The notes: generated by a model from the letters alone, not told the origin. Counted from the stretch's first letter, positions 1 through 38,306 are shown. The stretch: DNA of 38,306 bases from Bacteroidota bacterium (GCA_030017895.1 JASEGV010000006.1:31511-69816), one strand, 5' to 3'. Program-made: numbers and translations.

Positions 1-2416
1 CTATAACAGCATTCTTGTAAGTCCAAGTGTAAGTTGCTGGTTCGCCTTTGGCGGGTTGGAAACTTTCTTCAATTGTTACAAACTCCTCTGTATCTTTGTT
101 ATATGTTTGAATCCAGAAACCGTAGTTATGAATTTCACTAATTGTTTCCCATTCAAAAGTTACATCGTTTGAGTTTACAAAGTAGCCGACAAATGAGGCA
201 AGCCGGACGGGGAGTATGGGGTTCTCCCCAAAAAAATAATAATTTGATATAGCCAAGGTTGTACCTGCACCGCTATTGCCTAATACATATCGCATAAGTG
301 TTGTCTTTGGATTATCTGTAGTTCGCCAATCTAAATCCGGTGTAAATGGAAATAAATTCTGAGTACTCGTAAATTCAACTGTCATAATTTTTATTGAATC
401 ATCCGGAATCAATATCGGTCCACCATTTAAGTTTGAGTTTGCTTGCCATCGTAACTGACCTGGAGTTGTAGATGTAACTACCGAAGGATTGATAGGTCGA
501 AAAGCTGACGGGAGGTCTGACGACATAATTGTCATACTTCCTGTTCCGCTACCTAAAATATTTTTATTAAAATCGAAATGATATTCGCCAGACAGGTAAC
601 CGAACGCCAAACTACTAATGTTTTTTAAATAAACCGAAAATTGAAATTTTTTGGGATCAGTTTGAATAGTGTTCTGAATACTTAATGCTGCTGCTGGTAC
701 ATTTCCGGTTATAATCAATGAAACAATTTGAGAACCGCCCGACAATGTAGCTTTGTGCGAAACTCTAACGGTATAAAAACCGGCTGTTGGTGAAGCGATA
801 TGAACCTGCTCAACGTTATCGCGTATATTATCGCCAGTTGTAGCTGCAGCAGAAGGATTACCGGGGTTTAGAATCCAGGGATTATAAGTAGTTGCTCCGC
901 GAATTATTCGAAGATCAATATCGTTAACGAGCATAATATTAGGTGGATCGAGCGATGGCGTAGGTGGTGTACCAGCAGGGTCAGTCCAACAAATTGTAAC
1001 GCGCAAAGGTTGTGTTCCATCCGAATACACAGGTACATCGATTGTCTGTCCCTGATTAAGTGTCAATTCACGAATGTTCTTGTTCATACCTTCTGCTGAA
1101 TCCTGTCGCATTACTTGTGCTGCTTTGAGTGTGTTCATCAGACCCCAACCGAAGACATAATCAGGACCTGCATTAGAACCAGCTTCATCAGCAGTGTGGA
1201 TTACAAGTCCTTTTAGTGTCGATGAGCGCATCGGATTGCTTCCGGCGATTATTCTTCTGTAATGAAGTAGAAGACCAAGAGAACCCGATGCATTTGGAGA
1301 TGACATAGAAGTTCCACTATATGTAGCGTATGCACTTGTTGAGACGGAGGAGTAAAGCTCAACGCCATTAGCAACTATATCGGGTTTTATTCTACCGTCG
1401 TCGGTTGGTCCCCAACAACTGAAACTCGACATTACCACATCGCTTGGTTGCGAATATCCGTTCGTAATATCGTTAACGGCTCCGACTGTAAGAATATTTT
1501 TTGCAACACTCGAATGACTGATGCAATTGTAGCCATTGGGTCCGCCATCTAAATCACGCGTTACTGTTCGCAGTACCCAAGCGCTATTAATCCATACATA
1601 ATGCTCTACAGGTTGTGATGAAGGACCTTCTAACCTATCATTACCTGCTGATTTTACGATAAGGTAATAAGGTGCATTGCGTGTAAGGGTGTCCCAATCG
1701 CGTGCTTCTGTAGAGTAAAAACCAAAATTATAATCTGTAGTATTACTTATTGTTGTATCGCCGAACCACACCCACTTACTATTACCGAAATAATTGAACC
1801 TCCACCCAGTTATGTACCCATAAGAATGATTTGAAACTCTAAGCCCATTAGCTGCTGCACCAGCCATCTCACTTTGGTCGCTGTTCCAATCATAAGCATT
1901 TAATCTTCCCGCATACGACATCCCCTTTGCGTTCGCTTGAACTCCCGAAGCAATCATTGTCCCGCCAACGTGTGTTGCATGATCTGAAAAAGCAGAAGCA
2001 CCATCCTTTTGTATTGCTCTGTCTGTAAATTCCTGATGTGTGGTTCGTACAGCTCCACCATCCCATATACCGAGTGTATCTAATGAGGCGCCTGTTAGCG
2101 AAAACCCTTCCGTTCCACCGGGCCAAACACGATCAGTCGATATCGTTTTAGCCGCATTAATATTGTGCGTCTGATAATACTTTGGCAATCCGTTTTCGAA
2201 ACGCTGTAATTCAATTACTGAGCCGTCGGGATATTCCTGTCTTACCGGAATACCAAGCTTTGCAGCAACACTTTCGGCATAAGCACGTTGCTGCTGCCAT
2301 TGAATTGATTTTGATTTCGAGAATTCTCCAAGCCACTCTTTTTGTTCAGGAGTTTGAGAAAATATTACATTGATTAAAATAATTTGCAGTAGAATATATT
2401 TAATTAATGCTTTCAT
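1..2416 (-). CDS. Secreted S8-family subtilisin-like serine protease, T9SS cargo (C-terminus cut by window)
   Basis: 805 codons are readable from the ATG at 2416 to the left edge, with no stop. The N-terminus (MKALIKYILLQIILINVIFSQ) is a signal peptide. The subtilase triad is visible: Asp about residue 119 in IWDGG, His about 146 in HATHVGG (compare HGTHVAG) and Ser about 370 in SGTSMSSP. After the catalytic domain comes a beta-rich region, then the sequence LPVRLASFVGYFVNSNDVTF and a stretch almost identical to the segment before the sorting domain in the next two genes. The missing end therefore very probably carries a T9SS type-A sorting domain. The protein is expected to be exported through the T9SS and act at the surface or outside the cell on unknown protein substrates. 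A good ribosome site (AGGAGT) precedes the start. Confident as a subtilase; substrate unknown. Confidence 0.9.
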   Translation of the reverse strand, partial: MKALIKYILLQIILINVIFSQTPEQKEWLGEFSKSKSIQWQQQRAYAESVAAKLGIPVRQEYPDGSVIELQRFENGLPKYYQTHNINAAKTISTDRVWPGGTEGFSLTGASLDTLGIWDGGAVRTTHQEFTDRAIQKDGASAFSDHATHVGGTMIASGVQANAKGMSYAGRLNAYDWNSDQSEMAGAAANGLRVSNHSYGYITGWRFNYFGNSKWVWFGDTTISNTTDYNFGFYSTEARDWDTLTRNAPYYLIVKSAGNDRLEGPSSQPVEHYVWINSAWVLRTVTRDLDGGPNGYNCISHSSVAKNILTVGAVNDITNGYSQPSDVVMSSFSCWGPTDDGRIKPDIVANGVELYSSVSTSAYATYSGTSMSSPNASGSLGLLLHYRRIIAGSNPMRSSTLKGLVIHTADEAGSNAGPDYVFGWGLMNTLKAAQVMRQDSAEGMNKNIRELTLNQGQTIDVPVYSDGTQPLRVTICWTDPAGTPPTPSLDPPNIMLVNDIDLRIIRGATTYNPWILNPGNPSAAATTGDNIRDNVEQVHIASPTAGFYTVRVSHKATLSGGSQIVSLIITGNVPAAALSIQNTIQTDPKKFQFSVYLKNISSLAFGYLSGEYHFDFNKNILGSGTGSMTIMSSDLPSAFRPINPSVVTSTTPGQLRWQANSNLNGGPILIPDDSIKIMTVEFTSTQNLFPFTPDLDWRTTDNPKTTLMRYVLGNSGAGTTLAISNYYFFGENPILPVRLASFVGYFVNSNDVTFEWETISEIHNYGFWIQTYNKDTEEFVTIEESFQPAKGEPATYTWTYKNAVI

Positions 2417-2859
2417 ATTACTCCTATATTTTACATTCCAAATAAAAAAAGTCCCATCTTTAGATAAAGAATTAATTGCATACACTAATTTCACCAACGT
2501 AAGCTTCTTGCTCTCGATTCCCCGTTCGAATACCAAATTAATCCGAACGGGAGTATCGAGAGAACCGAAAAATATTTAAACCTCTCACCTTACATTCTTT
2601 CCCGACAAATGACGGGATCGAAGAACACTCGAAAACCGGCCGGGTATGCAGGTTCTCGAGTGTCCCGTTCTGACTTGCTCAGAACGGGATGTATCGAGAG
2701 AACATTTTAGTCAACCACATTGAGAGGTGAGGTTATTTCACCAACGTTAATTTCTTCCCGCTTCATTTCATTCAGCGGGATTCTCAAAGTTACTAACAAG
2801 TTAGCTTCACGCATTTTACCCCGCAACAGCGGGGTTCGCTAACTTGTGTAACTTTGGAA
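2417..2859. repeat. Intergenic palindrome cluster with two relic T9SS-tail sequences
   Basis: No gene is seen in this gap. It holds a series of inverted repeats: 2511-2562 (CTCTCGAT ... ATCGAGAG), 2626-2662 (CACTCGAaAACC ... GGTTCTCGAGTG), 2664-2688 (CCCGTTCT ... AGAACGGG), 2756-2780 (TCCCGC ... GCGGGA) and 2786-2855. On the minus strand, 2733-2759 reads GKKLTLVK-stop, and about 2487-2513 reads SKKLTLVK followed by Leu instead of a stop. These copy the last codons of the T9SS sorting domain of the gene at 2860. The word GTATCGAGAGAAC occurs at 2553 and 2691 here and again at 4627. The pattern suggests repeated insertion or duplication of palindromic elements around sorting-domain stop codons. 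Confidence 0.75.
2786..2855 (-). terminator. Long hairpin just after the stop of the 2860-4224 gene
   Basis: A nested inverted repeat: AAAGTTAC plus ACAAGTTAGC on the left pairs with GCTAACTTGT plus GTAACTTT on the right, and CCCCGC-AACA-GCGGGG sits inside. It begins 4 bases after the stop codon on the minus strand. It lacks a clear uridine tract, so it may protect the mRNA 3' end or be a mobile palindromic repeat rather than a classical intrinsic terminator. Confidence 0.5.
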
Positions 2860-4224
2860 TTACTTCACCAACGTTAGCTTCTTAACTTCTACATTATTTC
2901 CGCTTTGAAGTTTGTAGAAATATATTCCATTCGACAATTGTGCTGCATCAAATGTTACCTGATGATATCCGGCTGTTTGATTACCGTTTACCAATGTGGC
3001 TACTTCTTTTCCTATCATATTATAAACCTTCAATGTTGTATAATTATCTGCTGCCAATTGATATTTTATAACTGTTGATGGGTTAAACGGGTTCGGATAG
3101 TTCTGGTTTAATGCAAACACTGACGGTACTGCTTCGCCGCCAACACTGTTTGGGTTAAGCATAATAGGACCGAAACGAGTTGTAAGACCATTAAGATCCT
3201 GCTGAAGTAAATAGAATTCAGTATTATCTATAACAGCATTCTTGTAAGTCCAAGTGTAAGTTGCTGGTTCGCCTTTGGCGGGCTGGAAGCTTTCTTCAAT
3301 TGTTGTGTACACGTTTGTAATTGGGTTGCGTTTTTGTATCCAGAAACCGTAGTTATGAATTTCACTAATTGTTTCCCACTCAAAAGTTACATCGTTTGAG
3401 TTTACAAAGTAGCCGACAAATGATGCAAGTTGGATTGGTAATATATAGTTAAAACCAGAGTTATTGTTATAATTGATTGTAACCATATCCGCATCGGTAT
3501 GTGTTGGTGAAGTAACTGTTGTTGTAAACACATTGTATTGATTGTTATGTGTGCCAACAACACCTGATGCGGGTATTACGGCTGAGTATGAAGTTCCACT
3601 ACCTGACGCTTCAACAAAACTAGAACTCGCCCAACCATCAATTGTATAACGTACAAATATTCTCTCTTCTGTTGATTTAGCAGCACTGATCGTTATACTT
3701 ACTGTAACGGGATTATTCGGTAATAAATAATTATCTGTAACTTCTGTAATTGTAACAGGTTCTCCTGATGTCTCCATAAATATTGCTTGAGTATTAGCGT
3801 AATCATTATCTTGCCAGTTAACAGTATACCATTTCCCATCAGTAACAGTAATACTATTATCCGAGCCTTCTATAATATAGGTTTGTAATGTGTTCATACT
3901 TACAGTAACACTTCCCCATTTATTATTCCAAGGGCTACCAGAGGGTCCGCTTGTAAAAAGCCAACTATATGTACCTCCAATAACATCACCACCAGAGGTC
4001 GCAACTTTAATTTTGGTGTGATATCGTGGTGTTCCTGTCGTTATTAAAGTTACTTTGCCGCCTGCTACTTGAGTTGCACTCGCTAAAGCGAGGGCATTTG
4101 TTGGTGGATTAGTCCACCCATTCCACCCACCGGGCATATTCAAACCTTCGGGATTCCAAATCCCAGCCATAAGCGGGATCGAGATTGCTAACATAATTGT
4201 AATTAATAAAATTAATTTTTTCAT
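2860..4224 (-). CDS. Secreted T9SS cargo protein with GWNGW N-terminal region
   Basis: 454 residues. A signal peptide (MKKLILLITIMLAISIPLMAG) is followed by a beta-rich N-terminal region with the motif MPGGWNGWTNPP and many Thr/Ser/Asn residues. A segment around residues 175-260 (VTVSITISAAKSTEERIFVR and following) resembles the Ig-like/starch-binding-like modules common in these secreted proteins. From about residue 265 (LPIQLASFVGYFVN) to the end it carries the shared cassette, and the last ~80 residues are a T9SS type-A sorting domain (NYPNPFNPSTVIKY ... GIYFYKLQSGNNVEVKKL). It is expected to be exported by T9SS and attached to or released from the surface. The N-terminal function is not recognised; a carbohydrate-binding role is only a guess. 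A promoter candidate lies at 4372-4400, leaving a leader of about 140 bases. Confidence 0.85.
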   Translation of the reverse strand: MKKLILLITIMLAISIPLMAGIWNPEGLNMPGGWNGWTNPPTNALALASATQVAGGKVTLITTGTPRYHTKIKVATSGGDVIGGTYSWLFTSGPSGSPWNNKWGSVTVSMNTLQTYIIEGSDNSITVTDGKWYTVNWQDNDYANTQAIFMETSGEPVTITEVTDNYLLPNNPVTVSITISAAKSTEERIFVRYTIDGWASSSFVEASGSGTSYSAVIPASGVVGTHNNQYNVFTTTVTSPTHTDADMVTINYNNNSGFNYILPIQLASFVGYFVNSNDVTFEWETISEIHNYGFWIQKRNPITNVYTTIEESFQPAKGEPATYTWTYKNAVIDNTEFYLLQQDLNGLTTRFGPIMLNPNSVGGEAVPSVFALNQNYPNPFNPSTVIKYQLAADNYTTLKVYNMIGKEVATLVNGNQTAGYHQVTFDAAQLSNGIYFYKLQSGNNVEVKKLTLVK

Positions 4225-4371
4225 AACACACTCCTATAATTGTTAATTGTTAATTTGGAACGTTTCAAAACGGTTTACGTTTTTCACGTCATTGTTAATT
4301 ATTAATTGTCAATAGTCAATTTACTATTTAGAGCGTTTGATGTTATAAACCATTGACCACTTGTGTGTGTT

Positions 4372-4400
4372 AATATAATGTCTTCTTCAATAAGATGCAA
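4372..4400 (-). promoter_or_regulatory. Promoter candidate TTGCAT-N17-TATATT for the 2860-4224 gene
   Basis: On the minus strand, TTGCAT (4395-4400) and TATATT (4372-4377) are separated by exactly 17 bases. The same arrangement recurs at 6748-6776 and 9003-9031 upstream of two other minus-strand genes, and in the tRNA and ybaB promoters. The predicted start of transcription is near 4365, about 140 bases before the ATG. Confidence 0.6.
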
Positions 4401-4663
4401 GTGGTAATGAAAATTGGCGTAATTTTGCTAAAAATCCAGAAAATAAGTTTTTTTTTGTTTGTCCGATTGCAATCCGTCTTTGACGGACGACTTACTGCTG
4501 GAATGATCCTGATGTTTTAGTAAGTCGACGAAACTCGTCGACCTACACCAAACTCATCCCCTATCTCAGTTCGAACAAGAACCATCGCTTAAACATTGAT
4601 AAGGGGTTGAGTGACTTTAAAATTACGTATCGAGAGAACCGAAAAAAAGCTAAACCTCTCACC

Positions 4664-4690
4664 ATCCCCTCTCCTTTTAGGAAAGGGGAT
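4664..4690 (-). terminator. Hairpin downstream of the 4709-6028 gene
   Basis: ATCCCCT(CT)CC and GGA(A)AGGGGAT form a stem around a TTTTA loop, 18 bases past the stop codon. A T-rich run follows only about 15 bases later, so it is a candidate terminator or mRNA-end hairpin, not a clear one. Hairpins of this CCCTCTCC/GGAGAGGG type are also common dispersed repeats. Confidence 0.4.
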
Positions 4691-4708
4691 TGAGGATTGA
4701 GGTTGATA

Positions 4709-6028
4709 CTATTTCACCAACGTTAGCTTTTTAACTTCTACATTATTTCCGCTTTGAAGTTTGTAGAAATATATTCCATTCGATAACTGCGAGCCGTCAA
4801 ATGTTACCTGATGGTACCCCGCTGTTTGATAGCCGTTAACTAATGTGGCTACTTCTTTACCAATTATATTATAAACCTTCAACGTTGTGTAATTGTCGGT
4901 TGCTAATTGATAATTGATAACTGTTGATGGGTTAAACGGGTTCGGATAGTTTTGGTTTAATGCAAACACTGACGGTACTGCTTCAACCGGGACGTTTGTT
5001 GGATTAAGCATAATTGGACCGAAGCGGCTTTCAAGTCCATCATTATCTTGTTGTAATAAATAGAACTCTGTGTTTTCAATAACTGCATTATTGTATGTCC
5101 ATTTGTATGTTGATGGTACTTGAGCTGCTTGCTGGAAACTTTCTTCAATTGTTGTATACACGTTTGTAATTGGGTTGCGTTTTTGTATCCAGAAACCGAG
5201 GTTATTAACTTCGCTGATAGTTTCCCACTCAAAAGTTACATCGTTTGAGTTTACAAAGTAGCCGACAAATGATGCGAGTTGGATTGGGAGTGGTGCATCT
5301 GCCCAACTTGTTGCAACACGTATTCCATCCAAAGACAAACGTGGAGCATTGGCTGCGGCGCCTTGTCGGAGGTTCACCGCCGCAACACCCGAGAAATCTG
5401 TATCTGCTGAGTTAGATGCTGTTAGCGTCGGGCTGGGCTCATTCCCCGCCAAGGTCGGGTTGACAAACAGGAATGTTGTGTCATTGAGCGTCCCGCCAAC
5501 AAATTTATATTTTATAACCACGAGATATGTTGTATTCATCGCATAGCTGAATCCGGTGTAGACTGACGATGCAGTACTGCCAAACTGCAAACCAAATGCT
5601 ACGTTGTCGGAAGCGTCCCTTTTCACGAACAGTCTTGCTCGGAAATTAGTGCTACCAGCCGATTCGGTAAAGTGGAAGAAATAATCTCCCGTAGTGGTTG
5701 TCTTAGTAAAATTCACAAGACATGATGCATACACACTTCCAGACGTTTGAGATGTGAATGTTTTATATAGGTCCTGGCCAGTTGTATCAACTTTTGCTGC
5801 ATTGCCCAAAGCCGAAATGTAACCTGAATATGTTAAACCCGGTGACACTACTTTAATGGTATTAACATAGGATGCTGTTGGTTGTACAACCCAACCATGG
5901 AGTACATTTAAAGAATCTCCTGCTGGGTAATCAAAATTTTCGTCTAATAGTAACTGTCCCCACGCCGTCGTGCTTAGAGCCAAGCCAACAACAAGGACAA
6001 GTGTGAATAAATTAAATAAGTGTTTCAT
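4709..6028 (-). CDS. Secreted T9SS cargo protein with lectin-like (LamG/jelly-roll) N-terminal domain
   Basis: The start is placed at the ATG at 6028, because AAAGGAGT lies 7 bases upstream and the protein then begins with a signal peptide (MKHLFNLFTLVLVVGLALSTTAWGQ). An in-frame upstream start at 6082 would add 18 basic residues and has no ribosome site. The product has 439 residues. The N-terminal ~230 residues (LLLDENFDYPAGDSL ... PRLSLDGIRVATSWADA) form a beta-rich domain with the look of the concanavalin/LamG-like folds in these secreted proteins. From LPIQLASFVGYFVN onward it repeats the C-terminal cassette of the neighbouring gene, ending in a complete T9SS sorting domain and KKLTLVK. 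Substrate or ligand unknown. Confidence 0.85.
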   Translation of the reverse strand: MKHLFNLFTLVLVVGLALSTTAWGQLLLDENFDYPAGDSLNVLHGWVVQPTASYVNTIKVVSPGLTYSGYISALGNAAKVDTTGQDLYKTFTSQTSGSVYASCLVNFTKTTTTGDYFFHFTESAGSTNFRARLFVKRDASDNVAFGLQFGSTASSVYTGFSYAMNTTYLVVIKYKFVGGTLNDTTFLFVNPTLAGNEPSPTLTASNSADTDFSGVAAVNLRQGAAANAPRLSLDGIRVATSWADAPLPIQLASFVGYFVNSNDVTFEWETISEVNNLGFWIQKRNPITNVYTTIEESFQQAAQVPSTYKWTYNNAVIENTEFYLLQQDNDGLESRFGPIMLNPTNVPVEAVPSVFALNQNYPNPFNPSTVINYQLATDNYTTLKVYNIIGKEVATLVNGYQTAGYHQVTFDGSQLSNGIYFYKLQSGNNVEVKKLTLVK

Positions 6029-6061
6029 TTTTGTAACTCCTTTTGTTTTGTTAGTGAATAG

Positions 6062-6099
6062 TTTTTTGCGCCAAAGGCGCATCCGCCTCTGGCGGAAGT
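6062..6099. repeat. 38-bp dispersed repeat, copy 1
   Basis: Identical over 38 bases to 8560-8597. It contains two small palindromes, GCGCC-AAA-GGCGC and CCGCC-TCT-GGCGG, after a run of six T. Both copies are intergenic and followed by similar AT-rich sequence. Confidence 0.85.
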
Positions 6100-6138
6100 A
6101 TTTAGTATGTAGTATATAGAAATAGTGAATAGTGAATT

Positions 6139-6172
6139 AGATTTTACCTGCCCGCCGGTCAGGCGGGGATTT
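6139..6172. repeat. 34-bp dispersed palindromic repeat, copy 1
   Basis: Identical over 34 bases to 7465-7498. The core is CCCGCC-N5-GGCGGG between AGATTTTACCTG and GGATTT. A diverged relative with the same AGATTTTAC lead-in and an inverted GCCCGAAC ... GTTCGGTCGGGC core lies at 6665-6717. Confidence 0.85.
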
Positions 6173-6194
6173 TAGATTTATGATTCTCAAAGAC

Positions 6195-6416
6195 TCATCC
6201 TTTACCAATTGAAACAGTGCCAGCCGGTAATGCTTCGGCTTCAAGACGAGCGAGGTCAACAATTTTGCTCGCATGGTCAATATCAATCCCCACAAGATGC
6301 CCCTCGGTGTCAAAATCAAGAATTACTCCGGGTGCGACCTCGTGAGATTCGGCGCTCTCGCGCGCAGCTAAATCAATGTACAGCGAATCGGTTTCAGGAT
6401 AATAGTGAAACTTCAT
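6195..6416 (-). CDS. DUF2283 domain protein
   Basis: 73 residues. The whole protein matches the DUF2283 pattern: MKFHYYPETDSLYIDLA, then GVILDFDTEGHLVGIDIDHAS and a C-terminal LARLEAEALP. These are small soluble proteins of unknown role. Its ATG overlaps the stop of the upstream 79-residue gene by 4 bases, so the two are translated as a pair. The pairing of two short overlapping genes looks like a toxin-antitoxin arrangement, but no toxin activity is established for this family. Confidence 0.85.
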   Translation of the reverse strand: MKFHYYPETDSLYIDLAARESAESHEVAPGVILDFDTEGHLVGIDIDHASKIVDLARLEAEALPAGTVSIGKG

Positions 6417-6652
6417 GGTAATTTCTCTTGAAAATTTCGATCGGGAAAAGCATTGTGTACGGTTACTCCATCTTCCAACGTTACTACGCGTAAAAAGCGA
6501 TTCAATTCACTGATGAATGTCCAATATCGAACTCGACCATCGGGCTGGATGATTTTACGTACTGGGTTCAACAACGCTTGCTCACACCACTCACGTCGAA
6601 TGTAGGGTCGTTTTCGCATAACCTGTTCCTCGAAATATCGTGTGGTTTTCAA
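6413..6652 (-). CDS. Small conserved protein, partner of DUF2283 gene
   Basis: 79 residues, starting with TTG at 6652 (no in-frame ATG lies upstream; the next ATG is codon 12). The sequence is basic, with KRPYIRREWCEQALLNP, then QPDGRVRYWTFISELNRFLRVV and a conserved-looking end LEDGVTVHNAFPDRNF. Proteins of this shape are often found directly before DUF2283 genes. A fold similar to RelE/BrnT-type small toxins is possible by size and beta-strand pattern but cannot be shown here. It is served by the promoter at 6748-6776. Confidence 0.75.
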   Translation of the reverse strand: MKTTRYFEEQVMRKRPYIRREWCEQALLNPVRKIIQPDGRVRYWTFISELNRFLRVVTLEDGVTVHNAFPDRNFQEKLP

Positions 6653-6747
6653 TTGTCATGATTTAGATTTTACACGCCCGAACAACCGACATTCAGCTAT
6701 ACAACGTTCGGTCGGGCAGGCGTTTCAGTTGTTTATTAATATGTATT

Positions 6748-6776
6748 AATATAACACCGTGTTTTTTAAGATACAA
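6748..6776 (-). promoter_or_regulatory. Promoter candidate TTGTAT-N17-TATATT for the DUF2283 pair
   Basis: On the minus strand, TTGTAT (6771-6776) and TATATT (6748-6753) have a 17-base spacer. The spacer shares AAACACGG(T/C)GT with the promoter at 9003-9031, so the two look like copies. The transcript would begin about 90 bases before the TTG start of the 79-residue gene. Confidence 0.6.
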
Positions 6777-6842
6777 GCAGCTTTTTTTAGGAGCTAAGAG
6801 TCCCGTGAACGGGATAAACTTTGAGTTTTGAGTTTTTAATTG

Positions 6843-7442
6843 TCATCTGTTCAATCTCTCGTTCGGTTCGAACTCAATTTTATCGTAAATATCTTTTAGA
6901 TTTATCTTTTCTTTTATTGAATAAATTTCAAATGAGTCTTCAAGTTTATCGTAAATCCTCAATATCCATTCATTATCCTTTTTTTCATCCTTAATGAACT
7001 GCTCAAGAATAATTTTATTTTGAGATATGAGAATATATTCCTTCAGCGTTGGAATCGACATATAGAATTTAAACTTTTGGCTGCGGTCGTATTTCTCGGT
7101 TGAGTCGGATAGAACTTCAGTAACTGTAACCGGGTTTTTTAACGTATCTACTTTAGAGTCGACGAATTCCGTCTTACCACAAACAATTGAGATATCGGGA
7201 TATGTGTAAAGGCCCGATTTTTCAATCCAGATACGCATATTCGACGAGTATACTTTACACGGTTTTTCTTCTACTAATTGATGGATTGCCGCAAAGGTAT
7301 TACCGCAAATCAACTCATGCTTTTCGCTTGCGCCGGCTAAGGCAAACATTTCGCCATTATAATACTCGCTTTTAATATCTGCTTTGCGCTCAATGGCAAG
7401 ATATTCGTCGGGAGTTAAGTTTGTTTTTTGCTTGGGCTGCAT
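6843..7442 (-). CDS. Uma2 family (DUF820) putative endonuclease
   Basis: 199 residues, full length for the family. The N-terminus has the typical TPDEYLAIERKADIKSEYYNGE motif. The PD-(D/E)XK-type core is visible: Asp83 in TYPDISIVCG and Glu109 in PVTVTEVLSDST, with lysines in RSQKFKFYMSI. The family is usually described as a restriction-like nuclease fold of unknown role, often present in many copies and spread by transfer. It stands alone between repeat-rich gaps: 189 bases separate it from the DUF2283 pair. Confidence 0.9.
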   Translation of the reverse strand: MQPKQKTNLTPDEYLAIERKADIKSEYYNGEMFALAGASEKHELICGNTFAAIHQLVEEKPCKVYSSNMRIWIEKSGLYTYPDISIVCGKTEFVDSKVDTLKNPVTVTEVLSDSTEKYDRSQKFKFYMSIPTLKEYILISQNKIILEQFIKDEKKDNEWILRIYDKLEDSFEIYSIKEKINLKDIYDKIEFEPNERLNR

Positions 7443-7464
7443 TATGTATGTTGATAGTCGTAAA

Positions 7465-7498
7465 AGATTTTACCTGCCCGCCGGTCAGGCGGGGATTT
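7465..7498. repeat. 34-bp dispersed palindromic repeat, copy 2
   Basis: Identical to 6139-6172 over 34 bases, including the CCCGCC-N5-GGCGGG stem. It lies just upstream of the Uma2 gene start. Confidence 0.85.
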
Positions 7499-7508
7499 CA
7501 GATTTCAT

Positions 7509-7551
7509 GGTTCGACAAGCTCACCACAAGTGGTTCGACAAGTGGTTCAGG
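7509..7551. repeat. GGTTCGACAAG / CTCACCACAAG short-repeat cluster
   Basis: GGTTCGACAAG occurs twice, with CTCACCACAAG between the copies. The same words in a different order occur at 8518-8552. Such words are known as dispersed intergenic repeats in many environmental genomes; no coding role is seen. Confidence 0.7.
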
Positions 7552-7700
7552 AGAAATTTAATTATTCTGATAACAGAGATAATCCGTATTTTTTGGTTTC
7601 TGTAAGTAATTAAACCAATAAGCAAATAACGATTTTCATCAAACTATCAAACCACAACTCTTTTGCTTTTTCAAAACTAATTCCGTGTTTTTTCTTATTA

Positions 7701-7781
7701 ACTGAAGTTACGTAAAAGAGTCATTTTTAGATGTTTCGCTTCGCTCAACATGACAAAAAGTCAATTCTGCGTAACTTCAGT
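7701..7781. mobile_element. MITE-like element with 12-bp terminal inverted repeats
   Basis: An 81-bp element bounded by perfect 12-bp inverted repeats, ACTGAAGTTACG at 7701-7712 and CGTAACTTCAGT at 7770-7781. The interior carries ATGTT-N11-AACAT with the GCTTCGCTCAACATGACA type of word seen in dispersed repeats. It encodes nothing and sits 13 bases from the stop of the HI0074-like gene. No clear target-site duplication is visible, so mobilisation is inferred from the terminal repeats only. Confidence 0.5.
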
Positions 7782-7794
7782 AATGTATTAAATT

Positions 7795-8184
7795 TTAATT
7801 TTGTTGATGTTGAATATTTGATATTAAGTTTTTCATTTCAATAAGATAAGCAGGTAAACTTTTATACACATCCAAAGCAGTTTCAATGCTGTATGTATGA
7901 ACAGTCAAATTTCTATTTTCGAGCATTTCAATCCAGACGTTTTCATTATCAATTAAGTTCGCTTTAAACGCCATCTTCATACAGTCTCTTGGTGAATTGC
8001 AGTCGATCATTCCTTTATACTCAAAAAAAGCTTTAACGGTTTTCCAGGCAAGTTCAAAGCAAAACTCAAAATATTGTATACATCCGGCTTGTTTTAGATC
8101 GTCATCTGTTCTTTCTTTTAAAGCATTTTCAAGCTGAGTTACCGCCGTTTGATAATCGTTTAACAACAACTCAAACTTAGGCAT
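7795..8184 (-). CDS. HI0074-family nucleotidyltransferase partner (HEPN-like antidote/toxin subunit)
   Basis: 129 residues, mostly helical. It shows the family pattern: LENALKERTDDDLKQAGCIQ, FEFCFELAWKTVKAFFEYKG, SPRDCMKMAF and WIEMLENRNLTVHTYS. HI0074 proteins form complexes with small nucleotidyltransferases of the HI0073 type, and such pairs are grouped with the HEPN/MNT toxin-antitoxin systems. Here the start overlaps the end of the nucleotidyltransferase gene by 8 bases, which supports a two-protein complex. Which partner would be toxic is not decided by the sequence. Confidence 0.9.
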   Translation of the reverse strand: MPKFELLLNDYQTAVTQLENALKERTDDDLKQAGCIQYFEFCFELAWKTVKAFFEYKGMIDCNSPRDCMKMAFKANLIDNENVWIEMLENRNLTVHTYSIETALDVYKSLPAYLIEMKNLISNIQHQQN

Positions 8185-8485
8185 ACAGCACCGAGTAATT
8201 TTTTAACGCTTCATTTCTAAACGACTTGGAGACTTTATTAAAATCAACTAAGTCGATTGTGTATAAAGTAGGCAGTTCATCCAAAGCGTCTTTCAGTTTG
8301 TAAAAGTCTGCAATGCTCAACGATTTCTCGCCAAGTATTCCGATATCAAAGTCGGAGTGTTTCTTGTTTTGTCCGCTTGCTCTCGAACCAAAAAGAATAA
8401 CGCGGTTATTTATTAACAAGTGTCGGTTTTGTCGGCAGACTGATTTTATCATGTTAGTTATTTCTATTTCGCGTAGCGTATTCAT
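8177..8485 (-). CDS. Small nucleotidyltransferase (MNT/HI0073 type)
   Basis: 102 residues. The minimal nucleotidyltransferase motif is present: VILFGSRASGQ (GS at residues 33-34) and SDFDIGI with metal-binding Asp45 and Asp47. No substrate domain is attached, as expected for the minimal class that works with a separate HI0074-like subunit, which is encoded by the next gene with an 8-base overlap. In MNT/HEPN modules this enzyme can act as an antitoxin by modifying its partner; that is family knowledge, not shown here. Confidence 0.9.
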   Translation of the reverse strand: MNTLREIEITNMIKSVCRQNRHLLINNRVILFGSRASGQNKKHSDFDIGILGEKSLSIADFYKLKDALDELPTLYTIDLVDFNKVSKSFRNEALKNYSVLYA

Positions 8486-8517
8486 CTATTTATGAGCTTT
8501 GAGTATTGAGCGTTGCT

Positions 8518-8552
8518 GGTTCGACAAGTGGTTCGACAGGCTCACCACAAGG
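8518..8552. repeat. GGTTCGACAAG / GGCTCACCACAAGG repeat, second locus
   Basis: Carries the same GGTTCGACA(A/G)G and CTCACCACAAG words as 7509-7551, rearranged. It lies immediately before copy 2 of the 38-bp repeat. Confidence 0.65.
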
Positions 8553-8559
8553 TTTTGAG

Positions 8560-8597
8560 TTTTTTGCGCCAAAGGCGCATCCGCCTCTGGCGGAAGT
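8560..8597. repeat. 38-bp dispersed repeat, copy 2
   Basis: Identical to 6062-6099 over 38 bases, including both small GC-rich palindromes. It lies 26 bases downstream of the end of the coiled-coil membrane protein gene. Confidence 0.85.
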
Positions 8598-8623
8598 TAT
8601 TAGTATAAAGTTCTTATGTCGCA

Positions 8624-8971
8624 TCAAAACAGAGATGCCTTTTTCATTATTTCTTTCAGTTCCCTTACAACAGGTGCGAGGGTGGTTCTTCGATCCCACA
8701 AAATAAAACCAACTAAAATAAACATACCGCTGAATAAAATACCGAAACCCAAAAACATAAATCCTCGTAGTTCGTCAAATCTTTTATCCATCCGGGTTTC
8801 AAGAGCATCCATGCGTTTTTCGAGATTTTTCTGCCCTTCTTCTAAACGAATAACTCTCTCTTTAATATCTTGAATATCTTTCTTTAACTCATTCTGAGCA
8901 AACGACTCAGATTGAACAAATAAAAGAGATATCAGACAAATGCTGATAAATGTATTAACTATTTTTTTCAT
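8624..8971 (-). CDS. Small exported or membrane coiled-coil protein
   Basis: 115 residues. An N-terminal hydrophobic segment (KIVNTFISICLISLLFVQS) with an AQ junction looks like a signal peptide. It is followed by a heptad-rich coiled coil at about 28-68 (KKDIQDIKERVIRLEEGQKN ... METRMDKRFDEL type) and a transmembrane helix at about 71-91 (FMFLGFGILFSGMFILVGFIL), then a short basic tail. Such small coiled-coil/membrane proteins are frequent and have no assigned function. Its promoter candidate is at 9003-9031. Confidence 0.8.
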   Translation of the reverse strand: MKKIVNTFISICLISLLFVQSESFAQNELKKDIQDIKERVIRLEEGQKNLEKRMDALETRMDKRFDELRGFMFLGFGILFSGMFILVGFILWDRRTTLAPVVRELKEIMKKASLF

Positions 8972-9002
8972 TCAGCCAGTATTAGTGGTTTTAGTTTAAA
9001 AC

Positions 9003-9031
9003 AATATAACGCCGTGTTTAATAAAATGCAA
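9003..9031 (-). promoter_or_regulatory. Promoter candidate TTGCAT-N17-TATATT for the coiled-coil protein gene
   Basis: TTGCAT (9026-9031) and TATATT (9003-9008) on the minus strand, 17 bases apart, about 32 bases upstream of the ATG at 8971. The spacer resembles that of the promoter at 6748-6776. Confidence 0.6.
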
Positions 9032-9044
9032 GCGGGTTTGTAGA

Positions 9045-9079
9045 TTCGTAAAGACGGGTCGGCGACCCGTCTCTACGAA
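9045..9079. repeat. Palindrome downstream of gyrA
   Basis: TTCGTA-a-AGACGGGTCG pairs with CGACCCGTCT-c-TACGAA around a 1-3 base centre. It is 55 bases after the gyrA stop. No T run follows on the minus strand, so it is more likely a dispersed palindrome or mRNA-end hairpin than an intrinsic terminator. A smaller palindrome, ACGAAATAATTTCGT, lies at 9097-9111. Confidence 0.55.
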
Positions 9080-9134
9080 TGGCAAATTGCGGCGATACGA
9101 AATAATTTCGTCTGAACGTTTGACGGACGACTTA

Positions 9135-11675
9135 CTACTTCTTTTTCTCCGGCTTGGCTTCTTTCGGCTTATCGAAAAGCGTCGGCTGGATTTTCTTGTC
9201 TTCCGTATCTGAAACCGCTTTGCTCTCGACTTCATTCAGGTTTGTTTCTTCGCTTTCTTCCGAAGGGACTGCCGCAATAGCCGCAATCGAATCTTTTTCG
9301 TCTAAACGAATTAAGCGGACACCCTGGGCATTCCTGCCTATCACGCGTATCGTAGTTGCCGGCTGACGTATTATCATTCCTTGCGTTGTTACTACAACAA
9401 TATCGTCGCTGTCGTTCACTTCTCTGATTGCAACTAATTTTCCTGTCTTATCGGTAACGCGCACGGTAATAACTCCCTTGCCGCCACGATGACTGATGCG
9501 GTATTCATCAAGGTCGCTCCGTTTGCCGTATCCTTTTTCGGTTGCAACTAAAATTGTAGTCTTGGTTCGTTTTACAGCCACTGCGCCAATTACTTTATCG
9601 CCTTTGCCAAGTCGAACAGCCCGCACTCCTGCGGCAGTGCGTCCCATTTGCCGCGCTTCCGATTCAACGAAGCGAATTGCTAAACCATTATATGTTCCGA
9701 TTACAATATCCTGAGATCCGTTTGTGAGTTTAACATCGGTAACAACGTCCCCCTTCTTAAGTGTGATTGCTGCGATTCCGCTCTTACGCGGATTGCTGAA
9801 TTCGGCAAGCGATGTTTTTTTAATCTGACCTTTTTCGGTTACCATAACAGCAAATGTTTTCTCATCAAAGTTCTCTACATTCAGGAATGCTTCAATGTTT
9901 TCATCCGTTTGCTTCTGAATCAGATTAGCAATCGATTTACCTCGTGCCTGTCGGTTAGCTTCAGGAATTTCAAAAACTTTAAGCCAGTAGCAGCGCCCTT
10001 TATCCGTAAAGAATAAAATATAATTATGTGTAGAAGCTATGAACATGTGTTCGAGGAAATCGTCCTCGCGCGTTGCAGCGCCCGAAACGCCTCTGCCTCC
10101 GCGCGATTGCCTGCGATACCCCGACACCGGGAAGCGTTTAATAAAGCCGTTGTGGCTGATTGTAATTACAACATCTTCTTCGGCAATCATATCCTCGATT
10201 CTGAACTCTTCGAAATCGTATATAATTTCTGTGCGCCGTTCATCGCCGTATTTATTCTTCAGCTCGCGCAGTTCTTCTTTGATGATTTGCAGTTGAAGCT
10301 TTTTGTTAGCAAGAATCGATTTTAGTTTTTCGATGAGCTTAATTAAATCGCGGTATTCTTCTTCAATCTTTTTGCGTTCGAGTCCGGTAAGCCGCTGCAA
10401 ACGCATATCGAGAATTGCTTTTGCCTGAATTTCAGTAAGTTTGAAACGTTTCATTAAACCTTCTTTGGCGCTTTCAGTGTCTTTCGATTTTTTAATGAGT
10501 TTAATTACTTCATCGATATTATCGAGGGCTATTATGTATCCCTCAAGAATATGTGCACGCCGTTCGGCTTCATCGAGTTCAAACTTAGACCGACGGACAA
10601 CAACTTCGTTTCTATGTTTAACGAACTCTTCTAAAATTTGTTTGAGAGTTAATACTTTGGGTCTGCCATCTACAAGGGCAAGCATATTTACGCCGAAAGT
10701 AGTTTGCATCTGTGTATATTTGAAGAGATTGTTGAGAACCACTTCAGCATTTGCGTCGCGTTTTAATTCGATTACTATGCGCAGACCGTCTCTATCGGAC
10801 TCGTCGCGGACGTCAGAAATGTCTTCAATTTTTTTATCGGAGACGAGGTCGGCAATTTTTTCGATGAGCGACGATTTATTAACCTGATAAGGAATTTCGG
10901 TAACGATGATAGATTGGCGGTCGTTTTTTCCGGTTTCGATGTTAGCTTTAGCGCGGATAATAATTTTGCCGCGTCCTGTTTTATACGCATTGCGGACGCC
11001 GTCGTAACCATAAATAATTCCACCCGTTGGGAAATCGGGCGCCTTAACTATTTTGATAAGTTTATCGTCTGTAATTTCTGAATTTTCGATATATGCCAAA
11101 CAAGCATCCACAACTTCGTTAAGGTTATGAGGGGGGATATTTGTAGCCATACCTACGGCAATGCCCGATGTGCCGTTCACTAAAAGGTTTGGCGCCATTG
11201 CCGGCATAACGGTTGGCTCTTTGAGTGTATCGTCGAAGTTGGGTGCAAAATTAACAGTATTTTTTTCTAAATCCTTGAGCATCTCTTCGGCATACCGTGT
11301 AAGGCGCGCCTCGGTGTAACGCATAGCCGCCGGCGAGTCGCCATCGACCGAGCCGAAGTTACCTTGACCATCGACTAACAAATATCGCATCGAGAAATCC
11401 TGAGCCATACGAACCATCGTATCGTAAACAGCCGAGTCGCCGTGAGGGTGGTATTTACCCAAAACTTCGCCAACGATACGGGCGCTTTTTTTGTACGGTT
11501 TGCCCGCTGCTAAACCTAAATCCTGCATGCCGTATAGCACGCGGCGATGCACTGGTTTTAATCCGTCGCGAACATCGGGCAATGCCCGCGAAACAATTAC
11601 GCTCATAGCATAATCGATGTAGCTTCCCTTCATTTCGTCTTCAATATCTACGGGTATTATTTTTTCGTTTGCCAT
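9135..11675 (-). CDS. gyrA: DNA gyrase subunit A
   Basis: 846 residues. GyrA cuts and rejoins DNA in the A2B2 gyrase that introduces negative supercoils. The catalytic tyrosine is Tyr120 in [10 protein letters not shown]. The quinolone-resistance region reads [19 protein letters not shown] with Ser81 and Asp85, the usual sensitive-type residues. The C-terminal beta-pinwheel has six repeating blades with a GyrA-box-like motif [10 protein letters not shown] near residue 530, which marks gyrase rather than topoisomerase IV. An acidic then lysine-rich tail ([18 protein letters not shown]) ends the protein. It is the last gene of the dnaN-recF-dciA-gyrB-gyrA operon, 41 bases after gyrB. The final bases overlap the 18-base repeat word at 9119-9136. 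Confidence 0.98.
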
Positions 11676-11716
11676 TTACTTTTCTTTCAACTGCTTTTTA
11701 ATTTCATATTAAAAAT

Positions 11717-13729
<2,013 letters not shown>

Positions 13730-13733
13730 TTAT

Positions 13734-14066
13734 TTACCTGAAAACTATATCTTTTACAATTTCTTCTTTTAGTTTATCGTTTAACTTTTTAATAATTTCT
13801 TTTTTCAAAAACTGCAACTCGTTACGCCACACCGATTTTTCGACATGGACAATCAGGTTTCCATGTTCTATTCGCTTGGCATTTGCAACACTCGCAATTT
13901 GCTCGCCAACAACCTCGTTCCAAATATCCAATGCTACCACCTGTTTTAATCGAGCGTCGAGTTTGTAATGTTTTAGTACCGCCCCGATTACACTGTCAAG
14001 GGTTTTAATTTTAGCTGATCGCGATTTTGCCTTTGCGAACGATAACCTTCTTGTTCTTCTCTCCAA
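13734..14066 (-). CDS. dciA: DciA-type replicative helicase loader (DUF721)
   Basis: 110 residues. The KH-like DUF721/DciA core is seen from about residue 22 on: TLDSVIGAVLKHYKLDARLK, then VALDIWNEVVGEQIA, NGNLIVHVEKSVWRNELQFL and KKEIIKKLNDKL. DciA assists loading of the replicative helicase DnaB in bacteria that lack DnaC or DnaI. The frame opens with TTG at 14066, 56 bases inside the end of recF; no ATG is available before the domain, so the start is uncertain and the first ~20 basic residues may not be made. Its position between recF and gyrB beside oriC fits the role. Confidence 0.85.
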   Translation of the reverse strand: MERRTRRLSFAKAKSRSAKIKTLDSVIGAVLKHYKLDARLKQVVALDIWNEVVGEQIASVANAKRIEHGNLIVHVEKSVWRNELQFLKKEIIKKLNDKLKEEIVKDIVFR

Positions 14067-15141
14067 AACTGAGCACCTTATCGAAAATATCGAAGTTAGT
14101 TGAAGTAATAAAAGTTTGATTCAAATTTTCTATCAACAGCAGCATCTGTTGGGCGCGGTTGTCGTCTAATTCGCTGAATACATCGTCCAACAAAAGTATC
14201 GGATTTTCACGGCATCTCTCTTTGAGATAAAAAAACTCACCGATTTTTAAAGCTACAAAGAAAGTTTTATGCTGACCTTGTGAAGCAAATTTCCGCAGCT
14301 CAAGTCCGTTAATCTTAAAACTAATTTCATCGCGGTGCGGACCTACCAGAGTTGAACCTAATCGTAATTCTTCTTTATATTTCCGGTCAATCTCGGTTTT
14401 AAAATTTTCGAAAGTTACTTCGTCTTTTTCCGAATTTCCTGTTTTGAAGGATGGTTCGTAGTCTATCGATGGAACTTCGCGCAAATCAACTAACTTTTTG
14501 TAGGAGGAAAAAATATACTCCTGAAATTCGTTTATGAAGTTCCGTCTCCTGACCATGATGCGTGTACCGAACCTGATTAGATGTTCGTTCCACGGTTCTA
14601 ACAAAGCGATTGGGTCGTTTTTAAGAAATTTTGCATCGCTTAGAATTTTATTTCTGTGGCGAACTACTTTCCTGTATTCCGAAAGGTCTTCAAAATATGT
14701 TTGATTCGATTGCGATAAAACAAGGTCTAAAAATTTTCGCCTTTCAGCCGGACCGCCGAAAGTTATATTTGAATTTTCGGGAGACAAAAAAACGATAGGA
14801 AATTTACCTATAACCGATGAGAATTTTTCTATCCTTCGATTGTTAATTGAATAAACTTTCTCGCCTGTTGTTAAATCGTAACCGATGTGGATTTTGGTTT
14901 TGATACCATTATCGGAAACCATGTTCGCTTCAATCTGAAATATGGTCTCACCGATATTAACAATCACCGAGTCGCTGCTTGCATAAAAACTTTTTGTTAA
15001 CGAAATATACGAGACGGCTTCAAGTAAATTTGTTTTGCCTTCGCCGTTATCGCCTAAAATAATGTTTGCTTTATCGCCACATTCTAAATAAGAATCAGCA
15101 TGATTACGAAAATTTTTTAACCTTATATTTTCAATAAACAT
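14011..15141 (-). CDS. recF: DNA replication and repair protein RecF
   Basis: 376 residues, normal for RecF. An SMC-like ABC ATPase: Walker A GDNGEGKTNL at residues 30-39, ABC signature ASQGQHKTFFVALK, and Walker B PILLLDDVFSELDD. RecF helps load RecA at gaps in single-stranded DNA together with RecO and RecR (recR is at 20422 in this window). The N-terminus MFIENIRLKNFRNH is typical. It begins 6 bases after dnaN and its 3' end overlaps dciA, so it is translated as part of the dnaN operon. Confidence 0.97.
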   Translation of the reverse strand: MFIENIRLKNFRNHADSYLECGDKANIILGDNGEGKTNLLEAVSYISLTKSFYASSDSVIVNIGETIFQIEANMVSDNGIKTKIHIGYDLTTGEKVYSINNRRIEKFSSVIGKFPIVFLSPENSNITFGGPAERRKFLDLVLSQSNQTYFEDLSEYRKVVRHRNKILSDAKFLKNDPIALLEPWNEHLIRFGTRIMVRRRNFINEFQEYIFSSYKKLVDLREVPSIDYEPSFKTGNSEKDEVTFENFKTEIDRKYKEELRLGSTLVGPHRDEISFKINGLELRKFASQGQHKTFFVALKIGEFFYLKERCRENPILLLDDVFSELDDNRAQQMLLLIENLNQTFITSTNFDIFDKVLSFGEKNKKVIVRKGKIAIS

Positions 15142-15147
15142 TTACAA

Positions 15148-16266
15148 CTAAGTATTCAGCCTTACAGGCATTACTAACATCAACAACTCTTCTTTTTCTT
15201 GTTTTGGTTTCGGTATAACAACAGCAGCTTTGTTCGGGCTGGAAAGGTTGAATACAACTTCCTCGCTTTCGATGTGTGTTAAAATGTCGATAATGTAAAC
15301 TGCATTAAATCCGATTTCTAATGTGTTATCAGAGAACTCGCAAGGTATCGTTTCTTTTGCTTCGCTGCCAAAATCTATATCTTCGGCAGATATCGTCAAT
15401 AAATTCTTTTCGACAAAAAATCGTACTTGATGAGTTGTGCTGCTTGCATAAAACGAAGCCCTGCGAACAGAGGAGAGAAGTTCGTTTTTATTTACAGTCA
15501 ATAATAAATTATTGTCGGTAGGTATTACGCTTTCGTAGTTCGGATATTTTTCGTCTATTATTTTTGAATTAAGTAAAGTTTGTTCAAAATGGAAAGTAAT
15601 GTGAGACTCATTTACTGAAATTGAATTTAATTTTTCATCTAAATATCTTGAAATAACGTTCAAAGTTTTTGTCGGTAAAATAATTTCTTTTTCGAAATTC
15701 GGAGATTCGAAATCAGAATAAATAAATTTAACAAGCCTGTGTCCATCGGTGGCTACTGAGCGGATTTCGTTTTTCTTTATCTGGAACAAAACTCCCGTCA
15801 TAGCCGGACGCAGCTCGTCGCTGCTTGCCGCAAACATCGCTTTACTGATTAATTTTTTTAGAAGTTCAGTTTCAATAAATATTTTGCTTTCATCTTTAGA
15901 ATCAGGAATCTGTGGATACTCATCTGAAATTTGTCCTGTTAGCCTGTATTCTCCTTTGTCAGTTTTCATTAAAATTTTACAAGATTCAATATCCGCAGAA
16001 ATTTCAATTTCAACATTTAGCGGCAGTGCTCTGATCGTATCCATTAATCTTTTAGCCGGAATAATTATACTCCCGTCCCTTTCACCTTTCGTTTTTAACA
16101 ACGATGAAATGGAAACATCCATATCTGTCGCCGTTACAGTCAGTGTGTTACCTTTCAGACTGAACATATAGTTTTCTAAAATTGGTAATGCAGATTTTGA
16201 TGGAATTACACTACCTGTTTTAATTAAAATTTTTTGTAGTTCACCGCTTAAAACGGAAAATTTCAT
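15148..16266 (-). CDS. dnaN: DNA polymerase III sliding clamp (beta subunit)
   Basis: 372 residues, the usual clamp length, with three homologous domains. Recognisable pieces are MKFSVLSGELQKILIKTGSV, LPILENYMFSLKGN, ATDMDVSIS, the middle-domain MFAASSDELRPAMTGVLF ... SVATDGHRLV, and the C-terminal VMPVRLN clamp terminus. It forms the ring that holds polymerase on DNA. A strong ribosome site (AAGGAGG) lies 7 bases before the ATG. It is first in the dnaN-recF-dciA-gyrB-gyrA operon, with a promoter candidate at 16319-16347 and DnaA boxes further upstream. Confidence 0.98.
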   Translation of the reverse strand: MKFSVLSGELQKILIKTGSVIPSKSALPILENYMFSLKGNTLTVTATDMDVSISSLLKTKGERDGSIIIPAKRLMDTIRALPLNVEIEISADIESCKILMKTDKGEYRLTGQISDEYPQIPDSKDESKIFIETELLKKLISKAMFAASSDELRPAMTGVLFQIKKNEIRSVATDGHRLVKFIYSDFESPNFEKEIILPTKTLNVISRYLDEKLNSISVNESHITFHFEQTLLNSKIIDEKYPNYESVIPTDNNLLLTVNKNELLSSVRRASFYASSTTHQVRFFVEKNLLTISAEDIDFGSEAKETIPCEFSDNTLEIGFNAVYIIDILTHIESEEVVFNLSSPNKAAVVIPKPKQEKEELLMLVMPVRLNT

Positions 16267-16599
16267 TTATTCCTCCTTAATATTTGAGGTATTGTTAATA
16301 ATATATTTTTTATGTATAAATTTACTATTTTTTCGTGTGATATACAAGAGTTATCCCCACATATTTTGCTTCTATCTTATTATTAATTAATAAATAAAAA
16401 GAAGTGTAATAATAAGGGCTGTGGATATGTTGATAAGTTGAACGAATTGCTTATTTGAATTCGTATTCATAAAAAAACGTTTAAAATGCCTGTTGATGTA
16501 ATGTTGATAATTCGAAAAATATTAACAATGTTAATATCAAAAAGAGAGACAGAAAATAATGTTGAGTTTATGAACATTGAATCCACATAAATTAACAAG
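16267..16599. other. oriC subregion downstream of dnaA (dnaA-dnaN gap)
   Basis: An AT-rich, gene-free gap. DnaA-box-like sites lie on the minus strand: TGTGGATAT at 16420-16428, TGTTGATAA at 16428-16436 and TGTTGATAA at 16502-16510 (reverse complements ATATCCACA and TTATCAACA). A spaced variant TTATCCCCACA is at 16351-16361 on the plus strand. Their orientation is opposite to that of the larger cluster upstream of dnaA. The dnaN promoter is at 16319-16347. Together with 18082-18435 this makes a two-part origin with dnaA in the middle, as known in Bacillus and Helicobacter. Confidence 0.7.
16319..16347 (-). promoter_or_regulatory. Promoter candidate for dnaN operon
   Basis: TTGTAT (16342-16347) and TAAATT (16319-16324) on the minus strand with a 17-base spacer, about 53 bases before the dnaN ATG. 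A DnaA-box variant (16351-16361) directly abuts the -35 side, which could let DnaA affect transcription. Confidence 0.5.
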
Positions 16600-18081
16600 T
16601 TATACACGCGAACCTATTTTAATTTTTGATCGCAGTTGCGGCAACATATCAGAATATTTTTTGTCGTATTTAACAAGGTCTTCTATAGTTTGGATAGCGT
16701 GTATAACCGTGCTGTGGTCTCTTCCGCCAAAATGTAAACCGATAGTTTTTAAAGATGAATTAGTAATTTCTTTTGAAAGATACATAGCTAATTGCCGGGC
16801 TAATACAATTTCTTGTTTTCGGTTTTTAGCACGAATAAAATTTTCGGGAATATTAAAGTAATCGCAAACAATACGTTGGATATCTTCGATAGTGATATGC
16901 GATTTAATTTCTCCGATAATAGACCGGACAACATCTTTTGCGAGGTCAATATCAATTTCTCTGCTTCTTATCGAAGAGTGAGCTAACAGACTTATTAAAC
17001 ATCCTTCAAGTTCCCGGATGTTTGAGGTAACATTAGCTGCGATGAATTCGATAACATCTTGTCTCAACTCGATACCGTTATCTTCGCTTTTCTTTCGAAG
17101 TATTGCTGTGCGCATCTCAAGGTCGGGCGATTGTATATCGGCTGTTAATCCTGATTGAAAGCGGGATATCAACCTGTCGTTAAGTCCTTTTAACTCTTTT
17201 GGAGGTCTATCGCTTGAGAGTACAATTTGTTTTCCTGATTGATAGAGTGTGTTAAATGTATGGAAAAAGTGGTCTTGCGTTTTATCTTTTCCTTCGAAGA
17301 ATTGAATATCGTCAACAATCAAAATATCCATACTTCTGTAAAAGTTCGAGAAGTTATTTACTTTATCGGTTTGAATCGAATCTACAAATTCTAATGTAAA
17401 AACTTCGCTCGTTACATACATAACCCGCTTGGCTTTGCCGTTTTGAAGTGCATGATTTCCGATAGACTGAATCAAATGAGTTTTACCTAGACCAACATCG
17501 CCATAAATAACAAGCGGGTTGAACTGCGTACCACCCGGATTATTTGCAACCGCATAAGCTGCTGCCCGTGCAAGTTGGTTACTTTCGCCTTTGATGTAGT
17601 TATCGAAAGTGTTTTTTGGATTTAAAGCAGAGTTGACCGGCTTGTGATAAGTTTTTTCTTTTGAGGTGAAATGTGATGGATATAAATAGTCTTTTTTTTG
17701 GTCATTAAAATTGTTTGGTAAAGATTTATCGGCTTCATCCCACAGTGTTTTGCCGCGATCGGCTTCGGACATTTCGGAGTTAACTAGAAAATTTATTTTT
17801 CCCGAATTGCCTAAAACATTTTTTATCACCTCACTCAGAAGGTCGGAATATCTATCCTCAATCCATTCGTGAAAAAAATTACTCGGCACTTGAAGCGTTA
17901 ATATTTTGCCATCAACACTCAGCGGTTTGATAGGTTCAAACCAAGCGTTGAAACTTTGGAGATTTACTTTTTCCCCAATGATAGAAAGGCACTTAGTCCA
18001 CACATCGGCGGATTGCCCGTTAAAATTTTCTGTTAAAACCCCAGCATTTTCAGGGGTTTCGGTATCTAAAAAGGTATTCAT
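16600..18081 (-). CDS. dnaA: Chromosomal replication initiator DnaA
   Basis: 493 residues. Domain I (DnaB/DiaA contact) is near residues 25-100 (VWTKCLSIIGEKVNLQSFNAW ... FFHEWIEDRYSDLL), followed by a variable linker to about 155. The AAA+ domain has Walker A GDVGLGKTH at 194-202, Walker B DILIVDDIQFF, and sensor regions in SSDRPPKELKGLNDRL and RFQSGLTADI. The C-terminal DNA-binding domain ends with the DnaA signature GLHFGGRDHSTVIHAIQTIE. It opens oriC and starts replication. Its upstream region is packed with DnaA boxes that overlap a promoter candidate at 18100-18128, so autoregulation is likely. dnaA is separated from dnaN by 333 bases, so the two are probably transcribed separately. Confidence 0.98.
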   Translation of the reverse strand: MNTFLDTETPENAGVLTENFNGQSADVWTKCLSIIGEKVNLQSFNAWFEPIKPLSVDGKILTLQVPSNFFHEWIEDRYSDLLSEVIKNVLGNSGKINFLVNSEMSEADRGKTLWDEADKSLPNNFNDQKKDYLYPSHFTSKEKTYHKPVNSALNPKNTFDNYIKGESNQLARAAAYAVANNPGGTQFNPLVIYGDVGLGKTHLIQSIGNHALQNGKAKRVMYVTSEVFTLEFVDSIQTDKVNNFSNFYRSMDILIVDDIQFFEGKDKTQDHFFHTFNTLYQSGKQIVLSSDRPPKELKGLNDRLISRFQSGLTADIQSPDLEMRTAILRKKSEDNGIELRQDVIEFIAANVTSNIRELEGCLISLLAHSSIRSREIDIDLAKDVVRSIIGEIKSHITIEDIQRIVCDYFNIPENFIRAKNRKQEIVLARQLAMYLSKEITNSSLKTIGLHFGGRDHSTVIHAIQTIEDLVKYDKKYSDMLPQLRSKIKIGSRV

Positions 18082-18435
18082 ATTTAAGCCTACTTAATAA
18101 TTATCAACACTTATCTACAGGTTATCAACAAAGTTATTAACAGTTTCGATTTTACGAAAAGTAACAATTTAACAATTATCACTATATTATCCACATTAAA
18201 TTGAAGCTGTATCTCTTTTAAAATAAAGCACAAAACAACGTTAATAAAAAGTTATCCACATTTTATCAGCATCTTAAAATAAAATCAAATTGATACGAAA
18301 TGAGAAGGTTTTTCTTCGTTAAAAGTTATCAACAATTTATCAACAGTCTAAAACTGTTAATAAGTACTTGTATAAGTATAAACAGAAACTTTTATGAAAG
18401 CAAGCAAAAACTAAAAAAATAATTAAAAAAAAATT
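18082..18435. other. Replication origin oriC, main DnaA-box cluster
   Basis: A gene-free region between dnaA and ftsX. DnaA boxes on the plus strand: TTATCAACA at 18101-18109, TTATCTACA 18111-18119, TTATCAACA 18122-18130, TTATCCACA 18187-18195, TTATCCACA 18252-18260, TTATCAGCA 18263-18271, TTATCAACA 18326-18334 and TTATCAACA 18337-18345. Two match the classical consensus exactly, and all eight share one orientation. The boxes end at 18345, followed by a very AT-rich tract at about 18350-18440 with runs of A and T and a repeated TAAGTA, the best candidate for the DNA-unwinding element. The box count, gene context (dnaA, dnaN, recF, gyrAB) and AT tract together make this a strong origin call. 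Confidence 0.88.
18100..18128 (-). promoter_or_regulatory. Promoter candidate for dnaA, overlapping DnaA boxes
   Basis: TTGATA (18123-18128) and GATAAT (18100-18105) on the minus strand with a 17-base spacer, about 19 bases upstream of the dnaA ATG at 18081. Three DnaA boxes (18101-18130) cover both hexamers, so DnaA binding should block RNA polymerase. The short leader makes this placement tentative. Confidence 0.4.
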
Positions 18436-19314
18436 TTAATTAACAATAGTTTGACTGATAAACCTGCGTACAGAAATTATGCTGCCAACCAAGCCAAATA
18501 CCGCCCCCATTAGAGCTAATATGAGATAGAGGGAAATGTCGATTTTTAAAAATTGGTTGAGTTCGGCGGTCAACCATTGAGAAGTAAGAAATATTACGAG
18601 CCAGAGCATGATAGCAGAGAATATGCCTCCGAGAATACCTTGTAGAATTCCTTCGAGCAAGAAAGGCATTCGAATAAACCATTTTGTGGCGCCGACCAAT
18701 TTCATTGTTTGTATGATTTTCCGTTTCGAGTATATAGCAAGCCGTATCGTATTTGCCACTAGAAAAATAGCAGAGATGCCGAAAATTATTCCAACGACTA
18801 ATCCAATAATATTTAACAACAGTGTGCGTTTCTCTAAAAAATCAATAAGTTCTTTTCGATAGGCAACTTCTTCCACTCCCTTTATAGATCTGATTGCTTC
18901 AACAACGCGGCTGGCAAGCTCAGTTTTTTTATAATGATCTTTCAGAGAAATTTTAAAAGAAGGAGGGAGTGGATTAAAGTCGAGAACCGAATAAATATCT
19001 TCACCAAAGTCGCGCTTGAAAATTTGTGCAGCTTCTTCCTTTGATATGAACTGAATACTATCAACCCCCGTGGTGGAAAGAATAGATTTTTGTACTTCGT
19101 TAACTTGATTTTTTGTAATCGGCTCCTGCAGGAAAGCTTCAATCTCAACTTTATCCTCTATCAAAGAGATGATACGCGAGGTATTGAGTGAAACGATTAA
19201 AAAAAGCCCTACTAAAAGCAGCGAGATTGAAATTGTAATTACTGAAGCTGCGGCAGCCAACTTTGCGCGCTTAAAACCTGAGTAACCTTCCTTAAGTATG
19301 TAGATAAGATTCAT
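18436..19314 (-). CDS. ftsX: Cell division ABC-type permease-like protein FtsX
   Basis: 292 residues, normal for FtsX. One N-terminal transmembrane helix (KLAAAASVITISISLLLVGL), a periplasmic domain of about 110 residues (EAFLQEPITKNQVNEVQKSI ... VEEVAYRKELIDFLEKR), and three C-terminal transmembrane helices with the cytoplasmic MKLVGATKWFIRMPFLLEGI loop, the FtsX/FtsE contact region. FtsEX regulates peptidoglycan hydrolases at the septum. No ftsE lies in the window, so the ATPase partner must be encoded elsewhere. It is the last gene of the ybaB-recR-lipoprotein operon and its stop abuts the oriC region. Confidence 0.93.
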   Translation of the reverse strand: MNLIYILKEGYSGFKRAKLAAAASVITISISLLLVGLFLIVSLNTSRIISLIEDKVEIEAFLQEPITKNQVNEVQKSILSTTGVDSIQFISKEEAAQIFKRDFGEDIYSVLDFNPLPPSFKISLKDHYKKTELASRVVEAIRSIKGVEEVAYRKELIDFLEKRTLLLNIIGLVVGIIFGISAIFLVANTIRLAIYSKRKIIQTMKLVGATKWFIRMPFLLEGILQGILGGIFSAIMLWLVIFLTSQWLTAELNQFLKIDISLYLILALMGAVFGLVGSIISVRRFISQTIVN

Positions 19315-19334
19315 AATTTAATTAGAATTAGTTA

Positions 19335-19841
19335 TTAAAAATTCGATTCATCACGCCATCTTACTATTTTCCATGGCGAAATAAAAGATTCACGTTCAAA
19401 TGTTAAATTAGCGTACCCGTCGATACGGACAATGTCGCCGGGGTTAAAAGTAATTGTGAGATTAAAACTGCGGACGATTGTTTGACGCACCGAATCGCCG
19501 CTTGACGAAACTTCGTTGTTCCAGATCAACGAAAGTGCAGCGGCACTCTGAAAAAGTCCGTATGTAGTTCGCATCTCATCCTCTCTACCCCATAATACAT
19601 CAACACCGCGATCATAGTCGCGGTAAATAAAATTAAAATTCGGACTGATTAAAGTTCCATAAATTGTAGTATCCTTAAATAAATATGCATTTCGAAAATT
19701 ACACAATACACCATCAATCTCGTTTAAGTTGGGACAAATTGATTTATCTGTTTCTTCGTCCCATCCCGGAGCAAAAGGATTTATACATGTTATTGATGTG
19801 AAAGCGAATAAAATCAGTAAAAATTTCATCATCGAAAACAT
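19335..19841 (-). CDS. Putative exported protein or lipoprotein of unknown function
   Basis: 168 residues, not recognised. The N-terminus MFSMMKFLLILFAFTSITC is a hydrophobic signal with a Cys at about residue 19; SITC is a poor lipobox, so lipidation is uncertain. An alternative start is the ATG at 19832. The mature part has a beta-rich pattern (NLNEIDGVLCNFRNAYLFKD, FIYRDYDRGVDVLWGREDEM, FNLTITFNPGDIVRIDGYANL, SPWKIVRWRDE). It follows the 19844 gene by 2 bases, and the two proteins share the same layout (signal, NFKNA/NFRNAY-type helix, C-terminal W.VYKWED/W.IVRWRDE strand), so they may be ancient paralogs with an NTF2-like or SnoaL-like fold. Confidence 0.75.
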   Translation of the reverse strand: MFSMMKFLLILFAFTSITCINPFAPGWDEETDKSICPNLNEIDGVLCNFRNAYLFKDTTIYGTLISPNFNFIYRDYDRGVDVLWGREDEMRTTYGLFQSAAALSLIWNNEVSSSGDSVRQTIVRSFNLTITFNPGDIVRIDGYANLTFERESFISPWKIVRWRDESNF

Positions 19842-19843
19842 TA

Positions 19844-20425
19844 TTACAATCCAGTACTAAAAACTGCTTTCAAATAACTCCAAGTCATTGAAGAAGTGGT
19901 TTTATAATCTTCCCACTTGTAAACACTCCAATTCCGGTTCCGATCGGCGCCTATGTAAAAGCGTAAATTACCGATAACATTATAATTTTGATTACTATGT
20001 GGATAATCAAGCGAATAGTCGAAATTATAAATAACTGAATCGGTGGCTACAACAGTTTCGCCTTTTGGTGTTAAAATAAGTTTGGCACTAGTGAAAGGGG
20101 GTTTTCCTAAATTTGTAATATACTGCCGCTCCGATTCCAAGCTCCAATCCTCAAATATTGTTCTGTCTATTCCGGCTTCAGCGGACGCAACGAATTTGAA
20201 TTTCTGGTCTGAAAAATTTGGATCTACAAAACATTTAATATAATTATCGACGTTATATTCTTCGATTGCATTTTTAAAATTAATTAGAACAATTTCGGCA
20301 GTAGTAGGTTGTATGAATGATGAGATTGTTTGAGATGGTTTTTCAGGTATGCGAGTGTTGAATATATCGCACCCTGAAAATAGAGTAATTAAAATTAAAA
20401 AAAATATTTGTTCAAACAATTTCAA
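19844..20425 (-). CDS. Putative lipoprotein of unknown function
   Basis: 193 residues. A clear lipoprotein signal: [20 protein letters not shown] with lipobox LFSGC and Cys19. The mature part begins with a proline/threonine-rich linker and then a helix-strand domain ([59 protein letters not shown]). Size and pattern suggest an NTF2-like cone fold, but the family is not recognised. The start codon overlaps the recR stop by 4 bases, and the next gene follows 2 bases after its stop, so it is firmly in the ybaB-recR-ftsX operon. Confidence 0.8.
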
Positions 20426-21018
20426 ATTTGTACACGTCCTTCTATTGCTCTCGAGAGAGTTGCCTCGTCGGTGAATTCCAAATCGCCCCCAACAGGAATG
20501 CCTCGTGCGATGCGGGTTACTTTTAGACCAAGAGGTTTTAATAATCGTGAAAGATAAAGCGTTGTTGCTTCGCCCTCAACATTCGGATTTAACGCTAAAA
20601 TAATTTCGCCCGTCTTTTCATTGATACGGTGCAAAAGTTCCTTTACCTTAATATCTTCTGGACCGATGCCGTCGAGGGGCGACAGAGACCCGCCTAACAC
20701 GTGATATAAACCAATGAACTCATTGGTTTTTTCAATTGCGATAACATCGTTTGGGTCTTCAACCACACAAATCAAACTTCCATCTCTTTTTGGACTTGAG
20801 CAAATCAGGCACGGATCGTCTTCGGTAAAGTTTGAGCAAACAGAACAGTTTATTACTTTGTCCTTTACGCCTACCATTGCCTTTGCAATGTTTACAACTT
20901 CTTCGCGTGGGAGTTTCATAATATACATTGCGAGTCGTTGCGCGGTTTTTCGCCCGATACCGGGAAGCTGTGCTAATTCTTCAACTAAAAGCTCAAGTGA
21001 TTCTGATGTATATAACAT
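20422..21018 (-). CDS. recR: Recombination protein RecR
   Basis: 198 residues, full length. The helix-hairpin-helix region ([20 protein letters not shown]) is followed by a four-cysteine zinc site (Cys58, Cys61, Cys70, Cys73 in [16 protein letters not shown]), a Toprim domain ([17 protein letters not shown] ... [19 protein letters not shown]) and the ring-forming C-terminus ([19 protein letters not shown]). RecR works with RecF and RecO to load RecA; recF lies 5 kb away. It starts 11 bases after ybaB, the usual ybaB-recR pairing. Confidence 0.97.
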
Positions 21019-21029
21019 ACAAAAATTTT

Positions 21030-21380
21030 TTATAAACCTGGAATGTTCAAACCTGGAATATTTGGCATCATTCCCGACGTGGCATTGTTCATTTCTTCCT
21101 GAGCCATTTTTTGTGCATCCTCAAGAGCCTTATTAACTGCTGCGATAATTAAATCTTCAAGCATCTCGGCATCATCGGGGTTGATTACTTCTTTTTCAAT
21201 CTGGATTTTTATTATCTGTTGTTTGCCGTTAGCAGTTACTTTAACCATACCACCGCCCGATTCAGCGATGATTATTTTATTTTCAAGCTCGGCTTGCACC
21301 AGAGCCATTTTTTCCTGCATCTTTTGAACTTGCTTTAACATTCCTTGCATATTTGGCATTCCGCCGCCGGGAAATTTCAT
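21030..21380 (-). CDS. YbaB/EbfC family nucleoid-associated protein
   Basis: 116 residues. The family pattern is present: a helical N-terminus ([20 protein letters not shown]), the strand pair ([20 protein letters not shown]), and the C-terminal helix ([20 protein letters not shown]). A methionine/glycine/proline-rich tail ([15 protein letters not shown]) is added, mirroring [10 protein letters not shown] at the start. These small dimers bind DNA. It is the first gene of the operon with recR, two lipoproteins and ftsX. AAGGA lies before the ATG, and the promoter is at 21423-21451. Confidence 0.95.
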
Positions 21381-21422
21381 TTTGATTCCTTATTAAATTG
21401 ATATTGTATTAACCTATATTAA

Positions 21423-21451
21423 AATATATTGTTTTTTAACTGTAAAATCAA
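21423..21451 (-). promoter_or_regulatory. Promoter for the ybaB-recR-ftsX operon
   Basis: TTGATT (21446-21451) and TATATT (21423-21428) on the minus strand with a 17-base spacer, about 43 bases upstream of the ybaB ATG. It is back to back with the tRNA promoter on the other strand, only 7 bases away. Confidence 0.65.
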
Positions 21452-21458
21452 AAAAAAA

Positions 21459-21487
21459 TTGACTATGTTATAAAAATTCAATATATT
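21459..21487 (+). promoter_or_regulatory. Promoter of tRNA-Asn
   Basis: TTGACT (21459-21464) and TATATT (21482-21487), 17-base spacer. The expected start of transcription is about 21494, 9 bases before the mature tRNA. This near-consensus site is the best support for TTGNNT-N17-TATATT as the housekeeping promoter form here. Confidence 0.75.
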
Positions 21488-21502
21488 TACTCCGCAAAAT
21501 AT

Positions 21503-21574
21503 TCCGCGATAGCTCAATGGTAGAGCATGCGGCTGTTAACCGCAGGGTTGTAGGTTCGAGTCCTACTCGCGGAG
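21503..21574 (+). tRNA. tRNA-Asn (anticodon GTT)
   Basis: 72 bases folding as a full cloverleaf: acceptor TCCGCGA/TCGCGGA, D arm GCTC-AATGGTA-GAGC, anticodon stem TGCGG/CCGCA with loop CTGTTAA (anticodon GTT), T arm GTAGG-TTCGAGT-CCTAC, discriminator G at 21574. CCA is not encoded. It has its own promoter upstream and a hairpin terminator downstream. Confidence 0.96.
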
Positions 21575-21587
21575 CTATCATACAATA

Positions 21588-21622
21588 AACCTCAAGCAAA
21601 ACTAACTTGAGGTTTTTATTTT
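21588..21622 (+). terminator. Intrinsic terminator after tRNA-Asn
   Basis: AACCTCAAG (21588-21596) pairs with CTTGAGGTT (21606-21614) around a 9-base loop, followed by a T-rich run TTTATTTTA. It begins 13 bases after the tRNA. Confidence 0.85.
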
Positions 21623-21766
21623 ATGGGACGCTGGCTTTACAAACTACCCCCTTATTTGGTTGTTAAATATACCGTTATCGCCACTTCCTCTCAACACGCA
21701 TAAATACGTATTTTTTTATTACTCATAAAATTAATATATTAAGTCAAATGGTATTTCACCTTTATC

Positions 21767-24700
21767 ATGAAGTGTAATCTTAATATATTCCTATGTAAAT
21801 TGATTTTGTTATGCTTTTGCTTTCATCTAAACACACATGTTTATTCCGCCGAATCTTTAAAACCTTATAAAAACATTTCTGAATATTCCCACCGATCTTG
21901 GGATTCGAAAAACGGATTTTTACCTTATTCAATAAATATCATTCTTCAAACACGCGACGGTTATCTATGGATGGGAACCGATGATGGGTTAGTGCGGTTT
22001 GATGGAATGGAATTCTCAACTTATAATACGAGTAACACAAATGCTTTTAAAACAAATAATATATCATCTCTGGTGGAAGACAGAGACGGACGGTTGTGGA
22101 TTGGTTGTAGAGATGGCGGGCTGTTAAGTTATTATGAGGATTCTTTTAAATATTATTTTATTAAAGACAGCTTGAAAGATGATAGAATTCTCTCGATGTG
22201 TCTTGATCACGAAAACAATTTATGGATAGGGACACCCCGTAATCTTTCCTACATTTCATTAAGTGTCGGCGTAAAACAAACATCAGGCAGCAATCATATT
22301 TTTAATAAATTCTCTGAAATAGATTTTTCTACCTTTGATGTTTACTCAATTGTTTGTGATGACTTCGGGACAATTTGGGTCACTTGCAAAGCAAGTTCAT
22401 ATGTTTATAAAATAAGTCATGGGAAAAAGGAAAAATCTGTTCTGTTTAGTGGTAATTTTTGGAGTTCTCAGATTTATTGCTTTTTCTCAGACAGCAAGGG
22501 AAGAAACTGGATCGGAACGGTTCATGGATTAAAAATTTTGAGAAACGGTAATCTCTCTTCATATTCCGGCCAAAATGGACAGCTTGAATTCAGGATAAAT
22601 ACTATAATGGAGGACCAGATTGGAAATTTATGGATAGGAACTCATGGAAATGGGTTGTATAAGTTAGATACAGCAGGATATATAAAGAAATTTTATATTA
22701 AAGACGAAATATCTTTGGATAGAGTAGTGTCATTGTTTGAAGATACGGAAGGAGGGATTTGGATTGGCACACGAGGAGGCGGGCTGCATCGGCTGCAAAA
22801 AAAAATCTTAAAAACTTACACAACAATCGATGGGCTATCTGATAATCGGGTATGGTCAATTTGCGAATCCCGCAATAACGATATCTGGATCGGAACACAA
22901 AAAGGATTGAATAAACTTACCTTTAATAAATCCAGGGAAGTAATCACAAGATTACCAATTCCTGGAAATGAAAAAGCTATTATTGTGAGAACCATTATCG
23001 AAGATCATAATAATGTTATTTGGATAGGAGCCGGGAAAGATATTCTGAGATACTCCAACGGCAAACTTAAACGTTTCTTATCAGTAAATGAGCCGAGGTC
23101 AATGGTTGTAGATTCTAATAATAACTTATGGATTGGAGGGGGGGACGCCGGACTTATAAAAGTTCAAAACGAAAGCCATCAAATATTTTTCAACAGTCTG
23201 GAAAATCTAACATTTTTTAAAAAGAACTTTTCCGAGCCTATTGTTTATCAAATTAAAGCTCTTTGTTACGATGATAAAGGAAGCCTCTGGATAGGAACAA
23301 AGAATGGACTTTTTCGGTCTAGTGGAGATTCTCTTTATTTCTTCGACAAAGCCCCCGGGCTGACAGGTAATGCCGTGATGACGTTGTTAAATGATTCAAA
23401 GGGGACTCTCTGGATAACAGTTTATGGATTTGGTTTATTCCGTTTTAATACCGGTAACAATGAAAAACAATTTTCTCGGATAACCAGAGATGCTGGTTTA
23501 ATTGACAACACAATATATTCTATTCTTGAGGATGATTACGGAAAATTTTGGTTTGGCAGCAATAAGGGAATTTTTAGCATCAACCGCCAGGAAGTTGTTG
23601 ATTTCTGTGATGGCAAAATTTCATCTGTCCACGCTGTTGCATACGGATTAGAGGCTGGAATGGAAAGCATAGAATGTAACGGCGGCAATCATCCATCAGC
23701 AATAAAATCAAAGGATGGCCGTTTATGGTTTCCAACAATGGGGGGCGTTACCGTTGTTGATCCCGGTAACCTGAATTGGAAACAGGACTCACTGAAAGTA
23801 TATATTCAAAAAACAGTTGTTGACGGTGTAGAATTATCGACCAATCGGCTACATTCATTAGAGCCCGGTAATAAAAGAAAGATAGAATTTCGCTACACTG
23901 CCATTAATTTTTCAAACTCTGAGAATATCCGTTTTAAATACCGATTAGAAGGATATGATGATGAATGGATAGACGCCCAGAACCAGCGGATTATCTATTA
24001 TTTGAACATTCCACCCGGCCAATATAATTTTCGAGTTCTTGCCAGCAATCACACGGGAGCTTGGAATACCGAAGGGGCTTCAATTTCTTTTGTAATTCCT
24101 CAGCATTATTGGGAAACTGACACATTTAAAATTTTGGTTGGAATTCTAATTGTGGGTATCATAATCGGAATCACTCGCTTGTTTTTTGCCAGAAAATTAC
24201 AACATCAATTGTACATACTTGAAAACCAGCGTGCATTAGAGCAGGAGCGGCTAAGAATTTCCAGAGATATTCACGATGAAATCGGTTCGAGGTTGACAAA
24301 AATTTCAGTTCTCAATGAGGCAGTTAAAGATGAAATAGATAAAGCACCCTTGATACAAGAATTTACCGAAAAAATATCAAACGAAACCAAACTAATGATC
24401 GAAAATCTTGATGAAATCATCTGGTTCATCAATCCTGGTAACGACAGCATAGAACATCTCGGCACGTTTCTCAGGGAATATATAGCTGATTTCTTTAGCT
24501 CATTCGATATTGAATGCAATTGCGAATTCCCGGATTCGTATCCAGCCATTCAAATTTCTCCTGAAGTCCGAAGAAATACAGTTTTAATTGTGAAGGAAAT
24601 TACAAACAATGTTGTTAAACATGCTTCGGCAACAAAAGTTAATGCTAAATTTTATTTAAAGGAGCAAACTATATGGATATCCCTGAAAGATAATGGCAAA

Positions 24701-24850
24701 GGGTTTTGTACTCGGGAGCCTCACCCGCTCGGAAATGGTTTAATTAATATTCAAAAAAGAATTGAGGAAATTGGTGGTAAAATAATAATTGAGTCTGTTG
24801 TTTCGTCAGGGACAGCAATACAAATTTTTTTACCTTTAAAAAATACGTAA
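21767..24850 (+). CDS. Beta-propeller two-component sensor histidine kinase
   Basis: 1027 residues. A signal peptide (about 1-29) is followed by a periplasmic two-propeller sensor made of about 12 Reg_prop repeats of the (L/I)W(I/M)GT..GL form, at about residues 60-660. Next come a Y_Y_Y domain (FRYTAINFSNSENIRFKYRL ... PPGQYNFRVLASN, about 705-775) and one transmembrane helix near 789-808. The kinase is of the HisKA_3 type with the phospho-acceptor His836 in RISRDIHDEIGSRLT. The ATPase domain has KEITNNVVKHA (N box), KDNGKGF and GNGLINIQKRIEEIGG. No receiver or AraC domain is fused, unlike classical Bacteroidota hybrid regulators; the response regulator is the next gene, 2 bases on. The ligand is unknown; related sensors often detect glycans. 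Confidence 0.95.
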   Translation: MKCNLNIFLCKLILLCFCFHLNTHVYSAESLKPYKNISEYSHRSWDSKNGFLPYSINIILQTRDGYLWMGTDDGLVRFDGMEFSTYNTSNTNAFKTNNISSLVEDRDGRLWIGCRDGGLLSYYEDSFKYYFIKDSLKDDRILSMCLDHENNLWIGTPRNLSYISLSVGVKQTSGSNHIFNKFSEIDFSTFDVYSIVCDDFGTIWVTCKASSYVYKISHGKKEKSVLFSGNFWSSQIYCFFSDSKGRNWIGTVHGLKILRNGNLSSYSGQNGQLEFRINTIMEDQIGNLWIGTHGNGLYKLDTAGYIKKFYIKDEISLDRVVSLFEDTEGGIWIGTRGGGLHRLQKKILKTYTTIDGLSDNRVWSICESRNNDIWIGTQKGLNKLTFNKSREVITRLPIPGNEKAIIVRTIIEDHNNVIWIGAGKDILRYSNGKLKRFLSVNEPRSMVVDSNNNLWIGGGDAGLIKVQNESHQIFFNSLENLTFFKKNFSEPIVYQIKALCYDDKGSLWIGTKNGLFRSSGDSLYFFDKAPGLTGNAVMTLLNDSKGTLWITVYGFGLFRFNTGNNEKQFSRITRDAGLIDNTIYSILEDDYGKFWFGSNKGIFSINRQEVVDFCDGKISSVHAVAYGLEAGMESIECNGGNHPSAIKSKDGRLWFPTMGGVTVVDPGNLNWKQDSLKVYIQKTVVDGVELSTNRLHSLEPGNKRKIEFRYTAINFSNSENIRFKYRLEGYDDEWIDAQNQRIIYYLNIPPGQYNFRVLASNHTGAWNTEGASISFVIPQHYWETDTFKILVGILIVGIIIGITRLFFARKLQHQLYILENQRALEQERLRISRDIHDEIGSRLTKISVLNEAVKDEIDKAPLIQEFTEKISNETKLMIENLDEIIWFINPGNDSIEHLGTFLREYIADFFSSFDIECNCEFPDSYPAIQISPEVRRNTVLIVKEITNNVVKHASATKVNAKFYLKEQTIWISLKDNGKGFCTREPHPLGNGLINIQKRIEEIGGKIIIESVVSSGTAIQIFLPLKNT

Positions 24851-24852
24851 TT

Positions 24853-25554
24853 ATGAAAATCAAAGTAGCAATTGTTGATGATGGTGAAGAATATCGCAAC
24901 CATCTCGAAAAAATTTTTAAAAACCATCCGGATTTTCGATGTGTAGGAACATATCGAACAGCCGAAGACGCATTAATTGATATCCCACAAAAAATTCCGG
25001 ACGTTGCGTTAATGGATATTCATCTGCCTGGAATTGACGGAGTTGAATGTGTGAAAAGGTTGAAAGAAGCAATGCCACAAACCCAGTTCATGATGCTTAC
25101 AATCTTTGAGAACGACACCTATATATTTAATGCTTTGGTTGCTGGTGCAACTGGATATTTACTCAAGCGTTCTTCAAAAGAAGAAATTTTTACAGCGATT
25201 AAAGAGCTGTATAACGGAGGGGCTCCTATGTCTGCTCAAATCGCGCGCAAAGTGTTATCTTTCTTCAGCCAATTCAAAACAAAATTTTCTGAAACCGATG
25301 TTGATGAACAACTTTCGAAACGAGAAGAAGAAGTTCTCTCCTATCTTACAAAGGGTTATCAGTATAAAGAAATTGCCAAGGTACTATTTATTAGCTATGA
25401 AACCATCCGAACGCACATTAAACACATATACAAGAAACTTCATGTCAGGTCTAAGAGCGAAGCAATAATTAAGTCATTCGGCTACAAAAAAATATCAGCT
25501 TCATCTCAAAAAAAAGTAGTCTGTAAAAAATCCTCAAAATTGAAACAGAAATAA
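24853..25554 (+). CDS. NarL/FixJ-type response regulator (LuxR HTH)
   Basis: 233 residues. The receiver domain has acidic residues Asp9-Asp10 (VAIVDDGEE), phospho-acceptor Asp55 (ALMDIHLPG), Thr83 (MLTIFEND) and Lys105 (GYLLKRSS). The LuxR-type helix-turn-helix is at about 153-207 (LSKREEEVLSYLTKGYQYKE ... TIRTHIKHIYKKLHVRSKSE). A lysine-rich tail (SSQKKVVCKKSSKLKQK) is appended, which is unusual and may add DNA affinity. It is phosphorylated presumably by the adjacent HisKA_3 kinase, a standard NarL-type pairing. The next promoter, at 25602, could be one of its targets; this is inference. Confidence 0.95.
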   Translation: MKIKVAIVDDGEEYRNHLEKIFKNHPDFRCVGTYRTAEDALIDIPQKIPDVALMDIHLPGIDGVECVKRLKEAMPQTQFMMLTIFENDTYIFNALVAGATGYLLKRSSKEEIFTAIKELYNGGAPMSAQIARKVLSFFSQFKTKFSETDVDEQLSKREEEVLSYLTKGYQYKEIAKVLFISYETIRTHIKHIYKKLHVRSKSEAIIKSFGYKKISASSQKKVVCKKSSKLKQK

Positions 25555-25601
25555 CCAAAAATTCATCACGTAATTCTGTAACGCTCCCCTCCTAAAACTA
25601 T

Positions 25602-25630
25602 TTGACTTTTAAGTTTATTATAATTAGATT
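25602..25630 (+). promoter_or_regulatory. Promoter candidate for the TssK-like/GTPase operon
   Basis: TTGACT (25602-25607) and TAGATT (25625-25630) with a 17-base spacer; the predicted leader is about 30 bases. The -10 is one base off TATATT. An alternative -10, TATAAT at 25619-25624, has only an 11-base spacing. Confidence 0.45.
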
Positions 25631-25666
25631 TTTCCAACGTAACACTAACTTAATATAGGTTTGCGA

Positions 25667-27028
25667 ATGGCAGATATTCCAGAATTAAAAAAAGTTTTAT
25701 GGCGTAACGGAGATGTGGTCTCGGAGGAACACTTTTACGCACTTGAAGAATGGATTGAGCAGCTTGTTAGTATGGGCTATTCCCAAGCTGGAAGTTACGG
25801 ACTTATCAGGAATTCATATCTTCAAACCGACTACAATAACTCCGAGAATATTAATTTTAAGCGTTTAGACGGCGCAAATTACCAAGTCGAAATTTCTCAA
25901 TTTCAGGGATTAAACCCTTACGGAAGACTGATCAAAATTGATGGCAGCAGGACTTTTAATTTTCAATTCAGACCACCTCAAAAAAGTCCCGATGGAAAAT
26001 ATCTGCTGTATATAATGCCGTCAAGTTCAGGGCGAGATGGAATCATTGAGTCAGATTCAGAGCCGATAACGGGAGCGTCTGTTTATGACGCTTTGTACGA
26101 AATCTCAATTACAAACAATCAGGCCACGGGAGTTGTACTTTGTCGTTTTAAAATCGAGGATAACGAACTAATCGTAGATAAATCGTTTATTCCGTTTGGC
26201 GTTTTTATCGACAGCTCTCCGAACTGTGTTGATGCCAGCAACGGAATATTAACAAAGTTCACTCTTTGGAGTTCTTTGTTGGATAACTACCTGAAATCCT
26301 TAAAACCCACTCCCGAAATTGTACTCGTATGGAACGCTACTGGTCAATTCATTCGTTCGAATGGATTTTTTAAACCGCTAATTGAGAATACCCATACCCC
26401 GACATTAAACTATTTTAACGGCTTACAACAGTTTTTTAATCAAGTTAAAAGTGAATTACAAATTTTATCTGTCGGTTGGGAACAAGCCACGCTGAAACAA
26501 AGAATTAATGAAGTAGTCGAAAAACTTAATGAATCTATTATATCTCCGAATGAACCTCAGGTAGAATTAAACACAGCATTTTCTTACGCTGAAAAATTAT
26601 TCGACGATATAACTAAATTGCTTTCTTATTTTCCGGCTGGACCTATTGCTGAAAAAACACTTCCAATCTCAAGAGTCGAATTAATGAAGGAAGCCGCTGG
26701 AAATCGTTTGAACATATATCTTGAGACGGAAGCTCAGTTTGTAAAAAGTAAAACTCAAATAACATTTCAACTCAGGGAGTTTTCGAAATCAGACCCAGTC
26801 GGGAAGAATATCCGTGTAGGTATGGGCAGCGCAATTTTTGCTCAACTTTTAGATTTGAAAAACTTGTTGAAACGAGTTCCCGGAGAATCGTTCACATATA
26901 CAATCGAATGCCCTCCCGAAGTTGTAACCAAAGATAAAGCTTCACACCTTACTCTTTATCTCCCTCAACCACTCGGTGAAGGTGTCATCGATTTGAAATC
27001 GCATATAACTATAATTATAAGGGATTAG
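25667..27028 (+). CDS. TssK-like protein (type VI secretion baseplate family)
   Basis: 453 residues from the ATG at 25667, which has AGG 7 bases upstream; an in-frame TTG at 25661 is too close to that site. The N-terminus has the TssK signature pattern: KVLWRNGDVVSEEHFYALEE (W..G.....HF), then SYGLI and a beta-rich shell with GLNPYGRLIKIDG. A helical middle (about 240-320: LNYFNGLQQFFNQVKSELQI ... AFSYAEKLFDDITKLLSYF) and a beta-sandwich C-terminus (about 335-450) follow, the same three-part order as TssK. TssK connects the phage-like baseplate of type VI systems to the TssJLM membrane complex. The sequence most resembles the divergent Bacteroidota-type TssK. No other recognisable tss gene is in the window. 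It pairs with the GTPase gene 4 bases downstream. Confidence 0.6.
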   Translation: MADIPELKKVLWRNGDVVSEEHFYALEEWIEQLVSMGYSQAGSYGLIRNSYLQTDYNNSENINFKRLDGANYQVEISQFQGLNPYGRLIKIDGSRTFNFQFRPPQKSPDGKYLLYIMPSSSGRDGIIESDSEPITGASVYDALYEISITNNQATGVVLCRFKIEDNELIVDKSFIPFGVFIDSSPNCVDASNGILTKFTLWSSLLDNYLKSLKPTPEIVLVWNATGQFIRSNGFFKPLIENTHTPTLNYFNGLQQFFNQVKSELQILSVGWEQATLKQRINEVVEKLNESIISPNEPQVELNTAFSYAEKLFDDITKLLSYFPAGPIAEKTLPISRVELMKEAAGNRLNIYLETEAQFVKSKTQITFQLREFSKSDPVGKNIRVGMGSAIFAQLLDLKNLLKRVPGESFTYTIECPPEVVTKDKASHLTLYLPQPLGEGVIDLKSHITIIIRD

Positions 27029-27032
27029 AATA

Positions 27033-29201
27033 ATGTTGCAACCTGTCACTGAAATAGCACGTGATTTTAACAAACAGTGTCTTACTCTTGCCGACTTTTT
27101 AAGAGATGTCGATTCGGGTACGGATATAACTCAAAAACAAGATAAGATATCGAAGGCAGTGCACGGCTTTTTCGATGCTTTACAACAACTCCCAAATCAA
27201 ATAGCTCCGCTGGACACACGAGAGACTATACTCTTTGAGATAGACCGGGCTTTGGTAGGAAGTTATGGCTCAAAAGTTTTTTCCGCTTCTGAAAGTACAA
27301 ATCAAACAAGAAGACTTTTAAGAGATTTAACAGCTCTCTGGCAACACTATTATCTTATCGCTGGTTTAACACATACCGAAACCGGCGGTGGCGTTTCGGG
27401 GACGATGAGTTTTTATGAAGAATGGATTAAATCTGAAAATGTCGGGATAGAAGAATCGGAGTACGATAGAATGCTCGCAGATGTTTCTGCCCTGCTTCAG
27501 AGTTCAGAAAATCTAAATGTCCCTACAAAGATTCAGTTATTTTCATTAATGGGTAAAATTTTAATGACACTCGGCGTTTCGGAAGATTTTGCTCAGAGCA
27601 AATTACAGAGTCATTTCGATGAAATTAAACAGAGAACGAGCGACACGGCAAGTATTTCGTTTGCCGAAATATTACTCTGCTTACAAGTGTTAGGTTCGAA
27701 GGGCAAAGGTCTCGATTCAACCGGAACAAGTTCAATCGAAGTCCAAAAAGCAATTCGTTACTGGTGCAGCAAGGACGATTTCATCAACAGCCTCTTCAAA
27801 AATTGGGGTTGGTACTGGGAAAACGATTATGTAAGTCCGTTAGCAATGGGCGACCAAATTTATTTGAAGGAGAGAAGTCCATTATATATTTCACACGCAA
27901 ACAACACGATGAAGTTAGGTATCGGACATTCATACCTTGAATTAATAGAACATAAAAAACAAAACCCACTGCTTACTAGTCTTTTCCAACCAGTTCCCAT
28001 TTTCTTATTCGGACAATCAGGAGTTGGTAAGAGTAGTTATATATCGGCTTTTTGCTACGAAGCACAGATGCGAGCCGGTAAACCTGTTACACTCGGTAGA
28101 GAGTTGCAAGTATATTATGAGGGTGTCTCCGATGCTTGGCGCTCAAACAGCATACCGCCATCCAGCGGTTTAAACAGCTATAACTTCTGGGAAGATTTGA
28201 ACATAACAAGCTATACGACTTTTGATTACGGCGGTAAAGATACGCAGCCCGATCAATGGGAACACCAACTGCAGGATATTTTTAGAAAGGCAAAAGGTTT
28301 ATTTTTTTTCATCGATGAAAAAGATTATCTGGATCCGGTTAAATTGAGGAAAAGAGCTAACTGGTTTGATGCCATCCTACAGTATTGGGTTCAAAGTAAT
28401 CCGAATATCCGACACGTCCCCACCGGATTAATTTTGACAAAGGGTGATACAGTATTTGGTGAATCTTTGTCGCAACTTGGGAGGTCATCTTTAATCCCTT
28501 CTAACTTCCAACCAGTTCTAATCGAATCTCTTTTACCTCAGAGATTTCCGAAGATGACCGAAGAAATGAAAACTCCTTACGGAAGGTTAAGAGATTTCAT
28601 GCTTCGTGACAGGGCAAACAATGCTCATCCAGTCTTGCAAGATATCGTTCAAACGTTGCTCGATAATTTTTCACAATTCTTTAACCGCGTTTTAGATTTA
28701 ACTTTTCACTATCAAATATTCATCACGTCAGCTCAACCGCCGCGGGAGATTAACGACCCGTTATTTCCTTGGGGTGTAAAAGATTCCATGATGTGGATGT
28801 TGAATATAATCGAAAAATTCCATCTCCGCGAAAGTTTAATGAAATTCAGAAGTGAAGAGGGGCAGATCGAAAGCGAGATAAAGATTCTTCGTGAAGATAT
28901 AAATCAAATGCAGAAATACAGAGATGAGATTTCATCTGCAAATACTGAGATTACCCGCTTGCGACAGAAATCGACGATATTCCAGGCGGCGATGAAAGAC
29001 AGGATCAAATTCCACGAAGAAAACAGACAGCGTGCTGAGCAGGATTTTATGACGATCTTGAACAGATATATAAAAGATTCTCCCGAAGCAAATAAAGCTG
29101 CTGGAATTCAGACTGTTGAAAGAGAGATACGTAAAAAGGAAGAACTGCTTGCCGGCTTACGTGAAAAACGAAACGATTATGAGAGCAGGTTAAGGTTTTA
29201 G
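27033..29201 (+). CDS. Soluble P-loop GTPase with C-terminal coiled coil, partner of TssK-like protein
   Basis: 722 residues, no signal or transmembrane helix. The first ~300 residues are helical and not recognised. A GTPase-type P-loop domain follows: Walker A GQSGVGKS at 327-334, a Walker B/G3-like DYGGKD at 398-403, the segment GLFFFIDEKDYLDP, and a G4-like TKGD at 469-472 in GLILTKGD. The order P-loop, D..G, TK.D matches the TRAFAC GTPases and is also the order in the TssM/IcmF GTPase domain, although TssM is much longer and membrane-bound. The last ~100 residues are a charged coiled coil (about 620-718). It overlaps functionally with the TssK-like gene, 4 bases upstream; its stop is one base before the next GTG start. 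The true family is unknown. Confidence 0.6.
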   Translation: MLQPVTEIARDFNKQCLTLADFLRDVDSGTDITQKQDKISKAVHGFFDALQQLPNQIAPLDTRETILFEIDRALVGSYGSKVFSASESTNQTRRLLRDLTALWQHYYLIAGLTHTETGGGVSGTMSFYEEWIKSENVGIEESEYDRMLADVSALLQSSENLNVPTKIQLFSLMGKILMTLGVSEDFAQSKLQSHFDEIKQRTSDTASISFAEILLCLQVLGSKGKGLDSTGTSSIEVQKAIRYWCSKDDFINSLFKNWGWYWENDYVSPLAMGDQIYLKERSPLYISHANNTMKLGIGHSYLELIEHKKQNPLLTSLFQPVPIFLFGQSGVGKSSYISAFCYEAQMRAGKPVTLGRELQVYYEGVSDAWRSNSIPPSSGLNSYNFWEDLNITSYTTFDYGGKDTQPDQWEHQLQDIFRKAKGLFFFIDEKDYLDPVKLRKRANWFDAILQYWVQSNPNIRHVPTGLILTKGDTVFGESLSQLGRSSLIPSNFQPVLIESLLPQRFPKMTEEMKTPYGRLRDFMLRDRANNAHPVLQDIVQTLLDNFSQFFNRVLDLTFHYQIFITSAQPPREINDPLFPWGVKDSMMWMLNIIEKFHLRESLMKFRSEEGQIESEIKILREDINQMQKYRDEISSANTEITRLRQKSTIFQAAMKDRIKFHEENRQRAEQDFMTILNRYIKDSPEANKAAGIQTVEREIRKKEELLAGLREKRNDYESRLRF

Positions 29202-29202
29202 A

Positions 29203-30834
29203 GTGACAAAAAACAAATTGACTTTAATAATTATTTTATTAGTAATAACACTTGGAAAAATTAATGCACAAGTAACACTTGAATGGGTAGCCCGCTATAA
29301 CAGTCAGAGCAACGGCGGTGATCGTGCCATAGCGATGGCGATTGACTCGATTGGGAATGTTTATGTAACGGGGACTGATGCAGACTCTCCGCCGGGATTT
29401 GTAACGATAAAAGTAAACTCAAGCGGACGGATTCTGTGGGCGAGGAGATATTCAGGGGGACAAGCATTTATAGCAGTTCCCCAAGCAATTTCAGTAGACT
29501 TGAACGGGAATGTGTATGTTGGTGCTGAAGATGTTACATACATCATAGTGAGTTATGACAGCATTGGTAATGAGCGCTGGGTACGAAGACATTCGGGAAC
29601 TGGAGGAGGTTTCAGTGTATTACATGATGTTGAACTCTATCGCGACACCGGAAGTGTGATTACCACAGTCCAGGGGCTTGTTGCCACTGGATATTTAAAA
29701 AATATCGGTACAAATTGGGACGTTGGAACTTTAAAATATAACGCCAATGGAGATGTTGTATGGGTAAGAAATTATGATCCGAATAACTCTGAGGATGAGG
29801 GTGGAATTGCGATGGATAAAAATGACCAAACCAATATTACAATAACGGGATTTTCAGGATACCGAGACTTTCTCACATTAAGTTACGACATAAACGGTAA
29901 CCTGCGCTGGGCACAGACGTGGAATGGACCCGGCAACAATTGGGACCAAGCAAATGATGTTGCCGTCGATCAAAACGGAAATACGTATGTTACAGGAGCT
30001 GCGTATTTTGATACAATCAAACAAGATTTTTGCACGATGAGATATGATTACGACGGGAACTTGAAATGGGTAAGGAGTTTCAACCTAACACAATACAATA
30101 CAAGTTACGGGGAATTTATTAAAGTAGATCCATTTGGGAATGTTGTTGTTGCCGGAGGGGTGCAGGGAGATGCAAACTCACTTGATTACTGCACAATTAA
30201 GTATAATTCTCTTGGCAACCAATTATGGGTTCGGCTATATAATGGCGGACTCTATGATCGTGTTGAGGGATTAGCAGTTGACAGATATGGTTCTGTGTAT
30301 GTAACTGGTACAGCAAATGAGACTTATAATTTATATAAAATTTACACTATCAAATACGACAAAGACGGAAATCAATTATGGCTTGAGAAATATCCATATT
30401 ATGATACAATATCAAGTCCTGCAGCAATTATTGTTGATAATAACTTATATGTTTATATTACAGGGCAGATAGCTACACCCGAATATAGTAATGACATTAT
30501 CGTTCTAAAATATTCTCAGATAACAAGTGTAGAGCAAACGAAAGATGGAGTTCCCGAAGAATTTAAGTTATATCAAAATTATCCGAACCCGTTCAATCCG
30601 AAAACGGATATCAGATTTCGGATTCCAGATTTCGGATTTGTTATTTTGAAGATATACGATCTATTTGGAAGAGAAGTCGCTACCGTGGTTAATGAGAAGA
30701 AAGAACCGGGCGAACATCAAGTGGAATGGAACGCGGAAGGAATAGCAAGTGGTGTGTATTTTTATCGGATGACGGTGTACAATGGGATGTTGGGAACAAA
30801 GGCGGTTACGAGGAAAATGGTAGTCATCAATTAA
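29203..30834 (+). CDS. Secreted SBBP-repeat beta-propeller protein, T9SS cargo (copy A1)
   Basis: 543 residues. It starts with GTG at 29203, one base after the GTPase stop, so its translation is probably coupled to that gene. A signal peptide (LTLIIILLVITLGKINAQ) is followed by about eight SBBP-type blades of the GN(V/I)YVTG...(T/D)(F/Y)..(I/M)(K/R)YD..GN..W form. A T9SS type-A sorting domain closes it (NYPNPFNPKTDIRFRIPD ... GREVATVVNEKKEPGEHQVE ... GVYFYRM). This sorting domain is of a different subtype from those of the minus-strand cargo. It is clearly paralogous to the gene at 33524 (about 60% by eye). Function unknown; such propellers usually bind surface ligands or proteins. Confidence 0.88.
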   Translation: MTKNKLTLIIILLVITLGKINAQVTLEWVARYNSQSNGGDRAIAMAIDSIGNVYVTGTDADSPPGFVTIKVNSSGRILWARRYSGGQAFIAVPQAISVDLNGNVYVGAEDVTYIIVSYDSIGNERWVRRHSGTGGGFSVLHDVELYRDTGSVITTVQGLVATGYLKNIGTNWDVGTLKYNANGDVVWVRNYDPNNSEDEGGIAMDKNDQTNITITGFSGYRDFLTLSYDINGNLRWAQTWNGPGNNWDQANDVAVDQNGNTYVTGAAYFDTIKQDFCTMRYDYDGNLKWVRSFNLTQYNTSYGEFIKVDPFGNVVVAGGVQGDANSLDYCTIKYNSLGNQLWVRLYNGGLYDRVEGLAVDRYGSVYVTGTANETYNLYKIYTIKYDKDGNQLWLEKYPYYDTISSPAAIIVDNNLYVYITGQIATPEYSNDIIVLKYSQITSVEQTKDGVPEEFKLYQNYPNPFNPKTDIRFRIPDFGFVILKIYDLFGREVATVVNEKKEPGEHQVEWNAEGIASGVYFYRMTVYNGMLGTKAVTRKMVVIN

Positions 30835-30903
30835 AAATGTAAAATTCAAAATGAAAAAAGGAAAAACTTTCTTTCAAATAATTTTTATAATGAGAAATGA
30901 ATT

Positions 30904-33468
30904 ATGAGAAACTTCACAGTAGGTTTTATTGTGCTGCTTTTGACGACTGCGGCACAGTCGCAAACGTGGAATTATTTAAACTTCGAGTGCGGTGGGTATG
31001 TTACGGAAATCATCCCCGTCAAATATCCGAGCACAGTAGGGAAATCGATTGATAATCAGGTGTTATATGCTCGAACGGACATTGGCGGTGTATACCGCAG
31101 TAACAATAACGGTCTGTCGTGGACGTATGTTAGCACTTATCTAAATTATCCAACTGGCGGTGGGCATCCGGGTATTTCAGGCTCAGAACTGAGCATCCAG
31201 GGCATTGCAGTACGGTACGATTCGATAACAGGAAAAGAAATCGTCAATGTTGCCTGGGGAAATTATGAAGATGATGCTAAATCAGAATATCGATCCATCT
31301 GGCGTTCTGATAATAGCGGTGCTGAAGGTTCATGGACGAAGCCAACAATCATCGGACAAGTCTGGTTTCGAGGGAATAATTTCCCTGTGAAACTTGGCGG
31401 ACCGTGTATTACTTATGACCCGAATAATATTAGAAGAGAATTTTCACATATGTACATGGGCGGATTTGGACCAACGGTTGCAAACATACCTGGGAAAGCG
31501 TATTTATATAAAAGTGAAAACGATGGGCAGAGTTGGGATTTGGTTCAATCATTTAGAGATTTTCAAAACGTTAATGGTTATGCCGGAGAAGGCATCACTT
31601 GCATCAATATTTCAAAAAAAATTAACCCTAGTGATACTGCTCATATCTGGGTAGGCACTACACATGGGATTGTTTTTACTACAAACGGAGGAACAAACTG
31701 GCAAAGAGTTACAATACCTGGAGTTCCAACACCTTATGTTAAAAGAATTTTACTTAAAAAAGAAGGAAGTATTATAACCGGAGCGATGGTTACGTGGGGG
31801 AAAAATGATGACACTACAGGTGTCGGGAGACTCTTGGCGAGCGGCGGTTGGCAATATATAGATATTACTTCAAACTTTTTAACCGGTTATACAGGAGGAA
31901 GTGGTAGCGGATTGTTTTCGTCATTAACATTCGTTGACACAAATGAAACAATAATAATTTCTGGTAAGTATGAAAGACCCTTACGTAAGACAGGAGACTT
32001 TGGTAATAGCTGGTATGGCGAGGTGAATAATTCACCAAATAACGAAGTTGTATTCAGATACACACAAAGCGGAAACAATTTTCCGGCACATCAGCAAAAA
32101 GGCGAGCTGGATCCGAGCTGGGGTTTTATGTATGATGGATTAAGCTGTATAACAAAAAATCCGAATAGCGGTTGGGGCAACCAGTGGTATTTAAGCGGCG
32201 GTGCAGGTGCGAGGATGACCGTGAGTAGTGCCGGTGCAGATACTAACTTTGTAAATTCGCGTTGGAAATATACAACACTTGGACAGGCGATGACGGTGAA
32301 CTATGATGTTGTATTCTCTAAAGTAAACAACCGCGAAGCTATATATCTACCGTTGTCAGACTGGACGATGGGTAGTACTTATCAGGATAGATTAAGTACT
32401 CCAACGACTGGTGGTTTTATACAAGATACATTATCATACGACAGACAGGAGACACGCCCTCTTCATTTATATGATACATATATATCGAATGTAACCCGGA
32501 TACTAATACATCCTGATAATCCTAATATCAGTTATTGTGTAGGTGGCAGTGTTTATGATTTTAACCCGACAGAAAGTTACAGAGCGGGATTTTACGTAAG
32601 AACTGATAGCAACGGAATAATTAAAACGAGTCGCAAAGAAACACATCCGTTTTTACAAAAAAATGACCGAGCAATAGTAGATGCAATAATTAATAATAAG
32701 CCAGTAGGCGGAAACAGGATAATAGTTTTGGCAGGGAGAAACCGGAAAGCAGTGCAGCCTGGAGATAGTTTAGGAATATTTTATTCCGATGACGGAGGGG
32801 TCAACTGGGGTCCACGGGGAACGTTCAATCAACAAAGCGGAAACCAAACTATGTCAACACAGCAAGCATATCAAAGGTCAATTATCCCAGGCTTAATCGA
32901 TGGTGCGATAGGAGATATTTTTGATGGGCACTTCCATTTGGTGTATTTGGGAAATGGCCGGGTGGGGTTGTGGTTAGAAGCCGGCGGAATGTTTATATCC
33001 ACTGATAATGGTGAGAATTGGGGATCAAAGTCTCCGCCATCACAATTAACAAACAAATATTTGCGTGCAGGTTCTTTGAAATATGTAGGAAATGATACAA
33101 TTGCATTAGCGGTTCGCAAGGGCGATGCCGATCCTGGAGGCTTGTACAAAGGTATCATCGATTCCATTGGTAATATTATATGGCTTAATGGTGGCTCTAG
33201 TATTAGCAATTTCACCAGTGCCGAACACCTCGATATTAATTTAGACAGATGGGTAGTATATGGAAAAAAGGATAATGATTTGTATAATCAAATCTATTTT
33301 TCGATTAGTGGCGGTAACTGGCAAAGGATTGCACCTCCTGCCCAACAGCACTTGCCCAGAGTCAAAAGTTTGAGAATCAGACCAGATAAAAATGAAATTT
33401 GGGTTGCATCGAGCGGGCAAGGTGTGTGGAGATACACCTATGAAAGTAGTAACTATACAAAAAAGTAG
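30904..33468 (+). CDS. Secreted BNR/GH74-like beta-propeller protein (copy B1)
   Basis: 854 residues. A signal peptide (MRNFTVGFIVLLLTTAAQSQ) leads into WNYLNFECGGYVTEI, then the GH74-like motif LYARTDIGGVYRSNNNGLSW. Asp-box (BNR) repeats recur: YKSENDGQSW, FTTNGGTNW, FYSDDGGVNW, FISTDNGENW. These form two seven-bladed propellers as in GH74 endoglucanases/xyloglucanases and sortilin-like folds. A PLSDWTM motif near residue 480 is kept in the paralog and could be the second acidic site of GH74. The end, GQGVWRYTYESSNYTKK, has no T9SS sorting domain, whereas the paralog continues with extra domains. Export by signal peptide to the periplasm, or loss of the tail, are both possible. Enzyme activity is not proven. 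Confidence 0.75.
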   Translation: MRNFTVGFIVLLLTTAAQSQTWNYLNFECGGYVTEIIPVKYPSTVGKSIDNQVLYARTDIGGVYRSNNNGLSWTYVSTYLNYPTGGGHPGISGSELSIQGIAVRYDSITGKEIVNVAWGNYEDDAKSEYRSIWRSDNSGAEGSWTKPTIIGQVWFRGNNFPVKLGGPCITYDPNNIRREFSHMYMGGFGPTVANIPGKAYLYKSENDGQSWDLVQSFRDFQNVNGYAGEGITCINISKKINPSDTAHIWVGTTHGIVFTTNGGTNWQRVTIPGVPTPYVKRILLKKEGSIITGAMVTWGKNDDTTGVGRLLASGGWQYIDITSNFLTGYTGGSGSGLFSSLTFVDTNETIIISGKYERPLRKTGDFGNSWYGEVNNSPNNEVVFRYTQSGNNFPAHQQKGELDPSWGFMYDGLSCITKNPNSGWGNQWYLSGGAGARMTVSSAGADTNFVNSRWKYTTLGQAMTVNYDVVFSKVNNREAIYLPLSDWTMGSTYQDRLSTPTTGGFIQDTLSYDRQETRPLHLYDTYISNVTRILIHPDNPNISYCVGGSVYDFNPTESYRAGFYVRTDSNGIIKTSRKETHPFLQKNDRAIVDAIINNKPVGGNRIIVLAGRNRKAVQPGDSLGIFYSDDGGVNWGPRGTFNQQSGNQTMSTQQAYQRSIIPGLIDGAIGDIFDGHFHLVYLGNGRVGLWLEAGGMFISTDNGENWGSKSPPSQLTNKYLRAGSLKYVGNDTIALAVRKGDADPGGLYKGIIDSIGNIIWLNGGSSISNFTSAEHLDINLDRWVVYGKKDNDLYNQIYFSISGGNWQRIAPPAQQHLPRVKSLRIRPDKNEIWVASSGQGVWRYTYESSNYTKK

Positions 33469-33523
33469 ATTTTACAATAGGTAAGTATTTTTGTATAATA
33501 TGATAATAGATAAAAGGAAGAAG

Positions 33524-35131
33524 ATGAAAGCAGGAAAAATATTATTACTATTGCTCATGTTAATATCGTTAGTTGATGAGATGAATTCCCAAGTTCAACT
33601 CGAGTGGGTAGCACGTTATAATGGACCGAGTAATTTTTCGGAGTATGTAAGTGCGATGACAATTGACTCGATGGGGAATATTTATGTAACAGGAGAAGAC
33701 AACGAGCAACCATACGGATTTGTGACTGTAAAGTTCAACTCAAGTGGGCAGTTTGTTTGGGCAAGGAGATACTCAGGTGGGTTGGCAATAAAAGCAACAC
33801 CGAAATCAATCGCAGTTGACTTGCAAGGCAATGTGTATGTTGGTGCAAGCGATGTGGATTACATCGTAGTAAAATATGATGTGGATGGAGTAGAACAGTG
33901 GGTGAAAAAGTATAGAGGAAGTGGAACGGGAATGAACGAAATAGTAGATTTGGTTATCGATTACACCGAAAATGTTAACGTATTAGTTACTGGTTCTTCA
34001 GACAATATCATTTCAACGAGGGATATTGGAACTTTAAAATACAGCACAAATGGTGATACATTATGGACAAGAAATTTCAGCAGATTAAATAACACACTTG
34101 AGTGGGCTACTGCAATGGATATTGATAATTTTAATGCACTGAGTATAGCTGGTGATACAAAACTTAGCATGCAGTCTAAAGATTTTCTCACCTTAAGCTA
34201 CGATTATTATGGTAATCTACGCTGGGCACAGACATTTGATGGACCTGCAAGTCGTTGGGATGAAGCATCTGATATTGCATCTGATAAAAATGGTAATGTG
34301 TATGTAACAGGATATGCGACAATGGACAGCTTAAATGCTATAAACATTGCTACTATCAAGTATAACAGCAGTGGTAATGAACAATGGGTTAGATTTTATG
34401 AAGGTACCTTCCCATATTACTATTCGGAAGGCAGATTTATCAAGATTGATCCATATTATAATATTGTCACTGCGGGTTGGCAAGCTGGTTATAATTATGA
34501 TTTTTGTACAATTAAATACGATTCACTTGGTAATCAATTATGGGTAAAAGGATACAACGGCGCAGCAAATGCAGAAGATTTTCTTGAAGGTTTAGCAGTT
34601 GATAAATATGGAGATATATATGTAACCGGCAGCGCTAAAGATGAAATAAATCGTCCCAAAATAACAACAATCAAATACGACAAGGGCGGAAATCAGGTAT
34701 GGCTTCAGAAATATCCCGACAGCGATAGCATTTCATACCCTAAAGGAATAATTGTGGATAAAGATTTAAATGTTTATGTTGCAGGTATATCATTTAATCC
34801 GAGTGATATTATTGTGTTAAAATATTCACAGCCGACGAGTGTAGTGCCTATATTGAGCGAAGTTCCTGATGGATTTCAGTTGTATCAGAATTATCCAAAT
34901 CCTTTTAATTCAAAAACAAATATCAAATATCAAATTACAAATTCATCGTTTTTGAGAATTAAAGTATATGATGTATTTGGAAGGGAAGTAGCGACATTGG
35001 TAAATGAGAAGAAAGAACCTGGTGAATATCAGGTTGAATGGGACGCTGAAGGACTTGCTAGTGGCCTGTATTATTATCGAATTATTTCCGGAAGATATAT
35101 CGAAACCAAGAAAGCGCTATTAATAAAATAA
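33524..35131 (+). CDS. Secreted SBBP-repeat beta-propeller protein, T9SS cargo (copy A2)
   Basis: 535 residues from the ATG at 33524, chosen because AAAGGAAG lies 5 bases upstream; an in-frame ATG at 33491 would put basic residues before the signal peptide (MKAGKILLLLLMLISLVDEMNSQ). The body is a close paralog of the 29203 gene, with the same order of SBBP blades (LEWVARYNGPSN, GNIYVTGED, RYSGG, GNVYVGASDVDYIVVKYDV). The sorting domain reads NYPNPFNSKTNIKYQI ... GREVATLVNEKKEPGEYQVE ... SGLYYYRI and ends KKALLIK. It forms, with the gene downstream, a second copy of the propeller pair. Function unknown. Confidence 0.88.
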   Translation: MKAGKILLLLLMLISLVDEMNSQVQLEWVARYNGPSNFSEYVSAMTIDSMGNIYVTGEDNEQPYGFVTVKFNSSGQFVWARRYSGGLAIKATPKSIAVDLQGNVYVGASDVDYIVVKYDVDGVEQWVKKYRGSGTGMNEIVDLVIDYTENVNVLVTGSSDNIISTRDIGTLKYSTNGDTLWTRNFSRLNNTLEWATAMDIDNFNALSIAGDTKLSMQSKDFLTLSYDYYGNLRWAQTFDGPASRWDEASDIASDKNGNVYVTGYATMDSLNAINIATIKYNSSGNEQWVRFYEGTFPYYYSEGRFIKIDPYYNIVTAGWQAGYNYDFCTIKYDSLGNQLWVKGYNGAANAEDFLEGLAVDKYGDIYVTGSAKDEINRPKITTIKYDKGGNQVWLQKYPDSDSISYPKGIIVDKDLNVYVAGISFNPSDIIVLKYSQPTSVVPILSEVPDGFQLYQNYPNPFNSKTNIKYQITNSSFLRIKVYDVFGREVATLVNEKKEPGEYQVEWDAEGLASGLYYYRIISGRYIETKKALLIK

Positions 35132-35147
35132 AAGAAAGGGTTATAAA

Positions 35148-38100
35148 ATGAAATATTTAACATTGTTTTTAATAGTGTTGGTAATATCGAAATCAACATA
35201 TTCCCAATCTGGTGCGTGGAATTATTTAAATTTTGAATGCGGAGGATATGTGACGGAAATAATTCCGGTAAAGTATCCGGCGGGACAGCAGCCTGGAAAC
35301 ATCAATCAACAAGTGCTTTATGCAAGAACCGACATTGGCGGGATTTATCGTAGCGAAGATAATGGTCAGAGCTGGAAATTTGGGAGTAATTATGTTAATC
35401 CTGTAGCCCCACCTGGTAATCCTGGAATATCGATATCAGAACTGAGCATACAAGGTCTTGCAGTTAGATACGATGCACAAACTGGGAAAGAAATTGTTAA
35501 TGTTGCCTGGGGAAATTATGAAAATGATGCAGAAGCTGCAGATTTCAAATCCATCTGGCGATCAAGTCGTAATGGGGAAATTGATGCCTGGACTAAATCA
35601 ACGATCACTCCTCAGAGTGTATGGTTCAAAGGTAATAAAATGGGTGTAAAGATAGGTGGACCGTGTATTATCTACGATCCGAATAATATTAATGATCAAT
35701 ATTCACATTTATACATGGGCGGATTTGAACCGAATAATGGTAAAGCATATTTGTATAAAAGTGAAAACGATGGGGTGAATTTTTCAAGGATATTAAGTTT
35801 TGAGTCATTTCAAAACAGCACAAGTAGTCCAAATGGAGAAGGCATCACTTGCATTGCAATCAAGCCAGGAAATACGAGTCATATTTGGGTAGGTACAACA
35901 CACGGTATAGTGTTTACAACAAACGGTGGCGATTCTTGGAATAGGGTTTCAGTCCCTGGTGTCGAGGAACCGTTTGTTAAAAGAATTATATTAAGGAAAG
36001 TAAGCGTTGATATAACTGGAGCAATGTTTACATGGGGAAATAATTCAGACATTACGGGGATAGGACGGGTGGTTAAAGATGGCACTTTCTGGCGATATGA
36101 TGATTTAAGTGAAATATTTTTAAACGGTTTATTGGGTGACGACAGAGGAAACAGTATGTTTGCTCCATTATCGTTTGTTGATAATTCAGAAGGTATAATT
36201 GTCGGTGGTAAATATCAAAGACCTCTTCGTAAAACTTCAGACTTTGGTGACAATTGGGTTGGCGAGGGAACCACACCAAATAAAGTGCGACTATATTATG
36301 ATGATCCCGCATTCAATAAAATTCCTAAACACTCTAACGATTATCAAAATCATCCGGAATATCCAGGTGTTGTCCATGATCAAATTTATTCGGGTATGAA
36401 TTCTTTGGTTAAAAATCCAAATACTGGTTGGGGAACTCACTGGTATATGAGCGGTGGGGCTGGCGCAAGGATAACCTCGGTTGATGTATCCAATGATAGA
36501 TTGTCAACCGCAAAATGGAAGTATTCCTTTACCCGTCAGTCAATGCCTGTTGTTTATGATGTGGTCTTTAAAAACGCCAATATTAATGGCATTAATAGGC
36601 AAACAATATTTATACCGATGTCTGATTGGACACTAGCTTGGCAATATTTAGACAATCTTAGTTTTACTACTTCTGATGACTTTGTAAGCAACGCGCTCGA
36701 ATATGATAGACAAAAAACATATGATTCTGACCTACAAGACACATACATTTCTAATGTGGTAAGGATGCTAAATGATCCAGACAATCCTAACAAAAGTTAC
36801 TGCCTCGGAGGCAGTGTATATGGATTTACGGCTGAGTATCGAAGGGCAGGATTTTACGTAAGGACTGAAAACAATGGTGCAGTTACAATAGCACGGAAAG
36901 AAACCCATCAGATTTTAACTGACAATGATAGAGCGGTTGTAGACGCAATTATTTTTAAAAAACCTGATAATGTAAATAGAATAATAGCTTTGGTAGGTGG
37001 AAACACAACTTCTTATCTGCCAGGTGGTTCAATAGGAGTGTTTTATTCGGATGATGGTGGGCAAAGTTGGTCGGAGGGAATGTTTAATATTCAAAGCACT
37101 GTTCTAGGAAAACAGACATCTACTGCTTATAGCCGATCATTGATTGCTGGGTTAAAGTCTGGTATAGACGGTTCGATAGGCGATATTTTTAACGGACATT
37201 TTTCACTCTCATACGCAGAAAGTTCGTTAGTCTACTTGTGGCTGCAATCCGCCAGTGGAAGACCGTATGGAGGCGGATTGTTCATCTCGACTGATAATGG
37301 GTCTAACTGGCGTGCGGGTGAGGATATCGAAAGTGGAGATATATATTGGGGTGCTGGTTCTTTGAAGTATATTGGAAATGACAAATTAGTTTTAGCATTT
37401 CGGGATGCTAGGTCAAATCCCAAAGGAGTGTATATTGGAGCAATTGATAGAAATAATAGTGGGAGTGTCAGTTGGACATATTTCGTTGATGCAAATAATG
37501 TTTGCTTCACCAGTGCCGATCATTTTGATGTACAGAATGAATTGTGGGCGGTGTATGGTAAAAGAATGGGTGATGCTTATGATCAAATCTACCGGTCAAC
37601 AAATAACGGTTTGATATGGACGAAGATACCTTACAGCATTACACAGAACTTTCCAAAGGTACACAGTCTGAGAATAAGACCGAACAGCGGAGAGCTTTGG
37701 GTAGCAACAGGCGGTCAGGGTGTGTGGGTTTATAAATTATTTGATCCGGGGTGGATAAGTATAACAACAGGTGTAAAAGATAAATGGAATATGGCAAGTG
37801 TTCCCATTATAATTAGTGATTACAAAAAAACAACTGTCTGGCAAGATGCAAATTCAGATGCTTTGACATGGGAAGGCGGTCCGCAATATGTATCAAAAGA
37901 TATTCTAGAAAATCGAATTGGTTACTGGATAAAATTTCCACAAAGCCAAACTGTAAACTATGTAGGTGTTCCAAGAGATTCTTTTCGCATCGGTGTAAAA
38001 GCCGGTTGGAATATGATAGGTTCTATATATCAGGATGTTCCAATTGCCAGAGTTGTTCAAAAACCAACTGGTATAACAACATCGCCTTACTATGGTTATG

Positions 38101-38306
38101 ATAATGGTTATTTTGTAACAGATGCAATACAATCTGGTAAGGCATATTGGATTAAAGTAAATCAGGATGGTGAAATAATATTAGATAAAAATTCTACTTC
38201 AGTGAGTCCACCACAATGTTCAGGCGAACAACCATCTAATCCGCCGGGTGCGCCTCCAATTCCAAAACTTGTTAAACCGGATAGCGGTGCCACAGGAATA
38301 TCAATA
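35148..38306 (+). CDS. Secreted BNR/GH74-like beta-propeller protein with C-terminal extension (copy B2, cut by window)
   Basis: 1053 codons are readable from the ATG at 35148 to the right edge without a stop. A signal peptide (MKYLTLFLIVLVISKSTYSQ) precedes WNYLNFECGGYVTEIIPVKY and LYARTDIGGIYRSEDNGQSW, so it is a paralog of the 30904 gene along its full length (Asp boxes YKSENDGVNF, FTTNGGDSW, FYSDDGGQSW, FISTDNGSNW; PMSDWTL). After GQGVWVYKLFD it continues where copy B1 stops: a duplicated WNM module (KWNMASVPII ... GYWIKFPQ and GWNMIGSIYQ ... AYWIKVNQ), a proline-rich linker, and the start of an Ig/Fn3-like repeat (LVKPDSGATGISI). A T9SS sorting domain is expected beyond the edge. A glycan-active role is suggested by the GH74 look only. 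Confidence 0.82.
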   Translation, partial: MKYLTLFLIVLVISKSTYSQSGAWNYLNFECGGYVTEIIPVKYPAGQQPGNINQQVLYARTDIGGIYRSEDNGQSWKFGSNYVNPVAPPGNPGISISELSIQGLAVRYDAQTGKEIVNVAWGNYENDAEAADFKSIWRSSRNGEIDAWTKSTITPQSVWFKGNKMGVKIGGPCIIYDPNNINDQYSHLYMGGFEPNNGKAYLYKSENDGVNFSRILSFESFQNSTSSPNGEGITCIAIKPGNTSHIWVGTTHGIVFTTNGGDSWNRVSVPGVEEPFVKRIILRKVSVDITGAMFTWGNNSDITGIGRVVKDGTFWRYDDLSEIFLNGLLGDDRGNSMFAPLSFVDNSEGIIVGGKYQRPLRKTSDFGDNWVGEGTTPNKVRLYYDDPAFNKIPKHSNDYQNHPEYPGVVHDQIYSGMNSLVKNPNTGWGTHWYMSGGAGARITSVDVSNDRLSTAKWKYSFTRQSMPVVYDVVFKNANINGINRQTIFIPMSDWTLAWQYLDNLSFTTSDDFVSNALEYDRQKTYDSDLQDTYISNVVRMLNDPDNPNKSYCLGGSVYGFTAEYRRAGFYVRTENNGAVTIARKETHQILTDNDRAVVDAIIFKKPDNVNRIIALVGGNTTSYLPGGSIGVFYSDDGGQSWSEGMFNIQSTVLGKQTSTAYSRSLIAGLKSGIDGSIGDIFNGHFSLSYAESSLVYLWLQSASGRPYGGGLFISTDNGSNWRAGEDIESGDIYWGAGSLKYIGNDKLVLAFRDARSNPKGVYIGAIDRNNSGSVSWTYFVDANNVCFTSADHFDVQNELWAVYGKRMGDAYDQIYRSTNNGLIWTKIPYSITQNFPKVHSLRIRPNSGELWVATGGQGVWVYKLFDPGWISITTGVKDKWNMASVPIIISDYKKTTVWQDANSDALTWEGGPQYVSKDILENRIGYWIKFPQSQTVNYVGVPRDSFRIGVKAGWNMIGSIYQDVPIARVVQKPTGITTSPYYGYDNGYFVTDAIQSGKAYWIKVNQDGEIILDKNSTSVSPPQCSGEQPSNPPGAPPIPKLVKPDSGATGISI

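What the first reader, a model, noticed from the sequence alone, without database searches (positions are those of the whole stretch)
25667..29201. Orphan TssK-like protein coupled to a soluble coiled-coil GTPase
The first protein shows the N-terminal W..G.....HF signature and domain order of TssK, the type VI secretion baseplate adaptor. Its only close partner is a 722-residue soluble protein with a GTPase P-loop (GQSGVGKS), DYGG and TKGD motifs and a long coiled coil, but without the membrane helices or length of TssM. No sheath, tube, ClpV, TssJ or TssL is present in the window. Either type VI components lie elsewhere in the genome, or TssK has been recruited into a new GTP-driven machine. 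The tight spacing (4 bases) argues for a complex.
Basis: partly seen in the sequence, partly recalled or inferred. Interest (0 to 1): 0.78.

Follow-up and report, generated by a model that had tools for sequence, protein, structure and literature searches.

The report
T6SS baseplate adaptor with soluble GTPase
Two neighbouring genes encode a genuine type VI secretion baseplate adaptor (TssK) and a soluble GTPase that always accompanies it; they belong to a complete but scattered molecular syringe in this genome, and the GTPase appears to stand where other type VI systems use a membrane protein to dock the syringe.

Summary
The first protein is a true TssK: 12 of the 13 significant PDB fold matches are TssK, and profile comparison agrees. 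The second is a soluble 722-residue protein with a Ras/Rag/Arf-like G domain, a helical N-terminus and a coiled coil, without membrane helices. 'Orphan' is wrong. The window ends at a contig end. The same genome carries ClpV, TssB, two Hcp-like proteins, TssC, VgrG pieces, TssE, TssF, TssG and PAAR on other contigs. In the sister genome G001 all are contiguous behind the pair. In a 391-genome survey of the class, TssC (above cut-off) occurs in six genomes, all with the GTPase; the seventh GTPase genome is cut at a contig end. The GTPase evolves as slowly as TssC and ClpV (dN/dS 0.025). Its G domain resembles the cytoplasmic NTPase domain of TssM, but the membrane and periplasmic parts are absent, and TssL and TssN were not detected. 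The sheath is T6SSiii-like; TssK and TssG resemble T6SSi. Best reading: an undescribed T6SS variant of Ignavibacteria in which a soluble TssM-like GTPase is the baseplate docking hub. The T6SS membership is shown; the docking role is inferred.

The parts
25667..27028 (+). TssK homologue, 453 aa: beta shoulder (1-180), helical neck (185-321), beta head (329-453)
   Evidence: Foldseek/PDB top 12 hits all TssK, best E 4.4e-11; VIA Z 14.6 to 5m30_C; TIGR03353 matches all 6 orthologues, best E 2.2e-9; HHalign vs T6SSi TssK 94.7%, E 6e-8
27033..29201 (+). Soluble GTPase with a TssM-NTPase-like G domain, 722 aa: helical N-terminal domain, G domain about 318-600, C-terminal coiled-coil hairpin 587-721
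   Evidence: dN/dS 0.025 vs G001
28011..28034 (+). G1/P-loop GQSGVGKS of the GTPase (residues 327-334)
   Evidence: sequence; G327, G332 and K333 invariant in 7 sequences
28224..28235 (+). G3 motif DYGG (residues 398-401)
   Evidence: D398 and G401 invariant
28437..28448 (+). G4 motif TKGD (residues 469-472), inside VP..LILTKGDTVFG, which resembles TssM VPVYVLxTKxDLLxGF
   Evidence: T469, K470, D472 invariant; alignment to TssM
28725..28733 (+). Probable G5 motif TSA (residues 565-567), after beta strand 560-564; aligns with Y-F-T-S of TssM in a low-confidence part of the alignment
   Evidence: inference from position in the G domain
28791..29195 (+). C-terminal helical/coiled-coil hairpin of the GTPase (residues 587-721)
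   Evidence: AlphaFold2 model secondary structure and pLDDT
29203..38306 (+). Secreted-protein genes (29203-30834 and 33491-35131 with T9SS sorting tails; 30904-33468 and 35148-end BNR/sortilin-like) lying where clpV follows directly in G001; runs to the contig end

Best explanation
The pair is the tssK and docking-hub module of a complete but scattered type VI secretion system (T6SS) of an undescribed lineage found in Ignavibacteria. SHOWN: protein 1 is a TssK homologue. Protein 2 is a membrane-helix-free GTPase with a Ras-like G domain. Sheath, tube, ClpV, TssE/F/G and PAAR genes are encoded in the same genome, and they are contiguous with the pair in the sister genome. The GTPase and this T6SS co-occur across the class. 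The sheath (TssC) forms its own clade next to T6SSiii. INFERRED: TssK trimers on the TssF/TssG baseplate wedges bind the GTPase. The GTPase works like the cytoplasmic half of TssM: its nucleotide state would gate recruitment of the baseplate and Hcp tube, while its coiled coil reaches a separate membrane anchor. The best candidate anchor is the pseudokinase-TM-periplasmic protein encoded at the far end of the operon, sometimes with an OmpA-like partner. Sheath contraction then proceeds as in other T6SSs, with ClpV recycling the sheath.
For: TssK fold and sequence. G001 gene order: tssK-GTPase-clpV-tssB-(hcp region)-tssC-vgrG-tssE-tssF-tssG-PAAR-...-kinase/TM/PEGA; both hcp-like ORFs are read in G000. 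The same genes are found in G000 on C112, C59 and C96. Co-occurrence: GTPase in 7 true genomes and TssC over cut-off in 6 of 391, all 6 being GTPase genomes; the seventh, G032, is cut at a contig end. GTPase dN/dS 0.025, like TssC 0.021 and ClpV 0.027. G domain vs a 12-sequence TssM NTPase profile: HHalign 95.6%, E 1.2e-8, 0 of 200 block shuffles as high; nine unrelated T6SS profiles give at most 0.7%. Among the G001 cluster proteins tested, helices are predicted only in the kinase-PEGA protein and a 528-aa protein; the kinase-PEGA protein's TM region is shared by G000, G569 and G549. In T6SSi and T6SSiii the gene next to tssK encodes the docking partner, TssL/TssM or TssN (PMC10781749).
Against: No interaction or GTPase activity was tested. 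The TssM resemblance depends on two motifs: masking both removes it, and masking the P-loop alone leaves a score that 1 of 200 shuffles reaches. PF14331 (TssM N-terminal domain) gave no match over its cut-off in seven genomes. The control GTPases were single E. coli sequences, not profiles, and RsgA matched at 82.8%, over its P-loop only. Coiled coil and helices are low-information features. The anchor protein is only a candidate; T6SSi clusters also carry kinases. The genome is a draft of 176 contigs, and about 410 bases of its vgrG were not found.
Confidence: 0.6

Rival explanations
1. The GTPase is not a structural docking hub but a regulatory switch of this T6SS, like a Rag/Arf or MglA-type GTPase that sets where or when the baseplate assembles; TssK adjacency reflects regulation.
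For: Best fold matches of the G domain are Rag/Arf-type switches (Z 13.1 to a RagA-like protein) and Pfam's weak hits include Gtr1_RagA and SRPRB. There is no membrane segment.
Against: It evolves as slowly as the sheath and ClpV, occurs in every TssC genome of the class, and is adjacent to tssK in every genome where both can be read; accessory regulators usually vary more.
Confidence: 0.25
2. In this particular genome the T6SS is decaying: secreted-protein genes have been inserted into the operon and split it, so the pair is a relic.
For: Insertions behind the GTPase, between tssC and vgrG, and between vgrG and tssE relative to G001; vgrG 5' end followed by unrelated sequence on C96 and a partial GTPase copy fused to hsdM on C19.
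Against: All core ORFs read here except vgrG are intact, and dN/dS against G001 is 0.02-0.13. T9SS-type genes also sit inside the operon of G080 and G569, so they are compatible with persistence.
Confidence: 0.12
3. The membrane complex is an ordinary T6SSiii TssNQOPR set, too diverged for the profiles; the GTPase is only an extra.
For: The sheath is T6SSiii-like (TssC PF17541 E 3e-28; HHalign 99.8%), and several own components escape the standard profiles (PF05936 misses this TssK).
Against: tssN lies between tssK and tssG in T6SSiii (PMC10781749); here the tssK neighbour is the GTPase, which shows no TssN similarity. PF17555 found no TssN over cut-off in seven genomes.
Confidence: 0.1
4. TssK and the GTPase form a new machine independent of any contractile tail.
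For: No sheath, tube or ClpV gene lies in the window itself.
Against: The tail genes are in the same genome and co-occur with the pair across the class.
Confidence: 0.03

Closest known systems
T6SSiii of Bacteroidota (TssNQOPR membrane complex)
   Same: The TssC sheath belongs to PF17541 and groups with T6SSiii rather than T6SSi; no TssJLM detected; genes often split over several loci (PMC10781749).
   Different: Separate TssC clade on a long branch (99/99); no TssN detected; a soluble GTPase rather than TssN is encoded beside tssK; TssG matches T6SSi TssG better than T6SSiii TssG.
T6SSi TssK
   Same: Three-domain fold, N-terminal signature, profile-profile match over the N-terminal region.
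   Different: Far below the curated cut-off of TIGR03353 (19.9 vs 100 bits) and missed by PF05936; followed by a soluble GTPase instead of TssL/TssM.
TssM/IcmF (cytoplasmic NTPase domain)
   Same: Collinear P-loop, VPxxxxTKxDxxxG and probably the last beta strand; encoded with tssK; large helical protein.
   Different: 722 aa, no membrane helices, no periplasmic domain; N-terminal helical domain and C-terminal coiled coil instead.
Rag/Arf/Ras-like TRAFAC GTPases
   Same: G-domain fold (VIA Z 13.1 to 8yl2_A) and G1, G3, G4 motifs.
   Different: A long helical segment between G4 and the last strand, plus large flanking helical domains.

Membership tests
Type VI secretion system | Contractile sheath TssB/TssC encoded in the same genome | tested here: met
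   C112: tssB and tssC; TssC PF17541 E 4.8e-29
Type VI secretion system | Hcp tube, VgrG spike, PAAR tip | tested here: met
   Two Hcp-like ORFs (the first has only a weak Pfam Hcp match, E 0.05), VgrG pieces and PAAR; the middle of vgrG was not found in this draft
Type VI secretion system | Baseplate TssE/F/G/K and ClpV | tested here: met
   TssK fold, TssG PF06996 E 3.7e-9 and ClpV-type AAA+; TssE and TssF named by position and size only, as HHalign gave no support
Type VI secretion system | Trans-envelope membrane complex | tested here: inconclusive
   TssM-N, TssL/DotU and TssN not found over cut-off; candidate TM proteins at the operon end
TssK | Shoulder-neck-head architecture and TssK fold | tested here: met
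TssK | Sequence relationship to T6SSi TssK | tested here: met
   TIGR03353 in all 6 orthologues, HHalign 94.7%, E 6e-8
TssK | Score above the curated cut-off of TIGR03353 (a detection threshold, not a structural property) | tested here: not met
   19.9 vs 100 bits
TssM (IcmF) | Cytoplasmic NTPase domain of TssM type | tested here: inconclusive
   HHalign 95.6%, E 1.2e-8, but carried by two motifs; PF14331 not over cut-off
TssM (IcmF) | Transmembrane helices and periplasmic domain | tested here: not met
   no hydropathy peak, 722 aa, no IcmF Pfam match listed
T6SSiii | TssC of the Bacteroidota type | tested here: met
   PF17541; tree places it beside T6SSiii as its own clade
T6SSiii | tssN beside tssK; TssNQOPR complex | tested here: inconclusive
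   The tssK neighbour is the GTPase; PF17555 not over cut-off; TssO/P/Q/R not searched genome-wide
TRAFAC GTPase | G1, G3, G4 motifs on a Ras-like fold | tested here: met
TRAFAC GTPase | Binds and hydrolyses GTP | not testable with these tools
   needs protein

The most novel reading that the evidence does not exclude
A separate T6SS lineage in Ignavibacteria whose baseplate docks, through TssK, on a soluble TssM-like GTPase ring tethered to a pseudokinase-TM-PEGA anchor: a third solution to baseplate docking besides TssJLM and TssNQOPR, combining a T6SSiii-type sheath with T6SSi-like baseplate parts.
Probability: 0.45. Interest if true: 0.78.

Novelty: new variant of a known kind. Interest (0 to 1): 0.62.

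Why it matters
How a contractile tail is docked to the envelope is what separates T6SSs from phages and extracellular injection systems. Two unrelated membrane complexes are known (TssJLM and TssNQOPR), and the origin of the second is called hard to identify in PMC10781749. A T6SS with a T6SSiii-type sheath but a soluble TssM-like GTPase beside TssK would be an intermediate, would suggest the NTPase part of TssM can function without a membrane part, and would make the debated role of TssM nucleotide motifs testable in a simpler protein. The full-text searches made here found no paper describing a T6SS in Ignavibacteria or a soluble GTPase paired with TssK; that library lacks most subscription papers.

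Tried and rejected
Single-sequence searches of plasmid and phage records and a viral-contig scan gave no relative of the GTPase; the two phylum-wide samples gave only G080 besides the own genome. PF05936, PF05943 and PF05591 miss this system entirely, so absence by those profiles means nothing here; PF17541 does find it. A first TssM comparison with 5 sequences was weak and was replaced by 12 sequences with controls. G452 (GTPase search) and G367 (TssC search) are coiled-coil false positives. Similarity of the GTPase to TssN, TssL, TssF or the T6SSi kinases was rejected. PDB fold searches of the GTPase model listed only Ras-like G domains among the top rows; the absence of a TssM entry there says nothing. 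PDB sequence profile search with the GTPase gave only G-alpha matches at E 3e-4 or worse in the rows shown. The idea that the pair is a separate machine was dropped.

Full report
What is in the window. The window is G000:C6:31511-69816 of a 3.2 Mb draft of 176 contigs, and its right end is the end of contig C6. The other main window genes are the origin region (gyrA, gyrB, DciA, recF, dnaN, dnaA), ftsX, a two-component pair just upstream of the finding, and secreted proteins, several with T9SS sorting tails. Named contigs behind two relatives call themselves Bacteroidota and one Ignavibacteria; the class name used here is inferred from these.

Protein 1 is TssK. Pfam misses it and NCBIfam TIGR03353 hits weakly (E 3.2e-4), but all six orthologues match TIGR03353, the best at 2.2e-9. 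An AlphaFold2 model from six orthologues (pLDDT 76.8) has a beta shoulder, a helical bundle and a beta head. Foldseek's 12 best PDB matches are all TssK (best E 4.4e-11). VIA-align gives Z 14.6 to 5m30_C, against 12.0 for the best unrelated bundle, and Z 10.8 to Francisella IglD. HHalign against four T6SSi TssKs gives 94.7%, E 6e-8.

Protein 2 is a soluble GTPase. G1, G3 and G4 residues are invariant in seven sequences. The model (pLDDT 75.3) shows an all-helical N-terminal part, a Ras-like alpha/beta domain with a long helical segment before its last strand, and a C-terminal helical hairpin. The G domain aligns with RagA-like and Arf-like GTPases (Z 13.1). Hydropathy shows no membrane segment in this protein or in two relatives. 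Against 12 TssM NTPase domains, HHalign gives 95.6% and E 1.2e-8, with P-loop and VPxxxxTKxDxxxG collinear and the last strand aligned at low confidence; 0 of 200 block shuffles score as high. Single E. coli Era and HflX score far lower, and RsgA matches over its P-loop only. The signal rests on the two motifs: masking both abolishes it. I therefore say it resembles the TssM cytoplasmic domain but do not file it as TssM.

It is not an orphan. In same-genus genome G001 the pair is followed 13 bases later by a ClpV-type ATPase, then TssB, the Hcp-like region, TssC, VgrG, TssE, TssF, TssG, PAAR and, further on, a kinase-TM-PEGA protein. A DNA search with that stretch found the genes in the window's own genome: clpV-tssB-hcp-hcp-tssC on C112, the vgrG 3' part to PAAR on C59, and the vgrG 5' end on C96, with the kinase-TM-PEGA protein further along C59. 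Names of TssE and TssF rest on position and size; TssC, TssG, VgrG and PAAR have profile support. In two class-wide draws of 391 genomes, the GTPase profile found G000, G001, G032, G601, G080, G549 and G569 (plus false positive G452), and TssC over cut-off was found in the same set minus G032, whose contig ends just after the GTPase gene. dN/dS against G001 is 0.025 for the GTPase, 0.098 for TssK, 0.021 for TssC and 0.027 for ClpV: a constrained core component.

What kind of T6SS. TssC belongs to PF17541 and matches T6SSiii TssC (HHalign 99.8%, E 9.5e-28) but not T6SSi TssC; in a tree of 15 sequences the six Ignavibacteria rows form one supported clade (99/99) beside T6SSiii, with a warning about long branches. 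TssK and TssG instead match T6SSi well; the T6SSiii TssK comparison used only two partial sequences and is not informative. TssN, TssM N-terminal domain and TssL found nothing over cut-off in the seven genomes, but these profiles may be too insensitive here. In T6SSi and T6SSiii the gene beside tssK encodes the membrane docking partner, and TssN binds TssK in vitro (PMC10781749). TssM's cytoplasmic part carries GTPase-like nucleotide motifs that in Agrobacterium recruit Hcp (PMC9972734). By the same gene-order logic, the soluble GTPase is the most likely docking partner here. A membrane anchor would have to be separate; the best candidate is the kinase-TM-PEGA protein, whose kinase domain lacks the usual HRD/DFG motifs by eye in G001 and G569 and is missing in G549, while the TM region persists. 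OmpA-like proteins lie nearby in G569 and G549.

Why it looked orphaned. Relative to G001, G000 carries secreted-protein genes exactly at gene boundaries of the operon: directly behind the GTPase stop codon, around the tssC/vgrG boundary, and between vgrG and tssE. G080 has such genes at two of the same boundaries, and G569 has some between clpV and tssB. A diverged second copy of [GTPase 3' end + secreted gene] on C19 has the same junction, which argues against an assembly error at the window's junction. Draft assembly breaks add to the scattering.

Verdict. What remains is a new T6SS variant with a soluble GTPase in the docking position. T6SS membership is well supported (about 0.95 by my estimate); the docking-hub mechanism is inference (about 0.6).

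Noticed in passing
window 29203-38306; L026 30-1451; L028 3077-4387; L027 8284-12481; L011 5947-10080; L015 3559-7446; L042 17794 to L043 909: Secreted-protein genes, many with T9SS sorting tails, are lodged at gene boundaries inside T6SS operons of three genomes, at two shared boundaries in G000 and G080, and are absent from same-genus G001. No transposase or target-site duplication was seen at the two junctions read.
   Followed up: partly
L008 (G000:C19) 9417-11728: A truncated hsdM is joined to the last 417 bases of a second GTPase gene (93% identical, 24 of 29 differences at third codon positions) followed by a paralogue of the window's 29203 gene: recombination or a chimeric assembly from a related lineage.
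   Followed up: partly
L028 (G000:C96) 4390-4514: The first ~126 bases of vgrG follow a T9SS-tail gene and then switch abruptly to another T9SS-tail gene; the next ~410 bases of vgrG were not found in the draft.
   Followed up: partly
L012 2510-5131 (G080:C84): The tssK end of the G080 T6SS lies next to genes that look like a replication initiator, ParA and ParB (by eye, not profile-tested), suggesting a plasmid or plasmid-derived island; this could explain the patchy distribution.
   Followed up: no
window 21767-25554: A hybrid sensor kinase with a beta-propeller sensor and a LuxR-type response regulator lie directly upstream of tssK here and in G001, but not in the G032, G569 or G549 stretches read: possible T6SS regulator.
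   Followed up: no
L044 3258-5450 (G549): The GTPase reading frame of G549 has one in-frame TAA near its N-terminus, so it is either truncated or starts downstream.
   Followed up: no
L013 4553-6871; L027 1335-3653: A conserved 772-aa protein downstream of the PAAR and LysM genes contains an HEVGHHLFLPHSKHH zinc-protease-like motif: possible T6SS effector.
   Followed up: no
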